Assembly: GCF_030063245.1 (NCBI RefSeq)
Contig: NZ_JASISR010000001.1
Coordinates: 1-64,000 of the forward strand
Direction: 5' to 3'
Length of the DNA stretch: 64,000 bases
DNA from: Paenarthrobacter sp. PH39-S1
GTDB taxonomy: Bacteria > Actinomycetota > Actinomycetes > Actinomycetales > Micrococcaceae
Made by a program: the position numbers and the translations under genes. Positions within the stretch are counted from its first letter, which is position 1; every line of letters begins with the position of its first letter. Below are positions 1 through 64,000 of the stretch, piece by piece. The notes beneath the pieces were generated by a model, which worked only from the letters and a program-made list of their open reading frames with translations, was not told where the DNA came from and did no database searches.

Positions 1-487
1 GCATCCTGATCCGTGGATGAATGGAATCCCAGATGCTTCGCGCAGAGTCCGTCGGAGAGGCGTCCACGATGATGGCGTGGAAAAGCATGTCGGCCTCGTT
101 GAAGGCTTCGATGTCCTTGTTATAGATCGCTCGTTCCATTTCGGCCAGGACACTCCCAAAGTCTTCATACGTGTCGGCGTCAAAGAGTGCCAGCCCTTCC
201 TTGAGGGCAAACTGCTCGATCTGGATACGGATCGGCAACAGCAGTCCCTCGACTTCAGTGCGCGAAATCGAAGCGACCTCGGACCCCTTATAGGGTGTGG
301 ACACGATGAGCCCCTGGAGCTCAAGGACCAGCATGGTCTCCCGCACCACGGCGCGGCTGACCCCGTACTCGTCGGCGAGATCCTGCTCGGTGATGCGGGA
401 GTGCGACGGAAGATCTCCCGCCAGTATCTTGCGCCGAAGCTCCGTCGCAAGGCGGTCCTTCATCGAGATTCTCTCCAACTTGCCCAT
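1..487 (-). CDS. GntR-family transcriptional regulator (FadR/FCD subfamily), C-terminus cut by window edge
   Basis: Translation of the minus strand from ATG 487 gives a winged-helix domain (about residues 8-75: start MGKLERISMKDRLATELRR, then the ITEQDLADEYGVSRAVVRET recognition region) followed by the start of an all-helical FCD ligand domain. The stretch DMLFHAIIVDAS around residues 125-137 matches the first metal/ligand-binding helix of FCD proteins. About 162 residues are visible; the family is usually 215-250, so the rest lies beyond position 1. FCD regulators commonly sense sugar acids or other carboxylates. A 14-bp palindrome lies 28 bp upstream of the start, which suggests autoregulation. 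The target pathway is not visible, although a gluconate-permease remnant lies near 4.9 kb. Confidence 0.85.
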   Translation of the reverse strand, partial: MGKLERISMKDRLATELRRKILAGDLPSHSRITEQDLADEYGVSRAVVRETMLVLELQGLIVSTPYKGSEVASISRTEVEGLLLPIRIQIEQFALKEGLALFDADTYEDFGSVLAEMERAIYNKDIEAFNEADMLFHAIIVDASPTDSARSIWDSIHPRIRM

Positions 488-514
488 AGCCCGCACCCTT
501 CACTTACTACTGTC

Positions 515-528
515 GATTGTCGACAATC
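515..528. promoter_or_regulatory. Perfect 14-bp palindrome, probable GntR/FCD operator
   Basis: GATTGTCGACAATC is a perfect inverted repeat 28 bp upstream of the GntR start codon. FCD-type GntR regulators typically bind short palindromes of the form TTGT-N2-ACAA in their own promoter regions, so this is probably the autoregulatory operator. The match is seen directly; the binding is inferred. Confidence 0.6.
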
Positions 529-587
529 TTACAATAGTGACTTTTCCTACATTTGGGTAGAGGTCGGCGTCATTCTTACGCTATGAA

Positions 588-1092
588 TTTTCGATCGATC
601 CCGCCATGGACCGGCCCTCGATCACAACACAGGTGAAATACCCCTACGCCTACGGGCCACCAAAGGCAACTACAGCGCCAGACGTGCAACGGCAGATTTC
701 AAGGTCAGGAATCAACAGCGGGGGCGGGCGAGATCTCCCGCCCAACGTCTGCTGGCGGTAACATCGTGGGAAGGATTCCCTAACTCGGCGCTTCCGTGAT
801 GCGCTATCGGCGCCAGCCTCGCATGGATGCGCTGTGTAAAGCGGCTCCTGGAAGGGCCACATTTCACGGGCCCCCGTCAGTTTCTGACCGTCGGCACCGG
901 CCCATCATCCAGACGGGCCATATCGGGCGCCGGCTTGGCCTTCTTCACTTCCTGGTCAATAGCGGCAGCCTTTCGTGGCAACTTTCTTGCGGTGCTTTCC
1001 GGTGGAGAGATCACCGACGGGGACACATGGTCCGAGGCCAACCGTGCTCGCGACGCGTCGACGGATATCCTCATGTGAACCCCATGCCCTCA
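588..1092. other. Intergenic/decayed stretch with no recognisable gene
   Basis: About 500 bases without a supportable gene. Every frame gives low-complexity Arg/Pro/Ala-rich translations typical of antisense or decayed high-GC DNA. It lies between the operator of the GntR gene and the IS30 remnant and may be part of the same decayed mobile segment. Confidence 0.4.
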
Positions 1093-1572
1093 ATTCCGGG
1101 CCCGCGCATGTACGGGACCTGGTAGGCGGTCTGCCTTGGTGTACAGGTGCAGGAGGACTCTTTCGCCGCGTTCGACCCGGCTCCACCGCGGCGGCGGCGG
1201 CGTCGTCCGGCATGCCGGGGCCGTCCAGGCCGCCTTCCACAGCTGCCGGGGCTCCGCGATGGCTGTGGCAGGTTGCATGCGTTCGATGAGCGAGCAGTTG
1301 AGGGCCACCTGCGTTGAGGCATCGGTGTGGGCCACCGCGGGTAGATGGCTCCTGAGGCATGGCAGCGTCTGGGTGTCCGGCTTGTTCAGAATCGGGAAGG
1401 TGCGTAATGGCAACGACGCTTGAAGTGCCTTCGTCAGGTCGGCATCCCTATGGCCAGCGACGGCGCGGTCAACGACTTCAGCAGGTCGTTCGCTGATCAA
1501 AATCATGTCCGGGTCTTCCCCGCCCACTTGCCGGCGGAGCGTCGTGGCCGCCTGACCGCGCGTCCGCGGATG
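1093..1572 (-). pseudogene. Degenerate IS30-family transposase remnant
   Basis: Between 1572 and 1435 (minus strand) the translation reads into MILISERPAEVVDRAVAGH, which matches the catalytic-core entry of IS30 transposases (family pattern: ISERPAEVxDRAVPGHWEGDLI). The GHWEGDL element has decayed to GHRDADL. About 86 codons later, near 1176-1141, the sequence VERGERVLLHLYTKADRLP resembles the next conserved block (VERxTRFxxLLHLP). In intact IS30 transposases these blocks are only about 15 residues apart, so foreign or scrambled sequence separates them. The N-terminal helix-turn-helix, the DNG-E catalytic residues and any terminal repeats are missing. A stop precedes the fragment at 1573-1575. 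This is a dead element. Confidence 0.6.
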
Positions 1573-1694
1573 CTAATCGGCGTCGCCAGCACGATTCACC
1601 ATCGCCTGCTGGAAACGCAAGTGGCCGCCTAACCATCCTCCATGAGACAGAGTATGGGCGGCCTCGTTGATCACTACGTCTATGGGATCTACGC

Positions 1695-2105
1695 CTAGCT
1701 GACGGCCCGCTTCAGCAACTCCACCAGTCGCTTCTGATCGGCCGCGGTCAGCTTGGTCACGGCAAAAGAGCTCGGCCAGAAATTGCCTTCGTCGAGATTG
1801 GCATCGGGCTGAAAGCCGATGGTGGCGTACCGGACCTGGAACTTGGCGGCGCATTGGAAGAACACCACCACCTTGCCATCAGTGTTGATGTACGCCGGCA
1901 TGCCGTACCACGTCTTTGCCCCCAAAGTAGTGTGCCTCTTGACCAGCTGGTGCAGAGTCTGAGCCAACTCCTTGTCCGTGCCGGTCATCTCGGCAATTGC
2001 AGCGAGGCATGCTGCCTCCAGATCGGCTCCCAGCTTTGCAGCCTTCGCTTCGGCAGCCGCCGCGCGCATTGCAGCTTTTTCCTCTGGGCTGAAGGTGGTG
2101 CTCAT
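1695..2105 (-). CDS. DUF1801 family protein (frataxin-like fold)
   Basis: A 136-residue soluble protein starting MSTTFSPEEKAAMRAAAAE. The N-terminal half is a charged Ala/Lys/Glu-rich helix. From about residue 50 (LHQLVKRHTTLGAKTWYGMPAYINTDGKVVVFF) it has the pattern of the DUF1801/YdhG family: a helix, then W-x-GMP-x-Y, then beta strands carrying KFQVRYATIGF, and a C-terminal helix (ADQKRLVELLKRA). The length is normal for the family. Members share the frataxin-like fold, but their function is not established. It stands alone between decayed DNA and an intergenic stretch, so context gives no role. Confidence 0.75.
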   Translation of the reverse strand: MSTTFSPEEKAAMRAAAAEAKAAKLGADLEAACLAAIAEMTGTDKELAQTLHQLVKRHTTLGAKTWYGMPAYINTDGKVVVFFQCAAKFQVRYATIGFQPDANLDEGNFWPSSFAVTKLTAADQKRLVELLKRAVS

Positions 2106-2454
2106 GGTCTGGTCCTTTCAAGGGTCCGCTCTACGGCCCCACTATAGGCGGAACCAGAGGCGCATGCTTTTGATTTTGCTCGGCTTGGGTAACACTCGTA
2201 CGATGCGACCGTGTAACCCGTTGAGGTGTCTTAGATCTGGTCCACCAGCTTTGGGTGTCCGCAAGCCGGTGGCGAGTCCAATCGGTCGTTGCCCCTTTTA
2301 TTTGTGAGGCGTCGCGTATGTCGTTGACGAAGGATCGGATCGCTGAGGAGGCCCAGCTCTGGGTGTTGATGGCCAGGGTTCGACGTTGATCGCGGAGTGC
2401 AAGGCTAGGGGTATCGATCCACGGACTGGCCCGCCTTGCAGCAAGCCCCCGTGG
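2106..2454. other. Intergenic stretch with one short reading frame of unknown meaning
   Basis: No supportable gene. A 23-codon plus-strand frame (2318-2389, MSLTKDRIAEEAQLWVLMAR) has a GTGAGG ribosome-site-like sequence ahead of it and then stops. It could be the head of a lost gene, since a neighbouring frame continues with LIAECKARGIDPRTG, but no family is recognised. Confidence 0.3.
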
Positions 2455-3462
2455 TCAGCCGTCGCAGTCGACAATCATGCGGCCGCTGTTGCCGCCGGAA
2501 AGGAGCGACGCGAAAGCCTCCGGGATGCGGCCAAAGCCATCAATTACGGTGTGGACACTGCGGATTTTCCCGGCGCGCAACCACCGGGTGGCGTCGGACT
2601 CGAAGTCCTCGCGCAGGTCCTCGTTCGATGTCACGTCGAAGCCGCGCATGGTCAGCTGCCGGTAGATCATCCGCATGTAGTTCGCCGGGCCGCGGCGCTC
2701 GCCACCACTCCCGTACTGGGACGCGGCGCCACAGATCACGACGCGCCCGCCAAAGCGGAGCACCTCCAGAGCGGCTTCCAGCTGTTCTCCGCCAACGTTG
2801 TCATAGAACAGGTCGATCCCGTCCGGGGCCGCTGCGCGCAGCAGGTCCAGGGCCGCGCCGTCGTGGTGGTTGAAGGCGGCGTCAGCGCCCAATTCGCCCA
2901 GCAACCGCACCTTCTGAGCCGAACCGGCGCTGCCAACCACGGTGGCGCCGACGGCCTTGGCGAACTGTAGGGCGCAGCTGCCCACACCGCCGGCCGCCCC
3001 AGAAACGTAGACGGTGTCCGCCGCCCGCACACCGCCAAAGCGCATCAGGCCGGTGTACGCGGTGAAGCCGACATGTCCAAGCACCGTCAGATGGGCCTCC
3101 AGCGGGACGTCCGCTTCGAGTGTGGGGATGCGGTGCAGCTCTTCGACAGCGGCTACTCCAACACTGCGCCACGGTGATTTTCGGACGGCGAGGTCGCCTT
3201 GGCGGAACAGATCGCTGCGGGAGTCAAGAACCTCCACGACGCCGTCGCTCGCCGGCACGTCGCCCGGACGAATGCCCGGGCCGTAGGCCGTGTCCGGGCC
3301 GCCGATCCGGTTGGCCAGCCCGGCGTTCAGGCCCAGCCGGCGCAGGCGCACCAGCACTTGGCCGGGGCCAAGCTCGGGGACATCCGCCGTTTCGATCCTG
3401 AAATTTCGTGCCTCGACGGCCCCGTCCGGGTAGTTGGCCAGCAGCACTTCGTGAGAATCCAT
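2455..3462 (-). CDS. NADP-dependent medium-chain oxidoreductase (CurA/YncB, leukotriene B4 dehydrogenase-like)
   Basis: This 335-residue zinc-independent MDR reductase probably reduces alpha,beta-unsaturated ketones or aldehydes with NADPH. An N-terminal GroES-like domain (FRIETADVPELGPGQVLVRL) is followed by a Rossmann domain with the nucleotide loop SGAAGGVGSCALQFAKAVGA, then DLFYDNVGGEQLE and VICGAASQY, all typical of the PTGR/CurA branch. No zinc-ligand cysteines are present. The start was set at ATG 3462 (MDSHEVLLANYPDGA), which matches family N-termini. A GTG at 3525 in frame would add 21 residues unlike the family and overlap the next gene. The physiological substrate cannot be read from the sequence. 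Confidence 0.8.
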   Translation of the reverse strand: MDSHEVLLANYPDGAVEARNFRIETADVPELGPGQVLVRLRRLGLNAGLANRIGGPDTAYGPGIRPGDVPASDGVVEVLDSRSDLFRQGDLAVRKSPWRSVGVAAVEELHRIPTLEADVPLEAHLTVLGHVGFTAYTGLMRFGGVRAADTVYVSGAAGGVGSCALQFAKAVGATVVGSAGSAQKVRLLGELGADAAFNHHDGAALDLLRAAAPDGIDLFYDNVGGEQLEAALEVLRFGGRVVICGAASQYGSGGERRGPANYMRMIYRQLTMRGFDVTSNEDLREDFESDATRWLRAGKIRSVHTVIDGFGRIPEAFASLLSGGNSGRMIVDCDG

Positions 3463-3521
3463 GGTGCCAGCGTAGGCCTCCCGGGAATCCTGGGTACCGC
3501 TGCAGCCAGTAGACGGGGTGT

Positions 3522-4667
3522 TCACGCCGTCGTGCGGCTGGAATCGGGCGGTACGGCAGAGGGGCGCCGTCGTCGTTGATCCAGGGCAAGGAACGGGAAG
3601 AGCAGTACCGACAGCATCCCCGCGCCGATCAGGGCGGTCGCAATTCCCGAAGGGAGGAGTCCGCTGCTCCTGCCGATGGCGGTCACGGCAACGGTGATGG
3701 GCAGACCCGTCGAACTAAATAAGACGGTCGCGCGCCGGTCCGACCAGGTAGCGTCAACGGGTGCTGCCAGAAGATTCGGCAGGCCGCGCACAACCAGGAA
3801 CAGGATGAGGAATATGGGCACCAGGGCAAGAATAAACGGATCGGCCAGGAGCGCGGCAAGGTCAAACGAGATACCGGTATTGATGAAAAAGACCGGTACC
3901 AGTAACCCGAAGGCGACAGCTGCAAGCTTGATTTCGACAACTTCCGCGTCGTGCCGGCTGGCGCCTGCCATCAGAACGCACCAGAGAATGCCTGCCGCAA
4001 TCGCCACCAAGAGCATGTCCAGACCAAATATGAGACTCAGGGCGACCAGGATGGCGATGATGAGGAGAACGAGGCGGACGGCGAACTGGCCACTGGTGTG
4101 CAGGGTCGCCGTCATCAGCCGGTGAACGCTTTGATGCTTTCCTCGCCCAGTCAGCCAGATGGAAAGTCCGACGATGAGGACAAATACCAGCAGGAGGATG
4201 GCGGATGGTCCCAGGTTCCGGCCACTCAGAAACAGCGAGATTGCCAGCAGCGGTCCGAATTCGCCGACCGTGCCGATGGCCGTAATTGTCCGTCCGAAAG
4301 GTGACTTGGTTTCCCCAGCGTCGCGAAGTATTGGCAGAAGCGTTCCGAGGGCCGTTGACGAGAGCGCGATCCCGACCAGGACTCCGGCCTCGGGTGTGGG
4401 TGTCAGCAGCACGCCGGCGGCAACTCCCGCGCCAAGGGAGATCAGCCAGGCCAGCGCGGCCCGATTGACAGGGCGTCCCTTGATCGCGGCAAAATCAATC
4501 TCGTTGCCGGCCATGAAGAACAACATGGCTAGTCCAAGTTCGGAGAGCGTCTTGATGAACTCCGTCGGCTGCACCCAGCCGAGCATGCTCGGGTCAATGA
4601 CGATACCCAAAACGATCTCGAAAACTACGAGAGGCACCTTTGCAACTCGACCGGTCAGTGAGGCCAA
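3522..4667 (-). CDS. Cation:proton antiporter, CPA2/KefB-type membrane domain; 5' end uncertain
   Basis: An integral membrane protein with about 11-12 hydrophobic segments and no cytoplasmic TrkA/RCK domain, exchanging Na+ or K+ for protons. CPA2 features include ELGLAMLFFMAGNEIDF and the discontinuous-helix region GIALSSTALGTLLPIL, TAIGTVGEFGPLLAISLFL. The only usable start in frame is TTG 4667, but the frame stays open for 24 more codons to a stop at 4740. Those codons read SIVLISLIAGAAPLLASL, the expected first membrane helix, with no ATG, GTG or TTG. An AAGGA-ATG just upstream is in another frame. The 5' end therefore looks frameshifted or uses an unusual start. The 3' end lies close to the reductase gene on the same strand. 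Confidence 0.75.
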   Translation of the reverse strand: MASLTGRVAKVPLVVFEIVLGIVIDPSMLGWVQPTEFIKTLSELGLAMLFFMAGNEIDFAAIKGRPVNRAALAWLISLGAGVAAGVLLTPTPEAGVLVGIALSSTALGTLLPILRDAGETKSPFGRTITAIGTVGEFGPLLAISLFLSGRNLGPSAILLLVFVLIVGLSIWLTGRGKHQSVHRLMTATLHTSGQFAVRLVLLIIAILVALSLIFGLDMLLVAIAAGILWCVLMAGASRHDAEVVEIKLAAVAFGLLVPVFFINTGISFDLAALLADPFILALVPIFLILFLVVRGLPNLLAAPVDATWSDRRATVLFSSTGLPITVAVTAIGRSSGLLPSGIATALIGAGMLSVLLFPFLALDQRRRRPSAVPPDSSRTTA

Positions 4668-4900
4668 GAGCGGCGCAGCCCCGGCGATCAGCGAGATAAG
4701 GACGATGCTCGTCGATAGATCGTTCCCGTCAGCATTCCTTCATCTCAACCCGTCGGGGTGATGCGGGCCGCCGACGGGAGGCAACTGGTTAATACCGTCA
4801 TCGTAGTCGCCCCAACGTAACCCGCCGGTGGCCACCCTGCTGCGCAGCCGGCCTCCGAGTCTGCCACGGTTGCGACTTTTTGCGGCCGGCGTTGTGGTCC

Positions 4901-5041
4901 GCTGGCGGGGCACCTTTCGGCGCAGGCAACCTTCAGCCGGGGCAGTTGGCCCTACTGGTGTTTGTCATCGGTGCGGGGTCGCAGTTCTTCTCGCATGTCA
5001 ACGACGGCGGGTTCTGCATGGTCGGCGACGACGGCCGCTAG
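4901..5041 (+). pseudogene. Fragment of a GntP-family gluconate permease
   Basis: A plus-strand frame of 47 codons ending in TAG at 5039-5041 contains LALLVFVIGAGSQFFSHVND followed by GGF. In GntP/GntT gluconate:H+ symporters the corresponding late membrane segment reads LxLLVLAIGAGSxxFSHVNDxGFW, so this is a remnant of such a gene. The rest of the permease (about 400 residues) is absent on both sides and no start or ribosome site is visible. The GntR-family regulator at the left end of the window may be a survivor of the same lost sugar-acid locus. Confidence 0.6.
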
Positions 5042-5244
5042 CGTTTGCTGTGCCGCGAATCCAGGGCGCGGCGGAGGTTTTCCGCGGCTTCGAGCACGAG
5101 CGCATCTTCCCTGTTCGCCACCACGACGGTCCTGCTCTGAGTGGGCAGCGATACCTCGTAATGGCCGGACGGGGACAGCTTCCTAATCAGCTTCGGTTGC
5201 ATTTCCTCAGCTTTTGGAGTTGCCACTAGCGTCACCTTCTTCAT
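5038..5244 (-). CDS. Small hypothetical protein (68 residues)
   Basis: This soluble, charged protein starts MKKVTLVATPKAEEMQPKL; the downstream part (GHYEVSLPTQSRTVVVANREDALVLEAAENLRRAL) has a beta-strand pair followed by a helix. Its 5' end overlaps the 3' end of the upstream minus-strand gene by 38 bases, which suggests translational coupling. An internal GTG 15 bases downstream, preceded by GAAGAAGG, is an alternative start. No family is recognised. It ends within the last bases of the gntP remnant, so the pair may have arrived after that locus broke. Confidence 0.5.
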   Translation of the reverse strand: MKKVTLVATPKAEEMQPKLIRKLSPSGHYEVSLPTQSRTVVVANREDALVLEAAENLRRALDSRHSKR

Positions 5245-5611
5245 GTGCTGTCTTTTCATTATCGTCCGGGGCTGCGGTCCCGTCCACTGGTGCGGCCAGC
5301 AACTCGGCCGTGACGCCGTCGGCGATGTCACGGAGAAGATCCGCGTCTTCATCGCGGCAGAGGTCACTGACTCCCAATCGGGCCAGTACGATAAGGCCGG
5401 TCCGCTGCCGGATCCGATCGTTCGTACAGATAGCTGCGTCGATGGCCCACTGCAGGCGCTGCCAGAACTGATCCCGTCTGTCGGCGCGTGTGCGCTCGAC
5501 GAGGGTCACCAGGCCGATGGCCCCCGCGATCACGGCGCCGACCAATATGGCCAAGGGCGCGGCGGCAGAGATGTACTGCAGCCAGCCGGGGATTTCGGTA
5601 GCCGTTCGCAT
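5207..5611 (-). CDS. Hypothetical single-pass membrane protein
   Basis: This 134-residue protein has one membrane helix near the N-terminus (about residues 12-36, YISAAAPLAILVGAVIAGAI) and then a charged cytoplasmic-type tail with RTRADRRDQFWQRLQWAIDA. The pattern of a short N-terminal anchor followed by QFWQR-LQWAID is seen in small actinobacterial anchored proteins of unknown function. It overlaps the next small gene by 38 bases, so the two were probably transcribed together. No catalytic motif is visible. Confidence 0.6.
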   Translation of the reverse strand: MRTATEIPGWLQYISAAAPLAILVGAVIAGAIGLVTLVERTRADRRDQFWQRLQWAIDAAICTNDRIRQRTGLIVLARLGVSDLCRDEDADLLRDIADGVTAELLAAPVDGTAAPDDNEKTAHEEGDASGNSKS

Positions 5612-5741
5612 CGGATCAGCATAGTCCCGCGGGGGTAACGGGGGTAACAGGGGGGATCCAAGGGGACGTCCGCGCCCGCTCAGCGGACGGCTGCCGTGAC
5701 TGCTTCGACGACGTACCGATCAGTTGTTCGCGGATCAGGGT

Positions 5742-6614
5742 CTAATCCGATATTTTGGTCTGCCGGTAGGGGTGTGCGGGGAACACGCCCAGGATCCTCA
5801 ACTCGGTGCTGAAAAAGGTGAGCTCCGCCAAAGCCTGTTTCAGGGCGCGGTCCTCGGGATGGCCCTCCACATCCACCATGAACATGGTGGCGGAAAATTC
5901 ACCATCCACCATGTAGCTCTCCAACCGGGTCATGTTCACGCCATTGGTCGCGAAACCGCCGAGCGCTTTGTACAGCGATGCAGCGATGTTGCGGACCCGA
6001 AAAACGAAGCTGGTGACCAGCGGCCCGCTACCGGCCTCCGGGTAGCTTTGTGGGGGAGAGAGCACCACGAATCGGGTGGTGTTGTGGTGCTCGTCTTCCA
6101 CATCCTTGGCCAGAGTATCCAGCCCGTACATGCCGGCGGCCAGCGGCGGAGCCAGCGAAACCTTACTCGGATCGTTCCAGTCGCGTACCTCGCGGGCGGA
6201 CCCGGCTGTGTCCCCGGCAACGACCGGTTTGAGGCCGTGAGCGCGGATGAAGCGGCGGCATTGGGCCAGGGCGTGGACATGACTGTGAACTTCTTGTGCC
6301 TGGTCAATGGTGGCACCGGGTATACCCAGCAGATCAAAGCGGATTCGCAGAAAGTGCTCGCCGACAATCTGCAGACTAGTGTCCGGGAGCAGCAGGTGAA
6401 TGTCCGCTACCCGCCCCGCCACCGAGTTGTCGATCGGAATCATGGCCAGTTGTGCCTCACCGGACGTGACCAGGGCGAAGGCGTCCTCGAAGGTGGAACA
6501 CGGCAGGGCCTCCCAGCCCGGGTAGGCCTCGAGGCAGGCAATGTGCGAGTTCGCTCCGGGCTCGCCCTGGTAGGCAATGGAACCGATCACGGTAGGTTCT
6601 GCTGGAGACGTCAT
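5742..6614 (-). CDS. pheA: Prephenate dehydratase
   Basis: This 290-residue enzyme converts prephenate to phenylpyruvate in phenylalanine biosynthesis. Residues about 10-190 form the catalytic PDT domain (IAYQGEPGANSH, IPIDNSVAGRV, and the diagnostic HHNTTRFVVLS with the catalytic TRF). A C-terminal ACT domain (SFVFRVRNIAASLYKALGGF, NMTRLESYMVDG) would bind phenylalanine for feedback control. The usual ESRP of the regulatory loop reads ESYM here, a difference that could affect inhibition. There is no fused chorismate mutase, as in other actinobacteria. It is transcribed alone, divergently from the permease gene at 6833. Confidence 0.93.
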   Translation of the reverse strand: MTSPAEPTVIGSIAYQGEPGANSHIACLEAYPGWEALPCSTFEDAFALVTSGEAQLAMIPIDNSVAGRVADIHLLLPDTSLQIVGEHFLRIRFDLLGIPGATIDQAQEVHSHVHALAQCRRFIRAHGLKPVVAGDTAGSAREVRDWNDPSKVSLAPPLAAGMYGLDTLAKDVEDEHHNTTRFVVLSPPQSYPEAGSGPLVTSFVFRVRNIAASLYKALGGFATNGVNMTRLESYMVDGEFSATMFMVDVEGHPEDRALKQALAELTFFSTELRILGVFPAHPYRQTKISD

Positions 6615-6832
6615 GATTCCATGCTAGTTAATGGCCGGCAGGCTCCCTAAAAGGGCGTCCGTTCAGTAGCGGGACGCCTCAACTGTCCAACTGCACATAG
6701 GCCGCATTCGGAACTGCCGTTACAGTAAAACCCGGGCTGTGACACAGCCCACGCTTTTCGATACCAGTGGCCGCACGTAGTGGCCCGCGGGACGTCGAAG
6801 AACAGAGTCGAAGAACAGAATGGATATCAGCA

Positions 6833-8284
6833 GTGACTGCAGACCCACAACTTTCCAAAACGCTCAAACCGCGGCATCTGTCCATGATCGCCATCGCCGG
6901 CGTGATCGGTGCAGGGCTGTTCGTCGGCTCCGGTGTCGCAATCCAGCAGGCGGGTCCGGGCATCCTCATTGCCTATGCCGCCGCGGGTTTAGTGGTCATT
7001 CTAGTGATGCGCATGCTGGGGGAGATGGCCGCTGCCAATCCGGAAACCGGGTCCTTCTCCACCTACGCGGACAAAGCGCTGGGACGATGGGCGGGCTTTA
7101 GTATCGGCTGGTTGTATGCGTGGTTTTGGATCATTGTTCTTGGCGTGGAAGCTACGGCCGGAGCCGCGATCATGCACCGCTGGGTGCCTGGAGTGGACCA
7201 GTGGATCTGGGCGCTGATCCTGATGGTGCTGCTGACGCTGACCAACGTCGCATCGGTAAAATCCTTCGGCGAATTTGAATTCTGGTTCGCTTCCATCAAG
7301 GTCGCGGCAATCACCATCTTCCTGCTGCTCGGCGTGGCGGCAATCCTGGGCTGGTTGCCCGGCGTCGCAGCACCCGGCATGAGTAACCTCACCGGCAACG
7401 GGGGCTTCCTGCCCAATGGTGGCGGAGCCGTGTTGGCGGGGATCCTGGTGGTCGTGTTTTCCTTCTTCGGCGCGGAAATTGCCACGATAGCCGCCGGCGA
7501 GTCCGCCAACCCCGTGGATGCAGTCAAAAAGGCGGTTAAATCTACGGTCTGGCGCATTCTGATCTTCTACATCGGCTCGATTGCCATCGTGGTTACCCTG
7601 CTGCCTTGGAACGACGCGTCGGTGGCCAAGAGCCCTTACGTCGCCGTCATCGAGCTGTACGGAATCCCCGGCGCAGGCGTGATAATGGACGTCGTCGTGC
7701 TGACGTCTGTGCTTTCCTGCCTGAACTCGGGCCTGTACACAGCTAGTCGCATGATCTTTTCGCTCTCCAGCCGTGGGGACGCTCCCAAAGCGCTGCGAAG
7801 GATATCCAGGCGCGGCGTTCCTGCTGCGGCGGTCCTGGCTTCCACCGTCGTCGGCTTCATCACCGTGGGCCTGAACTACATCGCCCCTGACACGGTCTTT
7901 CTGTTCCTCGTCAATACCTCGGGCGCGATCGCCCTGTTCGTCTGGCTGGTCATTGCGCTGTCCCAGCTGATCCTGCGCCGCAGGATGGGTGCTGCCGCGA
8001 GGGACCTGCAACTAAAAATGTGGGCCTTCCCATACCTGACCTGGCTCGCCATCGGCAGCATCGTGGCCTTGCTCACCGGCATGATCGTCCTGCCGGACAC
8101 CCGCGAGGCGCTGCTGCTTTCGGCCGGACTGGCGGCCGTCGTCGTCGCCCTCGGTCTGTACCGCTACCGTGGCGGCGGTGGACGCGCAGCCGCAGTGTCG
8201 GCGGCCGCCCGCTCCGCCGACGTTGAAACGCATCCGGCACCGGAAGGAAGCCCGGACCAGAAACCGGTCATCGTCGTGAAATAG
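6833..8284 (+). CDS. Amino acid permease, APC superfamily (GABA permease-like)
   Basis: A roughly 483-residue, 12-helix proton-coupled amino-acid importer. Helix 1 carries the substrate-binding motif GVIGAGLFVGSG; the downstream segments RMLGEMAAANPETGSFSTYA and SFFGAEIATIAAGESANP are typical of the AAT family (GabP, proline and aromatic permeases). The GTG at 6833 was chosen because TADPQLSKTLKPRHLSMIAI matches family N-termini. A GTG at 6767 would add an unlikely Arg-rich stretch. No strong ribosome site is seen before either. Its position beside pheA hints at an aromatic or related amino acid, but the specificity cannot be read from sequence. Confidence 0.85.
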   Translation: MTADPQLSKTLKPRHLSMIAIAGVIGAGLFVGSGVAIQQAGPGILIAYAAAGLVVILVMRMLGEMAAANPETGSFSTYADKALGRWAGFSIGWLYAWFWIIVLGVEATAGAAIMHRWVPGVDQWIWALILMVLLTLTNVASVKSFGEFEFWFASIKVAAITIFLLLGVAAILGWLPGVAAPGMSNLTGNGGFLPNGGGAVLAGILVVVFSFFGAEIATIAAGESANPVDAVKKAVKSTVWRILIFYIGSIAIVVTLLPWNDASVAKSPYVAVIELYGIPGAGVIMDVVVLTSVLSCLNSGLYTASRMIFSLSSRGDAPKALRRISRRGVPAAAVLASTVVGFITVGLNYIAPDTVFLFLVNTSGAIALFVWLVIALSQLILRRRMGAAARDLQLKMWAFPYLTWLAIGSIVALLTGMIVLPDTREALLLSAGLAAVVVALGLYRYRGGGGRAAAVSAAARSADVETHPAPEGSPDQKPVIVVK

Positions 8285-8395
8285 GCCGTTGCCCGCCTGA
8301 TGACGGATGGGGTTGGGTGTGGTCAGCGGCGCGCGTACTGCGTAGCCTAGGACGCAAGGACATATGTCCTGCCGGGTCGAAGGGAGGAGTCAGCG

Positions 8396-8638
8396 ATGGA
8401 TGGTCAGCAGATACATCAACGGATTCAGGAACTGGTGCAGCAGGAGCAAGGCCTACGCGACGTGGCCCGTTCCGAGGGGGAGTCGAAATCCCGCAGCGAG
8501 GAGCTCCGGCGCCTCGAGGTCCAGCTGGATCAGTGCTGGGACCTGCTCCGGCAGCGGCGCGCCAAGCTAGACGCGGGCCAGAATCCAGATGAGGCCGCCG
8601 TGCGTCCCGCTGATGAGGTGGAGGGTTACCGACAGTAG
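8396..8638 (+). CDS. DUF2630 family protein
   Basis: An 80-residue, highly charged helical protein with a strong ribosome site (GAAGGGAGGAG) 6 bases before ATG. It has the DUF2630 signature: IHQRIQELVQQEQGLR near the start, LEVQLDQCWDLLRQRRAKLD in the middle and a C-terminal AAVRPADEVEGY. The family is confined to actinobacteria and its role is unknown. It is monocistronic and followed by an inverted-repeat element that may end transcription. Confidence 0.85.
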   Translation: MDGQQIHQRIQELVQQEQGLRDVARSEGESKSRSEELRRLEVQLDQCWDLLRQRRAKLDAGQNPDEAAVRPADEVEGYRQ

Positions 8639-8652
8639 CCCTCCAGCGAGAA

Positions 8653-8731
8653 GACGGGGCGGACCAGCGACGACGGGGCGGACCAGCGAGGACGCTGTTG
8701 CGCAACATCGTTATCGCAGGTCCGCCCCGTC
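8653..8731. repeat. REP-like element with duplicated arm
   Basis: The 13-base sequence GACGGGGCGGACC occurs twice in direct orientation (8653-8665 and 8672-8684) and once as a perfect inverted copy GGTCCGCCCCGTC (8719-8731). Between them lies TGTTGCGCAACA, itself palindromic. RNA from either strand would form a strong hairpin. It sits between two convergent genes, as REP-type repeats usually do, and probably also serves as a bidirectional terminator. Confidence 0.55.
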
Positions 8732-8760
8732 ATCAGCGGCCAGCGGCCCGGGCAGCGTCC

Positions 8761-9441
8761 CTAGCTGGCCGTTATCTCAGTGATTTTGCCGCGGGCCAGC
8801 CGGAATTTACGGTCCGTCTTCCCGGTCAGGGCCTGGTCGTGGGTGACCACCAGAATGGTCGTGTTTTTCTCATGCGAGAGCGAGCGCAGCAGTTCGATGA
8901 TGAGTTCGCCCGTTTCGTCATCGAGGTTTCCCGTCGGCTCGTCCGCCAGGATCAGTTTGGGCCTGTTCGCCAAGGCCCGCGCAATCGAAACGCGCTGCTG
9001 CTGACCGCCGGAAAGCCTGTTGGCCTTCCGGTCGTGCATATCCTCAGTCAGTTCCACCTGGTTGAGCAGCTCGGCGGCACGCACGCTGCGTTCGGCCCGG
9101 GACACACCGGCGAATTCCATCGGCAGCATGACGTTTTCCTTCGCCGAGAGGTTCGGGATCAGGTTGTACTGCTGGAAGACGAAACCAATATCGTCTCGGC
9201 GGTAGGCCGTCAGCTTGGCGTCGGGCAGCTTGCTGATGTTGACCTCATCCACCAGCACGTCGCCGGATGTGGCCTTGTCCAGCGCCCCCAGCAGGGACAG
9301 CAGCGTGCTCTTGCCACTGCCGCTCTTGCCCAGAATGGCGGCAAAGGTGCCCTGCCCGACGGAGAAGGTCACTCCATTGACCGGTTTGATGGTGTGGTCG
9401 CCCGATTTGAAGGCCTTGACGACGTCTTTTACTTCCAGCAT
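8761..9441 (-). CDS. ABC transporter ATP-binding protein (MacB/LolD type)
   Basis: A 226-residue ATPase with Walker A GKSGSGKST (about residues 38-46), Q-loop FVFQQYNLIP, signature LSGGQQQRVSIARAL, Walker B LILADEPTGNLD and switch VTHD. The Q-loop sequence and length place it with MacB/LolD-like mechanotransmitting transporters rather than importers. It lies 3 bases downstream of its permease partner on the same strand, so the two form an operon. The transported compound is unknown. Confidence 0.92.
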   Translation of the reverse strand: MLEVKDVVKAFKSGDHTIKPVNGVTFSVGQGTFAAILGKSGSGKSTLLSLLGALDKATSGDVLVDEVNISKLPDAKLTAYRRDDIGFVFQQYNLIPNLSAKENVMLPMEFAGVSRAERSVRAAELLNQVELTEDMHDRKANRLSGGQQQRVSIARALANRPKLILADEPTGNLDDETGELIIELLRSLSHEKNTTILVVTHDQALTGKTDRKFRLARGKITEITAS

Positions 9442-9444
9442 GGC

Positions 9445-10941
9445 TTACTCTCCTCGCAGAACTTCGATGGGACGGATCTTGGCTGTCAGCAGCGCCGGGA
9501 TCAGCGCGCCGAGGGCTGCAATGACCAGGATGCCGACGACGCCGAGGACCAGGGTCTGCCAGCCAACGGAGGTACTGACGGTGCCGATCAGCTGACTCGC
9601 TCCGGCAAAGGCACCCCGACCGCTGCCCTGAAATCGCGTGCCTCCACCGACTGCCTGTCCGGCCGCCTGCCCCGCGGCACCAAGGGCCGCCCGGCGACCC
9701 GAGCCTGCCGCCGTCGTCGTACTCGTGTTGCTGGAGACCAGCGCGCCGACGATCGAATTGCTGCTGAAGGACGCGATGACCGCGCCGGCCACGGAGCCCA
9801 TGACCACCAGCACCAGTGCCTCGATGACGAACTGCACTCCGATGCTGCGATTGGAGGCGCCGATGGCCTTCAGCGCGCCGATCTCCCGGCGGCGTTCACG
9901 CACCACCATGATCATGATCAGCAACACGATCAGACCGGCGGTGCCGAGGGCGGCGATGAAGCCAATCAGGGAGATGTTCTGCACGCTGCCGAGCGAGCCG
10001 ATGGCGGAATCCAGATTGGCGGAGCCGGCGGTGACGTCCACGCGGGTGCTGTCCAGCGCCGACGCCAGCGCTGTCTTGGTGGCATCCACGTTGTCGATGC
10101 TGTCCACAACCACGCTCATGGTGCTGATTTCGCCGGTTTGGCCGGTCAGCGTCTGTGCGGCCACGAGCGGCAGATAGATCGCGTTGTTGTCGAAGGCGGT
10201 GCCGGCGTCGAAGATTCCGGCCACCGTCATGGTGCGGTCGTTGACGGTGAACGTGGAGCCGACGGTCAGGGAGTTCTTGGCGGCCAGCGTGCTGCCGACG
10301 AGCGCCTGGGCGGAGGTCCCGGCGAAATCGCTCAGGGCGGCCCCGCTGATGATGTTGATGGCCGCACCGGCGGCGTTGACCGATCCGTTGATGCCGGTGG
10401 CCTCGATCGGGATGCTGAAGCCGGCCCTTGCGGCGGTGTTGCCGGCCCCGGTCCCGCCGCTGGCTCCGGAGGTGGCGGTAGCGGACGAGTTGCTGGCGGT
10501 GCTGCCGCTCGCCCGGTTACCCAAGGTGCCGGGGTCGACGGCGGACACCAGGCTGGTGGTGCCGTCGGCGGCCCTTCCTCCCGGGCCGCCGGACTGCCCG
10601 CCCCCCTGTGCAGTGGCGGATGCCGCGGCGGTGCCGGAGCTGCTCAACCGGAGCGTGAGCGCCCCGTTGACCGAGCCGACATGCGCCACGGACTGGGCGG
10701 TGCTGACATCGGCAGTGGTCAACGGCTCGCCGCCGCCCTGCCCGCCGCGCGATCCGGCTGGGTTCACCGTCAGGTTGTTGCCGACGGACGCCTTCAGTGA
10801 GGTGATCCTGTCCGCCACGGCCTGATTGGCCACCAGCATGGACAGGGCCAGCCCAATGGCGACGGCCAGAATAACGACGACGGCGCCGCTGCGGACCTTA
10901 TTGCGGAAGGCATTGCCCACACTACGGGCTAAAACACTCAT
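9445..10941 (-). CDS. ABC transporter permease, FtsX/MacB-like, with large extracytoplasmic domain
   Basis: A 498-residue MacB-type permease. One N-terminal helix (GAVVVILAVAIGLALSMLVA) is followed by a roughly 270-residue extracytoplasmic domain, then three C-terminal helices (ISLIGFIAALGTAGLIVLLI and onward) with the FtsX signature RRREIGALKAIGASNRSI. The extracytoplasmic domain is unusually rich in Gly, Ser, Ala and Thr, with low-complexity stretches (for example GGGQSGGPGGRAADG). A further Gly/Ala-rich insert lies between the last helices. It likely acts with the adjacent ATPase in cell-envelope export or signalling. Confidence 0.88.
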   Translation of the reverse strand: MSVLARSVGNAFRNKVRSGAVVVILAVAIGLALSMLVANQAVADRITSLKASVGNNLTVNPAGSRGGQGGGEPLTTADVSTAQSVAHVGSVNGALTLRLSSSGTAAASATAQGGGQSGGPGGRAADGTTSLVSAVDPGTLGNRASGSTASNSSATATSGASGGTGAGNTAARAGFSIPIEATGINGSVNAAGAAINIISGAALSDFAGTSAQALVGSTLAAKNSLTVGSTFTVNDRTMTVAGIFDAGTAFDNNAIYLPLVAAQTLTGQTGEISTMSVVVDSIDNVDATKTALASALDSTRVDVTAGSANLDSAIGSLGSVQNISLIGFIAALGTAGLIVLLIMIMVVRERRREIGALKAIGASNRSIGVQFVIEALVLVVMGSVAGAVIASFSSNSIVGALVSSNTSTTTAAGSGRRAALGAAGQAAGQAVGGGTRFQGSGRGAFAGASQLIGTVSTSVGWQTLVLGVVGILVIAALGALIPALLTAKIRPIEVLRGE

Positions 10942-11238
10942 AATTGCTCCAGAGATTGCCGGCGCCCTGGCGGCGCTCGTTGTCCTTCATGCTTCAGCGT
11001 GTAACCGTGGAAGTGCTTTCCCGATGCTGTGGCCGGGCTGTGAGCCGTGGACCTCCCCGGAAATTCCGGCACTCTGCTTTGTGCTCCTCCCGACGTGGGC
11101 AACGCCTCAGGAAGGGCACAGCCACTGGCCGTTAGACTTGATGCAGACGTCCATCAGCCAACCTTGATGCAGCCGTCTGCCGCCAAATCTCCCGCCAAAC
11201 CACGCTGCATACAATGCCGCCAATCAATTGAGGGTCTC
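10942..11238. other. Divergent promoter region, nothing further recognised
   Basis: About 300 bases separate the ABC permease from the FemAB-like gene on the opposite strand. It should hold both promoters, but no confident -35/-10 pair, operator or structured RNA stands out. An in-frame ATG at 11167 could lengthen the downstream protein. Confidence 0.4.
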
Positions 11239-12355
<1,117 letters not shown>

Positions 12356-12379
12356 GCTTCAGCCGGTGGGAAGGGCCAG

Positions 12380-13855
12380 ATGAGCGACAAGTCACAGGAC
12401 AGGAACCGCTCGGTGCAACATCCCGGAATGATTCCCGTGGTTCCGGCAGTGAAGCAGAATTACGCGGCACGGAGTGTGCTGCGTAAGCTCGTGCAGGGCG
12501 AAGCACCACCGACGGCCCCGATGAGTATCGTGGAACGCCTTGCCGGCAGCCCCTATGCGAATCCGATGATCCAGGTGGGCGGGGTGGATGCCTCGGCCCG
12601 CAAGACCATCGATTTCGCGCTGCATCTGGCCGAAACGATGTTCCGCTACGGGGCCGGGGCCCTGGAGGTGGAGACCAGCATCATCGCGGTCACCGCTGCG
12701 CTTGGGCTGCGCAATATCGAGGTCGACATCACGAACCAGTCGGTCATCATCAACTACGCCAAGAAGGATGCCACGCCCATCACCCTGCTGCGCGTGGTGC
12801 GGTCGTGGACCAATAACTATGCCGGCCTGGCACTGGTGCATGAGCTGGTGACCGACATTGTCTCCGGCGGGGTGGGCCGCGACGAGTCGTATCGCCGGCT
12901 GGACGTCATCCTCAGGAGCCCGAGGCCCTTCCCGCGCTGGATGGTGACCCTGGCGGAGGCCGGATTTGCCGGCATCGTCGTGGCAGTGATCGGTGGCGCC
13001 GCCTTCGGCGCGCTAGTCGCGTTGCTCAGCTCGCTGCTGGTGGGGCTGCTGGCCCGTACCCTGGGCAAATGGCGGGTGCCGGACTTCTTCATCACGGGGG
13101 CCAGCTCCTTTGTGGTGACCGCGATAGCCTTGGCATGTTCCCTGCTGAACGTTCCCCTGACCCCTGCCACGGTGGTGGCCGGCGGTATTCTGCTGCTGCT
13201 GCCCTCCGGCCGGCTCGTCTCCGCCGTCCAGGATGCCATCAATGGCTTCCCCGTGACAGCCGCGGGACGTTTCCTGTCCGCGTTCCTGACCTTTGGTGCG
13301 ATCGTCTCCGGTATTGCCGGGGCCCTGGTCTGCGGATCGCTTTTCGGCTCCGGGGACCTGAACGTGACGCAGCCGCTGTCCGGCGGTCTGCCCTTATGGA
13401 TCGCCCTGCCGCTGGTGCTGCTGGCCTCCGTGGCCATCGGCATTGCCGAGCAGACCAAGATTAAGCTGCTGCTGCCCACCGGCCTGATCGGGCTGATGGG
13501 GTACTGCGTCCTGCTGGTCGCCACGGCGGCCGGGCTCGGCGACAGATTCGCGCCCGCAGTGGCCGCCGTTGCCGTGGGAATGGCGGCTCGTTTCGTGGCG
13601 CTGCGGATGGGGGCGCCGCAGCTGGTTGTCGCCGTGCCGTCCGTCATTTTCCTGCTGGTGGGGTTGTCCATCTTCCGCGCCATGTTCGTCATGACCATCA
13701 CTCCAGCCGCCTCGGTGGAAGGCGCGGTGGGACTGTTTAATGCTCTGATCATCATCATGGCCGTTGCCGCCGGCGTGGTGCTCGGCGATAATCTGGCACG
13801 TCCACTGACCCGGGGGCAGGGGAGCAACGAGAAGCGGCGCAACCGGCGCCGTTAG
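12380..13855 (+). CDS. Threonine/serine exporter, ThrE family
   Basis: A 491-residue exporter combining the ThrE N-terminal cytoplasmic/4-helix unit and the smaller C-terminal unit in one chain, as in Corynebacterium ThrE. The N-terminal part carries ALHLAETMFRYGAGALEVET and VSGGVGRDESYRRLDVI; then come about 10 membrane helices (ITGASSFVVTAIALACSLLN, GGILLLLPSGRLVSAVQDAI). The start at ATG 12380 has GGAAGGG 6 bases upstream, which excludes the polyglutamine tract from the protein. It is downstream of and probably co-transcribed with the FemAB-like gene. The substrate is inferred from the family. Confidence 0.88.
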   Translation: MSDKSQDRNRSVQHPGMIPVVPAVKQNYAARSVLRKLVQGEAPPTAPMSIVERLAGSPYANPMIQVGGVDASARKTIDFALHLAETMFRYGAGALEVETSIIAVTAALGLRNIEVDITNQSVIINYAKKDATPITLLRVVRSWTNNYAGLALVHELVTDIVSGGVGRDESYRRLDVILRSPRPFPRWMVTLAEAGFAGIVVAVIGGAAFGALVALLSSLLVGLLARTLGKWRVPDFFITGASSFVVTAIALACSLLNVPLTPATVVAGGILLLLPSGRLVSAVQDAINGFPVTAAGRFLSAFLTFGAIVSGIAGALVCGSLFGSGDLNVTQPLSGGLPLWIALPLVLLASVAIGIAEQTKIKLLLPTGLIGLMGYCVLLVATAAGLGDRFAPAVAAVAVGMAARFVALRMGAPQLVVAVPSVIFLLVGLSIFRAMFVMTITPAASVEGAVGLFNALIIIMAVAAGVVLGDNLARPLTRGQGSNEKRRNRRR

Positions 13856-13920
13856 CGCTCCTGCATGAATTTTCCCCGCCCGCTCCGGTCGGCGAGGCCA
13901 ACATGCCTGCAACGTGGACG

Positions 13921-14928
13921 CTATTTGAGGAACTTGGACGTCCGCCGGTCCGCGAGGATCTTTCCGCCGGTCTGGCAGGTCGGACAATACTGCAGCGACG
14001 TGTCAGCGAAGGAGACCTCCCGGACCTCGTCGCCGCAGACGGGGCAGGCCTGTCCCGTTCTTCCATGGACCCGCATGCTGGCCCGTTTCGTGTCCTTCAA
14101 TGCGCTGGCCGGCTTGCCTTCGGCTGACTTAACGGCCGCTCCGAGCACGTTCCCGATGGCGTCGTACAACGCCCTGACGGCCGGCTCGTCCAAGGATCGG
14201 GCGATGGCGAAGGGCGACAGCCGCGCGGCATGCAGTATCTCGTCGCTGTAGGCGTTTCCGATTCCGGCGATCACCCGCTGATTGCGCAGCAAACCCTTGA
14301 GCTGGCCGGAGCCTGCGGCCAGGATGCCGGCCAGTTCCGGAACGCCGAAGTCCGCGCTGAGCGGATCCGGTCCGAGGGCGGCGATGCCGGGTACATCGGA
14401 CGGGCTGCGGACGACGTAAACCGCCAGGCTCTTCCTGGTCCCGGCCTCGGTCAGATCCAGGCTCCGCACGGCGGAATCCTGGTCGAAGGTCAGTCGTGCA
14501 GCGATCGGTCCTTTGCCCGGGTGCAGCACAGCGTTCGACGGCGTTTCAAAGTACCGTACCCAGCCCGCCTTTGCCAGGTGGAAGATCAGGTGGAGTGGCC
14601 CGGGGGTCCAGTCCGCGTGAGCCTCAGTATCCGCGGCAGTGGAAGCGTGAGCCTCAGTTTCCGCGACCGCGGCACCATAAGCCTCGGTATCCGCGGCGGC
14701 GGCCGCGGCACCGTGGAGGTCGGGGGATCCGAGCGCGGTGAGGGACATATCGACGAACTTTCCGTGCCGTGTCACGGCGGCGAGCCGCAGCCCCTGCAGG
14801 TCTGCGTAGGACGGATCGGCCGTCTTCAGCGCCGCGGAGGACAGAACCTGCATCCGCGTCAGCATTGCCCCCAACAGATTTGTCTGCAGAAAGCCGATCA
14901 GACCGGCAACCTCCGGAAGTTCTGGCAT
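13921..14928 (-). CDS. Formamidopyrimidine-DNA glycosylase / endonuclease VIII family protein
   Basis: A base-excision repair glycosylase/AP lyase of 335 residues. The N-terminal MPELPEV has the Fpg-type Pro-2 catalytic residue and Glu-3. HGKFVDMSL, LIFHLAKAGWVRY and the helix-two-turn-helix region GLLRNQRVIAGIGNAYSDEI follow. A C-terminal zinc finger (CPVCGDEV...YCPTCQTG) is intact. ATG 14928 gives the required N-terminal proline. An insert of about 30 residues after LTALGSPDLHG consists of 10-residue Ala/Thr/Glu repeats encoded by 30-bp DNA repeats and lies between two conserved blocks. The preferred lesion (oxidised purine or pyrimidine) cannot be told. Confidence 0.9.
   Translation of the reverse strand: MPELPEVAGLIGFLQTNLLGAMLTRMQVLSSAALKTADPSYADLQGLRLAAVTRHGKFVDMSLTALGSPDLHGAAAAAADTEAYGAAVAETEAHASTAADTEAHADWTPGPLHLIFHLAKAGWVRYFETPSNAVLHPGKGPIAARLTFDQDSAVRSLDLTEAGTRKSLAVYVVRSPSDVPGIAALGPDPLSADFGVPELAGILAAGSGQLKGLLRNQRVIAGIGNAYSDEILHAARLSPFAIARSLDEPAVRALYDAIGNVLGAAVKSAEGKPASALKDTKRASMRVHGRTGQACPVCGDEVREVSFADTSLQYCPTCQTGGKILADRRTSKFLK
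14616..14705. repeat. 30-bp tandem repeat inside the glycosylase gene
   Basis: Three imperfect 30-base units start at 14616, 14646 and 14676, each containing GCCTCAGTATCCGCG or a close variant. In the protein they give the 10-residue motifs DTEAYGAAVA, ETEAHASTAA and DTEAHADWTP. The frame is kept, so the array expands or contracts an Ala/Glu-rich surface loop. Confidence 0.7.
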
Positions 14929-15038
14929 ACAGCCATTGTGCCCCAACGCCAGGGATCCGCGCAGTATGGAAATTCCCACGGCCCGAGGCGTCCCTCGGCA
15001 CACTCCAGAAGAGTGCTCAGCAGCGTTCAGAAGGGTGG

Positions 15039-15863
15039 TCAGATTTTTCCGATCGGCAGTTTCTTCTCGGCTTGGAAACCGTCCTCGTTGCGCCCCCGGG
15101 CCCAATAGCCGGAAAGCGAGACCTGGGACCTCTCCAGGCCCTGTCCGGCGAAGAAGATCTTCCGGAGTGCTTTCATATATTCGCGCTCGCCGTGGGCAAA
15201 GACATCTACTGTTCCCTCGCGCCACGTGGCCGCCGCCACCGCGTCTGTCAGCAGGGCGCTGGTGCCGGCGGGTTCACCCTCGCGGAGCAGCCAGACCAAT
15301 TCCATTCCACGCGGGGCGGCAATTTCCTGGATGTCCGCTTCGGCGTCGACCTCCAGAAAAGCGTGGCCAACGGCACCTTCGGGCAGCGCTTCCATCGCCG
15401 CGGCGATGGCGGGTAGTGCGGCCTCGTCGCCGGCATACAGGTACCAGTCGGCGTCCGGGGTTGGGGTATAGCCGCCGCCCGGTCCGGAGACGATCAGTCG
15501 GTCACCCGGTTGGGCCGCCGCGGCCCACGGGCCGGCCAGACCCTCGTCTCCGTGCACCACAAAGTCGATGGCCAGTTCCTGCGCCACCGGGTTCACCCAG
15601 CGGACCGTGTAGGTGCGGGTGGACGGCCATTGTTCGCGCGGAAGCGTGTCCCGGAGGGCGAAAACGTCAACTGGTTCCGGATAGTCGACGCCGGGCTGAA
15701 GAAAGTGGAGCTTGACGTACATATCGGTGGAATTGTTCGGGGTGAAGTCCGAGAAGCCCGCACCTCCTGCGATAACGCGCACCATATGGTCACCGAGCCA
15801 GTGCGTCCGCAGCACGGTCAGGGTGGCCTGCGGACGGTGCTTTACGGCGGGGGCAATTGTCAT
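15039..15863 (-). CDS. Siderophore-interacting protein (FAD-dependent ferric-siderophore reductase)
   Basis: A 274-residue SIP/ViuB-type reductase that would release iron from imported ferric siderophores using NAD(P)H and FAD in the cytoplasm. The FAD-binding barrel carries STRTYTVRW (the R-x-Y-T flavin motif) and FVVHGDEGLAGPWAAAAQPG; the C-terminal nucleotide-binding domain has DWYLYAGDEAALPAIAAAM and a C-terminal GYWARGRNEDGFQAEK. All blocks are in the usual order and the length is typical. ATG 15863 begins MTIAPAVKHRPQATLTVL; longer frames upstream run into the ung region. No siderophore transporter lies nearby. Confidence 0.9.
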   Translation of the reverse strand: MTIAPAVKHRPQATLTVLRTHWLGDHMVRVIAGGAGFSDFTPNNSTDMYVKLHFLQPGVDYPEPVDVFALRDTLPREQWPSTRTYTVRWVNPVAQELAIDFVVHGDEGLAGPWAAAAQPGDRLIVSGPGGGYTPTPDADWYLYAGDEAALPAIAAAMEALPEGAVGHAFLEVDAEADIQEIAAPRGMELVWLLREGEPAGTSALLTDAVAAATWREGTVDVFAHGEREYMKALRKIFFAGQGLERSQVSLSGYWARGRNEDGFQAEKKLPIGKI

Positions 15864-15939
15864 GTCAGGGCTCCTGGGATCGGCGTGGACAACCTCCAGA
15901 CCGGGCTTTTGCCAGCTGGGTGAGGGCGCCCTTACGAGC

Positions 15940-16713
15940 CTATAGCGAGGGAAGGGCCCAGTCGACCGGGGACCCGCCCTGGGCCTGCAGCAGTTCGTTG
16001 GTGCGGCTGAACGGCCGCGATCCGAAGAATCCGCGGGAAGCGGACAACGGGCTGGGGTGCGCGGAGACGACGGCGGCGGTTCCGCCCAGCAGCGGCCGGA
16101 GTTTGAGTGCATCCTTGCCCCAAAGGACGGCGACCAGCGGCGTGTCCCGGGCTGCCAGGGAGCTGATGGCGGCATCCGTGACGAACTCCCAGCCCTTCCC
16201 GCGGTGCGAGCCGGTGGCTCCCGGCGCCACGGAAAGAACCCTGTTCAGCAGCATCACACCCCGGTCCGCCCACGGGCTCAGATCACCGTGCTGCACCGGC
16301 GGAATGCCAAGATCCGACTGAAGCTCCTTATAAATGTTGGCCAGACTACGCGGCAGCGGGCGGGTGCGCCGGTCCGTGCAGAACGCCAGCCCGACGGAGT
16401 GCCCCGGGGTGGGGTAGGGATCCTGACCGGCGATCAGCACCCTGACGTCGGCCAGGGGACGTTCGAAGGCGCGCAAAACGTGCCGGGGACGGGGCAGAAA
16501 CCCGGGTCCGTCGTCGTACTCCCGCCGCAGAAAGCGGCCCATCCGGCGCAGCTGCTCCTCGACCGGCTGCAGGGCCGCGGCCCAGTCCGGAGCCATGGCC
16601 GCCAGCGGCTCATCCGCTAAGCGCGCGAGCGCGTCCTCATCGTCAGCCTGCCAGCGGCCTGTCCCGGGGGGATCGGATGCGGGGGGATCGAAAAGTGCAT
16701 CGGAATCAGTCAC
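15940..16713 (-). CDS. ung: Uracil-DNA glycosylase, family 1
   Basis: A 257-residue enzyme that removes uracil from DNA. The water-activating motif reads [16 protein letters not shown] (Asp in GQDP, with Pro where enterobacteria have His, as in other actinobacteria). [25 protein letters not shown] and the uracil-binding [11 protein letters not shown] follow. The GTG at 16713 ([15 protein letters not shown]) was chosen as start. Frames upstream of it are open but do not look like the family. The gene is convergent with nothing and lies upstream of the SIP gene by about 75 bases on the same strand, with no obvious functional link. Confidence 0.92.
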
Positions 16714-16925
16714 GCACCCTATTCTGGCCGACCCGGAGCGCATGTGCATCGTCCGCTCGGCGGCACGCACAGGGGACCGCCCAGCTGGCACGCCAACGGC
16801 CTGGCGGGTGACCGGCAGGGGGAAGCGGCCGGCGGGCAGGCCAAAAGGCCACCAAATGACAACAGTGTGATTCGCACTTATCATGGAGGGACTTGACTTT
16901 GCCGGAATTTGGAATGGAGTGTGCC

Positions 16926-17237
16926 GTGGCTGAACCTGCACCGATGCCCGGGACTCCGGTGGATGCCGGCCCCGGGGGGGAGCAGGCCGCGAGGGCCGTC
17001 AGCGCACGCGACGCGCAGATGCTTGCGCTGGAACGGCAGTGGTGGAAGTACGCCGGGGCCAAGGAGCAGGCCATCCGTGAGCTCTTTGACATGTCCGCGA
17101 CGCACTATTATCAGATCCTCAATGCCCTGATCGACACAGAGGACGCTTTGGCCCATGATCCAATGCTGGTCAAGAGACTGCGTAGACTACGTACGTCGCG
17201 TCAGAGGGCCAGGACGGCCCGCCGGCTGGGAAACTGA
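16926..17237 (+). CDS. DUF3263 family helix-turn-helix-like protein
   Basis: A protein of about 103 residues whose core ([20 protein letters not shown] through [14 protein letters not shown]) matches DUF3263, a small actinobacterial family. The pattern [20 protein letters not shown] looks like a sigma-region-4 type helix-turn-helix, and the C-terminus ([18 protein letters not shown]) is strongly basic, so DNA binding is plausible. The GTG at 16926 has GGAG 6 bases upstream; TTG 16893 and ATG 16914 are alternatives. It lies directly upstream of the LytR_C gene, an arrangement shared by other actinobacteria. Confidence 0.82.
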
Positions 17238-17278
17238 CGCGAAGCCACGTGCAATAAACACAAGGACGCAGTAGCCAC

Positions 17279-17902
17279 ATGAGCAAACACCCGCGGGATG
17301 AGTTCGACAAAGTCCCCGAACATTCGTCGCGCCGCGGGGTCCACCGCGATTCCATTGATGCACCGAGGGCCGCGCTTGCACCGCTGATTGTTTTCGGTGT
17401 GGTGGCCTTGATCATCGGTGCCGCAGCGTTCTTTGTGCTGCCGAAGTTCGGCTTCGGCTCCGTGTCCGATACCTCCGGATCGCCGTCGGCTACGCCAACG
17501 TCGACGCCTGCATCCTCCAGTCCCGAACCCTCCGGCGCCCCTTCGTCGAGCGCGCCTGCCACCCCGACCTCCAGGGTGGCGGCGCCGCCGTCGTCCGCGC
17601 CGGCTGCAGCACCTCAGGCCACTGCAGTGGACAGGACAACGCCGATCAGTGTGCTCAATGCCTCAGGCGTCGTGGGACTCGCCGCGAAGTACGGTGACAT
17701 GGTGACCGGCGCCGGGTGGTCGGTCAGCCAGATGGCCAACTGGGCTGGTGCGGCCCAGCCCAGCTCGGTCATTTTTTACCAGGGCGCCGAGCAGAAAGCC
17801 ACTGCCGAGGCGGTCGGGGCATTGCTGGGGATCACCCGATTGACCGAGACCGCGGACCTGCAGATTCCGCTGGCTGTTGTGCTGGGGCCGGGAGCTCAGT
17901 GA
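17279..17902 (+). CDS. LytR C-terminal domain membrane protein
   Basis: A 207-residue envelope protein with a short cytoplasmic N-terminus, one membrane helix (APLIVFGVVALIIGAAAFFV, residues 37-56), a roughly 55-residue Ser/Pro/Ala-rich linker and a C-terminal LytR_C domain (TPISVLNASGVVGLAAKYGDM to the end). LytR_C domains accompany cell-wall teichoic-acid/arabinogalactan ligases; here the domain stands alone on an anchor. Its stop overlaps the next gene start by 4 bases (GTGA), so the two are translationally coupled. Confidence 0.85.
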   Translation: MSKHPRDEFDKVPEHSSRRGVHRDSIDAPRAALAPLIVFGVVALIIGAAAFFVLPKFGFGSVSDTSGSPSATPTSTPASSSPEPSGAPSSSAPATPTSRVAAPPSSAPAAAPQATAVDRTTPISVLNASGVVGLAAKYGDMVTGAGWSVSQMANWAGAAQPSSVIFYQGAEQKATAEAVGALLGITRLTETADLQIPLAVVLGPGAQ

Positions 17903-19260
17903 CGCCTGCGCCATCGGCGACTCTCGTCCCGCGTGACTCCGTCCCGCGTGGCTCCGCTCAGCGTCGCTGGCCCACGCGTTGTGCCGGCCCGGGGCAGCAG
18001 ACGAGCAGGGCCGGGCACGCCGGCGTGCGGTGCGGTTCCCTCGCTATCTCGCTTGCCGCCGTCGTGCTGGTTGCCACAGCCTGCTCCGGCACGTCCGGCA
18101 ACGCCCGGACCGCCGACGTGGAGCCCAGCGGCGACGGCGTACTCAGGGTCGGTCTGCTGCTGGACAGCCCGGGCACCCAGGGCTTCATCAACGATTCCGA
18201 GCAGGCGGCTGCACGGCTTGCCGTAAGCCAGATCAATGCCAGCGGCGGATTCAAGGGCAAACCGGTGGCGCTGCTGCCGGTCACGCCGGGAACCGATACC
18301 CGGGCCCAGTCGGAGCACATGGTGGCGGCCGGCGCCGACGTGGTGATCGGACCGACCGATTCGTCCAACGCGGTGGCCGCCATCGACGTGCTGAGCAAGG
18401 CCAAGGTTACGCTCATCTCGCCGGCGAACACGGCGCCCGAACTGAGCAGCATCGGCAGCGGGGGGTACTACTTCAGGACCCAGGCTTCGTCCACCCTGCA
18501 GGCACAGGTGCTGGCCAAACGGGCTGCCGGCATCGGTGCCAGGGTTGCCGTGCTGCACGAGAGCGGAAGCTACGGGACGGACGTCTCCCATGCCGTCTCC
18601 GATGCGCTGAAGGCATCATCACATTCCGTTGCGGCCGATGCGGAGGCCAAGCCGGGCACGGAAGCGGATGCCGTGAAGACGATCAAGGATGCGTCGCCCG
18701 ACGCGGTCATCCTGGTGGCCCGGGGTGACGGGCAGGCCATGCTGGCCGAGCTGGCGAATGCCGGCATTCCGGGGTCCAAGCTGGTGCTCAGCGACGGCGC
18801 CACGGGAATTTACGGCACCGCTCTGGCCTCGACCGCGCTGCAGGGTGCCACCGGTCTGCTGCCGGGAATCTTCCCGACGGCGGAATTCCAGCAGCAGCTG
18901 TTGAGTGTCTCGCCGGCGCTGAAGGACATGACGTTCGCCGGCGAAACGTACGACGCCGTGATGCTGGCCGCGCTGGCCGCAACGGCGGCTAACGACGACG
19001 CGGGGGCCTCCATCGCGGCCAAGCTGCTGTCCGTCTCCGGAGGCAGGGTAGCCGGCGAGGCCGCGGGGGTGCCCTGCACCGGGTATCCGGACTGTTCGCA
19101 GCTGCTGATGCAAAAGAAACACATTGACTACGACGGCATCTCCGGTGCCATCAACTTCAACGAGAACGGTGATATCACGGCGGCAAATTACGTTGTCTAC
19201 AGCTTTGGTGCGGACAATAAACCCGTGATGAGCGGGACGGAAAAGGCGACTGCGCCGTAA
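17899..19260 (+). CDS. Branched-chain amino acid-type substrate-binding lipoprotein
   Basis: A 453-residue periplasmic-binding-protein family 6 (LivJ-like) protein. After a basic leader comes a signal peptide (SLAISLAAVVLVATACSG) with a lipobox Cys, then LRVGLLLDSPGTQGFINDSE, DVVIGPTDSSNAVAAIDVLS, VTLISPANTAPELSS and YYFRTQASSTLQAQVLAKRA, the classic first lobe. GTG 17899 overlaps the LytR_C stop. No permease or ATPase genes are adjacent, so it may be a sensor or orphan receptor rather than part of a transporter; coupling to LytR_C suggests an envelope role. Confidence 0.82.
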   Translation: MTPAPSATLVPRDSVPRGSAQRRWPTRCAGPGQQTSRAGHAGVRCGSLAISLAAVVLVATACSGTSGNARTADVEPSGDGVLRVGLLLDSPGTQGFINDSEQAAARLAVSQINASGGFKGKPVALLPVTPGTDTRAQSEHMVAAGADVVIGPTDSSNAVAAIDVLSKAKVTLISPANTAPELSSIGSGGYYFRTQASSTLQAQVLAKRAAGIGARVAVLHESGSYGTDVSHAVSDALKASSHSVAADAEAKPGTEADAVKTIKDASPDAVILVARGDGQAMLAELANAGIPGSKLVLSDGATGIYGTALASTALQGATGLLPGIFPTAEFQQQLLSVSPALKDMTFAGETYDAVMLAALAATAANDDAGASIAAKLLSVSGGRVAGEAAGVPCTGYPDCSQLLMQKKHIDYDGISGAINFNENGDITAANYVVYSFGADNKPVMSGTEKATAP

Positions 19261-19325
19261 TCAGCGGCTGCCGGGGCGACGCCGGGGCCGCAAAGTTCCG
19301 TGCCGGCGGGGTCTCCTTGGGCCCG

Positions 19326-20030
19326 CTAGTTTCGTCGGGCCGCACGGGCCGCCAGCGGGCCGATCGGGCTCTGCGCCAGATTGGACAACAGCTGCTGCGG
19401 GCCTTCAAAAACAGCCACGGCGCCGGCGTCCTTCAGCTCGGCCTCGCTGGTGCCGCCGCAGGTGACGCCGATGCACGGGATCGACAGTTTTGCGGCGGCC
19501 TGGACATCCCACACGGAATCCCCGACGAACACCACGTTTTCCGCCTCAAGGTGCCCGGCCCGCAACGCCGCGGCCAGGATATCCGGGGCGGGCTTGCTCT
19601 CCTGTGCATCGGCGGAGCTCGTGGCGGCATCAATGCTGGCGTCGGCATCCAGCGCCGCTCTTAGGACAGTGAGGTCGTCCCGTTTGGCTGACGTCGCCAG
19701 CACAACGGCGAGCTGTGCATCCGCGCATTGGACCAACAGGTCCTTGGCCCCGGCGAAGGGCCGCAGGGACGGCCAGCGGGTGGAGAAGATAGCCCCGTGG
19801 GCGGCTTCCAGCGCAGCGTCGTTATCCTGGTCCCGGTCTGCACCGAGCAGATGCCCGATGAGCTTGTCTCCGCCCATTCCGACCGCCCGGTGAATGGACG
19901 CCATGGGCACATCCAGCCCGTACCGCCGGAACGCCTCCCACCACGCGATCGTATGCAGGTAGCTGGAGTCGATCAGGGTTCCGTCGACGTCGAAGAGGAC
20001 GCCGAGCTTCTTTTCACCGTGCACAGTCAT
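19326..20030 (-). CDS. HAD-superfamily phosphatase (beta-phosphoglucomutase/phosphoglycolate phosphatase-like)
   Basis: A 234-residue HAD hydrolase with motif I DVDGTLIDSS (nucleophile Asp), a helical cap (about residues 25-95), motif II in VVLATSAKRDDL, motif III Lys in ESKPAPDILAAAL and motif IV VFVGDSVWDV. This is the layout of subfamily I phosphatases such as phosphoglycolate phosphatase. ATG 20030 (MTVHGEKKLGVLFD) was chosen; ATG 20042 would add four residues. The substrate cannot be read. It follows two genes on the same strand that end about 70 bases upstream. Confidence 0.88.
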   Translation of the reverse strand: MTVHGEKKLGVLFDVDGTLIDSSYLHTIAWWEAFRRYGLDVPMASIHRAVGMGGDKLIGHLLGADRDQDNDAALEAAHGAIFSTRWPSLRPFAGAKDLLVQCADAQLAVVLATSAKRDDLTVLRAALDADASIDAATSSADAQESKPAPDILAAALRAGHLEAENVVFVGDSVWDVQAAAKLSIPCIGVTCGGTSEAELKDAGAVAVFEGPQQLLSNLAQSPIGPLAARAARRN

Positions 20031-20098
20031 GATGCGTCCCATGGGTTTCCGGACGCCGCAAGGTGCTCCGGCGCCCTGTGTTAACGCTACGCCGTCGT

Positions 20099-20539
20099 CT
20101 ACGCTGCGCCGTCGCTGACCAGCGCCAGCACCGCCTTCCCGTACGCTTCCGCGGGATCCGGGTCCTGGTAGAGCCTGAGCGCACTCTGCCGCTGAACCTC
20201 CACGACGAACCCGATCTGGCCGCTGTTGAGGGCTTCCCGCCGCAGCGCCCTGAAGGTGCCCCCCAGCAGGTCCCGGAGCTGATTCTCGTGCGGGAGCCAG
20301 AGCGATTCCTCCAGCGAGACGGAGTCCAGCGCCCATTCAGTGGTCCCGTTCATCCCCAGTACGGTCCCGGTGGGGTAGGCGTGGGCTTCGATCGTCATAT
20401 CGCTGACCACGAAAACCTCATTTGCCTCGAGCACGTCGGGACTGTCGATCAGCCGTTCGATGCAGAACGTGTCGCCGGCGACCGGTATCCAGCGCAGGCC
20501 GGCCCTGCGCAGGGCACCGGCAAGTTCCGTGGAGATCAC
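20099..20539 (-). CDS. Conserved hypothetical protein, translationally coupled to the epimerase
   Basis: A 146-residue soluble protein starting at a GTG that overlaps the epimerase stop (GTGA). Visible blocks include AGLRWIPVAGDTFCIERL, VFVVSDMTIEAHAYPTGTVL, FNGTTEWALD-like GMNGTTEWALDSVSLEESLW and LRDLLGGTFRALRR. Homologues in related genera are sometimes labelled pilus-assembly CpaE, but no CpaE/ParA ATPase motif is present, so that name is not supported. The mixed alpha/beta pattern and conserved TEWALD suggest a small single domain of unknown role. Confidence 0.75.
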   Translation of the reverse strand: MISTELAGALRRAGLRWIPVAGDTFCIERLIDSPDVLEANEVFVVSDMTIEAHAYPTGTVLGMNGTTEWALDSVSLEESLWLPHENQLRDLLGGTFRALRREALNSGQIGFVVEVQRQSALRLYQDPDPAEAYGKAVLALVSDGAA

Positions 20540-21573
20540 TTTCCGGCCCGCGTCCGGCGCGGCTGCAGCTTGGGGGAACCTGCCACCCCGTCGCCGTAGC
20601 CCATGCCCTGGATCGCAGCCACCATGGCGTCCACGGAGCTGATTTTCGGATCCCAACCCAACGCCCGGATCCTGTCCGTGTTCATAACCGGTGACTGCGC
20701 GGCCATGTCCACCCATCCCGGATCGGAACGCTGCAGCCGAAGCCACCAGGTCACCGCGGCCAGCGCACGAAGCACCACCAGCGGCAAGGTAATGATCCGG
20801 CGGGTCCCGAGAATCCACCCCAACAGCTCGGGGGTGATCACCGGTTCCGCCGCGACATTGAACGCGCCGGGCGCACGCTCGGCGATGACCCGCCAATAGG
20901 CGTCCGCTACGTCGTCCGCGTGTACAGCCTGGAACGTCAGCTCGCGGGGCAGCGGCAGCAACGGCGTCGTGATTTTGTAGCCAAGGTACTTGGGCACCAG
21001 GGGACCGAGGAATAGGCGCCCGACCTCACTTCCGGCGTCGCGCTGGAAAATCAGGGAGGGCCGCAGGCGGCTGACTACCACCTCCGGATGCTGGGCCTCG
21101 AACGCGTCCAGCAGGCGCTCGTTGGCCGCCTTGTGCCGGCTGTAATGCGAGGTGTGAATGCCTCCGGTGGGCCACGCTTCATCCGAGCGCCGGATCTTGG
21201 CCCCTGGACTATAGGCGCCGACGGACGAGGCATATACGACGTGCCGGGCCTTGGCACTGGCCGCGGCAAGCAGCACATTTTCCAGCCCGGTGACATTGGT
21301 GGCGAACATGGTCGGCTCGTCATGGTTGGGCTGAATGGCCCAGGCAAGATTGACGACGACGTCGGCCCCGTCAAGTACTGCGGCCAGACGCGGCGCCGCC
21401 CCGGGTGCCCCTATGTCCACGCTGTGCCAGCGCACATAGGCGTACGGCTCCGCGTCGGGATCGGGGAGATGGCGGGCAATTCCCAGCACGGATTCGACTC
21501 CCGGGGCCTGGTGAAGACGCCGCAGCAGCGCTGTTCCTACGTTCCCGGTGGCTCCGATGACAGCAACCCGCAT
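20536..21573 (-). CDS. NAD-dependent epimerase/dehydratase (extended SDR)
   Basis: A 345-residue extended short-chain dehydrogenase-like protein. The Rossmann loop is VIGATGNVGTAL at residues 4-15; VVNLAWAIQPN, YASSVGAYSPG and the catalytic YSRHKAANE (Y-x3-K) are in the expected order. The C-terminal half binds a substrate that the sequence does not reveal (sugar nucleotide, steroid and other substrates occur in this family). ATG 21573 has AAGGAGA 6 bases upstream. Its stop overlaps the next small gene, so they form a two-gene operon. Confidence 0.87.
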   Translation of the reverse strand: MRVAVIGATGNVGTALLRRLHQAPGVESVLGIARHLPDPDAEPYAYVRWHSVDIGAPGAAPRLAAVLDGADVVVNLAWAIQPNHDEPTMFATNVTGLENVLLAAASAKARHVVYASSVGAYSPGAKIRRSDEAWPTGGIHTSHYSRHKAANERLLDAFEAQHPEVVVSRLRPSLIFQRDAGSEVGRLFLGPLVPKYLGYKITTPLLPLPRELTFQAVHADDVADAYWRVIAERAPGAFNVAAEPVITPELLGWILGTRRIITLPLVVLRALAAVTWWLRLQRSDPGWVDMAAQSPVMNTDRIRALGWDPKISSVDAMVAAIQGMGYGDGVAGSPKLQPRRTRAGK

Positions 21574-21848
21574 CCGGCTCTCCTTAAACTTGATGGTAAG
21601 CACCCTCTGTGGCAAGCAAAGCTGGTGACAGGCAAACTTGGTGGCAGTAAGCCTACTGATAGTAAGCAAGCCTATTGTCGGCCGGTGCGGGGAGCAAGGG
21701 TACGGGGAGCAAGGGCGCGGTGGCCCTTTCCGGCCTAGGATGTTGCCTAAGTACAAGTATCGGAACCAGCAACGCGGAACGTCCGGTCCCGGCCCCAGCA
21801 ACGAGGCCGCAACGCTGGATCCGCGGTCACAGACAGGAGAGTCGGACC

Positions 21849-22319
21849 ATGAGCACCGAATCCAGCGAACCGTCACGAGGCGTTCCATCCGGGCTCGGCC
21901 CCCGGGCACAGGAAACGGACGAGCCCGAGGGGCCTTTGAGCCGGAGCCGTTCCGGCACGGACCCCGGCCGTTCCGGCACGGACCCCGGCCGTTCCGGCAC
22001 GGACCCCGGCCGTTCCGGCACGGACCCCGGCCGTTCCGGCACGGAAATACCCCGTGGAACAGGTGTGACACGCGCTGCGGCTGTCTGGGTCGCCGTGGCC
22101 ATTTCGCTGGCCGTGCTGGTTTTGCTGATTATCTTTTTCATCCAGAATCAGGATCAGGTCAGGGTTTACTTCCTTGGCTTGGAGGGATCGCTGGCCTTGG
22201 GGATAGCGCTGTTTATAGCGGCCGTCGGGGGCGGGATCCTGGTGGCCCTGGCCGGAGGGGCGCGGATCATTCAGTTGCGCATTCAGGGACATAGAAGGAG
22301 GAAACTGGGGAACTCTTAG
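21849..22319 (+). CDS. LapA/DUF1049-domain inner-membrane protein with N-terminal tandem repeat
   Basis: A 156-residue protein. The C-terminal half has two membrane helices (AAAVWVAVAISLAVLVLLII and LALGIALFIAAVGGGILVAL) flanking FIQNQDQVRVYFLGLEGSL, the DUF1049 (LapA/YciS-like) signature. The N-terminal 70 residues are hydrophilic and include about 4.7 copies of the heptad DPGRSGT encoded by a 21-bp tandem repeat. Start ATG 21849 has AGGAGA 8 bases upstream. YciS/LapA proteins regulate lipopolysaccharide in proteobacteria; the role in actinobacteria is unknown. Confidence 0.8.
   Translation: MSTESSEPSRGVPSGLGPRAQETDEPEGPLSRSRSGTDPGRSGTDPGRSGTDPGRSGTDPGRSGTEIPRGTGVTRAAAVWVAVAISLAVLVLLIIFFIQNQDQVRVYFLGLEGSLALGIALFIAAVGGGILVALAGGARIIQLRIQGHRRRKLGNS
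21947..22045 (+). repeat. 21-bp tandem repeat, about 4.7 copies, coding DPGRSGT heptads
   Basis: The unit CCGTTCCGGCACGGACCCCGG occurs in four exact tandem copies (starts 21947, 21968, 21989, 22010) followed by a 15-base partial copy. The unit length keeps the reading frame of the DUF1049 gene, so copy-number change would alter only the length of a hydrophilic segment. Confidence 0.9.
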
Positions 22320-22489
22320 CCGGCGCGGCTGCGGCCGGCGGCTCCGGCCGCGGCTCCGGGCACGGCAGGATTCTGCGCACAGATCCAGCCGCGGGTCCTG
22401 GCTACGGCTCCGTCCGCGGTTGCGGGCATGGTTCCGGTTTCTGGCTGGCGGTCGCGCAGCGTCAATCCCGCAGGGGCAGTCCCGCAGTT
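22320..22489. other. Convergent intergenic region with GC-rich low complexity
   Basis: The stretch between two convergent genes holds repeated GGCTCCGG/CCGCGG-type words and several copies of a CCCGCAG word before 22500. It is likely to hold terminators for both genes, but no single clean hairpin with a T-run could be singled out. Confidence 0.35.
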
Positions 22490-23119
22490 TTAATCCCGCA
22501 GCGGGATCCCCTTGGCATCATGTCTGAAGTTTTCGGATCCGGTCAGGATGAGAATTCCCTCAATAATGCCCCAGATCCAACTGACCCAGGAGAGGGTACC
22601 AATAGACAGCACAGTAATCAGCAACTGGGCCACCGCCTTGCCCGTGAAGCCAAGGTAAAAATTGTGGACGCCGAACGAGCCAAGGAAGATGCCGAGCAGT
22701 CCGGCCGCAATTTTGGATTTCTGTTCCACGCCGGGCTGGCCGTATACCTGCTGACCGTACGGCGACTGACCGTACGGCGACTGACCGTACGGCGACTGAC
22801 CGGGCGACTGACCGTAGGGCTGCTGATTATATGACTGCTGATACGGCTGCTGCCCAAGCTGCTGGCCATAGGGTTGCTGCCCCGCGGGCGGCTGGGGATA
22901 CGGCTGCTGACCGTACTGCTCCGGCTCGGCAGCGGGGGCTTCGTCCGGCCTGGGGTAGGGAACCTTGCCCGAAGGGGCTTGGCCGTATCCGCTGCCCCCT
23001 GTCTCCGGAGGCTGGTAGGGGGAGTCGGGAGACTGGTATCCGGGAAGTGACTCGGAGGGCATGTTCTCGCGGGGCAGATCGGGGTCGGCCGGATTTCCCT
23101 GCTGCGGATTTTCGCTCAT
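22490..23119 (-). CDS. TM2-domain membrane protein with Gln/Pro/Tyr-rich N-terminus
   Basis: A 209-residue protein. Residues 1-135 are disordered and rich in Gln, Pro, Tyr and Gly ([10 protein letters not shown] repeats). Residues about 138-205 form a TM2 domain: [40 protein letters not shown], then [15 protein letters not shown] with two helices joined by a short loop. TM2 proteins occur in many bacteria with no fixed function. ATG 23119 has AGGAG 6 bases upstream. The N-terminal repeats are encoded in part by a 15-bp tandem repeat. Confidence 0.85.
22751..22800 (-). repeat. 15-bp tandem repeat coding SPYGQ units
   Basis: CTGACCGTACGGCGA occurs three times in exact tandem (22751-22795) with a degenerate fourth copy. 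On the coding strand it encodes the pentads SPYGQ of the TM2 protein. The repeat length preserves the frame. Confidence 0.85.
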
Positions 23120-23277
23120 GCTGACTCCTGATGCTGTTGCGGGGGACAAACGCGTAAGGGAATGTATTCTTCATTAACGCTATGCCATGACCATGCGGGG
23201 CGCCAGAGAATGAGGCGACGCTGGCGGTGCAATTTCCCCGGCGCGGAGTTCGCCGGCAGCGCAAGAAATCCGATCCG

Positions 23278-23304
23278 CTTGCACTCTCCACGGGTGAGTG
23301 CTAA
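23278..23304. promoter_or_regulatory. CIRCE element 1 (HrcA operator)
   Basis: CTTGCACTC-N9-GAGTGCTAA matches the CIRCE consensus TTAGCACTC-N9-GAGTGCTAA with a perfect right arm and 7 of 9 positions on the left. It lies about 190 bases upstream of groEL and would bind the heat-shock repressor HrcA. Confidence 0.85.
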
Positions 23305-23312
23305 TTATTGAG

Positions 23313-23339
23313 TTAGCACTCTCCGGTGCCGACTGCTAA
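23313..23339. promoter_or_regulatory. CIRCE element 2 (HrcA operator)
   Basis: TTAGCACTC-N9-GACTGCTAA has a perfect left arm and one mismatch on the right. It is separated from the first element by 8 bases, giving two HrcA sites on nearly the same helix face in front of groEL. Confidence 0.88.
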
Positions 23340-23458
23340 AAACTCGAGGTGCCGGAGCGAGTGATGCAGTAACCAGTGTGGTGAGAGCCTGCCGGCCGGC
23401 GTATAGAGATCGCCGCGTCCACGGCTCGTCCGTCGCGGGCACCGCAGCCTGGTCCTGA

Positions 23459-25123
<1,665 letters not shown>

Positions 25124-25143
25124 GCCACTCTGCTTTCCAAGCG

Positions 25144-25188
25144 CCAAAGCGCTCCTGCCACCTTAGTTTCCGGCAGGGGCGCCTTTGG
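25144..25188 (+). terminator. Probable groEL terminator hairpin
   Basis: An imperfect inverted repeat 20 bases after the groEL stop pairs CCAAAGCGCTCCTGCC with GGCAGGGGCGCCTTTGG (one bulge, one mismatch) around a 12-base loop, followed by a weak T-containing tail. It should form a strong RNA hairpin and end groEL transcription. Confidence 0.7.
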
Positions 25189-25225
25189 TGTCTTAACGGT
25201 GGCTTGGATCTGAAAGTATGGATGC

Positions 25226-26158
25226 ATGACGATTGTTGCTGCCGCGGACGGATCTGCCCTTGGAAACCCAGGACCCGCCGGCTGGGCCTGGTACGTGGAC
25301 GATTCCTGCTGGCGGGCCGGCGGATGGCCACACGGCACCAACAATCAGGGCGAGCTGATGGCGGTGCTTGATCTCTTCCGCTCCACCGAGGACGTGCCGG
25401 ACGAGCACCTGCGGATCCTCTGCGACAGCCAATACGTCATCAACTGCATCACCAAATGGATGGCCGGCTGGAAGCGCAAGGGATGGCGCAAGGCCGATGG
25501 TAAACCGGTGCTCAACGTTGACCTTCTGAAGGATATCGACGCCGCCATCGCCGGACGGGACTACAGTTTCGAATGGGTCAAGGGTCATGCCGGACATGAC
25601 CTGAATGAGGCGGCAGACGTGCGCGCCCGCGCCGTGGCCATCGCATTCCAATCCGGCGGGGCTGTTCCGGCAGGCCCGGGTTATCCGGGATCCGCAGCCG
25701 CCGCTGCGGAGCTCGGGGCAACCGGAGCGGACGCCGTGTCCGGGCGGCGGGCCGTGGCGCACGAGGACCCCGACCTCTTTTCCAGCCTGCTGGAGGGGGA
25801 TTTTGAACCCCTGACCTCGTCCGTCCGGGACCAAATTATTACCCTGGAGCAGGAACTGCTGCGTCCGGACGTGCGCCGGGACTCCAGCCGCGTGGCGGTG
25901 CTGCTACACCCCGATTTTGAGGAGTTCGGAGTTTCCGGCCGGATGTGGACCCGGGATGCGATGCTCGGCGCCATGGGTGCGGACATTGGGCCGGATCCGG
26001 ACATGGAGGTGCTGGACGTGGCTCTGCTGGATGAGGCGACGGCCCTGATGACCTACCGGACGACCGGCCGCGAGGGTTCCGCGCTGCGCAGTTCACTGTG
26101 GCGGCAGACCGGTGGCCAGTGGCGGCTGCGCTTCCACCAGGGAACGCCCGAGGCATAG
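25226..26158 (+). CDS. Ribonuclease H fused to a DUF4440/SnoaL-like domain
   Basis: A 310-residue protein. Residues 1-140 are an RNase HI fold with the four acidic catalytic residues visible in ADGSALGNPGP (Asp), NNQGELMAVL (Glu), CDSQYVIN (Asp) and LNEAADVRAR (Asp). It would degrade the RNA strand of RNA:DNA hybrids. After a variable linker (about 145-185) residues 190-310 form a SnoaL/DUF4440-like cone domain (LLEGDFEPLTSSVRDQIITL, SRVAVLLHPDFEEFGVSGRM, ALMTYRTTGREG, WRLRFHQGTPE). The second domain is common on its own in actinobacteria; what it binds is unknown. It starts 100 bases after groEL. Confidence 0.88.
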   Translation: MTIVAAADGSALGNPGPAGWAWYVDDSCWRAGGWPHGTNNQGELMAVLDLFRSTEDVPDEHLRILCDSQYVINCITKWMAGWKRKGWRKADGKPVLNVDLLKDIDAAIAGRDYSFEWVKGHAGHDLNEAADVRARAVAIAFQSGGAVPAGPGYPGSAAAAAELGATGADAVSGRRAVAHEDPDLFSSLLEGDFEPLTSSVRDQIITLEQELLRPDVRRDSSRVAVLLHPDFEEFGVSGRMWTRDAMLGAMGADIGPDPDMEVLDVALLDEATALMTYRTTGREGSALRSSLWRQTGGQWRLRFHQGTPEA

Positions 26159-26183
26159 GACCGACCACAGGTCGGCTGACGGG

Positions 26184-26474
26184 TCAGCCGGCGAAGAGCC
26201 GGGTGTTGGCGTCTTCGGCCTGCGCGTACTGGGTTGCCGCGCTGGCCAGTGCACGGCTGATGCTCTCCAGCGATGCTTCAACGCGGAGTTGGGTGCTGCG
26301 CCAATCGGTGATCAGGGATTGGAAATTCGTGGCCGCGGCACCTGTCCAACTGGACTGCAGATCCAACAGGTTGCGCTGCATGGCATCCACCTCCGCACGG
26401 ATCTGATCGATGGAGCCCTTGACCGCCTGGCTCTTAAGCGCAAGATCGTCGCTGTTGACATGGAACACGGCCAT
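26184..26474 (-). CDS. WXG100-family (ESAT-6-like) protein
   Basis: A 96-residue helical-hairpin protein with the central W-x-G turn (LQSSWTGAAATNFQSLI) between two long amphipathic helices, the layout of WXG100 substrates of type VII secretion. The C-terminus (QYAQAEDANTRLFAG) carries a Y-x3-D/E-like signal pattern. ATG 26474 has AGGAGG about 7 bases upstream. No EccC or other ESX genes are adjacent, so secretion must rely on machinery elsewhere. The gene sits directly downstream of a two-component system on the same strand. Confidence 0.88.
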   Translation of the reverse strand: MAVFHVNSDDLALKSQAVKGSIDQIRAEVDAMQRNLLDLQSSWTGAAATNFQSLITDWRSTQLRVEASLESISRALASAATQYAQAEDANTRLFAG

Positions 26475-26577
26475 GTGAGTGCCTCCTGGACTGGGGATGT
26501 AACCGGATCCCTCGAGGCTAGCGGCCGACGCCGTGCGGGCCCAGCGGCTGCCGACACTCAGTGCATAACACACTGGG

Positions 26578-28176
26578 TCAGGCGTCGGTGGAGGAGAAGC
26601 TGCTGTTGCCGTCCGACCCGTCGCCGCCGTGCCGGTGGTCGAATGAGCCGTGCCGGTGGTTGAATGAGTCCTGCCGGCGGTCCAATGAGTCCTCCGGGCC
26701 GGCGTCGTCCACGGCATCGTCGGGAGCCTGGAAGGGCAGCGAGATGACCAGCGTTGCTCCGCCATTCGGGGTTTGTTCCATCCTGACCGTGCCCTCATGC
26801 GCGGCGACCAGGGCCGAGACTATGGCCAGCCCCAGGCCGCTGCCGCCGGTGTCTCTGTTGCGTGAGGAATCGGCGCGGTAGAAACGCTCGAAGATCCGCG
26901 GCGCCTCCTCCTCGGAAATGCCCGGTCCATGGTCGCGGACCTGCAGCACGGAGCGTTTGTCATCGCCTGTGCCGGTGACTCCCACCGCGATTTCCACCGG
27001 GCTGCCGTCGGGGGTGTAGCGCATGCAGTTGCCCATCAGATTGGCCACGACCTGACGCAGCTTCGCTTCGTCGCCGCTCACCGGCGCACTGACAGTCGGA
27101 CCGTCGTCGAGCCCCACCACGGTAATCACACGGTCCGGCGCGGCCGCTCGCGCATCGATTACGGCGTCGTGCCCGAGCAGCAGCAGATCCACCGGCTTGC
27201 GCTGCACCGGGCGCTGTTCGTCGATCCGGGCCAGCATCAGCAGGTCTTCCACCAGCTCACCCATCCGCTTGGCTTCGCTCTCGATCCGACCCATCGCCGT
27301 GGTCACATCGTCGGAGCTCTGCAGCGCGCCCTGCCGGTACAGCTCGGAGAAACCGCGGATGGTCACCAAAGGAGTGCGCAGCTCGTGCGAGGCATCCGCG
27401 ACAAACCGGCGCATCCGCCGTTCCGACGCCGTCCGGGCGGCGAAGGCGGATTCGATGTGTGCCAACATGGCATTGAGCGAGCCGGACAACCGACCCACCT
27501 CGGTCGCTGGGTTTTCAATTTCCACCCGGCGGGAAAGATCGCCGGCAGCGATGGCCGCGGCGGTCTTTTCCACCCGCGACAGCGGCACGAACGATCTGGA
27601 GACCGTCCACCTGGCAATCACGGTTCCAAGCGCCACGGCCAGCAACGAGACTCCGGCAATCACCGTCGCCAGCCGTTCCATGGTGTTGTTGAGATCCGTG
27701 TAGGGAAGGCCGACGACGACGTACCCGGCAAAGCTGGTCGAGGCACCGCTGCTGCTCTGACCCCTGATATTGGCGGGGGAGACAATGATGACGCGCCACG
27801 GATCATTGCCCGCGGTCCCGGGAACGGTGAAGGGCCGGTCCGCCAGCCCGGTGGCCTGCGGCAGCGAGTAGGAATCCAGTACGGGGGTGTCCCGGCCCTG
27901 GCGATTCTGGGCGAATATGGTCCCATCCGGGTAAGAGAACCGAACGTAGTACTCGAAGCCGAATGGCGAGTCGCCTTTGGCGTCGGCCGGGGTGATGCCG
28001 GTTTGCGCGATGGACTTCTGGAAGGTCGTCAGCTGGTTGTCCATCTGATCCTGCAGGAACGCACGGAGCAGCACATATGTCGCGCCGCCGAGAGCAAGCA
28101 TGGACACCAACAGCAGGGCGCAGATGATGGCCACCAGCTGTGTGCGCAGCGAGGCGTTCTTCCAGGTCCGGATCAC
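26578..28176 (-). CDS. Two-component sensor histidine kinase (TrcS/MprB-like)
   Basis: A 532-residue membrane kinase: N-terminal helix (LRTQLVAIICALLLVSMLAL), an extracytoplasmic sensor of about 150 residues, a second helix (LATVIAGVSLLAVALGTVIA), HAMP, then HisKA with the phosphorylated His in FVADASHELRTPLVTIRGF and a HATPase domain (NLMGNCMRYTP N-box, DHGPGI G1, GGSGLGLAIV G2). After the kinase core an unusual 45-residue tail carries imperfect SFNHRHG/SFDHRHGG repeats that are His-rich and could bind metal. It is downstream of, and 12 bases from, its response regulator. Confidence 0.92.
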   Translation of the reverse strand: MIRTWKNASLRTQLVAIICALLLVSMLALGGATYVLLRAFLQDQMDNQLTTFQKSIAQTGITPADAKGDSPFGFEYYVRFSYPDGTIFAQNRQGRDTPVLDSYSLPQATGLADRPFTVPGTAGNDPWRVIIVSPANIRGQSSSGASTSFAGYVVVGLPYTDLNNTMERLATVIAGVSLLAVALGTVIARWTVSRSFVPLSRVEKTAAAIAAGDLSRRVEIENPATEVGRLSGSLNAMLAHIESAFAARTASERRMRRFVADASHELRTPLVTIRGFSELYRQGALQSSDDVTTAMGRIESEAKRMGELVEDLLMLARIDEQRPVQRKPVDLLLLGHDAVIDARAAAPDRVITVVGLDDGPTVSAPVSGDEAKLRQVVANLMGNCMRYTPDGSPVEIAVGVTGTGDDKRSVLQVRDHGPGISEEEAPRIFERFYRADSSRNRDTGGSGLGLAIVSALVAAHEGTVRMEQTPNGGATLVISLPFQAPDDAVDDAGPEDSLDRRQDSFNHRHGSFDHRHGGDGSDGNSSFSSTDA

Positions 28177-28188
28177 TGTGCGGCTCCG

Positions 28189-28902
28189 TTAGCGCTTTTC
28201 GACCGTCCGCAGCACGTAGCCCACGCCGCGCTTGGTCTGAATCAGCGCCGGGGACTGGGGATCGGTGTCCACCTTGCGGCGCAGGTAGGAAATATAGGAC
28301 TCCACAATGGAGGCATCGCCGTTGAAATCGTATTCCCATACGTGGTCCAGGATCTGCGCCTTGGAAAGGACCCTGTTTGGGTTCAGCATCAGGTAGCGCA
28401 GCAGCTTGAATTCGGTGGGGGAGAGCTCGATGGTGCGGCCGCCGCGGCGGACCTCATGGGCGTCGTCGTCGAGCTCCAGATCATCGACCCGTATCACGGC
28501 GTCGTCGTCTTCCATCGGCTGCGTGCGCCGGAGCACGGCGCGGATCCGGGCCACCACCTCGTCCAGGCTGAAGGGCTTCGTGACGTAGTCATCCCCGCCC
28601 ACCGTGAGGCCGGTGACCTTGTCCTCCGTATCGTCACGGGCGGTGAGGAACAGGACAGGAAAATGCCGTCCCGCGGCGCGCAGCCGTCGGGTCACGGTGA
28701 AACCGTCCATATCCGGCAGCATCACATCCAGCACCGCAAGGTCCGGATTGTGTTCCTCAGCAGCGGCGAGCGCTTCGCGGCCGTTGCCGGCGGCGAATAC
28801 CTCAAAACCGGCGAAGCGCAGCGAAGTGGAAAGTAGCTCGCGGATATTGGGCTCGTCATCGACGACAAGGAGCCTCGCTTCTGGTCCATTCTTTTTCACC
28901 AT
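28189..28902 (-). CDS. OmpR/PhoB-family response regulator (TrcR-like)
   Basis: A 237-residue regulator: receiver domain with acidic pocket VDDEPNIREL, phosphorylated Asp in LAVLDVMLPDMDG, Thr in LTARDD and Lys in VTKPF; then a winged-helix DNA-binding domain (IELSPTEFKLLRYLMLNPNR, SYISYLRRKVD, TKRGVGYVLR). It is complete and of normal length. Together with the kinase 12 bases downstream it forms a TrcR/TrcS-type pair. The signal is not known; no matching operator was identified. Confidence 0.94.
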   Translation of the reverse strand: MVKKNGPEARLLVVDDEPNIRELLSTSLRFAGFEVFAAGNGREALAAAEEHNPDLAVLDVMLPDMDGFTVTRRLRAAGRHFPVLFLTARDDTEDKVTGLTVGGDDYVTKPFSLDEVVARIRAVLRRTQPMEDDDAVIRVDDLELDDDAHEVRRGGRTIELSPTEFKLLRYLMLNPNRVLSKAQILDHVWEYDFNGDASIVESYISYLRRKVDTDPQSPALIQTKRGVGYVLRTVEKR

Positions 28903-29183
28903 TTCAGTCTCCGATGGTTGGCTGGGAATTGGCTGGACGTACGTTGTGAGGGCACTGTCAGCTTATCGCCAGCCGGCATCCGGGGGGCTGCCAGGCGGCG
29001 TCGAGGGACTGTTGCATTCCGTAGAGCGCCGCGCCATCGGCATGCCGTCCGGCGTCAGCGGTCAGCGGAGGCTCGGAATCCGGGGAGAAGTCCGGAGGGT
29101 TGCCATGTCGTCAAAGCCTGCGACGGCGACGCTCTGGTTGCGGATACAGCGAGAGCGGCCACGGGGAAGGCGGCCATGTACCC

Positions 29184-29363
29184 GCCATCGGGCTCGCAGC
29201 ACCGCACCCGGCCGCCGCCGCCGTCGGCGTCGTCGTCGTCGTCGACACCTTTCACCTCTGGTGGGACCCGTATCTGCGGGAGCAGATCATGCGCGCTGGT
29301 GCACAGGGCCGGATTGCTTACTATCAAGTCAGCGATTTCCTTGCGGTCGTGAAAGAGCGTTAA
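29184..29363 (+). pseudogene. C-terminal remnant of a sugar phosphate isomerase/epimerase (TIM barrel)
   Basis: A plus-strand frame reads AVGVVVVVDTFHLWWDPYLR then EQIMRAGAQGRIAYYQVSDF, which matches the metal-binding DTFHxWWDP...REQIARAGxxGRIxxxQVxD segment of xylose-isomerase-like sugar epimerases (COG1082). The upstream two thirds of the barrel, a start and a ribosome site are missing, and the frame runs to a stop 12 residues after the motif instead of continuing for about 60 residues. The flanking 28.9-29.2 kb gives no other recognisable part, so this is a decayed fragment. Confidence 0.6.
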
Positions 29364-29474
29364 GCACGGCTGACCGTCGCTTCACCGGTTACAGTGAAGG
29401 TTCCGTTGCCGGGAATCCGGGCCAGCACGTCGGGGCCGGTCACCCGCGCAGGTCGGACAGCGAGTGGAATAGAT

Positions 29475-30635
29475 TCACCCGTGCGGACGATCGTGGTGTG
29501 CCGCGAGCTCGCCGTGGCGTGGTTCAGGCTCGTTTTGTTCACCAGCGTTCTGTTCAGCTGGTTTCGTAACGGCTCGGACGGACATCAGGTCCAGATTCGG
29601 CAGGGCGTGTCCCAGCCGGTGTTCGGCTTCACGGATGATTTCTTCGGCCGCTGTCACTGGCATGTCACTGACCTCCAGGCTGGCGTTGCCCTGGAGCCGG
29701 TGTCCGATCCAGCGCAGCTGCAGTGCCTGGACGGAGTGCACGCCGGGGGTGCCGGTCAGAGCCGACTCCGCGCGGTCAAGTAACTCCGGTTCGATTCCAT
29801 CCATCAGCCGTCGGCCGATGCTCCGCACCGTACCCCAGAGCAAAACGATGATCGCCGCGGCAATCAGCAAGCCGACGATGGGGTCGGCGAGGGGGAAGCC
29901 CAACCATACGCCGATGACGCCAGCGACGACGGCCAGCGAGGTGAAGCCGTCGATTCGGGCGTGCACGCCGTCCGCGACCAAGGCTGCCGAACCGATCTTC
30001 TGACCGATCGTGATCCGGTAGATGGCAACGGCCTCGTTCCCAGCGAAACCAACCAGCCCTGCAGCGGCAACCCACCCCAGGTTATTCAAGACTTGAGGAT
30101 GGATCAGTCGGTCGATGGACTGCCAGCCTGCAATAATGGCCGATAGTGCGACGACGGCCACGATGAACAATCCCGCCAGATCCTCGGCTCGACCGAAGCC
30201 GTAGGTGTAGCGCCGGGTCCTTGCCCGGCGGGCAAGGATGAACGCAATCCAGAGAGGGACCGCCGTCAGGGCGTCGGAGAAATTGTGGATGGTATCCGCC
30301 AGCAGCGCTACGGAGCCGCTGATCAGGACCACTATGAATTGCAGGATGGTGGTGCCGAGTAGCATGAACAAACTAATCTTCACCGCTCGGACGCCCTGTT
30401 CGCTGGCCTCCAGTGCATCATCGATGGAATCCGCGGCGTCGTGGCTGTGCGGAACGAACAATCCGTAAAAAAACCCTTTGATTCCAGCGGGGTGCCCATG
30501 GGGATGACCATGGTCATGTCCATTTTCGTGGCCGTGGCCGTGGCCGTGGCCGTGGCCGTGGCCGTGGGAGTCTTCGTGGCCGTGCTCGTGCTGGTCAGGA
30601 TGCGTATGGTCGTGGTCGGTGTGGTGGTTGCTCAT
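29475..30635 (-). CDS. Cation diffusion facilitator metal efflux protein with His-rich N-terminus
   Basis: A 386-residue CDF exporter moving divalent metal out in exchange for protons. The first 50 residues are extremely His-rich (DSHGHGHGHGHGHGH and similar runs), a likely metal buffer. Six membrane helices follow; helix 2 has HNFSD and helix 5 has HARID, the two H-x3-D metal sites of the CDF family. A C-terminal metal-sensing domain (LLDRAESALTGTPGVHSVQA) is present. Its ATG overlaps the stop of the KmtR-like sensor by 4 bases. In Mycobacterium tuberculosis KmtR controls a CDF gene, which suggests nickel and cobalt as substrates here. Confidence 0.93.
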   Translation of the reverse strand: MSNHHTDHDHTHPDQHEHGHEDSHGHGHGHGHGHGHENGHDHGHPHGHPAGIKGFFYGLFVPHSHDAADSIDDALEASEQGVRAVKISLFMLLGTTILQFIVVLISGSVALLADTIHNFSDALTAVPLWIAFILARRARTRRYTYGFGRAEDLAGLFIVAVVALSAIIAGWQSIDRLIHPQVLNNLGWVAAAGLVGFAGNEAVAIYRITIGQKIGSAALVADGVHARIDGFTSLAVVAGVIGVWLGFPLADPIVGLLIAAAIIVLLWGTVRSIGRRLMDGIEPELLDRAESALTGTPGVHSVQALQLRWIGHRLQGNASLEVSDMPVTAAEEIIREAEHRLGHALPNLDLMSVRAVTKPAEQNAGEQNEPEPRHGELAAHHDRPHG

Positions 30636-30997
30636 GACGCGTCCATGCTTTCGACGTGATGGTGGCGGGGGGTTCCCCCGAGGGAGTGCTCCGCTTGGAA
30701 GATGGCGTCGGTGACAAGTTTGCGAGCATGCTCGTTCTCCAGGCGGTAGAACACCCTCGTGCCGTCCTGTCGGGTGGTAACAAGGCGTCCAAGGCGCATT
30801 TTCGCCAGGTGCTGGGACACGGCTGCCGGAGATTTTCCGACCATCTCGGCCAACTGGTTGACGGGCATTTCACCGTCCCGCAGCGCCAGAACTATCCGTA
30901 CCCGCGTGGCGTCGGCGAGCATTGCGAACACTTCGACCGCCAGTTCAACGTATTGGCTGTCCGGTTCCCGGCCGCATATCCTCTTATCTGCATCCAT
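30632..30997 (-). CDS. kmtR: ArsR/SmtB-family nickel/cobalt sensor, KmtR-like
   Basis: A 121-residue repressor. The winged helix is VNQLAEMVGKSPAAVSQHLA followed by KMRLGRLVTTRQDGTRVFYR. The C-terminal region FQAEHSLGGTPRHHHVESM closely follows the mycobacterial KmtR pattern FNAEHAGPGIPRHHR, whose Glu, His and paired His residues bind Ni(II)/Co(II); here E103, H104 and H112-H114 are all present. It heads a two-gene unit with the CDF exporter and probably represses it until metal binds. No clear ribosome site precedes ATG 30997, so a leaderless or weakly initiated message is possible. Assignment to the KmtR type is by sequence pattern. Confidence 0.85.
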   Translation of the reverse strand: MDADKRICGREPDSQYVELAVEVFAMLADATRVRIVLALRDGEMPVNQLAEMVGKSPAAVSQHLAKMRLGRLVTTRQDGTRVFYRLENEHARKLVTDAIFQAEHSLGGTPRHHHVESMDAS

Positions 30998-31039
30998 ACG
31001 TAGATTCTTGCACAGAAATGCGCCGCTGCCGGCCGAGCC

Positions 31040-31068
31040 TTGACCAGTATACCCTGCCGGGGTATTTT
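31040..31068 (+). promoter_or_regulatory. Promoter with CsoR-type operator filling the -35/-10 spacer
   Basis: TTGACC (31040-31045) and TATTTT (31063-31068) are separated by exactly 17 bases. Inside the spacer ATACCC-TGCCG-GGGTAT (31049-31065) is an inverted repeat with the same arms and 5-base spacer as the palindrome in front of csoR at 53150-53168. A copper-sensing CsoR repressor would block RNA polymerase here. The promoter points into the DUF6153-DUF305-BNR-ccdA-mco-lgt gene series. Confidence 0.75.
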
Positions 31069-31186
31069 ATTAGCGTCAATTGCCAGCTTTGCATACCGCC
31101 TTCGCTTAAGCCCATTGCCTTGGGTTCTTCAGGGCGCAAGCGTGACCGGTAAGATGGCTGGCAACCCAGCGAATAAGGAAGGATTC

Positions 31187-31615
31187 ATGAGCAGCACAGT
31201 CTCACTGCCCGGCATCCGATCCATCCTGCGCTGGGGACGCTTGCTCATCGTCGTGCTCGGTATAACCGGGGGAATCCTGGGCATGCACGTGATCAGCGGA
31301 ACGCCTGCTATGTCAATGGCTCCAGCAGCCATGACAACCTCGGCAGCGACGGCTAATGCCGTGACGGTCTCCGGTCCGCACGCGCCGGTTGAACAAGTTC
31401 CTGTCATCTGTAGCTGTTCAGCTGGCTGCCCCGGGTCGATGGCCATGGATGCCTGCATGCCCACCTTCGGTCCGGCGGGCATGATTGTCCCGGCGCCGCA
31501 GACGGTTACCCACCTGTATGGCGATATTGCGTTTGGGCGAACGCCAGTATTTACCGCGGTCGAGCGGATCCCCGATGGACCTTCACTAAGCCAGCTCTCC
31601 GTTAGCCGAACGTAA
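31187..31615 (+). CDS. DUF6153 family membrane-anchored protein
   Basis: A 142-residue protein with one N-terminal membrane helix (GRLLIVVLGITGGILGMHVI) and an external part with four cysteines in VICSCSAGCPG and MDACMPTFGP plus several methionines and a His, residues suited to copper binding. DUF6153 members are found in actinobacteria near copper genes. ATG 31187 has AAGGAAGG 4 bases ahead. It is the first gene after the CsoR-type promoter at 31040, so copper induction is likely. No function is established. Confidence 0.7.
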   Translation: MSSTVSLPGIRSILRWGRLLIVVLGITGGILGMHVISGTPAMSMAPAAMTTSAATANAVTVSGPHAPVEQVPVICSCSAGCPGSMAMDACMPTFGPAGMIVPAPQTVTHLYGDIAFGRTPVFTAVERIPDGPSLSQLSVSRT

Positions 31616-31720
31616 ACCGATGACTTGGCCGCCGCTATGCGGACGGCCTTCATCGACGCGCACTGATACCGTGCGCCGGCTATCGAGTGAGACTCTAGTT
31701 TTTAGTGAAGGACTCTACCA

Positions 31721-32350
31721 ATGAAGAAGTTTCTGACCATTTCGTCCACGGCCGTTGCCGCGGCCATCGCCCTTGCCGGCTGCTCTGCCGGCACCGACGG
31801 CGGCAGCATGCCGGGCATGGATCACGGCGGCAGCTCTGCGGGCTCTACCAGCACGAGCGCGGGGGACTCCGCGATGATGGCCGGCGCCGAGCGCAACTCT
31901 GCCGACACCACCTTCGCCCAGATGATGACTCCGCACCACTTGCAGGCCGTGGACATGAGCAATTTGCTGCTGGCCAAGCAGGGCATCGACCCGCGGGTCA
32001 GTGCCCTGGCAACCAAAATCAAGGCGGCGCAAGCCCCCGAGATCGAGAAGATGACGGGGTGGCTTGCTGCCTGGAAGGAACCGACGGCCATGTCGGGAAT
32101 GTCCGGCACGTCGGGAATGACCGGCACGATGAGCGATGAAGAGATGAAAAAGCTCGACGCGGCGCAGGGCGCGGAGGCCGCGAAGCTGTACCTTTCGCAG
32201 ATGGTCACCCATCACGAAGGGGCAGTGGAGATGGCTAAGGCCGAGGTGATCGACGGCAAGAACGCTGACGCAGTTGCGCTGGCGAAGTCCATCGTCTCCA
32301 CCCAGGAATCCGAGATCAAGGAAATGCAGGATCTGCTGACGACCCTCTGA
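31721..32350 (+). CDS. DUF305 copper-binding-type lipoprotein
   Basis: A 209-residue exported lipoprotein: signal peptide with lipobox LAGC (Cys21), a Met/Gly/Ser-rich spacer, then the four-helix DUF305 domain with the twin motifs MMTPHHLQAVDMSNLL and QMVTHHEGAVEMAKAE, whose paired histidines and methionines are believed to bind copper in this family. A Met-rich insert between the two motifs reads MSGMSGTSGMTGTMS. GAAGGA lies 9 bases before ATG. It is second in the copper-regulated gene series and would sit on the outer face of the membrane. Confidence 0.9.
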   Translation: MKKFLTISSTAVAAAIALAGCSAGTDGGSMPGMDHGGSSAGSTSTSAGDSAMMAGAERNSADTTFAQMMTPHHLQAVDMSNLLLAKQGIDPRVSALATKIKAAQAPEIEKMTGWLAAWKEPTAMSGMSGTSGMTGTMSDEEMKKLDAAQGAEAAKLYLSQMVTHHEGAVEMAKAEVIDGKNADAVALAKSIVSTQESEIKEMQDLLTTL

Positions 32351-32433
32351 GTCAGGGCACGCTGTCACGGCCAGTGGCGCCCGGGGATCCGGGTCGCCAC
32401 TGGGACACCTTCTTTCCTTCCTTGGAGCCCGCT

Positions 32434-33321
32434 GTGAACACACCTACCTTCCTTCCCCGCGACCATCGATTGGCTGCCCCCGCGGTGCTGGCCACCGCCG
32501 CCCTGCTGCTTGCGGGGTGCTCTGCCGGATCAACGGCAGCTGATCCGGCGCCAACTTCCCAAAGTCCCGCTGCCCATATTCACGCCATCGCCGTGGGCCC
32601 GGCTTCGTCGGAAGTCTTGCTGGCCACCCACGATGGGCTGTATGACGCGAGCAAAAAACAGCCGGTCAAGATCAGCGACACCATTGACCTGATGGGGTTC
32701 ACGGCTACGGCGGATCCCGCCGTATTCTATGCCTCGGGCCACCCGGGCGCGGGATCGGCTTTGCCGGACCCCGTCGGACTCATCAAATCCGAAGACTCGG
32801 GTAAAACCTGGAATCCCGTCTCCCGGCAGGGTCAATCGGACTTCCACGCCCTGACTTCCACCAAGTCAGGCCTGGTGGCCTTCGACGGGACCCTGCAGAC
32901 CAGCGCCGACGGCGTCAACTGGACTCCGTCGCCGTCGTCCTTCGCTCCCGCAGCGCTGGCCGGCAGCCCCGCCAGCACCGTTGTCCTGGCCACCACGGAA
33001 CAGGGCCTACAACGTTCCACCGACGGCGGAAAAACGTGGCAGCCGAATCCCGGGGCTCCGATTATGCAGTACGCGGCCTTTGCAACTGCTAAGGACAAAG
33101 CAACGACGGAGGCCGTGGGGGTCGCGCCGGACGGCACGGTGTACGCTTCCGCCGACGCCGGTCTGAGCTGGGTCCAAACCGGCCAAATCAGCGGCCAGGT
33201 GCAGGCGGTCACAGCAGTTGAGGGAGAAACGGGGAAGCCGCGGATCTGGGCCGCCACGAGTACCGGTGTTCAGGTCTCTAAGGATGGCGGAATGACTTTC
33301 AGCCCAGCGGATTCCAGCTAG
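32434..33321 (+). CDS. BNR/Asp-box beta-propeller lipoprotein (F510_1955-like)
   Basis: A 295-residue exported lipoprotein with lipobox LLAGC (Cys29) and several Asp-box repeats (SEDSGKTWNPV, STDGGKTWQPN, SADAGLSWVQT, SKDGGMTFSPA), indicating a beta-propeller. The start of the mature part (HIHAIAVGPASSEVLLATHD) matches a family often found next to DUF305 and copper genes. No catalytic glycosidase residues can be shown, so the name glycosylhydrolase sometimes given is unsupported. GTG 32434 has GGAG 6 bases upstream. It overlaps nothing but ends 4 bases before ccdA, in one operon. Confidence 0.85.
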   Translation: MNTPTFLPRDHRLAAPAVLATAALLLAGCSAGSTAADPAPTSQSPAAHIHAIAVGPASSEVLLATHDGLYDASKKQPVKISDTIDLMGFTATADPAVFYASGHPGAGSALPDPVGLIKSEDSGKTWNPVSRQGQSDFHALTSTKSGLVAFDGTLQTSADGVNWTPSPSSFAPAALAGSPASTVVLATTEQGLQRSTDGGKTWQPNPGAPIMQYAAFATAKDKATTEAVGVAPDGTVYASADAGLSWVQTGQISGQVQAVTAVEGETGKPRIWAATSTGVQVSKDGGMTFSPADSS

Positions 33322-33325
33322 CTCG

Positions 33326-34075
33326 ATGAATATCGGAGAGTTCTTCGCCAACTCGGTCAGCTCCGGAGCACTACTGATCGCCATGCCGCTGGCAATGATC
33401 GCAGGCATTGTGTCATTCATGTCCCCATGCATTTTGCCTCTCGTTCCGGGCTATCTGGGATATGTTTCCGGGCTCACCGATCCAAGCCAACCAAAGAACA
33501 GACGCCGTGTCCTCGCCGGAGTCGCCCTGTTCGTTCTGGGTTTTGGAGCGGTCTTCACGCTCTACGGTGCGGCCTTCGGGACGGTCGGGTCGTGGCTCAC
33601 CCGGTGGCAGGACCCGCTCATACGGGTCCTCGGCGTCGTCGTGATCGTCATGGGCTTGGTGCTGATGGGTAAATTTTCCTGGTTCCAGCAGACCCGTAAA
33701 CTCGCACTCACTCGCCGCACCGGCTTGGCGGGGGCACCGCTTCTCGGCATTGTTTTCGGCCTTGGCTGGACACCGTGCATGGGTCCTACCCTCAGCGCTG
33801 TCCTGACTCTCAGCGTGACCTCCGGGAACGCTTGGCGCGGTGCGTTGCTGGCCTTCGTTTATTGCCTGGGGCTGGGCATTCCGTTCGCCCTCGTCGCGAT
33901 GGGGCTCGGCTGGGTCACGCGGATCCTCGGCTACGTCCGCAGGCACATTCGCGCAGTTAATATCGCCGGCGCATCTATGCTCATTGCCCTCGGCCTGCTC
34001 ATGGTGAGCGGCCTCTGGATGCAGTGGATCTACCAATTGCAGGGCCTATCCGGGACCTTCGTCACCCCGGTCTGA
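33326..34075 (+). CDS. CcdA/DsbD-type transmembrane thiol transporter
   Basis: A 249-residue six-helix protein that passes reducing equivalents across the membrane. The two redox cysteines lie in SFMSPCILPLVPGYLGY (helix 1) and GLGWTPCMGPTLSAVL (helix 4), in the duplicated CcdA arrangement. There is no DsbD thioredoxin domain and no cytochrome c biogenesis gene nearby. Beside a multicopper oxidase and copper lipoproteins, the likely role is keeping exported copper-site cysteines reduced. It starts 4 bases after the previous gene. Confidence 0.92.
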   Translation: MNIGEFFANSVSSGALLIAMPLAMIAGIVSFMSPCILPLVPGYLGYVSGLTDPSQPKNRRRVLAGVALFVLGFGAVFTLYGAAFGTVGSWLTRWQDPLIRVLGVVVIVMGLVLMGKFSWFQQTRKLALTRRTGLAGAPLLGIVFGLGWTPCMGPTLSAVLTLSVTSGNAWRGALLAFVYCLGLGIPFALVAMGLGWVTRILGYVRRHIRAVNIAGASMLIALGLLMVSGLWMQWIYQLQGLSGTFVTPV

Positions 34076-34113
34076 AATTCCCCAATCATCATCATTAGTA
34101 AGGAATGGTTATC

Positions 34114-35676
34114 ATGACCACTCAGGTCAACCGCCGCAGCTTCATTGGACTCTCCGTCGCAGCCACCGCGGCTGCAGCGCTCGCCGCGTGCACGGGCAAT
34201 ACAGCTCCCACCCAGACAACCGGCGCGGACGCCCACCGGATCATGCCCGACAATCCGTTGATCGCCGAGTACGAGTCGCGCCGCACATCCACGGGTAAGA
34301 CCGTGAGTGCACAGCTGACACCGGCGGCGCTCAGTACCAGTCTGGACGGCAAAGAGATCACTACCTGGGGCTACAACGGAGCCCTAGTGGCACCACTGAT
34401 CCGTGCGACCGTCGGAGACCTGCTGGAAGCAAAAGTCGCCAACGGGCTCACGGACGGCACGACGGTGCACTGGCACGGCGTGGCTCTGCGGAACAACGAC
34501 GACGGCGTCCAGAACGTCACGCAGCAACCCGTCGCCCCCGGTGCCGACTTCACCTATAACTTCAGGCTGCCCCATCCGGGGACCTACTGGTACCACTCGC
34601 ACGTGGAAATGCAGCGGGCCCGGGCGCTCTACGGCGCCCTGATCATCGAAGACCCCAAGGAGCCGCTGCAGTACAGCAGGGACTGGGTCATTGTGCTTGA
34701 TGACTGGCTCGACGGCGTCACAGGCACGCCCGATGAGGTGCTGCAGGAGCTGTCCAAGGGCATGAGTATGTCCGGGATGTCCGGGGGGACGAGCACGTCC
34801 GGGATGACCGGGGGCATGGGGCAGGGCGGGATGGATATGGGACACATGCTGATGGGGGCCCGCAGCGACTTCTTGGGAGGGGATGCCGGAGACGTGAAGT
34901 TTCCCTTCCACCTCTTCAACGGCAGGCCGCCTTCCCAGCCCGAAACGCTGACAGCCAAGCCCGGAGAGGTCATCCGGCTGCGCATCATCAACGCCGCAGG
35001 GGACACCGCCTACCGCGTCGGTATCCCCGGGCAGAAACTCACACTCACGCATGCCGACGGGTTCCCCGTCGCGCACCGGGACGTGGACGCCGTCGTGCTG
35101 GGCATGGGGGAGCGGATCGACGCACTCCTGACAGTCCGGGACGGAATCACTCCTGTCCTGGCTCTGGCCGAGGGCAAGGGCCAGCTGACATACGGACTCG
35201 TTGCCACCGGCATCGGGACGCCGCCCGCGGCAGCGGACTTGCCCGCTCAACTTGACGGCGTCGTCGTCGACGGTGGTCAGCTCAAGGCCGACCCATCCGT
35301 GACCCTGCCGACAAAAACACCGGACCGGGTCCACGAGCTGCATCTGACCGGCGGGATGGGCAAATACGACTGGGGAATCAACGGGAAACGCTTCGATATG
35401 GCTAAGCCGTTCGAGAACACCTTCGACCTGAAAATCGGAGAGCGCGTCCAGGTGACGTTCATCAACGACACGATGATGTGGCATCCCATGCACCTCCACG
35501 GCCATACATTCCAGGTGGGCGATGACGGTGCACGCAAGGACACCGTCATCGTCAGGCCCAAGCAGACCGTTACCGTCCAGTTCGACGCGGACAACCCGGG
35601 CCAATGGCTCACCCACTGCCACAATGCCCTCCATGCCGAACGCGGCATGATGGGCGTCTTCTCCTACACCACCTAA
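34114..35676 (+). CDS. Tat-exported multicopper oxidase with Met-rich loop
   Basis: A 520-residue three-domain laccase-like oxidase, probably oxidising toxic Cu(I) outside the membrane. The N-terminus has a Tat motif RRSFIGL and a lipobox LAAC (Cys26), so it is likely a lipoprotein. Copper ligands are all present: VHWHGVAL, TYWYHSHVEMQ, WHPMHLHGHTFQ and HCHNALHAERGMM. A Met-rich insertion (MSMSGMSGGTSTSGMTGGMG and QGGMDMGHMLMG) is typical of cuprous oxidases such as CueO. ATG 34114 was chosen over 34105 because of AGGA spacing. It belongs to the CsoR-type promoter's gene series. Confidence 0.94.
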   Translation: MTTQVNRRSFIGLSVAATAAAALAACTGNTAPTQTTGADAHRIMPDNPLIAEYESRRTSTGKTVSAQLTPAALSTSLDGKEITTWGYNGALVAPLIRATVGDLLEAKVANGLTDGTTVHWHGVALRNNDDGVQNVTQQPVAPGADFTYNFRLPHPGTYWYHSHVEMQRARALYGALIIEDPKEPLQYSRDWVIVLDDWLDGVTGTPDEVLQELSKGMSMSGMSGGTSTSGMTGGMGQGGMDMGHMLMGARSDFLGGDAGDVKFPFHLFNGRPPSQPETLTAKPGEVIRLRIINAAGDTAYRVGIPGQKLTLTHADGFPVAHRDVDAVVLGMGERIDALLTVRDGITPVLALAEGKGQLTYGLVATGIGTPPAAADLPAQLDGVVVDGGQLKADPSVTLPTKTPDRVHELHLTGGMGKYDWGINGKRFDMAKPFENTFDLKIGERVQVTFINDTMMWHPMHLHGHTFQVGDDGARKDTVIVRPKQTVTVQFDADNPGQWLTHCHNALHAERGMMGVFSYTT

Positions 35677-35688
35677 GACAGGCCGACC

Positions 35689-36603
35689 ATGAACCCAGCG
35701 GCAGCTTCTGAGCTGTTTTTCCCCTCACCCGCCGTCGATGCCTTCCAGCTCGGCCCCCTGACGATTCGGTTCTATGCGCTGTGCATCCTGGCAGGGATCG
35801 TCTTCGCGGTCTGGCTCGCCGACCGTCGCCTCACCGCCAGGGGTGGCCGCCCCGGCGTGGTCTTGGACATAACCATCTGGGCTGTTCCGTTCGGCATCGT
35901 GGGCGGCCGGATTTATCACGTCATCACGGACCCGGAGCTCTACTTTTTTCCGGGGAAGAATCCGTGGGATGCCCTCAAAATCTGGGACGGCGGCCTGGGT
36001 ATCTGGGGAGCCGTGGCCCTGGGACTGCTCGGAGCGTACCTTGGCTGCCGCCGGCATAACGTGCCCTTTACTGCACTGATTGACTCGGCCGCCCCTGGCT
36101 TGCTGATCGCCCAAGGGCTGGGCAGGTGGGGCAACTGGTTCAACAACGAACTCTATGGCGACCCGACGGCGCTGCCCTGGAAATTGCAGATCCATCAGAT
36201 GGATTTTTCCACCGGCCGGGCGGCCACGGACGCGGCCGGGGCTCCCGTGGTGCTTGGCTACTTCCAGCCAACGTTCCTCTATGAGTCCCTTTGGTGTCTT
36301 GCGGCTGCTTCGTTGCTGATGTTTCTGGATAGGAGATACCGGCTTGGCGCGGGATCAGTATTTGCCCTTTATGTGGTCTTCTACACATCCGGTCGGTTCA
36401 TCTTCGAATTACTCCGTTCCGACTACGCCAACACCATCCTTGGGCTGCGCGTCAATACCTGGGTTTCCGGTTTACTCCTGCTGGCCGGTCTCGCCGGCTT
36501 CCTGCTTTTACGTCGAAGGGACCGCTCAACAGCCCAGCTCGACAGTCCGGACACTGAACCGATTGCGGACACCGTTACATCGGCGGATGGAACTACCAAA
36601 TGA
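35689..36603 (+). CDS. lgt: Prolipoprotein diacylglyceryl transferase
   Basis: A 304-residue seven-helix enzyme that transfers diacylglycerol from phosphatidylglycerol to the lipobox cysteine. The Lgt signature is intact (GRWGNWFNNELYG), as are IRFYALCILAGI in helix 1 and VGGRIYHVITDPELY. It lies 12 bases after the multicopper oxidase in an operon that encodes three predicted lipoproteins (DUF305, BNR and the oxidase). It is therefore probably a second, copper-dedicated copy rather than the housekeeping gene. The C-terminal tail is short and hydrophilic. Confidence 0.95.
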   Translation: MNPAAASELFFPSPAVDAFQLGPLTIRFYALCILAGIVFAVWLADRRLTARGGRPGVVLDITIWAVPFGIVGGRIYHVITDPELYFFPGKNPWDALKIWDGGLGIWGAVALGLLGAYLGCRRHNVPFTALIDSAAPGLLIAQGLGRWGNWFNNELYGDPTALPWKLQIHQMDFSTGRAATDAAGAPVVLGYFQPTFLYESLWCLAAASLLMFLDRRYRLGAGSVFALYVVFYTSGRFIFELLRSDYANTILGLRVNTWVSGLLLLAGLAGFLLLRRRDRSTAQLDSPDTEPIADTVTSADGTTK

Positions 36604-37195
36604 GCAACGAGGAAAAGACAACAGGCGCCGGGTGCTTATCGGAGGGGCACTATCGGGCTGGGCCTTGCGTCCCGCAATGGGATCCGACGATGGCGGCAAC
36701 GGCTACGCAGACTGTCGCCATGGCGGGCCTACGCACGCTACCTCTGTGGAGGGCAGCCTCGAAGTCGTCATGCTTTGGTGCTGCTGCGGCTGGACGACTC
36801 ATAGCCGAATGCGGGCCGGGGCGCTTCGGATGCCGAGCGCTGGGCCAAAAATTCCTGCGCCATGTTTTGTCGCGTTGATCGAGGTAGTCGTCAATGAGGT
36901 CATAATCGTCTTTTTCGTCGGCACCGGTGAGCCCGTCGACGCGATCCAATCGACCGGACTCCGGGGCTGAGCCTTGAGTCGCTGCGTGCGCGGATCTGGA
37001 TCGTTCCATGGGCTTTACGCTATCCGGCGTGCCCTAAGCGGAGGCTGAGAGAGCCTTGGCGCCGAGTGGCCTAGCGCTCACGCTCACGCCGGCAACCGAG
37101 GTCAGCGGCACCTGGCCGGCTTAGCCGAGCGCAAAACGCATGGCTATCAGCGGACGGCTGTGCCGCCGTCGCCCGCTGGTCTCTCCCGACTTGGC
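36604..37195. other. Decayed or non-coding stretch after lgt
   Basis: The lgt stop overlaps an ATG (ATGA) that opens MSNEEKTTGAGCLSEGHYR, a Cys-rich 92-codon frame that matches nothing known. A neighbouring frame just downstream reads NRRRVLIGGALSGWALRPAM, which looks like a twin-arginine signal, so a Tat-exported gene may have been lost by frameshift. On the minus strand near 36.9 kb a charged frame (DEKDDYDLIDDYLDQRDKTW) is also unassigned. 37.0-37.19 kb holds no gene. Confidence 0.35.
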
Positions 37196-38512
37196 CTAAG
37201 GAACAACGCCGTAGCGTTGCATGAGCCAGTCGAGGTTATTCGCTAGTCCGGCGCGCCAGGCCTGCCAGGTATGGGAACCGGGCACGGTTTGGAGCGTGAC
37301 ATTCATACCCGTTGCCTTCGCCGCGGCATAGACCTGCTCGCCTTGGGGCTTGTAGAAGCTGTCCTCGGCGCCGACGGTGATGAGGCCGGCGGTGTCGGGG
37401 AAGTTGCCCGTTTTGAGCACGTCCAACGGATTTTGCCGGGCAAATGCGGCGGCGTCGCCGTTGAAGTAGCCATTGATCAGGGCCTGCCGTCCGGCGGGGA
37501 TGGTGGGCGCGTTCTCACCGGAGATGTCGATGAAGGTGGGAAAGACGGCCGGGAAGTTCACGGCGAGTTGCAGGGCGCAGGTCCCGCCGTAGGAGAAGCC
37601 GGCGACGGCCCAGTTCCGGGCCGATCCGTGGCCGGCGTCGAGGGTGCTTTTGATCCAGCCGGGCACATCGGCGGCGAGGTACGTCGCGGCTTTGCCATGG
37701 CTGGTGTCCATGCACAGCGTGGGCTCGGCTACGCTGCCCTGGTTGGCGTCGGGCATGACAATAATCGGGGCCAGACCCTTGTGCGCTGCGGCGTAGGCGT
37801 CCATCAGCTCCGGCAGCTGTCCACCGGCGATCCAGTCCATGGAACCGCCGGGCACGCCGTGCAGGAGAACGAGTACGGGCACGACGGCGCGCGGGCTGGC
37901 GAGATAGGCCGGGGGCAGCCATACGAATCCTCCGCCCGGTTTGACCCCTGACACGGTTCCCGGAATCGTCGTTTGGGCGACTGTGCCATGGGTGGGCATG
38001 TCCGGCGGCGGGTTCCAGGAGGCTTCGGTTGTCAGCGCGGTTGGGGTGACGACCGGTCCTGGCGCTGGTGCCGCCGGGGTGGTGGGCAGGGCCCGGATCT
38101 GCACCCCGGTTCCGGTCAGCGTCCCCAGTGTGGGGTAGTTGCCGTAGTAGGCGTTGACGTTCACTGCTGCGGCCAACAGGACCAAGGGTACGGCCACGGC
38201 GGTGGCCACCCGGCCGGGGATCCGTCGCCCACGCAGGAATCGCGGGACGGCCAGGGCCAGTGCGAGCAGGGACAGGCCGATGGGTACGTAAAGCTGCAGC
38301 GGCTGCGGGGCGCCCCAGACATTCCAGACCCGTTCGGTGACAAACCACACCGCAGCGGTGACGGTCAGCGCCGCGGCCACTGCGAGGGGCACGGTGATTA
38401 GTACGTACCGTTTGCCGACCAGCAGCAGCCACAGCAGCGCGGCGACGCCCAGCGTCGTAAAAACCGCCCAAACCGGTCCGTTGATCAGGGCGAGCTTTAA
38501 CAGATCGCTCAT
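37196..38512 (-). CDS. Membrane-anchored esterase (Ag85/esterase D-like alpha/beta hydrolase)
   Basis: A 438-residue protein with about four N-terminal membrane helices (residues 5-125) and an extracellular alpha/beta-hydrolase domain. The nucleophile lies in VAGFSYGGTCAL, the oxyanion region in LVLLHGVPGGSMDWI and the catalytic His in PGSHTWQAWR; together they resemble the antigen-85/esterase D branch. Possible roles are acyl transfer or hydrolysis at the cell surface. Its ATG overlaps the stop of the upstream DUF2156 protein (ATGA), so the two are translationally coupled and probably act on the same lipids. Confidence 0.82.
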   Translation of the reverse strand: MSDLLKLALINGPVWAVFTTLGVAALLWLLLVGKRYVLITVPLAVAAALTVTAAVWFVTERVWNVWGAPQPLQLYVPIGLSLLALALAVPRFLRGRRIPGRVATAVAVPLVLLAAAVNVNAYYGNYPTLGTLTGTGVQIRALPTTPAAPAPGPVVTPTALTTEASWNPPPDMPTHGTVAQTTIPGTVSGVKPGGGFVWLPPAYLASPRAVVPVLVLLHGVPGGSMDWIAGGQLPELMDAYAAAHKGLAPIIVMPDANQGSVAEPTLCMDTSHGKAATYLAADVPGWIKSTLDAGHGSARNWAVAGFSYGGTCALQLAVNFPAVFPTFIDISGENAPTIPAGRQALINGYFNGDAAAFARQNPLDVLKTGNFPDTAGLITVGAEDSFYKPQGEQVYAAAKATGMNVTLQTVPGSHTWQAWRAGLANNLDWLMQRYGVVP

Positions 38513-41127
38513 CGACGTGTCCTTTGCGATACCAGGTGGAGGAGGTCCCCGAGGGAAGCGTCCGGGACATAGGCTTTGGCGATGGCTTGGCCGATCGCCG
38601 GCAGGGCGGCCGGATCGGGGTAACACATATACAAGGGTACGTAGCGTGGATGGAACTTTGACTTGAAGGCAAACAGGGACCGGAATCCGTACACCGGTTC
38701 CAGCGTGCGGCCCAGCCAGTCCAGCACCCGTTCCAGGGACCCCGGCGGCGGTCTCTCGCCGACCCCGCCGACCCCGCCGACCCCGTCGGCCGCATCGCGT
38801 CCGGCGCCTGCACCGGTTACGACTCCGGAATCCGTGTCCTGGCTGGCGGAGACGGATTTTGCCAGCGGTGCACCGGAAAGGCTCACTGTAGTGTAGCCCT
38901 CGGCTTGGAAGTCCAGGGCGGCTTGGGCGATGAGGACTTCGATGCTGTTTTTGAAGCCGGTGGACCGCCGGCGCATGAAGTCCAAGGTCCAGCCGGTGAT
39001 TGCCCCGTTGATGTAGGCGGGCAACCAGGACGCGACGGCGTGCACGGTCCGGTCACCGTCGATGACGAGCAGGCATCTGACTTCGTCGTCGTTGAGTTCC
39101 TCGAGGCCGCCAAGAGTGAACCCCATTTCGGGAAGTTTTTTGTCTGCGACCCATTCTTCGGAAATGCTTCTGATCTGGTCCACGATCGCCAGCGGCGCCG
39201 TCGGGTAGCGGATCCATTCGGTGTGGACGCCCTCGCGCGCGGCCTTGTTCAGGGCGGTACGAATGTCCTGAAATTTTTTCCCGGTGAATACCAACGCACC
39301 CAGATCCAGTACTGTTTCCTCGGCGATCTGCACGCTCTGCCATGATTGAGCCGCCGCGGCATCGCGGTGGGCTGAGGTGACGGAGTACAGGCACGGGGTC
39401 CAGCCCATCGCCGCGCAATGCTCGGAAAACTCGCGCAGGATCCGCTGGCGCTCCGGGGCCGCACTGATCGGGTCGCCCGTGGTCAGGGCGATACCGGCCA
39501 GCACACGGTAGGGCACATACCCGGTTCCGTCGGCGGAGAACCAGTATGAGTTGCCCGGCCACAGACCCATCCAGCCGATGGCGCCGCCGTCGTTCGCTTT
39601 CAGCAGGCCGCGGGCACGTTCCCGGCCGGTCTGCGCGCCGTGGTCGCTCCGGAGGCGGAAGGAGGCGAGCAGCTGGGCCGACACGACTGCCCAGAACAGG
39701 ACGCCGGTCCATTCGTAGAGCACGTCGGCCGCTGGTCCGTTGGGCAGGAAATCCGGGAACAGCTGCAGCGTCACTCCGACGGGGGCCAGCCGTTGCGGGA
39801 AATCGCTGATCAGCCGCCCAGGATCGGACGCCGGGCTGAACTGTCCGGCCACGATCAGCCCGCCTCCGAGATAGACTGCCGCGGCACCAGCCGCGGTGAG
39901 CGCAACCTTCCCTGCCAAAGCCCGGTACTGCTTTGCGGGCGCGACGAGGGGAAACAGCCGTCGCGTCATCAGCAGGAGGACGACGACGGCGGCCGGCTCC
40001 AGGACCGGGATTACCAGATCAGCTATAAAGGGCGCGCTCCCGGCGGCCTGCGTGGCTTCGCCCACATCACGGCCGTGGCGCAGGGAGGTGAAGGAGACTA
40101 CGGCGAGCCCCATCAGCCCAAGCTGCAGCAGCAGCGTACCCCACCAGGCAAACCGGCGGCCCAGCCGGAGCCCGTAACAAAACACCAGCAGCAGCAGTGA
40201 GGGCACACATGCCATGATGACTGACCCAATCCCGGAGCGAAGCTGGAGCTGGGCCACGGCGCACTCGCGGGCAGTCGCAGCGGTTTGGCATATCGCCCGG
40301 ATGGCCGTCGGATCGGTGTCCTGTACTCCGGTGAAAAGTTCCCCCAGCACGGCGAAGGGGCCGTTCGCGTTGGCGGATACGGCTGCCAGCGGGGGACCAG
40401 CAGCCGCTGCGGCGCAGATCAGCGCGATTAGGATCCTGCTCTCCCGGATCGACGCGGACGGCACGGCCCGCGCGTGCGGGGTGCGGTAGCGGAGCCTGCC
40501 CGCGAGATAGCCGGCTACTGCTGCGGCGAGCAGCATAATGGTGACCATGGCACCGTTGAAAAGGACCATGGTGCTGAGCAGGATGAATCCGCTCAGCCGC
40601 CAGCGCCGCCGCCACATGGTGTCCAGGGATGCGGTCGATGCCATGGCGGCCCCGACCACGGCCAGGGACGGGCCGCCGAATCCGGCCGTGGCCAAGACGG
40701 AGGCCCAGTCCGGGAAAGCGAATGCAACGACACCGGCCATGGCGAAGCCGCCGAGGACTCCGACGAGGTGGCCGGACACCATAGCCACCGCGTAGTGTGC
40801 CGTGCCCAACTGCCGTTCGGCGAATATTCCCAGCCCGAGCAACGCTGCAGTTGTCCAGAGGTAGGTGCTCAAGTCCGGAGCCCACAGTAGAGACAGCACC
40901 ACAGACCAGGGATGGGAACCGGTGGTGGAAGGATTGGCCAGCACCGCATCGGCGAGGTGACCGCGCGGTCCGCGGACGATGCTTGTGGTCCCCAGCGCTA
41001 CCGCCCACATCATGACCAGCAAAGCGAATGTCAGCGGGGCGTGGCGGATCCCATCCGCGGCCATGTCCCCGATCCACTGCCAGACGCGCCGCGCGGCAGC
41101 AAGGCGCGGGTGCATGGTCTGTAGCAC
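38509..41127 (-). CDS. Rhomboid-like membrane protein fused to a DUF2156 (MprF-type) aminoacyl-lipid synthase domain
   Basis: An 872-residue protein. Residues about 20-230 form a rhomboid-like six-helix unit with the serine-protease-type motif GPSLAVVG (G-x-S-x4-G); helices continue to about residue 530. The C-terminal DUF2156 domain (GGAIGWMGLWPGNSYWFSAD, DPISAAPERQRILREF, YTTVSLSGAPLAK, YGFRSLFAFKSKFHPRYVPL) is the catalytic part of MprF-like enzymes that add amino acids to phosphatidylglycerol. A Gly-rich insert (GVGGVGGVGERPPPG) lies near the C-terminus. GTG 41127 has AGGAGGA 6-7 bases ahead. It is coupled to the downstream esterase. Whether the rhomboid part is active is uncertain. Confidence 0.8.
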   Translation of the reverse strand: MLQTMHPRLAAARRVWQWIGDMAADGIRHAPLTFALLVMMWAVALGTTSIVRGPRGHLADAVLANPSTTGSHPWSVVLSLLWAPDLSTYLWTTAALLGLGIFAERQLGTAHYAVAMVSGHLVGVLGGFAMAGVVAFAFPDWASVLATAGFGGPSLAVVGAAMASTASLDTMWRRRWRLSGFILLSTMVLFNGAMVTIMLLAAAVAGYLAGRLRYRTPHARAVPSASIRESRILIALICAAAAAGPPLAAVSANANGPFAVLGELFTGVQDTDPTAIRAICQTAATARECAVAQLQLRSGIGSVIMACVPSLLLLVFCYGLRLGRRFAWWGTLLLQLGLMGLAVVSFTSLRHGRDVGEATQAAGSAPFIADLVIPVLEPAAVVVLLLMTRRLFPLVAPAKQYRALAGKVALTAAGAAAVYLGGGLIVAGQFSPASDPGRLISDFPQRLAPVGVTLQLFPDFLPNGPAADVLYEWTGVLFWAVVSAQLLASFRLRSDHGAQTGRERARGLLKANDGGAIGWMGLWPGNSYWFSADGTGYVPYRVLAGIALTTGDPISAAPERQRILREFSEHCAAMGWTPCLYSVTSAHRDAAAAQSWQSVQIAEETVLDLGALVFTGKKFQDIRTALNKAAREGVHTEWIRYPTAPLAIVDQIRSISEEWVADKKLPEMGFTLGGLEELNDDEVRCLLVIDGDRTVHAVASWLPAYINGAITGWTLDFMRRRSTGFKNSIEVLIAQAALDFQAEGYTTVSLSGAPLAKSVSASQDTDSGVVTGAGAGRDAADGVGGVGGVGERPPPGSLERVLDWLGRTLEPVYGFRSLFAFKSKFHPRYVPLYMCYPDPAALPAIGQAIAKAYVPDASLGDLLHLVSQRTRR

Positions 41128-41371
41128 GGTCTGTCCTCCTCCTAAATCGCGATAAATCGCGGAACATCTGTCATGTCGGCTGCGGTTATCACAACTATGC
41201 GGGACAGCCTCTCGGACGCTACCACCGTTCTCGCCGCCGGCTTCGTCACGCCGCAATGATGCGGTACCGAACCCTCCCTTTCGAGTCTCCGCCATGGTTC
41301 CTAAGGGAAGGCTGAGACACCGGGAACGAGCAGGACGGTCGAGCGGCGCGTTCAAACCGGCGAGGCCGATT

Positions 41372-42880
41372 TTAAGGGAGGGGGCTGACCAGCAGAAATG
41401 CCAGAACCGGATTCGCGGATAGACCAAAACACACTGAAACTATGCTCAGGATAACCGCGGACCGGGCACTCCACGGGACGGGAACAGCGTCTGGGTCGAC
41501 CGGACCGCCCTCGTCCGTTTCCGCGTCACCTGCCGCCTCAGGTTCGGCCCCGCCTCGGTCCACCCGTTCGATGGCCTTCCCCGAGGGCGACGATTGGAAG
41601 AGCAGGTAGATCCAGCGCAGATAGTAAAAGACGCTGGCCACGGAGTTGATCAATGCGAGCACCACCAGCCAGCCGAATCCCGCGTCGAGCGCGGCGGTGA
41701 AGGCGGTGAGTTTGCCGACGAAGACGGCGGTGGGAGGCGTGCCGATCAGCCCGAACAGACAGAAGATTAGGCTCAGCGCCAGCCATCGGTGCCGGCGGAA
41801 AAAGCCGCGGTAATCGTCCAAGGTCCGTAGCGTGGGGAACGCACAGACGACGGCGAAGGCACCGAGATTGGTGACGGTGTAGCCGAGCAGGTAGAACAGC
41901 AGGCTGGGCAGGGCAAGCTCGGAATGCCCGACGGCGGCGGTCACCATCAGCAGATATCCGACCTGGCTGATGGTGGAGTAGGAGAGCAGGCGCAGCACGC
42001 GGGCCTGAAAAAACGCGGCCAGGTTTCCGAGTGTCATGGTCAGGGCCGCCAGCAACGCCAGTATCAGCGGCCACGCCGTCGGCACTCCAGTCAGTGAACT
42101 GAGCCGGAAGAGTGCCACGAGAGCGCCGATCTTGGGAATCGTGGAGATGAACGCGGCGGCCGGCCCGGTGGTGCCGTCGATGGCGTCCGGTACCCAGAAA
42201 TGCGCCGGTACGGCGCCGGCTTTGAACAGCAGCCCGGCGGCAACGGCCAGCAGCCCGACGGCGGCGGCTCCCGCGGGTGCATTGGGCAAGGTGCGGGTCA
42301 GGCCGGCATAGGTGGTGCTCCCGCCGACGCCGAACAGCACCGTGATCCCCACCAGCAGCAGCACGCCGAACAGTGCGCCCATCAGGTAGTACTTGAGCAT
42401 GGCCTCGGTGCCGGCGGAGTCCTTGGCGAATCCCACCAGGGCGTAGAGCGGAATGCTGGCGAGCAGATAGCCGGCTCCCAGCACCAGCAGGTCGCTGGCG
42501 CCGGCCAGGACCAGCGTCCCGAGGGCCCCAAGCAGCAGCAGAACGTAAAACTCCGATTCCCTTTTGTGACCGCCGAACCGTCCGCCGGCCAGCACCAGGA
42601 CGACGGCGGTACCGGCCAGTACCGCTAGGCGGGTCGTGCTCAGGGAGGTGTCAATGGTGAAAGTAGCCGCCGCGGTCACTTCCGCGGGCCGGGATGTTCG
42701 GGCCACAGACAGGATCAGTGCCGCTCCAACGGCCGCCAGCGCGATCCAGCGGGACAGATGCTGCCGGCGCCTCGGGAGCCAGCTGCCCAGTAGCAGGATG
42801 ACAACGGCGGCCAGCGCCACGATGATCTCTGGCGCCAGGGCTGCGAGACTGATGGCGTCCCCCGCCGGCATTCCATTCAC
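41372..42880 (-). CDS. nuoN: Complex I-like subunit NuoN
   Basis: A 502-residue antiporter-like membrane subunit with about 14 helices. The proton-channel lysine regions are conserved: LLFKAGAVPAHFWVPDAIDG (Lys in helix 7) and STIPKIGALVALFRL (helix 8). The length matches NuoN. It is last in an eight-gene operon; its start overlaps the nuoM stop by 4 bases. In full complex I this subunit pumps protons; here the whole NADH arm is missing, so what drives it is open. Confidence 0.93.
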   Translation of the reverse strand: MNGMPAGDAISLAALAPEIIVALAAVVILLLGSWLPRRRQHLSRWIALAAVGAALILSVARTSRPAEVTAAATFTIDTSLSTTRLAVLAGTAVVLVLAGGRFGGHKRESEFYVLLLLGALGTLVLAGASDLLVLGAGYLLASIPLYALVGFAKDSAGTEAMLKYYLMGALFGVLLLVGITVLFGVGGSTTYAGLTRTLPNAPAGAAAVGLLAVAAGLLFKAGAVPAHFWVPDAIDGTTGPAAAFISTIPKIGALVALFRLSSLTGVPTAWPLILALLAALTMTLGNLAAFFQARVLRLLSYSTISQVGYLLMVTAAVGHSELALPSLLFYLLGYTVTNLGAFAVVCAFPTLRTLDDYRGFFRRHRWLALSLIFCLFGLIGTPPTAVFVGKLTAFTAALDAGFGWLVVLALINSVASVFYYLRWIYLLFQSSPSGKAIERVDRGGAEPEAAGDAETDEGGPVDPDAVPVPWSARSAVILSIVSVCFGLSANPVLAFLLVSPLP

Positions 42881-44529
42881 GGGGCAGCCGCAGCGACGAG
42901 GACGATCAGCGCGTGCGCCGCGGGCTCGATCAGATCCAGCAGGAATCGCGGCAAAACCCCGACGACGATGGCCAGCACCAGCAGGGGAGCGACCGAGAGC
43001 AGCTCGCGCGGGCGCAGATCACCCGGCGTTCCAGCACTCAATAATCCAGCACTCGGCGCGCCAGACTCCAACTGCTCCGCCGTTGGCTGCCGCACCGGTC
43101 CGAAGAACATCTGCGCCAGCATCCGCAGCAGCAGGGCCGCGGTGATCAGGATGCCCAGCAGGGCCAGCGCAGTGGGAACGGGTGCGGCTTCCAGGCTGCC
43201 CGTGAAGATCTGGAACTCCGCGATGAACCCGGAGAGGCCGGGCAGGCCCAGGGAGCCGAAGACGGCGACGGCGGTGAGTCCGGCAAACCGGGGGGCGCCG
43301 CCGGCGAGGCCTCCGTAGGCGGACATCTCGTAGGTGTGACCGCGTTCAAAGAGCGCCCCTGCCAGCAGGAACAGTGCCCCGGTCAGAAGTCCGTGGCTGA
43401 GCATTTGGGTCACTGCGCCCGTGACGGCAAGGTTGGCGGCGTGGGGATTGCTTCCCGCGGCGAGACCCGCAGCTCCGAGGCCCAAAATGATGTAACCCAT
43501 GTGATTCACCGAGGTATAGGCCACCATCCGCTTGAAGTTGGTCTGCGCCATGGCTACCAGCGCGCCGTAGAGCACGGAGACCAGACCGACGATGACGAAG
43601 CCCATGGCGTAGCTGCGCCACGGACCGGGCAGGATGGGCATGGCGATCCGGACGAAGCCGAAAGTCCCCATTTTGAGCAGCACCCCGGCCAGGATCACCG
43701 AGCCCGGCGCCGGGGCGTCCGTGTGCGCCGGCGGCAGCCAAGTATGGAATGGCACGGTGGGGGTCTTGACGGCCAGTCCGATGCTGATGGCCAGCAGTGC
43801 CAGGCCACCCAGCACCGGATCATTCTTCAGTGGATCCTGCCGGATGAGCTCGACGATGTCGAAAGTGTGCGGATCGCTGGCCAGGTACAGCACGATGAAA
43901 CCCAGCAGCAGGGCCAGTGAGCCGATGAAGGTGTAGAGGAAGAACTGCAGCGCCGAACGGACGGCACTCCCGTGACCCCAGACCGCAATAATGAAGTACA
44001 TGCCGACGATTGACAGGTCGAAGAAGATGAAGAACAGGATCAGGTCCAGGGAGACGAACAGCCCCAGGGACACGGTCTGCAGGAACAAGAACAGCGCGGC
44101 ATGCGCCCGGGGACGGTGCTCCTGGCGCACCGAATAGATGGCGCAGACGAGGAAAAGCAAAGCTGTCAGGGCGACCAGCGGGAGGGAAAGCCCGTCCACG
44201 CCCATGTGATATCCCGACCCCAAGGTGGGCATCCAGGCGAATTTCGTCTCATAGCCGATCGCGCCCGTCCCGGCACCGGCCTGGACCCCGGCACTCCCAC
44301 CGCTCCTGCCGCCGCCTGCCGCGTAATCGATCCACAGCGCTACTACTAAACCGAGGTCGACGGCGGCTGTCGCGATCCAGATCCATCCCACCAGCCGCCG
44401 TCGTGCTTCAGGGACCAACAACAGGGCGGCTCCGACCACGACCGGAAGAAACACGATGAAGGAGAGCACCGGCAGTTCAGGAAACACGGTCACCTCGGAA
44501 AACACGGTCACCTCGGAATACACAGTCAC
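42877..44529 (-). CDS. nuoM: Complex I-like subunit NuoM
   Basis: A 550-residue antiporter-like subunit. The channel block VKTPTVPFHTWLPPAHTDAP followed by APGSVILAGVLLKMGTFGFV is canonical, with the key lysines. The helix-8 region (AMAQTNFKRMVAYTSVNHMG) and helix-12 lysine region are present. The GTG start at 44529 overlaps the nuoL stop (GTGA). The first 20 codons contain three near-identical 18-bp units, each with its own GAGGTGA and GTG, so the true start may be any of three. The hydrophobic core begins at about residue 20. Confidence 0.94.
   Translation of the reverse strand: MTVYSEVTVFSEVTVFPELPVLSFIVFLPVVVGAALLLVPEARRRLVGWIWIATAAVDLGLVVALWIDYAAGGGRSGGSAGVQAGAGTGAIGYETKFAWMPTLGSGYHMGVDGLSLPLVALTALLFLVCAIYSVRQEHRPRAHAALFLFLQTVSLGLFVSLDLILFFIFFDLSIVGMYFIIAVWGHGSAVRSALQFFLYTFIGSLALLLGFIVLYLASDPHTFDIVELIRQDPLKNDPVLGGLALLAISIGLAVKTPTVPFHTWLPPAHTDAPAPGSVILAGVLLKMGTFGFVRIAMPILPGPWRSYAMGFVIVGLVSVLYGALVAMAQTNFKRMVAYTSVNHMGYIILGLGAAGLAAGSNPHAANLAVTGAVTQMLSHGLLTGALFLLAGALFERGHTYEMSAYGGLAGGAPRFAGLTAVAVFGSLGLPGLSGFIAEFQIFTGSLEAAPVPTALALLGILITAALLLRMLAQMFFGPVRQPTAEQLESGAPSAGLLSAGTPGDLRPRELLSVAPLLVLAIVVGVLPRFLLDLIEPAAHALIVLVAAAAP
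44477..44529 (-). repeat. 18-bp repeats at the nuoM start, duplicating ribosome site and start codon
   Basis: On the coding strand GAGGTGACxGTGTxTTCC occurs three times at 18-base spacing right at the nuoL/nuoM junction, encoding VTVYSE, VTVFSE and VTVFPE. Each copy contains GAGGTG followed by a possible GTG start. Confidence 0.7.
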
Positions 44530-46418
44530 CTCATGACGACGAATAGGACGGCAAGGACGGTCATTACAATCAGCGCCTGGGCGTAATACTGGTAAATTAG
44601 GCCGGTCTGCGGACGGCGGGCGGAGCGCGCCAGCTTCCGCACTACTGAGGTGAGGCCGCCGACGGCGCCGCTGAGCCGGCGCTCCAGCCGCAGGTCAGTG
44701 AGCGTGGCGGCTTTCAAGACAAGCACCGCCGCCGCGTCGACGCTGCGGGCCAGCATCCGGTCGTCGAACCGGGCCAGCGAAACCGCGAGCGCCATGGTCG
44801 GGCGGGAGATGAGCACGGTCGCGGCGTGTTCCAGGCCGAGCCAGTCACCCGACAGGCCCGTCCCCCCCGCCGCCGGCACACCCAACAGCGTGCCCTCGCC
44901 GGCCAGCCGCCGGGTTTGCTGGCAATAAATCCATACGGTGACGGCGAGGGCCACAAGTCCCGAGACTGCCAGTTCCCACGGCGCCGGGCCGCCGATATTC
45001 GGCAGTCCGAGGAACTCCTGCCACCATTTCCCGATGGACGGCACACCGAAAAGACCAAGTAGCACCGCTGCTGCGGCGAGGACGGGCATCGGCAGCAGCA
45101 CGGCGGTGGGGAGGGCACGGCGGCGTTTTCCGGGCGCTGGTTGCGGCTTTGCCCAGACCACGGCCAGCGCCTTAGCCGCGTAGGCTGCGCTCACGGCGGC
45201 GGCGGCAAGCCCGACGACGTAGAGCGCGGGGGATTGCCGCAGAACGCCGGCGAGGACCGCGTCTTTGGCGGTCCAGATGGATAGCGGCGGCAGGCCGCCC
45301 AGCGCGAGGACACCCAGGGTGAAGGTGATTCCAGCGGTCCGGTACCCGCCTACAGAGCCGTGCGTACCTCCCCGTGCGACGCCGCGAAGTTCCAGCAGAT
45401 CCTTGGTTCCCAGGTAACTCAGCCAGGCTCCCGCCACCAGGAAAAGCAGGGATTTGACCGCTGCATGGGCCACGAACTGGGCGCCGCCGCCGACGACGCT
45501 TCCGGCGCCGGCGGCGAGCACGATGAAGCCGATCTGCGAACAGGTGGAGGCGGCCAGCAGCTGTTTGAGGTCTCGCTGCGCGAAGGCGACGGCGCCCAGC
45601 AGCAGCGCGGTCAACGCACCGATCCAGGCCACCGCGGCGCCCAACCATCCGGTGGCGGCCATCCCGGGTTCGATCCGCAGCAGCAGATACCCGCCGGCGG
45701 CAACCATGGTGGCCGAATGCAGCAGAGCTGAAACGGGGGAGGGTCCGGCCATGGCGTGCGAGAGCCAGAAACTAAAGGGCAGCTGTGCGGACTTCCCCAG
45801 GGCGGCCAGGGCCAATCCGGCCAGAGCCACATCCCGCCAGCCGCTCGGCATCCCGGCGAGGGCATCCAGGCGCAGCCCTGCGGCCCCACCGGCCAGGGCT
45901 GCACCCGCGGCCAGATACATCCCCAGATCCGCCGTCCGCGTGGTGATGAACGCCAGGGTTGCGGATTTGACCCGTCCCGCGTCCGGCCACCAGTATCCGA
46001 TCAGCGCATAGGAGACGGCCCCCATCACCTCCCAGGAGCCGAGCAGCGTCAAAGTCCCCGTCGACGTGACCGTGATCAGCATGGCGGCAACGAAAAGCAG
46101 CATGAGACCGAAAAACCGTGCCCTCGCCTCCTGCCGCCCGATGTCAGCGCTGGAGAAGACGACGACGGCCAGAAAGATCGCGGACACCGTCATCACTGCC
46201 AGCGCGGCAAGCCCGTCCACGGCCAGCCCGGCCGGGATGCCTTCCAACGCGGGTACTTCGACGGCGGGGCGCAGCACCGTCGCCGCGACAGCCAGGCCCA
46301 GCAGCGCCACGGCCACCGCAACGGCCAGCGGTGCAGCGGCGGCGTTGGCCCGGCGGCCGGACAGCAGCAGGATTCCTCCGGCCAGCGCCGGAAGAAGAAT
46401 CAGCAACCACAGGACCAT
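44526..46418 (-). CDS. nuoL: Complex I-like subunit NuoL
   Basis: A 630-residue antiporter-like subunit with the C-terminal lateral helix expected from its length. The channel motif GKSAQLPFSFWLSHAMAGPS continues PVSALLHSATMVAAGGYLLL; the key Lys and the HxxT element are conserved. Near the C-terminus come SLARFDDRMLARSVDAA and a final helix (ALIVMTVLAVLFVVM). It overlaps nuoM at the 3' end and follows nuoK by 5 bases. Presence of the full lateral-helix subunit implies a real piston/pump assembly rather than a lone antiporter. Confidence 0.95.
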   Translation of the reverse strand: MVLWLLILLPALAGGILLLSGRRANAAAAPLAVAVAVALLGLAVAATVLRPAVEVPALEGIPAGLAVDGLAALAVMTVSAIFLAVVVFSSADIGRQEARARFFGLMLLFVAAMLITVTSTGTLTLLGSWEVMGAVSYALIGYWWPDAGRVKSATLAFITTRTADLGMYLAAGAALAGGAAGLRLDALAGMPSGWRDVALAGLALAALGKSAQLPFSFWLSHAMAGPSPVSALLHSATMVAAGGYLLLRIEPGMAATGWLGAAVAWIGALTALLLGAVAFAQRDLKQLLAASTCSQIGFIVLAAGAGSVVGGGAQFVAHAAVKSLLFLVAGAWLSYLGTKDLLELRGVARGGTHGSVGGYRTAGITFTLGVLALGGLPPLSIWTAKDAVLAGVLRQSPALYVVGLAAAAVSAAYAAKALAVVWAKPQPAPGKRRRALPTAVLLPMPVLAAAAVLLGLFGVPSIGKWWQEFLGLPNIGGPAPWELAVSGLVALAVTVWIYCQQTRRLAGEGTLLGVPAAGGTGLSGDWLGLEHAATVLISRPTMALAVSLARFDDRMLARSVDAAAVLVLKAATLTDLRLERRLSGAVGGLTSVVRKLARSARRPQTGLIYQYYAQALIVMTVLAVLFVVMR

Positions 46419-46423
46419 ACCCG

Positions 46424-46729
46424 TTATCCCGCCAAATCCGAGGCGGAATCAGCCATGTCCACATCGCGGGCGCGGAAAATGGCGGTGGTGATGGCAAAGC
46501 CCATCGCCATCTCCACCGCCATCACGCTGATCGCCAGCAGGACCAGGACCTGCCCGTCCGGGCGTGCGTCCGTGGTGAAAAACCAGAAAGCGGCGGCGGC
46601 CACGATGATGCCGTTGATGGCCAGCTCCAGGCCCATCAGGATCATCACGATGGACTGCTGGCTCAGCAACCCGTAGAGCCCCACCGCAAAGAGCGCCGCC
46701 GCCAGCAGCAGGAACAGCTGGAGCATCAT
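46424..46729 (-). CDS. nuoK: Complex I-like subunit NuoK
   Basis: A 101-residue, three-helix subunit. Both membrane glutamates that are essential in NuoK are present: MGLELAING (helix 2) and SVMAVEMAMGFAI (helix 3). The length is normal. Its start overlaps the nuoJ stop by 4 bases. Conservation of these buried acids argues that the proton path of the membrane arm is still under selection. Confidence 0.95.
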   Translation of the reverse strand: MMLQLFLLLAAALFAVGLYGLLSQQSIVMILMGLELAINGIIVAAAAFWFFTTDARPDGQVLVLLAISVMAVEMAMGFAITTAIFRARDVDMADSASDLAG

Positions 46730-47283
46730 TTCCCCAATCCTCCCCGCACCGGATCATCGGGAGTTCGACGCCGCAGGTCATCGCCGAACCTGTCATAACG
46801 GCCGCGATGCGTGGAGAGCACGACGACGGCGATCATCGTCGCGAACAGTGCCAGACCGATGACGATCATCACCAGCATGTGCGGACCCATCAAGTCCATC
46901 CCGAGCGCGAGCGTAGGGTCCGACGTCGCCCGACCGCCGGACGGCCACGGGGTGAGGAGGGCGCCGGCCGCGAGCAAGACGAAGACGACGGCGGCAATGA
47001 CCAGTGACATGCGGTTGTTATGGACCATTTTCATCGGCATGAGCCCGGCGGGGTTCATCATGTACATGACCATGAAGACGGCCATGATCATCATTTCCAT
47101 CACCATCATCAGTATCACTAGGACCCCGAGGTAAGACAGGCCCAGCAGCAGGATGGGGATTGCCGCGACCACGAAGGACGCCAGCAGAGCGAGCGTCGCG
47201 CGCGCCATCGAGTCCACCCGGAACACCGCGATGCCCGCCGCCACCGCACCGACGGCGCAGATGAGGAAAATTACGGTCTGCAT
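46726..47283 (-). CDS. nuoJ: Complex I-like subunit NuoJ, Met-rich
   Basis: A 185-residue, five-helix subunit. Helix 3 and the loop after it read LVILMMVMEMMIMAVFMVMY then MMNPAGLMPMKMVHNNRM, with about 17 methionines in 40 residues, far more than ordinary NuoJ. The conserved tyrosine region (LLGLSYLGVLVILM) is present. ATG 47283 was used (MQTVIFLICAVGAVAAG). It lies 10 bases after nuoH. The methionine cluster could serve as a soft-metal (copper) path, but this is inference. Confidence 0.9.
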   Translation of the reverse strand: MQTVIFLICAVGAVAAGIAVFRVDSMARATLALLASFVVAAIPILLLGLSYLGVLVILMMVMEMMIMAVFMVMYMMNPAGLMPMKMVHNNRMSLVIAAVVFVLLAAGALLTPWPSGGRATSDPTLALGMDLMGPHMLVMIVIGLALFATMIAVVVLSTHRGRYDRFGDDLRRRTPDDPVRGGLGK

Positions 47284-47293
47284 CACTGCCTCC

Positions 47294-48232
47294 TCAGATC
47301 CATCCGACAAGCACAAAAATCGATACTGCCAGCGCCTGGAGAATCGTCAGCGGCAACAGCACCAGCCAGCTGATCTCGGTGAAACGCTCCATCCGCACCG
47401 CCGGCACCCGGCGGCCGATCCAGACCAGGACTGCCAGAACGGCTACCGTCTTGAACAGGACCCAGGGCCAGGCTGGCAGCAGCGGGCCCGCACCGCCGCC
47501 CAGGAACAGCGGAACGGCCATGGCGGCGCCGGCCGTCAGCAGCAGGTACCTCCCGGCGAGGAGCAGTAACCTGTCGATTCCGGAGATTCCTGCTGCAGCT
47601 CCGCCGGCGATTTCCCTGCCCACCGGCTGATTGAACGGGCCGAAGAAGGCGAACCCCAGCAAGGAGAGCAGGAAAACCAGGAACGCGGCAGGCATATACA
47701 CCACGAACCACAGGTGCCCGGGCTGTTCCTGCACGGCGGCAATGTCGCTGACCCGCAGGGATCCGGCGCCCACGGCCGCCGTGATCAGCGCGAACATATG
47801 CGGGAGTTCGTACGCTAACCCTTGTGCCAGGAAACGATTGGCTCCCACTAGGCCCCAGATGGAATTGGATCCCCATCCCACCATCCATACCGCGGCCCAG
47901 GCCAGCACTTCCATCGCATTGAACCAAACCACGCCAACCGACAGATCACTGATGGCGTGCTGTCCCAGCGGGATCACCAGGACGGCCAGCAGCGCCGCCA
48001 GCGGCAGCAGCCAGGTGCCGATCCTGGCGAGCAGGGCGTCCGCGCCGGGGGCGATGCTGCGTTGGCGGATGAGCAGCCGGGCGGTCTCCCGGCCAGGCCC
48101 CGCCAGCGCAGCCACCGGCGAGGTTCCGCTTTCGCGGGCGCTCAGGAACGCTGACCAGGCTGCAGCGGCGTAGGCCAGGACCCCCAGGAAAACGAAGCCG
48201 AGGATGATGTTCCACAGCAGCGCGCTAATCAT
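47294..48232 (-). CDS. nuoH: Complex I-like subunit NuoH, diverged quinone-site loop
   Basis: A 312-residue subunit of eight helices. The block GANRFLAQGLAYELPHMFAL then ITAAVGAGSLRVSDIAAVQE matches NuoH, as does LPAWPWVLFKTVAVLAVLVW. However the canonical cytosolic loop (AEtnRaPFDLPEaEsELVaGfn-EYsG), which lines the quinone chamber, is replaced by GFAFFGPFNQPVGREIAGGA, losing its conserved acidic residues. The N-terminal RxGPN region is also absent. Start ATG 48232 overlaps the end of the upstream gene by 8 bases. A normal quinone-reducing role is unlikely. Confidence 0.88.
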   Translation of the reverse strand: MISALLWNIILGFVFLGVLAYAAAAWSAFLSARESGTSPVAALAGPGRETARLLIRQRSIAPGADALLARIGTWLLPLAALLAVLVIPLGQHAISDLSVGVVWFNAMEVLAWAAVWMVGWGSNSIWGLVGANRFLAQGLAYELPHMFALITAAVGAGSLRVSDIAAVQEQPGHLWFVVYMPAAFLVFLLSLLGFAFFGPFNQPVGREIAGGAAAGISGIDRLLLLAGRYLLLTAGAAMAVPLFLGGGAGPLLPAWPWVLFKTVAVLAVLVWIGRRVPAVRMERFTEISWLVLLPLTILQALAVSIFVLVGWI

Positions 48233-49682
48233 TCGACTGCCCATGAGAATGCACAGGCGTCTGTCCGGACGGCACCTCAGGGGACAGCGGAGGGGACTGC
48301 TCCAGCCCCGCTGCCTGTGCCTGCAGCGCTTCGATGTCGGGATCCAGAGAGGCGACAATCAGACGAACCGCCGCCAGTTCCTGACCCGCGAGCAATTGAG
48401 GCAAGGCGGTCAACGCCACCCGGGCGGTCGCAGCGCGGCTGGCCAAGAGTGACCCGGGGTCCGGAACGGACGTGGACTGACCGGGGTCCGGGGCCCTGCC
48501 CAGAGCCAAGACCTCGTCCCCGGCAGCTCCGGATGCGGGATCGAGCACAATGGAAATGTCGTCCATCCAGCGCAGCACCCTTGCTGTGACGTCGCCGCAC
48601 AAGCACGACGACACGCCGTTATCGAGGTGCCCGAGACCCGCTATTGACCAGCGCAGCAACCGCGAACGCCGCACTGTGCGCAGCCAGCGCCGACATTGGG
48701 GATAAAGCGTGTGCCGCCTGGCAGCAGAGTCGGCTCGGGCGGCATCCGTCACGGCAGTGCCGGTCGAAGCAGTGTCAGTCGAAGAAGAATCTGTCACGGC
48801 GGCTTCGAGCAGTCCATCGCGCAACCGCCGTCCCGTGCGGGCAGCGGATTGCCAACCGGCCACGCTCAAGAACCGCTGCAGCGAATCCGTGGCCGCGGCC
48901 GCGCTGACGAGTTCGAGGTGTCCGGTCTGCTCCGACTGCGCGGCCCCACCGAGCAGGTCCGCCCAGAAGGAGGAGATCGCCCGGCCATCCGTGCCGCCGG
49001 CCAGCACGGAGATCTCCGCACATTGGGCAACGTCACCTTGCAGGACCAGCCGGACCACCAGCCCTGCTGGCCAATCCGGTAGTGCGGGTCCTAGCACCAG
49101 ATGGAGCTGATCGAGTTTTAACCCGTCGCGGTCAGCCCCGCGGTCCGCCATGGGCCGACCTCCCGGCAGTTCCATGTCCATATCCATACCGGACATGTTT
49201 GATTCTGAGCCGGCTATATCCATGCCGGACATGTCCGAGTCCGAGCCAGTATCCGACGTTGCCGTCTCGCTGTCTGCGTGTCCGCTCATGGCTGGGCCGC
49301 CGCCGTCGTCCTTGTTCATCGGCTCGGCAGCCATCGGAGCGACATCGGGCCGGTCGGCTTCGAGCCGACGGAACCCCTCCAGATCCCGGAGCGCCGCGGC
49401 GGCCGCGTCCAAGCAGTCGGAGGCGGCTTGCGCGGCAGAGATCACTATCCTGGCCCGGGGTGCTGGCAGCTGCTCCCAAACCCGCCCGGCCGCCTTGTTG
49501 AATTCCGGGCCGCCCTGGCCGCACAGCACGAGCATGTCCGCGTCCGCGGGGCTCAGCGCCTCGGACCAGCCGCGCTCGCGGACCAATTTTTCGACGGCCA
49601 GCCGCACCGACGTGGAACCGGGCGTAGTCATCAGGAAGGGGTGCGGCACGCCGAGGGCGAGCAGCCGGGCGATCAGCTCCAC
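48225..49682 (-). CDS. Diverged NuoB-NuoD-like fusion protein with Met-rich linker, no Fe-S cysteines
   Basis: A 485-residue soluble protein in the position of nuoB-nuoC-nuoD. Residues 44-88 (SPADADMLVLCGQGGPEFNK, AAGRVWEQLPAPRARIVISA) align with the NuoB stretch SPRQADVxIVAGTxTxKMAPALRRVYDQMPxPxxVIxMG. Residues 190-230 (LDQLHLVLGPALPDWPAGLV, VRLVLQGDVAQCAEI) match the start of NuoD (GPQHPxTHGVLRLVLxLDGE), and residues 424-455 (LTALPQLLAGQELAAVRLIV, ASLDPDIEAL) match its C-terminus. NuoB cluster cysteines and the NuoD His and terminal Cys motifs are missing. Residues 117-178 are Met/Asp-rich (MSGMDIAGSESNMSGMDMDM). GTG 49682 has AAGGAG 7 bases ahead and overlaps nuoA by 10 bases. The assignment is by eye. 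Confidence 0.7.
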   Translation of the reverse strand: MELIARLLALGVPHPFLMTTPGSTSVRLAVEKLVRERGWSEALSPADADMLVLCGQGGPEFNKAAGRVWEQLPAPRARIVISAAQAASDCLDAAAAALRDLEGFRRLEADRPDVAPMAAEPMNKDDGGGPAMSGHADSETATSDTGSDSDMSGMDIAGSESNMSGMDMDMELPGGRPMADRGADRDGLKLDQLHLVLGPALPDWPAGLVVRLVLQGDVAQCAEISVLAGGTDGRAISSFWADLLGGAAQSEQTGHLELVSAAAATDSLQRFLSVAGWQSAARTGRRLRDGLLEAAVTDSSSTDTASTGTAVTDAARADSAARRHTLYPQCRRWLRTVRRSRLLRWSIAGLGHLDNGVSSCLCGDVTARVLRWMDDISIVLDPASGAAGDEVLALGRAPDPGQSTSVPDPGSLLASRAATARVALTALPQLLAGQELAAVRLIVASLDPDIEALQAQAAGLEQSPPLSPEVPSGQTPVHSHGQSND

Positions 49683-50020
49683 CGGAAGGCTCCTTCCCGC
49701 CATGCATACACAACGGCGGCGAACAGCACGGCGAGAAAAGTGAACATTTCCACGACGGCGCCAGCTCCCATTCGGCCGACCACCAATACCCATGGATACA
49801 TGAAAACCATCTCCATATCGAAGGCCAGGAAGAGCACCGCCACCGTGTACCAGCGCACGTGGTACCGCGATACCGCATGCTCGCTCGGCGTCATGCCGGA
49901 CAGGAACGGCTCGCGGACCAGAGGTTTGCTGACCACCCGCACGGATGCCGAAATGGCACAGACCGCCAGGATGACTGCCACGGCTATGGCCAGAGCCATC
50001 AGAGCCAGTCCGAATTCCAC
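49673..50020 (-). CDS. nuoA: Complex I-like subunit NuoA
   Basis: A 115-residue, three-helix subunit. The NuoA signature YHVRWYTVAVLFLAFDMEMVFMYPW has the conserved acidic pair in FDME. An extra basic/polar stretch (RVVSKPLVREPFLSGMTPSE) fills the loop that in complex I helps form the quinone entrance and lacks the usual Cys. The GTG start has AGGAGG about 10 bases upstream. It is the first nuo gene and starts 57 bases downstream of copA with no convincing terminator between them. Confidence 0.92.
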   Translation of the reverse strand: MEFGLALMALAIAVAVILAVCAISASVRVVSKPLVREPFLSGMTPSEHAVSRYHVRWYTVAVLFLAFDMEMVFMYPWVLVVGRMGAGAVVEMFTFLAVLFAAVVYAWREGAFRWS

Positions 50021-50077
50021 GTCGTCATCGCCTCCTGAAGATCGGCTGCCGGGGTCCGGGTGCTGCTCAGACTAGTC

Positions 50078-52456
50078 TTATTTCCCGAACCGCCGCAGCC
50101 GCAGCGAGTTCGTGACCACCAATACCGAGCTGGCAGCCATCGCCGCGCCGGCAATCATCGGATTCAGCAGCCCCAGCGCGGCGACCGGGATGCCGACGGC
50201 GTTGTAGAAAAATGCCCAGAAGAGGTTTGTCTTGATGGTGCCGAGGGTTTTGCGGGACAGCTCGATGGCCTGCGCCACTTGCGCGAGATCATTACCCATC
50301 ACCGTCAGGTCCGCGGCCTGGATCGCAACATCCGTGCCGGATCCCATCGCGATCCCCAGATCGGCTTGCGCAAGCGCTGCTGCGTCATTGACTCCGTCCC
50401 CGGCCATCGCCACCGTGGCGCCTTCGGCCTGGAGGCGCTTGACGGCGTCGACCTTCCCTTCCGGCAACACCCGGGCATAGACATCCGCCGGCGCGATGCC
50501 GACGGCGGCGGCCACCTGAGCGGCGGCGGCGGCGTTGTCTCCGGTGAGCAGGATAGGCCGCAAGCCCAGCGTCTTGAGCCGGGCAATGGCGGCCGCTGAT
50601 CCGTCCTTGATGGTATCCGCCAGGCTGATGATGCCCTCCGGGGTTCCGTCCACGGCAACCCAGATGGCGGTGGCGCCCGACTGCTCCTCATTTAGCAGCG
50701 TGTCCTGCTGGGCAGGAGTTGTCGCGATCCCATTGTCGCCAAGCCAACCTGCCCGCCCGGCCACCACGATGTGCCCGTCAACCGTGCCACGGACGCCACC
50801 GCCGGGAGCCGACTCGAACCCGGTCACCGCAGCGAGGCCTGCTGCCGCTCCCGGCGCGGCTGACGGTCCTCCCGCGGCTGCGGCCGTGATGGCGCGGGCG
50901 ATCGGATGCTCGCTGGCGGCTTCGACAGATCCCGCCAGACGCAGCACCTCGGCTTCCCCGCGCTGACCCAGCGCGATGGTGCGGGTGACGGCGAGTTTTC
51001 CGTGGGTGACGGTGCCGGTCTTATCCAACAGGATGGTATCGACCGTGCGGGTGTCTTCCAGAACCTGCGGTCCCTTGATCAGAATACCCAGCTGCGCGCC
51101 GCGACCGGTCCCCGTGAGCAGGCCGACCGGCGTGGCCAGTCCGAGGGCGCAGGGACACGCGATGACCAGGACGGCGACGGCGGCGGTGAAGGCGCTCTGG
51201 ATGTCGCCGCTGAGCAGCAGCCACAGGACAAACGTCAGGATGGCGAGGCCGAGCACGATCGGTACGAAGACGGCGCTGATCCGGTCCGCCAACCGGGCGA
51301 TCGGTGCCTTGCCGGACTGGGCCTGACTGACCAGACGTCCCATTTGGGCCAGCGTCGTTTCGCTGCCCACGCGGGTGGCCTTGACCAGCAGCCGTCCGGA
51401 CGTATTAATCGTGGCGCCGGTGACCGGGTCATCCACGTCCACGTCGACCGGCATCGATTCGCCGGTGATCAGGGAGGCGTCGACGGCGGAACGGCCCTCG
51501 ACGACGATGCCATCAGTGGCAATCTTTTCACCTGGCCGGACTATGAAGATGTCCTCTGCCATGAGCTCTGCGGCCGGAACGCTGACCTCGGCGCCGTCGC
51601 GGATCACCGTGGCATCTTTAGCACCCAGGCTCAGCAGTGCCTTGAGCGCATCCCCGGCCTTAGCCTTGGCCTTCGCTTCCAGGTAGCGGCCCAAGAGCAG
51701 GAAGGTCACCACTATTGAGGCGACCTCAAAATACAGTTCCGCGTGACCGTCCATGTCGGTGTGTGCGGTCATGGCCGGGTCCGATGCGAGCATGACGGCA
51801 GAAAACACATAGGACGCGATCACACCCAGGGAGACGAGCGTGTCCATCGTGGAGGAGAAGTGGCGCGCGTTGATGGCCGCAGCGCGGTGAAACGGCCAGG
51901 CCGACCAGGTCACCACGGGCAAGGCGAGTACGCCGACCACCCACCCCCAGTTGGTGAACTGCAGAGGGGGAAACATGGAAATCAGGAAGACCGGCACGCT
52001 CAGCGCTGCGGCCAGGAGCAGCCGTGGCCGCAGCTGCTCCGCAGCGGTGCGCGCAGGGGTCCCGGCGCCTGTTTCCGGTGATCGACCAAGGCCTGTTTTC
52101 GGTGACCAACTAAGGCCGCCAGGGGCCGAAACCGGTGACCGACCAAGTGCGCCCGCGGCCGCGTGGACATCCGAAGTTGCGCCGCCGTCGTCCGTCGCGC
52201 TCGCCCTATGCGGTACGCCCTTGAGCGTGGCCTTGTACCCTGTCGCATTCACCGTGTCGACAATCTGCTGATCGGTCAAACCGTCCGGGACGGTGACGCG
52301 CGCCGATTCAAGCGGTAGATTCACAGCCGCCGTTACGCCGTCGAGCTTCCCCAGCTTGCGTTCCACACGGCCGACACAGGACGCGCAAGTCATGCCCTCG
52401 ATGTCGAGTTCAATGATCCGCGTCAGCGGTTGGTGAAGCAGGTTTTCGGTACTCAC
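50078..52456 (-). CDS. copA: Copper-translocating P1B-type ATPase
   Basis: A 792-residue Cu(I) exporter. An N-terminal heavy-metal domain has MTCASC (residues 22-27). After a 35-residue low-complexity insert with GRSPVSAPGGLSWSPKTGLG-like repeats come eight membrane helices. Core motifs are intact: TGES, CPC in VIACPCALGLATP, DKTGTVTHG, the SEHPIARAI His-Pro, GDGVNDAAAL, and the Cu-site residues YN in FFYNAVGIP and MAASS near the end. It is third in csoR-copZ-copA and is directly followed by the complex I-like operon. Confidence 0.97.
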   Translation of the reverse strand: MSTENLLHQPLTRIIELDIEGMTCASCVGRVERKLGKLDGVTAAVNLPLESARVTVPDGLTDQQIVDTVNATGYKATLKGVPHRASATDDGGATSDVHAAAGALGRSPVSAPGGLSWSPKTGLGRSPETGAGTPARTAAEQLRPRLLLAAALSVPVFLISMFPPLQFTNWGWVVGVLALPVVTWSAWPFHRAAAINARHFSSTMDTLVSLGVIASYVFSAVMLASDPAMTAHTDMDGHAELYFEVASIVVTFLLLGRYLEAKAKAKAGDALKALLSLGAKDATVIRDGAEVSVPAAELMAEDIFIVRPGEKIATDGIVVEGRSAVDASLITGESMPVDVDVDDPVTGATINTSGRLLVKATRVGSETTLAQMGRLVSQAQSGKAPIARLADRISAVFVPIVLGLAILTFVLWLLLSGDIQSAFTAAVAVLVIACPCALGLATPVGLLTGTGRGAQLGILIKGPQVLEDTRTVDTILLDKTGTVTHGKLAVTRTIALGQRGEAEVLRLAGSVEAASEHPIARAITAAAAGGPSAAPGAAAGLAAVTGFESAPGGGVRGTVDGHIVVAGRAGWLGDNGIATTPAQQDTLLNEEQSGATAIWVAVDGTPEGIISLADTIKDGSAAAIARLKTLGLRPILLTGDNAAAAAQVAAAVGIAPADVYARVLPEGKVDAVKRLQAEGATVAMAGDGVNDAAALAQADLGIAMGSGTDVAIQAADLTVMGNDLAQVAQAIELSRKTLGTIKTNLFWAFFYNAVGIPVAALGLLNPMIAGAAMAASSVLVVTNSLRLRRFGK

Positions 52457-52507
52457 AGGGCATCCTTCGGCAGTGGTGGCAAGTGCGCGACTGGGTGAAG
52501 CAGTTGG

Positions 52508-52738
52508 TTACGCCTCGTTGGCGACGACCAGGTACCCGGCCTCGGCGACAGCTTCGCTGATTTCTTCCGGTGAAATGGTCAAATGAGACGTCACGGTGGC
52601 GGTGGAAATCCCGCCTGCCGTCAGATCAACGCTGACGTCTTCGACGCCCTTGAGGGACTTGAGTTCTTCGGTGACCGCCGAGACGCAGTGCCCGCAGGTC
52701 ATGCCGGAAATGCTGACGGTGGTGGTGATGGCGTTCAT
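52508..52738 (-). CDS. copZ: Copper chaperone CopZ (heavy-metal-associated domain)
   Basis: A 76-residue HMA-fold chaperone with the Cu(I) site GMTCGHC and a ferredoxin-like beta-alpha-beta-beta-alpha-beta pattern (SAVTEELKSLKGVEDVSVDL, ISEAVAEAGYLVV). It would carry Cu(I) to CopA. ATG 52738 has GAAGGA about 6 bases upstream. It lies between csoR and copA in one operon, in the common actinobacterial order. Confidence 0.95.
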   Translation of the reverse strand: MNAITTTVSISGMTCGHCVSAVTEELKSLKGVEDVSVDLTAGGISTATVTSHLTISPEEISEAVAEAGYLVVANEA

Positions 52739-52781
52739 GATGGTTCCTTCTTGCCGGTAGTCATCGGTGTTACTGGTAGCG

Positions 52782-53117
52782 CTAGCGCAAAAGGCGGCCG
52801 ATCGCGTCGGTGGCTTCCTTGACCTTTGCCTGGACAATCTCCGGGTCCCCGGCTTTGTCCGATTCGGCGGCCGCGCCCACGACGCAATGAGCTATGTGGT
52901 CTTCGATCAAACCAAGGCTCAATGCGTGAAGCGCTTTATTAATTGCCGCCACCTGAGTGAGGATGTCGATGCAATATTTGTCCTCATCCACCATGCGGGC
53001 GATTCCGCGGACCTGCCCTTCAATCCGCTTTAGCCGGCGCAGGTACGCATCCTTGTCGGTGGTGTAGCCGTGGTCGAGGTGTTGGTCGACCGTCTCGCTC
53101 GTGGTGGTGCCGCTCAT
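52782..53117 (-). CDS. csoR: Copper-sensing repressor CsoR
   Basis: A 111-residue four-helix-bundle repressor that leaves DNA on binding Cu(I). The ligand set is complete: C49 in KYCIDIL, H64 in KALHALSLGL and C78 in IAHCVV. The secondary-shell residues of the family (RRLKRIEGQVRGIARM) are present. It starts the csoR-copZ-copA operon and lies 33 bases from a palindromic operator in its own promoter; a second palindrome of the same architecture stands before the DUF6153-lgt series at 31.04 kb. Confidence 0.96.
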   Translation of the reverse strand: MSGTTTSETVDQHLDHGYTTDKDAYLRRLKRIEGQVRGIARMVDEDKYCIDILTQVAAINKALHALSLGLIEDHIAHCVVGAAAESDKAGDPEIVQAKVKEATDAIGRLLR

Positions 53118-53147
53118 GATGGTTCCTTCCCTGAACTCTGCTTCGAG

Positions 53148-53174
53148 AGTATACCCCTATAGGGTATATGTCGA
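53148..53174 (-). promoter_or_regulatory. csoR promoter with CsoR-type operator
   Basis: TATACCC-CTATA-GGGTATA (53150-53168) is a 7-base inverted repeat with a 5-base spacer. On the minus strand it overlaps a possible -10 TATACT (53153-53148), with TCGACA (53174-53169) as a weak -35 at 15 bases. CsoR bound here would repress its own operon until copper is present. Confidence 0.78.
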
Positions 53175-53252
53175 GAGGGTGCGTCGAGGGGCCACATGTC
53201 TTAGGGTTTTATCTCAGACGCCCATGCGTTCTAAGCGAAAGGAGGCTCTGCC

Positions 53253-53333
53253 GTGATGTCCGTTGTTCGGCGCTTCTCTCGCTGCCCGAGCCCATGGCTT
53301 AGCTGGGCGAGAAGCGCCTCCACTCTCTTGTGA
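53253..53333 (+). CDS. 26-codon leader peptide upstream of the GNAT gene
   Basis: A short frame starting GTG-ATG at 53253 has a very strong ribosome site (AAAGGAGG, 7 bases ahead) and encodes VMSVVRRFSRCPSPWLSW then ARSASTLL. It ends 13 bases before the acetyltransferase start. Two mutually exclusive RNA pairings are possible: GGCGCTTCTC (53269-53278) with GAGAAGCGCC (53309-53318), or GGAGGC of the leader ribosome site (53241-53246) with GCCTCC (53316-53321). The layout fits translation-dependent attenuation. Translation is inferred from the ribosome site only. Confidence 0.5.
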   Translation: MMSVVRRFSRCPSPWLSWARSASTLL

Positions 53334-53346
53334 AGGACGCTTTCCT

Positions 53347-54276
53347 ATGTTTCGATCTTCGAACAGTGCCGACCTCGACACCATTTTGGCTTTTGCTAAT
53401 GCCGAGCCCGTGGGGTGGACTGATGCCGGGCGGTACCGGCGCGAACTGGCTACGAATAACTACCGCGATCATTGGACGTGGATCGCAGAGGCCAGCGGAT
53501 ACCCAATGGCTCGGGCGATTTGGTGGGCACCTTCCGGAGCAGACCATCCTGTTGCACTTGATTGTCTGCTGGTGAAGCCTTCCGTCAAACAACCCGAGGA
53601 GCTCGCTGCAGGCCTGCTCAAAGCGGGACATGAAGCCTTCAAGGCAGCGGGGGCGACGACGTTGCCTGACTATACAATCGACGTTGCCGTTGGGTGGCAC
53701 GAGGATCCGAGGGCGATGGAAGCCGTAGCGTGGCGCCGCCGCGCCGCTGAATGCGCCGGGCTGGAGAGTTTTATTGAGCGGGTGAATTTCGAATGGACTC
53801 CCGGGACAGTCCTGCCTGTTCCCGTACACGATTTGGACTACAGGACAGGAACTGACCAGGAGTTTAAGACCGCCTTTGCCCGCGCAGCCGAAGGTAGTCT
53901 GGATGCCCAGACCAGGAACAATCTGGCCATCATGGGGCCGCGCGGACAAGCGCAGGACGATCTGGAATTCTATCTCTCCCTGCCGGGCGAGAGGGCGGCC
54001 TGGCGACTGGCGTTTGTACCATCCGGGACTCCCATCGGGTTCATCATCCCGACACGCACCGCCTACGATGCGTCCGTGAGCTACGTCGGGGTCTATCCGG
54101 ACCAGCGCGGCCACGGATACATCCATGAGCTGCTGGGCGAAATTACCCGAGTGCATGCAGCTTCGGGTGTCCCACGGATTACAGGGACTACCGATTTGGA
54201 CAATGCACCGATGCTGGCTGCGTTCGAGCGGGCGGGCTATTGCATTATCAAGCGGCGCTTGGTGCTGACCGCTTAA
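53347..54276 (+). CDS. GNAT-family N-acetyltransferase (tandem GNAT domains)
   Basis: A 309-residue protein with two GNAT folds. In the second, the acetyl-CoA loop region VGVYPDQRGHGYIHELLGEI and TTDLDNAPMLAAFERAGY are typical; the first is degenerate and contains HPVALDCLLVKPSVKQPEEL. ATG 53347 has AAGGA 9 bases upstream, and AGGA could pair with TCCT just before the ATG. The translated leader and hairpin upstream suggest induction by slowed ribosomes, as for some antibiotic-modifying enzymes. The substrate is unknown. Confidence 0.85.
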   Translation: MFRSSNSADLDTILAFANAEPVGWTDAGRYRRELATNNYRDHWTWIAEASGYPMARAIWWAPSGADHPVALDCLLVKPSVKQPEELAAGLLKAGHEAFKAAGATTLPDYTIDVAVGWHEDPRAMEAVAWRRRAAECAGLESFIERVNFEWTPGTVLPVPVHDLDYRTGTDQEFKTAFARAAEGSLDAQTRNNLAIMGPRGQAQDDLEFYLSLPGERAAWRLAFVPSGTPIGFIIPTRTAYDASVSYVGVYPDQRGHGYIHELLGEITRVHAASGVPRITGTTDLDNAPMLAAFERAGYCIIKRRLVLTA

Positions 54277-54510
54277 GATACTGCCGGCCGGTCCGTAGGG
54301 CTCGATGGCGACGGCGGCGATCATTCCCGTTTATGCAGTCTCCTCCGTCGCCGCTTGGCTTCGGAAGACTGGGCGGCGATCCGATATCTGGGTCTGTTCC
54401 GGGCGCTGATTTAGCGTGGCCGGCGTTGCTTGACCACTGAAAGCGGATGGTTGCCGTCGTTAGGAGAGATTACTCTTGCTTCCATACGGAAACCTGCCGA
54501 GAATACAGTC
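54277..54510. other. Intergenic region, nothing recognised
   Basis: About 230 bases between two plus-strand genes. A GGAGAG followed by 25 bases of A/T-richer sequence precedes the VOC gene and may contain its promoter, but no clear -35/-10 pair, repeat or RNA element was found. Confidence 0.35.
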
Positions 54511-54888
54511 ATGACCAGTCGACTTGCCACGATAGCCATTGATGCCCAAGACCTACGGAAGGTCGCCGACTTTTGGTGTGCTGTGCTGGGCTGGAAGAGC
54601 ACGGACGAAGATCCGGGCGGCATCAGCATCGCGCCCATGGACGGAAGTGGGCCAACAATCGATGTCCTTCAAGTTCCGGAGGGCAAGGGCGGGAAAAACC
54701 GCCTGCACTTTGACCTTCGCGCGGACGGTACGACGACGTCCGAGGAGCTGGACAGGCTGCTTGCGCTGGGAGCCAGCCGGGCCGACGTCGGCCAGGGCCC
54801 GGATGTGAGCTGGGTGGTGCTGGCAGATCCAGAAGGAAATGAATTCTGTTTATTGTCCCGCACCGTTCAGGACCTTAAGCTTCGCTAA
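54511..54888 (+). CDS. VOC (glyoxalase/bleomycin-resistance) superfamily protein
   Basis: A 125-residue protein of the vicinal-oxygen-chelate superfamily. It has two beta-alpha-beta-beta-beta modules: LATIAIDAQDLRKVADFWCA then VLGWKSTDEDPGG in the first, NRLHFDLRADG and VLADPEGNEFCLL in the second, with metal-ligand-type His and Glu. Such proteins act as small-molecule binders, isomerases or dioxygenases; the pattern DLRKVADFWxAVLGW is the common uncharacterised Glyoxalase_6 branch. It is monocistronic. Confidence 0.85.
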   Translation: MTSRLATIAIDAQDLRKVADFWCAVLGWKSTDEDPGGISIAPMDGSGPTIDVLQVPEGKGGKNRLHFDLRADGTTTSEELDRLLALGASRADVGQGPDVSWVVLADPEGNEFCLLSRTVQDLKLR

Positions 54889-55032
54889 TTGCGGGCTGGT
54901 TCCCGCGCCGTGACGGCTACCGCCGCCGTCGACAATGTCCAAATCGGCAGGTGAGCTCTGCCGTAACGACCCGGCGAAAAGTGCCCTTCAGACGGCGCCA
55001 ACATGCGACTGCCGGACACAGCACCCGGAATG

Positions 55033-56376
55033 CTAGTACGGCACCTCGAAGATTTGCCGGCGCAGCTCCTCGGAAGCATCCGGGGGCCTGACCAGCCGTT
55101 TCAGAAAGGCAGTATCCACGGTTTCCAAGCACCAGTGAAGCAGCAGCGAGCGCATCCGTTCCAGCACGTCGTCGAACCTTCCTTCGACGGCGAGGTTCCG
55201 TCGTTCCCCGGGGTCAGCCTCGAGGTCGAAAAGCTGTTCACGCCATTTGCCCCAGTTATATACGGCGTATTTGTAACGGCCGTGGATCACTGCCCGGCCC
55301 GTCGTCGCAGGTTCGCTGCCGCCGTCGAACTTGGTTTCGATGAACACGGGGCGGGCGTCAGGGTCCAGCACGCTCGACCCGTCCAGACCAGGGGGAGCGG
55401 CTATGCCTGCCGTCTCGCACAGGGTGGGCAGCAGACCCAGCACCGCGGCGACCGGGGTATCGATGCGTCCGGCTGGCCGGTCAGGAACGCGCAGCAGGAA
55501 CGGGACTCTGATACATTCCTCGAAGAGGGCCGATTTTTGGTTCCAGCCGTGCGAGGAGTCCCCGTCGCCGTGGTCGCTAATGAAGACGACGATGGTGTTC
55601 CCGGGCTCAGAATCCACGGCACTGAGAAGAGTGTTGATCCGTTCGTCTACCCTGGACACCAGTCGTGCATAGACATCACGGTAGCGGCGCCAATCCTCGG
55701 CTGTGTATGCTGTCGTGCCATACTTGGCGGCAGCCGCGGCGTATTCCTCCTGCGGCGCCTGCGCGGCGAACGGGGCGCGGGGGAAGTTTTCCGGCAGCGG
55801 AGGGCAATCATCCAACGGCGACGCCGCAACATCACCGTAGGGGAGTGGCTGAAGCCGAGCGTGCTCGCAGATGGTGTGCGGATCGTCAAAGGAAGCGACC
55901 AATAGAAACGGCTTCGAGGACCGGCGCGTTGCCAGCCACTGCGTGCAGGATCTGACCAGTCCTTCGTCACCGAAATCGTGGATGGGCGCGAAGCCGTCGG
56001 AGGCCTGCGCGCTGGCTTGGCGTGCGTGCCATTTCCCGGCGTAGGCACAATCGAAGCCGTGTCCGCCGAACCAGTGCCCCAGGCTGTGTGGGCCACGGCC
56101 GGGCTCGTCCTCGTTCCGGTCTGCGTCCGGGGGGAATTCGCGCCCGTTGCCGTCGATCCCCAGCCGGTGCGGGTACTTTGCCGTCAGCATGGAACTACGG
56201 GCGGGCACGCAGAGCGGAAAGCTGGTGTAGGCACGGGTGTACCTGGTGGAGTCGGCGGCGAGGCGGTCCAGCGCGGGGGTGGAAAAGTGTTCATGTTCTC
56301 CCGCCTCCTTGCCGAGCACGTGCGCTGCGAACTGATCGGCCATGATCAGCACGATGTTGGGCAGGTCCTCAGGCAT
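55033..56376 (-). CDS. Type I sulfatase (formylglycine-dependent)
   Basis: A 447-residue cytoplasmic sulfatase. The catalytic Cys that becomes formylglycine lies in SFPLCVPARSSML (C-x-P-x-R). Metal-binding residues are in NIVLIMADQF (Asp), IVVFISDHGDG (Asp, His) and KWHARQ. No signal peptide is present, so it acts inside the cell after uptake of a sulfated compound. Its start overlaps the stop of the next sulfatase by 8 bases. Together with the ABC transporter downstream of the shared promoter it suggests use of sulfated sugars. The substrate is not known. Confidence 0.92.
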   Translation of the reverse strand: MPEDLPNIVLIMADQFAAHVLGKEAGEHEHFSTPALDRLAADSTRYTRAYTSFPLCVPARSSMLTAKYPHRLGIDGNGREFPPDADRNEDEPGRGPHSLGHWFGGHGFDCAYAGKWHARQASAQASDGFAPIHDFGDEGLVRSCTQWLATRRSSKPFLLVASFDDPHTICEHARLQPLPYGDVAASPLDDCPPLPENFPRAPFAAQAPQEEYAAAAAKYGTTAYTAEDWRRYRDVYARLVSRVDERINTLLSAVDSEPGNTIVVFISDHGDGDSSHGWNQKSALFEECIRVPFLLRVPDRPAGRIDTPVAAVLGLLPTLCETAGIAAPPGLDGSSVLDPDARPVFIETKFDGGSEPATTGRAVIHGRYKYAVYNWGKWREQLFDLEADPGERRNLAVEGRFDDVLERMRSLLLHWCLETVDTAFLKRLVRPPDASEELRRQIFEVPY

Positions 56377-57787
56377 TGGCCAGCTCCTTTAATGCACTAA
56401 GGCCCATCCAATCGTCCCCGGCGGTTTGCAGTTCAGCAACCAATCGGGCAGCCCACAAACTGTTCACATCTGGGTCCAGCACCGGGACCAGTTCATAGGG
56501 ATCCTTGCGCAGGTCATAGCACTCGGTTACCAGCCCATCGCCCGCGGACAGCCGGGCGATGAACTTATTGGTGCTGGTCCGCAGGCCGCGGATGTCCTGG
56601 TCGGTGGGATGCAACGGATAACAGTAATAGGTTGCCGCGGCCTCCGCGTCCGGTTCCTCCGCACCCAGCAGCACCGGGGCCAGATTAGTGCCGCGCATTT
56701 GCACGGGTTTGGAATCTGCAAAACCGGTCAGGCCCAGCAGCGTGGGCGCGATGTCCAGCGAACAGAACAGTGCCGGCTGCTGGCCGGGAGCAATATGCCC
56801 CGGCCAGCGGATGAGGCAGGGCAACCGCATGGACTCCTCATAAGGGACGTTCTTGTACAGCAGGTTGTGGCTGCCCATCTGCTGGCCGTGGTCTGAGGTG
56901 AAGACCACTATGGTGTCTCGGGCCAGATCCAGTTCCGCCAACGCATCCAGCAGCCTGCCCACCTGTTCGTCGATGGCCGTCACTGCTGCGTAATACAGCG
57001 GGGCAATGGCGGCAGCCTCCCGGCCAATGGAGGAGGCGAGGTCCACGTTGGGCCGGTTCAGCAGCTGTTCGGCCGGCAGGTCCGCATAGTCCGTGGCGTA
57101 GCTGGGCGGCAGTTCATCGAACGGCTGGTGCGGTGGATTGAAGGAAACGGCCAGGGCGAAGGGGGCCGCCCCGGCCCTGGCCCCGGCCAGGAATTCCAGC
57201 GCCACGTCCGTTTCGTGCGCAGCGGACCACCGGTTGATGTTGGTCCGCCGCTCCCGCGGCGCGTTCCCCACCCAGTAATGCGGGGTCAGGTGCTGGTCAT
57301 TGCAGCCGTACGAATGCCAGAACTCGAAGCCAAAGCGGTGGCTGGGCGGCGAGTAGGCGTCCCAGTACCTGCCGTCCTCCAGCGGACCCCGGCCATGAAT
57401 GGCGTCCGCGGCCGTCGGCGCCTCAAGGTGCCACTTGCCGATATACCCCGTGCGGTAGCCGCCGTCCCGCAGCACCTGCGCCCAGCTGGGCGCCCCGGGG
57501 CGCAGCCCCACCTCGGGGGCGGTCCCGGAATTAACGTTGTACGGAACGTGGTTTTCGTGCGGCGGCTGTCCGGTCACCAGCATGGCCCGGTGTGGGCTGC
57601 AGACGGGGTAGTTGCTGACCGCGTTGGTCAGCACGGCGGACTGGGCCGCGAGCGCATCCAGGGCTGGTGTCCGCACGGGATCCCCGTCCGGTTCCAGGCA
57701 CATGGCCCGGAACTGGTCGGAGATAATAAACAGCACGCTGGGCCGACGGAGACCAGGAGATGCCGTTCCCCGCCAGCCCAGCGTCAC
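56369..57787 (-). CDS. Type I sulfatase (formylglycine-dependent), second paralogue
   Basis: A 472-residue sulfatase. The active-site motif is YPVCSPHRAMLVTG (C-x-P-x-R), with metal ligands in PSVLFIISDQF and VVFTSDHGQQMGSHNLLYK. The GTG at 57787 overlaps the stop of the permease gene (GTGA), fixing the start; longer frames are read-through. It is only distantly similar to the adjacent sulfatase, so the two probably cleave different positions or different sugars. No signal peptide; no formylglycine-generating enzyme lies in the window and one must be encoded elsewhere. Confidence 0.92.
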   Translation of the reverse strand: MTLGWRGTASPGLRRPSVLFIISDQFRAMCLEPDGDPVRTPALDALAAQSAVLTNAVSNYPVCSPHRAMLVTGQPPHENHVPYNVNSGTAPEVGLRPGAPSWAQVLRDGGYRTGYIGKWHLEAPTAADAIHGRGPLEDGRYWDAYSPPSHRFGFEFWHSYGCNDQHLTPHYWVGNAPRERRTNINRWSAAHETDVALEFLAGARAGAAPFALAVSFNPPHQPFDELPPSYATDYADLPAEQLLNRPNVDLASSIGREAAAIAPLYYAAVTAIDEQVGRLLDALAELDLARDTIVVFTSDHGQQMGSHNLLYKNVPYEESMRLPCLIRWPGHIAPGQQPALFCSLDIAPTLLGLTGFADSKPVQMRGTNLAPVLLGAEEPDAEAAATYYCYPLHPTDQDIRGLRTSTNKFIARLSAGDGLVTECYDLRKDPYELVPVLDPDVNSLWAARLVAELQTAGDDWMGLSALKELANA

Positions 57788-58749
57788 TTGCCCATCCCCA
57801 GGGTCAGGCCCTCGGTGAGGCGCCGGCCCAGCCAAATGTAGATAATCAGCATCGGCAGGACCACAATGCACAGTCCCGCAAAGAGACCACCCCAGTCTGC
57901 CCCGGAGTAGGTTTGCTGCTGCACGAAAGAGATCAGCGCTACCGGCAGGGTGTACTTTTCGGTGGACTGGATCAGCGTCAGGGCCAGCAAAGTCTCGTTC
58001 CAATGCGAAATCACCTCCAGCACAAACGCGGTGAGGATGCCGCCCTTGGCCAGCGGCAACGTGATCCGCACAAACGTCCGCAGTGCCGAAGCACCATCCA
58101 GCGCGGCCGCCTCCTCCATTTCCAGCGGCAGCGAACGGAAAAAGGCCGTCAGCAGGAACACGGTGAACGGCATCGAGACGCCTATGTACACCAGGTTCAA
58201 TCCGATCAGGCTGTCCGTCAGGTACACCTGGTTCAGCATCACGAACAGCGGAATCAGGATCACCTGCGCCGGGATGCCAAGACCCAGAATGAAGTACATG
58301 GTCAACCCCTGCGTGAAGCGTCCCGCCACCCGGCTGAGGTAGTAAGCTGCGGGAGCTGCCAGCGCCACGGTAAGCAGGGACGACACCCCTGTGGTGATGA
58401 CGCTGTTGAAGGTGGCGGTGGCGAAGTCGCCCACCGTCCAGGCGCGGACGAAGTTATCCGGTGCCAGTGACGTTGGCAGTCCCCACGGATCGCTGAGAAT
58501 GGAGCGGGTGTCCCGGAAGGCCTGCATCAGCATCCACAACAGCATCACAATGCTCAGGGCCACGATCAGCCAGAGCACCACTATGCCGACGGTTCGCAGC
58601 GGACTGCGGTCCGCGCGCAGGGCAGGGCTGCTGGCGGTGCCGCTGGCACTTTTCCGCGGGCGCTTCGGTGGTCCCGATTCTCCGGTGGCCGCAGTCTTGG
58701 CACTGCGGCGCATTGTTGTACGGGAGGCGGGTTTGTTCAGAGTAGACAT
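57784..58749 (-). CDS. Sugar ABC transporter permease, MalG type
   Basis: A 321-residue, six-helix permease of the CUT1 sugar family. The ATPase-docking EAA loop is EMEEAAALDGASALRTFVRI followed by TLPLAKGG. The N-terminal 45 residues are basic and cytoplasmic. It is second of two permeases and its stop overlaps the sulfatase start. No ATPase gene is nearby; CUT1 systems in actinobacteria often share a single MsmK/MsiK-type ATPase encoded elsewhere. Confidence 0.92.
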   Translation of the reverse strand: MSTLNKPASRTTMRRSAKTAATGESGPPKRPRKSASGTASSPALRADRSPLRTVGIVVLWLIVALSIVMLLWMLMQAFRDTRSILSDPWGLPTSLAPDNFVRAWTVGDFATATFNSVITTGVSSLLTVALAAPAAYYLSRVAGRFTQGLTMYFILGLGIPAQVILIPLFVMLNQVYLTDSLIGLNLVYIGVSMPFTVFLLTAFFRSLPLEMEEAAALDGASALRTFVRITLPLAKGGILTAFVLEVISHWNETLLALTLIQSTEKYTLPVALISFVQQQTYSGADWGGLFAGLCIVVLPMLIIYIWLGRRLTEGLTLGMGK

Positions 58750-58757
58750 GGCTGCTC

Positions 58758-59738
58758 CTAAAATTCGACGGCGTCGCGGCGCATTGCGCGGCGCAGCACC
58801 ACTACCAGGACGGAAACCAGGGCCAGTGAAATCACTGCCGATGCCGTCGCAGCCCCGTAGGACGGCGTCGACTGGCCGGAAAATGCGGTGACGTACGTGT
58901 ACACGGCCGTGGTCCAGCTTTGGGTGGGCGGAATGCCCGCTCCGCTGCTGCCGCCAAAGACCCAGATGATTTCAAAGATCTTCACCGAGGAGATGGTCCA
59001 CAGCACCGCACACGTACCAAACACATCCCAGGTCAACGGCAGGATCACGTAGCGCAGACGCTGGAAGGCGGTTGCGCCGGCCAGGGCGCAATCCTCGTAG
59101 TAGTAAGGCGGAATCCGGTCCACCCCTGCCATCAGGATGGTGGTGTAGTAACCGGTGGTGGTGGCCACCAGCGTCACCATGATCAGCGGGAAGATGTTCT
59201 CCTGCGCCAGCCATGCCGGCGGTTCCTTGACGCCCAGGGGTCCCAGCAGCGTGTTGACAATTCCGCCGGGGTTGAAGATAAACCCGGCCAGCACGCCGAA
59301 GACGAGGGCGTTGATCAGGTGCGGGAAGAAGATCACCGAACGGACTATCTTGCGGCCCGCCATGTCCCGCAGCACCAGCGACATGGCGAAGGCCAGCACA
59401 AAGATGGCGATGCCCACCACAAACAGCAGCAGCAACGTATTGCCGAAGGACTTCAGGAACAGCGGGTCTTTGAAAACCCTGACGTAGTTCTCCCCGCCAA
59501 CAAATTCCATCGGGCCCGAACCCGACCAGCTGTGAAAGCTGATCCACACTGCTGCGAGGGACGGAACCACAAACAGAATGGTGTAGAGGATGAAGGCCGG
59601 ACCGACGAACGGGATCAGCAGCTTCTTACGCTGACGGTCAATGCTGCTGCCGGCTTCACGTCTGGCCGCCTTGGCCGGCTTCGCCCCGTCCGCCAGCAGC
59701 ACTGTATCCACTGCCGCGTTGGCATCCACCTCGGACAT
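58758..59738 (-). CDS. Sugar ABC transporter permease, MalF type
   Basis: A 326-residue, six-helix CUT1 permease. The EAA loop reads YYYEDCALAGATAFQRLRYV followed by ILPLTWD, which departs slightly from the EAA consensus. A 30-residue basic N-terminus precedes helix 1 (LLIPFVGPAFILYTILFVVP). It starts 1 base into the stop of the binding-protein gene (TGATG) and 8 bases before the second permease, so all three are one operon. Confidence 0.92.
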   Translation of the reverse strand: MSEVDANAAVDTVLLADGAKPAKAARREAGSSIDRQRKKLLIPFVGPAFILYTILFVVPSLAAVWISFHSWSGSGPMEFVGGENYVRVFKDPLFLKSFGNTLLLLFVVGIAIFVLAFAMSLVLRDMAGRKIVRSVIFFPHLINALVFGVLAGFIFNPGGIVNTLLGPLGVKEPPAWLAQENIFPLIMVTLVATTTGYYTTILMAGVDRIPPYYYEDCALAGATAFQRLRYVILPLTWDVFGTCAVLWTISSVKIFEIIWVFGGSSGAGIPPTQSWTTAVYTYVTAFSGQSTPSYGAATASAVISLALVSVLVVVLRRAMRRDAVEF

Positions 59739-61054
59739 CAGCCGTTGTCCTTCCAGTACTGGATCTGGGCGTCCTTCATCTGCTTGACAAAGTCGTCCGC
59801 GGAGGTCTTGCCCAGAAAGAGCTGGTCATCCTTGGGCCAGAACACCTTCTCCACAAAGCCGGGGTAGGTCACGCCGTCGTTCTGCAGGTAAACGGAAGGA
59901 GCTGCGTCCAAGGCCTTCTTGACGGACGCCATCTCGGGGGAGATGGCAGCATCCGCACGAATGGGAAGCACCTTGGCATCGGTGCCATACGCATCCTGGT
60001 ACTTCTTGCCCAGGAGGAACGTGGCAAGCTGCTGTGCCTTGTTCTGGTTCTTGGCTTTGGCCGGCACTGCGAACCCTACGAAGTCAGCCCGCTGTGACGT
60101 GGACTTGCCGTCGATGGTAGGGAAGGGGAAGGAGGCGTACTGGAAGCCGGGGCTGGCGTAGGTGGCGGTTTCGGTCGGTGTCCAGGAACCGTTTAGCATT
60201 AACGCGGCTTTGCCGCTGGCCCACAGTTGTTGCTGCGCCGGCCACTTGCTGGCGGCATAGCCGTTGATCAGGTAGCCGCCATTGACAATCTTCTCCACCC
60301 GCTTGGCTGCGGCCAGTACGGCCGGGCTGTCCCAGCCGGCACCGGATTTGTCCGAGGCCAGCTTGTAGAAGGAGCCGGGGCCTTCCGCACGGATCAGTGC
60401 GGTGGTAAACCACAGCGAGTTGTACCCGGCAATGTCCCCGTCGGCGGCCAGCGGAGTCTCACCGTTGGCCTTGAGCTTGTCCAGTACGGAGGTGAAATCA
60501 TCCCAGGTTTTTGGCGGACTGGCAGCCAGCTCCGGGTGGGTAGCTGCATCGAACCAGATTCCGTCGGAGCTCAGGCTGTACGGCAGCATCCACGGCTTGC
60601 CGTCCTTGTCTTTAATGTTGGACGTGGCCAGATATTTGGCTGGAATGAGCTCGGCAACCTTTTTGCCGTCCACGGTGGTGTCGTAGGCCTTGGTGAGCGG
60701 GGCGGCCTGGCCGGTGTTGCCCAGTACGGGCGCCAGCTTGGCGTAGGGGCCGTCCACCAGGTCCGGAACGTTGTTGGTGTTCAGAGCGGGCACCAGTTTT
60801 TCAGTGTTGGACCGGCCCTGCCACTGCACCTTGACCTCGGTGCCGGTCTGGGCAGTGAAGTCCGCGACGGCCTTGGCAATGACCTTCTGCTGTGGTTCAC
60901 CTTCCTTCCACATGGACCAGTAGGTCAGCGAACCGCCGGTGGTGGAATCTGCGCCTGCGCCTGCAGTGCCTGCTCCGCCTCCGCAGGCGGAGAGCGCCAG
61001 CACCGCGCCGGCGAGTATGGCCATGGGCCGGATGTAGCGGGCTGCTGCGCCCAT
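59738..61054 (-). CDS. Sugar ABC transporter substrate-binding lipoprotein
   Basis: A 438-residue extracytoplasmic receptor with signal peptide and lipobox LSAC (about Cys24). The family-1 (CUT1) fold is shown by LTYWSMWKEGEPQQKVIAKA, VQWQGRSNTEKLVPALN, TWDDFTSVLDKLKANGETPL and AALMLNGSWTPTETATYASP. ATG 61054 has AAGAGGTGA about 6 bases upstream. It is the first gene of the minus-strand operon with two permeases and two sulfatases, so the bound ligand is probably a sulfated mono- or oligosaccharide. Confidence 0.93.
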   Translation of the reverse strand: MGAAARYIRPMAILAGAVLALSACGGGAGTAGAGADSTTGGSLTYWSMWKEGEPQQKVIAKAVADFTAQTGTEVKVQWQGRSNTEKLVPALNTNNVPDLVDGPYAKLAPVLGNTGQAAPLTKAYDTTVDGKKVAELIPAKYLATSNIKDKDGKPWMLPYSLSSDGIWFDAATHPELAASPPKTWDDFTSVLDKLKANGETPLAADGDIAGYNSLWFTTALIRAEGPGSFYKLASDKSGAGWDSPAVLAAAKRVEKIVNGGYLINGYAASKWPAQQQLWASGKAALMLNGSWTPTETATYASPGFQYASFPFPTIDGKSTSQRADFVGFAVPAKAKNQNKAQQLATFLLGKKYQDAYGTDAKVLPIRADAAISPEMASVKKALDAAPSVYLQNDGVTYPGFVEKVFWPKDDQLFLGKTSADDFVKQMKDAQIQYWKDNG

Positions 61055-61331
61055 ACAAATCACCTCTTGATCTTTTAGAGCCGCGGCATACGGCCCAGTG
61101 AGACGACTATCACAGCCGCGAAAGATAGGATTCAATGAGTACTGAAGAAAGATCGAACTCGTTGCGAAGCTGTCCCGCTCCTCTTTTGCCCATAGCTTGG
61201 CCGCCTGGAGTGGGGCAGCAGAATTGGAATTGCCAAATGTTGCACGGGTACTCCTTTATTACTCTCTTAATTCCGGGTCACAATGATCCGGACAGGCCGA
61301 GCGGCAGAACTAGTGGACGAGGGAGGACCTG
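61055..61331. promoter_or_regulatory. Divergent promoter region of the sulfatase/ABC and regulator operons
   Basis: About 280 bases lie between the divergent starts and must hold both promoters and the regulator's operator. TTGG-AATTG-CCAA (61223-61235) is a short inverted repeat that could be an operator, but its arms are only four bases. GGGAGG with ideal spacing precedes the regulator start. No confident -35/-10 pair was assigned. Confidence 0.4.
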
Positions 61332-62498
61332 ATGGCAGCACGTGCATCCGACCGCGTCCGGAATACCGATTCCCGGGACCTGAAATTCCAGCAGCTCGCG
61401 GATGAGCTGCGGCGCGGGATCCTGGCCGGCAGCTGGTCGGTGGGCACCAAGTTGCCCACAGAGGCGCAGCTGGCGGAGGAGACCGGATTATCTTTGACCA
61501 CTGTGCGCCGTGCCTTTGATGAACTCGTCCAGCAGGAGCTGGTGGTGCGGCGTCAAGGCGCGGGGAGCTTTGTGGCTGAGCGCCGTGAGCCCCGCCGCCG
61601 CGCCCGGTACACCGTGGGAGTGTTGCTGCCGGACACACGGCTGTACTACCCGCGCGTGCTGCAGGGCATCGAATCGGCACTGTCCGCCGCCGGGGTGGGA
61701 CTGCAGTTGTCCACCTACAACTACGAAGCGGCGCGCGAGGACGGCTGCATTGAGTTCCTTATTGACGCTGGTGTGGACGGGCTGATCCTGGTGCCCACCC
61801 TGATTGGTATTGAAGATCCGCATGCCCGGGTGGCACATCTGATGGGTCTGGACGTGCCTGTGGTGCTGCTGGAACGCAGCTTGACGGACCTTGGACCGGC
61901 GGACCGGACCGAGTACGTGTGCTCGGACCATCAGGGCGGAGCGTACGACGGCGTTGCGCACCTTCACCGGCTCGGTCACCCAAGTGTGGGCCTACTGACC
62001 CGCAGTTCCAACCCGACGGAAGCCGCCGTCGTCGCCGGTTATCTGCGTGCGGCCCAGGATCTGGGCTTTGCGCCTCTGCATATCAGTGCCACCAAATCCG
62101 AATGGGAGAACGGCGCGGCCGCAGGCCTGCTGGAGCAGCTGCAGGCCACGGGCGCCACCGCGGCACTGGTCTTTGGGGACCGCGAGGCCACGCTGCTGGA
62201 GTCCGCGGCACGCCGTGCGGGACTGCGCGTGCCGGAAGACCTGGCCCTGGTTTCCTACGACGACGAGCTGGCCGACCTGGCCGAAGTTCCGCTGACGGCT
62301 ATCGCCCCGCCGAAGCACCGCGTCGGCCGGCTGGCTGCCGAGGTGCTGCTGCGCAGGCTGAGCGAGGGTGCGGAATGCCCTCTGCACCAGATCCGGTTGC
62401 GCCCACGAATTGTCATCAGGGAATCCTGCGGGGCGCGTCTAGCGGCCGTGGGCACCCGTGCCGAGCTGGCGATAACAGAAGGAATATCATGCGGATAG
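61332..62498 (+). CDS. Hybrid regulator: GntR-type winged helix with LacI-type sugar-binding domain
   Basis: A 388-residue regulator. Residues 18-85 form a GntR winged helix (LADELRRGILAGSWSVGTKL, LSLTTVRRAFDELVQQELVV, RRQGAGSFVA). Residues 95-370 form a LacI/GalR periplasmic-binding-like effector domain (YTVGVLLPDTRLYYPRVLQG, VDGLILVPTL, HRLGHPSVGLLT, ALVFGDREATLLESA, ALVSYDDELADLAEV). This AraR-like combination senses a sugar and would control both divergent operons. GGGAGG precedes the start. The next gene starts 10 bases before its stop. Confidence 0.93.
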   Translation: MAARASDRVRNTDSRDLKFQQLADELRRGILAGSWSVGTKLPTEAQLAEETGLSLTTVRRAFDELVQQELVVRRQGAGSFVAERREPRRRARYTVGVLLPDTRLYYPRVLQGIESALSAAGVGLQLSTYNYEAAREDGCIEFLIDAGVDGLILVPTLIGIEDPHARVAHLMGLDVPVVLLERSLTDLGPADRTEYVCSDHQGGAYDGVAHLHRLGHPSVGLLTRSSNPTEAAVVAGYLRAAQDLGFAPLHISATKSEWENGAAAGLLEQLQATGATAALVFGDREATLLESAARRAGLRVPEDLALVSYDDELADLAEVPLTAIAPPKHRVGRLAAEVLLRRLSEGAECPLHQIRLRPRIVIRESCGARLAAVGTRAELAITEGISCG

Positions 62499-63508
62499 GA
62501 ATTATTGGGGCCGGAGCCGTGGCCTCATTTCACGCGGTGGCAGCGGCCCAGATAGCCGGAATGGAGCTGACAGCCGTCTGCGATCTGCTTCCCGGAACCG
62601 CATCCGCCGTGGCGGATCCGTACGGGGCGGCGGTCTTCACCAATTACCGCGCCCTGTTGGACAGCGGCCGGGTGGATGCGGTGATAGTGAATACCCCGCA
62701 TGGACTGCATAAGGACATGGTGCTGGCCGCGGCGGAGGCTGGTGTGGACGTACTCGTGGAAAAGCCGATGGCCACGACATTGGCGGACTGCGACGAAATG
62801 GCGGCAGCCTGCATTGCTGCCGGAGTGAAGCTGGTGGTGGGGCAAATCCAGCATTTCCTGCCCGAAAAAATTGCGGTGGAACGGGCGCTGGCCACCGGGG
62901 AACTGGGTGCAGTGCAGATGATTCATGACTTCCGCAGCACCGACTACCGGCCCGGACGCCGCTCTGCATGGTTTTTTGACAGCGCGATGTCCGGGGGCGG
63001 GGCATTCATTAACATCGGCGGTCACTGCTTGGATCGTTCCCTTTGGTTCGGCGGAGCACCTGTGGCATCCGTCCGGGCCACGACTGTGAACCGGTTCGGC
63101 GCTCCGGTGGAAACGGACGGAACCATGGAGCTGAGTCTGACCAACGAGGTGGCGGTGTCCATTTCGATAGTGTCGGACATGCCGCGGAACGTCGATGAGT
63201 TGACGGTCGTGTGCGAACGCGGCGTGATCACGGCGGACCCGCGCAGGGGAACGTATCTGCGGCGGGATGGGGAGACTACGGTACTGCATGAATCCGGCCC
63301 GGGAGATATTCAGGCCGGATTTACGCTGCAACTGCAGGACTTTGCCAAAGGGGTGGCAGGGGGGACGTCGGCTGTCAGCCTGGCCCATGCCCGGCACATT
63401 GTGGAGGTGGTGCTGGCTGCGTACGAATCGGCGGCGGACGGCGGTGCCGTGGCACTGGCCGGCTGGCCCGCAATCATGCCGGCCGGAGCCTCGGCGCTGA
63501 CTGACTAA
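62489..63508 (+). CDS. Gfo/Idh/MocA-family NAD(P)-dependent oxidoreductase
   Basis: A 339-residue sugar dehydrogenase-type enzyme. The N-terminal Rossmann motif is IGIIGAGAVASFHAVAA; the family EKP motif is DVLVEKPMATTLADC; the C-terminal alpha/beta domain contains the catalytic-region motif GGGAFINIGGHCLDRSLWFG with the conserved histidine. It would oxidise, reduce or epimerise a sugar released by the sulfatases. ATG 62489 has GAAGGA about 6 bases ahead and overlaps the regulator stop by 10 bases. Confidence 0.92.
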   Translation: MRIGIIGAGAVASFHAVAAAQIAGMELTAVCDLLPGTASAVADPYGAAVFTNYRALLDSGRVDAVIVNTPHGLHKDMVLAAAEAGVDVLVEKPMATTLADCDEMAAACIAAGVKLVVGQIQHFLPEKIAVERALATGELGAVQMIHDFRSTDYRPGRRSAWFFDSAMSGGGAFINIGGHCLDRSLWFGGAPVASVRATTVNRFGAPVETDGTMELSLTNEVAVSISIVSDMPRNVDELTVVCERGVITADPRRGTYLRRDGETTVLHESGPGDIQAGFTLQLQDFAKGVAGGTSAVSLAHARHIVEVVLAAYESAADGGAVALAGWPAIMPAGASALTD

Positions 63509-63539
63509 CTGGCCGCGGGCGGGAAGCGAAGCATACCTC

Positions 63540-64000
63540 ATGGACTCATATTCCCCGCTGGACACCGGACAATCCGCTTTCACCGGTTTGACTAGGACGC
63601 ACTGGGAAGCCGTGGCGGATTCCCTGCTCACCGCGGCCCGGCGCTTTTCCTCCCCTCGGCACGCCAAGGTGGGTTTTCCCTCTGCCGGCCCTTCGGGTAG
63701 CGCGGCGCAGGAAGCGACGGACCAGCTCGAAGGGTTTGCGCGCACGTTCTTGCTGGCAGCGCTGCGCCTGGCGGGTAACCAGGGTGACCAGCCCGGCGGC
63801 AATACTGCCGCACCCCCCACCGCGGAACCCCGCAGTGCCGGGGACCGCGCCGTCGGAATTGTTGAATGGTACATTTTGGCGCTGGATGCCGGAACCGCTC
63901 CCGACTCCGACGAGCGCTGGCCGGCACTGATGGATCACGGGCAGCCTACCGTCGAGGCGACGGCCATCGTTCTGGGGCTCCATTTCAGCCGGCCGTGGCT
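63540..64000 (+). CDS. DUF2264 family protein, cut by window end
   Basis: 153 codons are visible of a protein usually about 600 residues long. The start MDSYSPLDTGQSAFTGLTRT followed by HWEAVADSLLTAARRFSSP and GFARTFLLAALRLAG, then EATAIVLGLHFSRPW, matches DUF2264, an alpha/alpha-barrel family often found in polysaccharide-degradation loci. It is third in the regulator-oxidoreductase series, 31 bases after it. The role is inferred to be in breakdown of the same sulfated carbohydrate. Confidence 0.8.
   Translation, partial: MDSYSPLDTGQSAFTGLTRTHWEAVADSLLTAARRFSSPRHAKVGFPSAGPSGSAAQEATDQLEGFARTFLLAALRLAGNQGDQPGGNTAAPPTAEPRSAGDRAVGIVEWYILALDAGTAPDSDERWPALMDHGQPTVEATAIVLGLHFSRPW

Follow-up and report, generated by a model that had tools for sequence, protein, structure and literature searches.

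We analyzed a 64,000-nucleotide stretch of DNA from Paenarthrobacter sp. PH39-S1 (the window), in which eight open reading frames, nuoA-X-H-J-K-L-M-N, occupy positions 41372-50020 on the minus strand. All eight were found as the initial annotation had described them, a nuoA-(BD-like fusion)-H-J-K-L-M-N cluster. The genes overlap by 4-10 nt (A/X, X/H, J/K, L/M, M/N) or are separated by gaps of 5-10 nt (K/L, H/J). Pfam named seven of the eight products (E 3e-12 to 3e-62), X being the one it did not recognize. In current annotation the nuo-like genes carry NADH-quinone oxidoreductase names, for instance in 17 of 18 plasmid records.

49673..50020, minus: NuoA-like subunit (Pfam PF00507, E 2.7e-25)
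48225..49682, minus: X, fusion of NuoB, a His/Met-rich insert, and NuoD (profile comparisons; conserved Fe-S ligand set absent)
49119..49334, minus: insert in X, rich in His and Met, spanning roughly residues 117-188, C-terminal boundary MSGMDMDMELPGGRPMADRGADRDGL (alignment A1)
47294..48232, minus: NuoH-like subunit (PF00146, E 2.2e-42)
46726..47283, minus: NuoJ-like subunit with methionine series (PF00499, E 3.4e-12)
46424..46729, minus: NuoK-like subunit (PF00420, E 2.3e-16)
44526..46418, minus: NuoL-like antiporter subunit (PF00361, E 5.9e-41; NCBIfam NuoL, E 3.2e-81)
42877..44529, minus: NuoM-like antiporter subunit (TIGR01972, E 2.4e-140)
41372..42880, minus: NuoN-like antiporter subunit (TIGR01770, E 1.3e-92)

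The X protein and the missing redox subunits

A 17-member X profile gave 91 matches in the PDB, of which the best 60 were all NuoB- or NuoD-type. NCBIfam returned only a weak NuoB signal for X (E 0.027). HHalign, run against 14 NuoB sequences, matched X to NuoB over 40-48 columns, confined to the central block from SP..AD to PR. Against a NuoD reference of only three sequences, divergent members of the family scored 98.5% (E 3.8e-15), the whole X family gave a weak 56% (E 1.1e-4), and the window's own X subgroup alone gave no match (probability 0.5%). We assign NuoD ancestry to the window's X through the divergent intermediates and the PDB matches of the 17-member profile. By these comparisons, X is NuoB fused to NuoD, the latter reached through divergent relatives, and the fused NuoB/NuoD-like protein proposed by the initial annotation has significant profile matches to both. 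An AlphaFold2 model of X from a two-row alignment (A2) was discarded (mean pLDDT 36.5, pTM 0.22).

X had also been described as free of any cluster cysteine or active-site His/Cys motif. The window's X does contain six cysteines, but among 62 X proteins (L104, with X in two frames, and L107 being left out) we found no conserved cysteine quartet of the kind that holds cluster N2 in NuoB, nor any Fe-S cysteine set; the best cysteine column reached 40/62. At the position of the quinone-binding GPxHP histidine of NuoD, 56/62 proteins have Leu and 1/62 has His. The insert exceeds the rest of the protein in His plus Met in all 59 proteins measured (of 62; three failed the motif search), and a heavy-metal-binding domain (HMBD) lies within X of two divergent members, L124 (E 9.5e-15) and L129 (E 1.3e-11). 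The X of L107, outside the 62, is a single ORF that likewise has Leu at the GPxHP histidine position and an insert rich in His and Met.

NuoC, NuoE, NuoF, NuoG, and NuoI are not among the eight operon genes, and a search of the organism's own genome (estimated 99.4% complete) found no separate NuoC, NuoD, or NuoF. The initially reported absence thus holds for all five subunits within the operon and for NuoC and NuoF genome-wide. The window NuoH is the sole NuoH in the genome. The only NuoB-family match is a 352-aa protein beside a HypB-like gene, presumably a [NiFe]-hydrogenase small subunit; of a nuoBCDEFGI set that could complete the operon, no separate nuoC, nuoD, or nuoF turned up. X is ligand-free, NuoC, NuoD, and NuoF are missing, and coupling of ion flow to something besides NADH:quinone chemistry, as first suggested, is very likely.

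A membrane-bound [NiFe] hydrogenase or formate hydrogenlyase was considered and rejected. The large subunit of [NiFe] hydrogenases binds NiFe through conserved CxxC pairs; no X cysteine column rises above 40/62, so X has no such conserved pairs.

Copper genes and CsoR-type operators

The nuo-like operon continues from csoR-copZ-copA on the same strand, behind a CsoR-type palindrome, and a convergent copper gene cluster lies on the plus strand of the window.

53152..53166, no strand: predicted CsoR-type operator TACCC-N5-GGGTA, a palindrome upstream of csoR-copZ-copA-nuoAXHJKLMN
52782..53117, minus: CsoR-type metal-sensing repressor (PF02583, E 6.9e-30)
52508..52837, minus: copZ-like HMA protein (PF00403, E 9.7e-16)
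50078..52456, minus: copA, P1B ATPase (HMA domain, CPC motif), separated by 57 nt from nuoA downstream of it
31040..36603, plus: convergent copper gene cluster, DUF6153 first and Lgt last
31050..31064, no strand: second perfect CsoR-type operator, head of the convergent cluster
31721-32350, plus: DUF305 (CopM-like) gene, convergent cluster
32374-33321, plus: BNR/F510_1955-like gene, convergent cluster
33326-34075, plus: CcdA/DsbD gene, convergent cluster
34105-35676, plus: multicopper oxidase gene, convergent cluster
35689-36603, plus: Lgt gene, convergent cluster

The CPC motif of CopA is the Cu(I)-type signature of P1B ATPases. The operator at the head of csoR is also present in the Arthrobacter terrae locus (L001). 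A sigma-70/terminator scan of the 57-nt copA-nuoA gap, of a kind that is weak in actinobacteria, found no terminator.

Related loci were then compared for copper context. In 42 of the 67 loci of the family, copper genes (CopA, CopZ, CsoR, MCO, DUF305, or BNR) are found nearby, compared with 0/20 ordinary nuo loci and 0/40 random regions. The random regions were hand-picked at round coordinates, with 38 taken from genomes that also carry the family, and measured 19.9 kb each (family loci, 3.9-30.9 kb; window, 64 kb). Since the queries came from the window and plasmid loci, we recounted without the query sources and X proteins more than 90% identical, which gave 32/55. CopA itself is found near the window operon and, among the 67, at 21 other loci. 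In 17/65 loci the 500 bp preceding nuoA contain a CsoR-type box (0/20 for ordinary nuoA; 0.046 expected, from a random rate that derives from a single match). L084 was left out of the operator alignment. Such a box is present in 5/25 loci lacking a copper-gene match; 19/67 loci have neither, several being cut off by contig ends. The operator and the copper genes at the locus place the operon under predicted CsoR-type, copper-responsive control. The "something else" to which the initial annotation tied ion flow is most likely copper, a link it overlooked and that is seen in the adjacent csoR-copZ-copA, the X insert, the Met-rich NuoA, NuoJ, and NuoK, the CsoR-type operators, and the repeated occurrence of the eight genes beside copper genes in two phyla.

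A genome-contig scan found one related locus, that of Arthrobacter terrae, and a viral-contig scan with alignment A1 found no relative. In Actinomycetota the eight-gene family is found on chromosomes as well as plasmids; its Pseudomonadota members are plasmid-borne. Plasmids of Halomonas, Acuticoccus, and Roseivivax carry the same eight genes in the same order near copper genes, with other regulators; the neighbors on these three are multicopper oxidase/cop genes or cueR with a P-type ATPase. Duplicates were dropped (L081 = L002, L113 = L013, L106 = L001), and L131, an ordinary nuo locus, was kept out of the family.

Adjacent multicopper oxidases and cupredoxin proteins require copper, and the complex could serve them as a proton-driven importer or as a supplier for cuproenzyme maturation. 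We judge this distinctly unlikely: the operon is continuous with or beside csoR-copZ-copA in several loci, and Pseudomonadota loci have as neighbors either cueR with a P-type ATPase or a cluster for copper resistance, all of which answer excess copper. The metal-binding insert, moreover, belongs to a presumed cytoplasmic subunit.

Membrane-arm residues and selection

NuoK keeps both essential glutamates (E35 in 63/63, E73 in 62/63), as initially reported. The channel lysines of NuoL, NuoM, and NuoN are also kept, although that earlier statement needs qualifying: K220 of NuoN is found in 50/58 only, the canonical NuoN Glu is lost (Leu in 54/58), and Asp replaces Glu in 57/58 NuoM. Given the NuoN loss, one or more of the three proton channels may be impaired. 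NuoA keeps D68/E70. NuoH has substitutions at several acidic positions that ordinary NuoH conserves and that lie in the quinone-site loop.

Compared with ordinary subunits, Met content is raised 1.8-3.3-fold in NuoA, NuoJ, and NuoK and lowered in NuoH, NuoL, NuoM, and NuoN. In NuoJ (P0004 numbering; subtracting 3 gives the count from the ATG), an invariant series in and after TM3 comprises M62, M63, E66, M67, M70, M74, M78, M87, M89, and H91. Ten NuoJ methionines, at positions 29 to 139, are invariant in 62/62; their positions are common to both phyla (Actinomycetota and Pseudomonadota), and nine of them are never Met in 19 ordinary NuoJ. Twelve NuoJ positions are invariant in 62/62 and different in ordinary NuoJ. 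The TM3 pi-bulge tyrosine (19/19 ordinary NuoJ) is Met in 62/62, and a new Glu (E66) stands in TM3. Further additions are M71, M74, and H54 (64/64) and H48 (61/64) in NuoA, and M29, M70, and M74 in NuoK. In ordinary complex I, the sites of these new Met, His, and Glu are occupied by the pi-bulge Tyr and by hydrophobic residues. A post hoc helical-face test of the TM3 methionines gave p values of 0.002, 0.014, 0.14, and 0.73 for four residue sets; a one-face arrangement depends on the residues counted and is not decisive.

These ligands could belong to a copper-coupled redox pump, in which X-bound Cu(I), in place of N2, would reduce quinone or be oxidized at the old quinone site and drive outward proton pumping. 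Copper suits Met/His ligands, the arm is complete, and a cavity probably remains, since both NuoH and the scaffold of NuoD persist. Such a pump seems rather unlikely to us, as the GPxHP histidine and several acidic NuoH residues are replaced, the operon lacks an electron-input subunit, and the Met series runs through NuoJ TM3 into NuoK, where a cavity reaction would not need it. Alternatively, Cu(I) at X or NuoJ may open or close the arm as a gated proton valve or sensor and so tune membrane energetics during copper stress, with no copper moved. NuoJ TM3 is described as the open/closed switch of complex I in the available text of PMC10212512, and exactly that helix is rewritten. We consider this improbable, since a switch needs one or two ligands and ten invariant NuoJ methionines, with those in NuoA and NuoK, look path-like.

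Comparison with Arthrobacter terrae (one genome pair) gave pN/pS values of 0.10-0.34 for the eight genes, each of which thus appears subject to purifying selection. The NuoM tree, not reliably rooted by NuoN and used for splits alone, contains a supported split between the family and ordinary NuoM. Broken copies exist (L003, L005, and L013, left out of the residue counts), as does the two-frame X of L104, and might mark a decaying relic of complex I. That reading is hardly credible, contradicted by the pN/pS values, by a gene order constant across the phylum and in Pseudomonadota, and by the 12 invariant NuoJ positions. The full membrane arm kept at the loci would also suit a partial, still respiratory complex I using NuoBCDEFGI from elsewhere. 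This too is exceedingly improbable, being contradicted by a genome without NuoC, NuoD, and NuoF and with a hydrogenase-like NuoB-family gene, by the NuoM split, and by the replaced NuoJ Tyr; only a peripheral arm in the unassembled genome part could rescue it. The comparison first drawn with partial nuo clusters lacking EFG does not fit, as NuoC and NuoI are also gone from the operon and NuoM is split from the ordinary type.

Candidate mechanism and known systems

Because redox ligands are lost, the arm is kept, Met and His are gained, and copper genes and CsoR-type operators are linked, we favor proton-driven Cu(I) export. The operon would encode a copper-controlled, redox-dead complex I relative exporting cytoplasmic Cu(I) by the proton-motive force (a Cu+/H+ antiporter), a reading to which we give slightly better than even odds. 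Chances are about equal either way that it represents a novel metal-exporter class, in which a complete complex I proton arm without redox chemistry acts as a proton-driven Cu(I) pump, the NuoB/NuoD part as copper acceptor, and the NuoA/J/K E-channel as methionine-lined copper path. We infer Cu(I) transport from two things, the ligands and the context.

In the proposed mechanism, X would take up Cu(I) at the cytoplasmic face. The ion would enter at the former quinone site, close to H48 and H54 in the TM1-2 loop of NuoA and to M87, M89, and H91 in the TM3-4 loop of NuoJ. From there the methionines of NuoJ, NuoK, and NuoA would lead it to the outer face. Inward proton flow via NuoL/M/N would pay for the charge movement, as for Na+ in Mrp. 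Detoxification outside would presumably fall to the neighboring multicopper oxidase and DUF305 (CopM-like) products.

By analogy, we count two precedents, the Mrp cation path and the CusA methionine ladder. The available text of PMC7419157 describes Mrp as an Na+(K+)/H+ antiporter in which Na+ leaves by a route coinciding with the E-channel and the key Glu of TM3 stands where complex I has its Tyr; that of PMC7558416 has Cu(I) proposed to move along a methionine ladder in CusA. Against Cu(I) export stand the 19/67 loci without copper gene or box, and its direction, stoichiometry, and metal (Cu or Ag) are provisional. A second Cu(I) exporter is also not obviously needed, because CopA is nearby in the window and at 21 further loci. 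We found no account of the eight-gene operon in the available literature text, including that of PMC12361115, PMC2751784, PMC6305408, PMC10212512, PMC7558416, PMC4335983, and PMC7419157; the main text of PMC12361115, a complex I genome survey, as available, does not contain the word "copper".

How events at the NuoB/NuoD/NuoH site are coupled to distant proton channels is a long-standing question in complex I research. A relative in which a metal ion has apparently replaced redox chemistry, with the channels largely kept, could show whether, in line with Mrp-based models, E-channel charge movement by itself can drive the antiporter subunits or be driven by them. If Cu(I) export by this complex is true, bacteria would have a new mode of energy coupling for exporting copper, in addition to the known ATPases and RND pumps. 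The NADH-quinone oxidoreductase annotation of the nuo-like genes misleads metabolic models.

Like respiratory complex I (NDH-1), the operon has A, H, J, K, L, M, and N with channel Lys/Glu, and X derives from NuoB and NuoD. Unlike NDH-1, its NuoB and NuoD are fused around a putative metal-binding insert, the genome has no separate NuoC, NuoD, or NuoF, the operon proteins lack a conserved Fe-S ligand set, the GPxHP His, and the NuoJ TM3 Tyr, and methionine-rich A/J/K stand with CsoR/copper-type operators. With Mrp it shares a complex I-type arm without redox chemistry, an acidic residue in the NuoJ-equivalent TM3, and a proposed cation path in the J/K region (PMC7419157, available text); it differs in having NuoA, NuoH, and X, and Met where Mrp has hard-cation ligands. 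We rejected Mrp antiporter identity, as the operon has NuoA and NuoH and Pfam finds no MrpB/E/F/G among the eight proteins. CusA (RND) resembles it in proposed Cu(I) movement along methionines and in copper-resistance loci (PMC7558416, available text), whereas fold and subunits are unrelated, so the likeness is an analogy. P1B-1 CopA shares the window gene cluster and, presumably, the role of clearing Cu(I) from the cytoplasm, but is an ATP-driven single polypeptide unrelated to the operon proteins. The two-subunit DAB (DabA/DabB) inorganic carbon pumps likewise combine a NuoL-type subunit with a non-redox partner; partner and substrate differ.

The operon and its neighbourhood

The initial annotation described eight genes in the order nuoA-fusion-H-J-K-L-M-N, and this arrangement was borne out by the ORFs and by Pfam, which assigned every one of the eight proteins to a complex I family except the fusion, here called X (48225-49682, minus strand). 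The operon and the copper-related features around it are as follows:

41372-50020, minus strand: eight-gene operon nuoA-X-H-J-K-L-M-N
50078-52456, minus strand: copA, directly upstream of the operon; its product is a P1B ATPase of CopA type that has the CPC motif
52508-52837, minus strand: ORF for a CopZ-like HMA protein, upstream
52782-53117, minus strand: csoR, upstream of the CopZ-like ORF
53152-53166: perfect palindrome TACCC-N5-GGGTA in front of csoR
31050-31064: second perfect TACCC-N5-GGGTA palindrome, at the head of a convergent cluster
Behind 31050-31064: the convergent cluster, DUF6153-DUF305-BNR-CcdA-multicopper oxidase-Lgt

Since the gap between copA and nuoA is only 57 nt, the simplest reading is that csoR to nuoN would form one eleven-gene copper operon. 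We take the palindrome pattern to be the CsoR operator. Two such sites (at most one mismatch) in the window alone are within chance, as 21 of 100 shuffles reach two, so the weight for CsoR-type boxes rests on the comparison across loci.

The large ORF directly downstream of nuoN (38509-41427, minus strand) encodes a phosphatidylglycerol lysyltransferase C-terminal domain; as drawn, it starts inside nuoN, and it may be co-transcribed. Minus-strand neighbours of the copper genes are a histidine kinase/response regulator pair (26578-28902) and a cation diffusion facilitator (29475-30635), along with an ArsR-like ORF (30635-31066). Two sulfatases and ABC transporter genes (two permeases, one binding protein) at 55033-61135 (minus strand) are probably a sulfated-glycan uptake locus with no relation to copper.

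Ancestry and metal-binding segment of X

Against Pfam, the window's X alone gave a single unconvincing listing (E 0.11), and NCBIfam gave a weak hint of NuoB. Ten X proteins (the window copy, that of Arthrobacter terrae and eight plasmid copies), aligned and used as the query, identified relatives within the host's taxonomic family in 38 of 395 genomes, its own included; within the phylum, 57 of 396 genomes had a match at E ≤ 1e-5. By our reading of the match table, 27 of these 57 matches cover only the NuoB-like block (39-55 residues), and the two that were opened, L131 and L152, are both ordinary nuo loci. These block-only matches count as evidence for a NuoB origin of the N-terminal part of X. 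In L131 (G687:C23), ordinary nuoA-nuoB genes share a stretch of 20 kb with two L/M/N-type subunit sets. The same operon was present, as far as the contig extends, in 57 of the 58 regions retrieved, among them L113, an IS-disrupted copy also seen as L013.

Divergent X proteins matched the Pfam 49-kDa subunit (loci L124, 1.4e-13; L122, 3.7e-13; L127, 5e-13; L129, 9.6e-11; L130, 4.3e-10), some with weak NuoB matches (0.003-0.05); two of the eight proteins in the Pfam scan (L007 and L114) had no match. In HHalign comparisons, NuoB was matched by the X family as a whole (94%, E 1.1e-7) and NuoD by the divergent X (98.5%, E 3.8e-15, 262 columns); the whole family reached 56% against NuoD, and the window's subgroup alone gave no NuoD match. 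A 17-member X profile matched 91 sequences among all PDB chains at E ≤ 1, and the best 60 of the 91 are all NuoB- or NuoD-type by name (complex I, NDH, MBH, FHL); among the PDB matches listed, NuoB chains (best 2.1e-9) aligned at positions 31-83, NuoD chains (best 8.1e-6) at 184-374. By these Pfam, HHalign and PDB profile matches, X is NuoB fused to NuoD. The fusion first proposed on inspection therefore has significant profile matches, to NuoB for the whole family and to NuoD through the divergent members and the PDB profile.

The cluster cysteines and active-site motif said to be absent from the fusion are indeed lacking. In the alignment of 62 X proteins, the best-conserved cysteine column reaches 40, and the histidine position of GPxHP in the NuoD half is leucine in 56 and histidine in one. 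X is redox-dead and probably metal-binding. That the operon acts as a redox pump for copper, we consider improbable.

Elsewhere in the host genome (G000:C59, L006 303-2316), a HypB-like gene precedes one interpreted as encoding the small subunit of a [NiFe]-hydrogenase, which is the only NuoB-family match in this genome; the host probably oxidises hydrogen.

The segment between the two halves is richer in His and Met than the rest of the protein in all 59 X measured (of 62), with a median of 18% vs. 3.8% elsewhere in X; Pseudonocardia, for instance, has long runs of HGE there, and the window copy has MSGMDMDM. It is short (GQGGEGMMGG and similar) in many divergent X and in all three Pseudomonadota X; the His and Met median for the divergent X is 8%. 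Pfam placed an HMBD heavy-metal-binding domain between the halves in L124 (9.5e-15) and L129 (1.3e-11). Between their two halves, these X (L124 7973-9703 and L129 3900-5843) carry the complete HMBD and, besides it, His-rich stretches; with a NuoD half that can still be recognised, they come closest to an intermediate. Where the X segment is short, NuoJ carries a His-rich tail in six of eight actinobacterial proteins examined (L117, L118, L119, L122, L123 and L127; not L126 or L128) and in all three Pseudomonadota forms. Overall, His-rich NuoJ C-termini (L002, L117, L118, L119, L122, L123, L127, L193, L194 and L195) occur mostly where the insert is short. The metal-binding segment thus seems to have swapped subunits, between X insert and NuoJ tail.

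Copper genes and boxes across loci

Copper genes (CopA, CopZ, CsoR, MCO, DUF305 and BNR; phmmer, at least 40 bits) were counted in the DNA available for each of 67 non-duplicate loci of the X-operon family. At least one was present in 42 of the 67, vs. 0/40 random regions and 0/20 ordinary nuo loci, with CopA in 22 and DUF305 in 25. One DUF305 protein, CopM of Synechocystis, binds copper (PMC4335983). After removal of query-source loci and near-identical copies, 32 of 55 loci had a copper gene (28 of 44 among those with at least 17 kb), and in all but one of the 42 positive loci (41) no more than 3 kb separated the operon from its nearest copper gene.

Family DNA (1.41 Mb) contained 47 CsoR-type boxes (TACCC-N4-6-GGGTA) and random DNA (0.80 Mb) one; the family boxes occurred in 32 of 70 loci, the three Pseudomonadota counted in. 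In 17 of 65 loci the 500 bp preceding nuoA include a box, vs. about 0.05 expected at the random-DNA rate and 0/20 at ordinary nuoA. Five of 25 loci without a copper gene in reach have a box at nuoA; 19 of 67 family loci have neither. Import of copper by the operon is somewhat less likely than the other copper-based alternatives.

Three Pseudomonadota plasmids with the operon, found via NuoJ, are an independent replication of the copper link. The Halomonas sp. KO116 plasmid carries copC, copD, an azurin-type protein, a response regulator and kinase, a multicopper oxidase and CopB, some 5 kb or further upstream; that of Acuticoccus has cueR, a P-type ATPase, a copper oxidase and a cupredoxin; and that of Roseivivax has cueR directly after nuoN, a P-type ATPase and a multicopper oxidase. 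In the NuoM tree, read for splits only as its root is unreliable, all 61 family copies, these three included, were separated from 19 ordinary NuoM and 19 NuoN (support 0.94). The Pseudomonadota copies grouped (support 1.0) with divergent actinobacterial copies, which make up the rest of the 12 members of that group; the grouping suggests transfer. Broken or IS-disrupted copies (L003, L005, L013 and L104, the last with X in two frames) were seen on Rhodococcus, Ornithinimicrobium and Pseudarthrobacter plasmids.

The coupling module, the proton arm and known systems

We compared 57-64 family copies per subunit with 19-20 copies from 20 ordinary actinobacterial nuo loci. Methionine share was higher in the family for NuoA (5.2% vs. 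2.2%), NuoJ (9.2% vs. 2.8%) and NuoK (9.3% vs. 5.1%), and lower for NuoH, NuoL, NuoM and NuoN. Ten NuoJ methionines (M29, M62, M63, M67, M70, M74, M78, M87, M89 and M139; P0004 numbering, three above the count from ATG), E66 and H91 are invariant in 62/62, with M79 in 61/62; the same residues are invariant in a ten-sequence set including the three Pseudomonadota. Ordinary NuoJ (n = 19) has methionine at none of the family Met positions save M70 (3/19), with Tyr at the M63 position and Ala at the E66 position in 19/19. Aligned to solved NuoJ chains, M62-M79 lie on TM3, given the helix limits that we assume, and M87-H91 after it. NuoA gains M71, M74 and H54 (64/64) and H48 (61/64), and NuoK gains M29 and M70 (63/63) and M74 (59/63).

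As a review of complex I structures describes, the E-channel is formed by NuoA, J, K and part of NuoH, the open/closed switch is marked by NuoJ TM3 with its Tyr, and the NuoJ TM3-4 and NuoA TM1-2 loops communicate (PMC10212512). Because the Met, His and Glu changes fall in the E-channel and the TM3 switch, the coupling module has been rewritten in the family. A valve gated by copper is a doubtful reading of this rewritten switch.

The NuoK glutamates (E35 and E73) and the NuoL, M and N lysines had been read as kept, which stood except at NuoN K220 (50/58): NuoL K209, K285, K322 and K385 are kept in 57/57, NuoM K255 and K286 in 58/58 (E438 in 57/58), and NuoN K250 and K390 in 58/58. One canonical NuoN Glu is lost (Leu in 54/58), and NuoM has Asp for Glu in 57/58. 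Between the window and A. terrae, pN/pS was 0.10-0.34 over all eight genes, lowest in J and K. The proton arm is largely kept.

At the sequence level, redox ligands are gone, metal ligands are gained at X and along NuoA/J/K, the proton arm is largely kept and control is of copper type. Cu(I) would reach the outer face by way of X and the E-channel, its movement paid for by protons entering through NuoL/M/N. We lean slightly towards proton-driven Cu(I) export as the function of the operon. No description of it was found in the literature searched, which covered few subscription journals, and the word "copper" is absent from the main text of a recent prokaryote-wide complex I survey (PMC12361115).

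The operon fails defining tests of complex I, of Mrp and of membrane hydrogenases. By descent it belongs to the complex I superfamily; it is therefore of a known kind by origin, with a likely new function. CusA, for which a methionine ladder has been proposed for Cu(I) (PMC7558416), is the precedent for such a ladder and an analogy for the NuoA/J/K methionines. Mrp is the precedent within the superfamily for cation/proton antiport and the analogy for the operon: its key TM3 Glu replaces the complex I Tyr, and the E-channel coincides with the route by which its Na+ leaves (PMC7419157). In the family, a Glu (E66) stands three residues beyond the former Tyr position.
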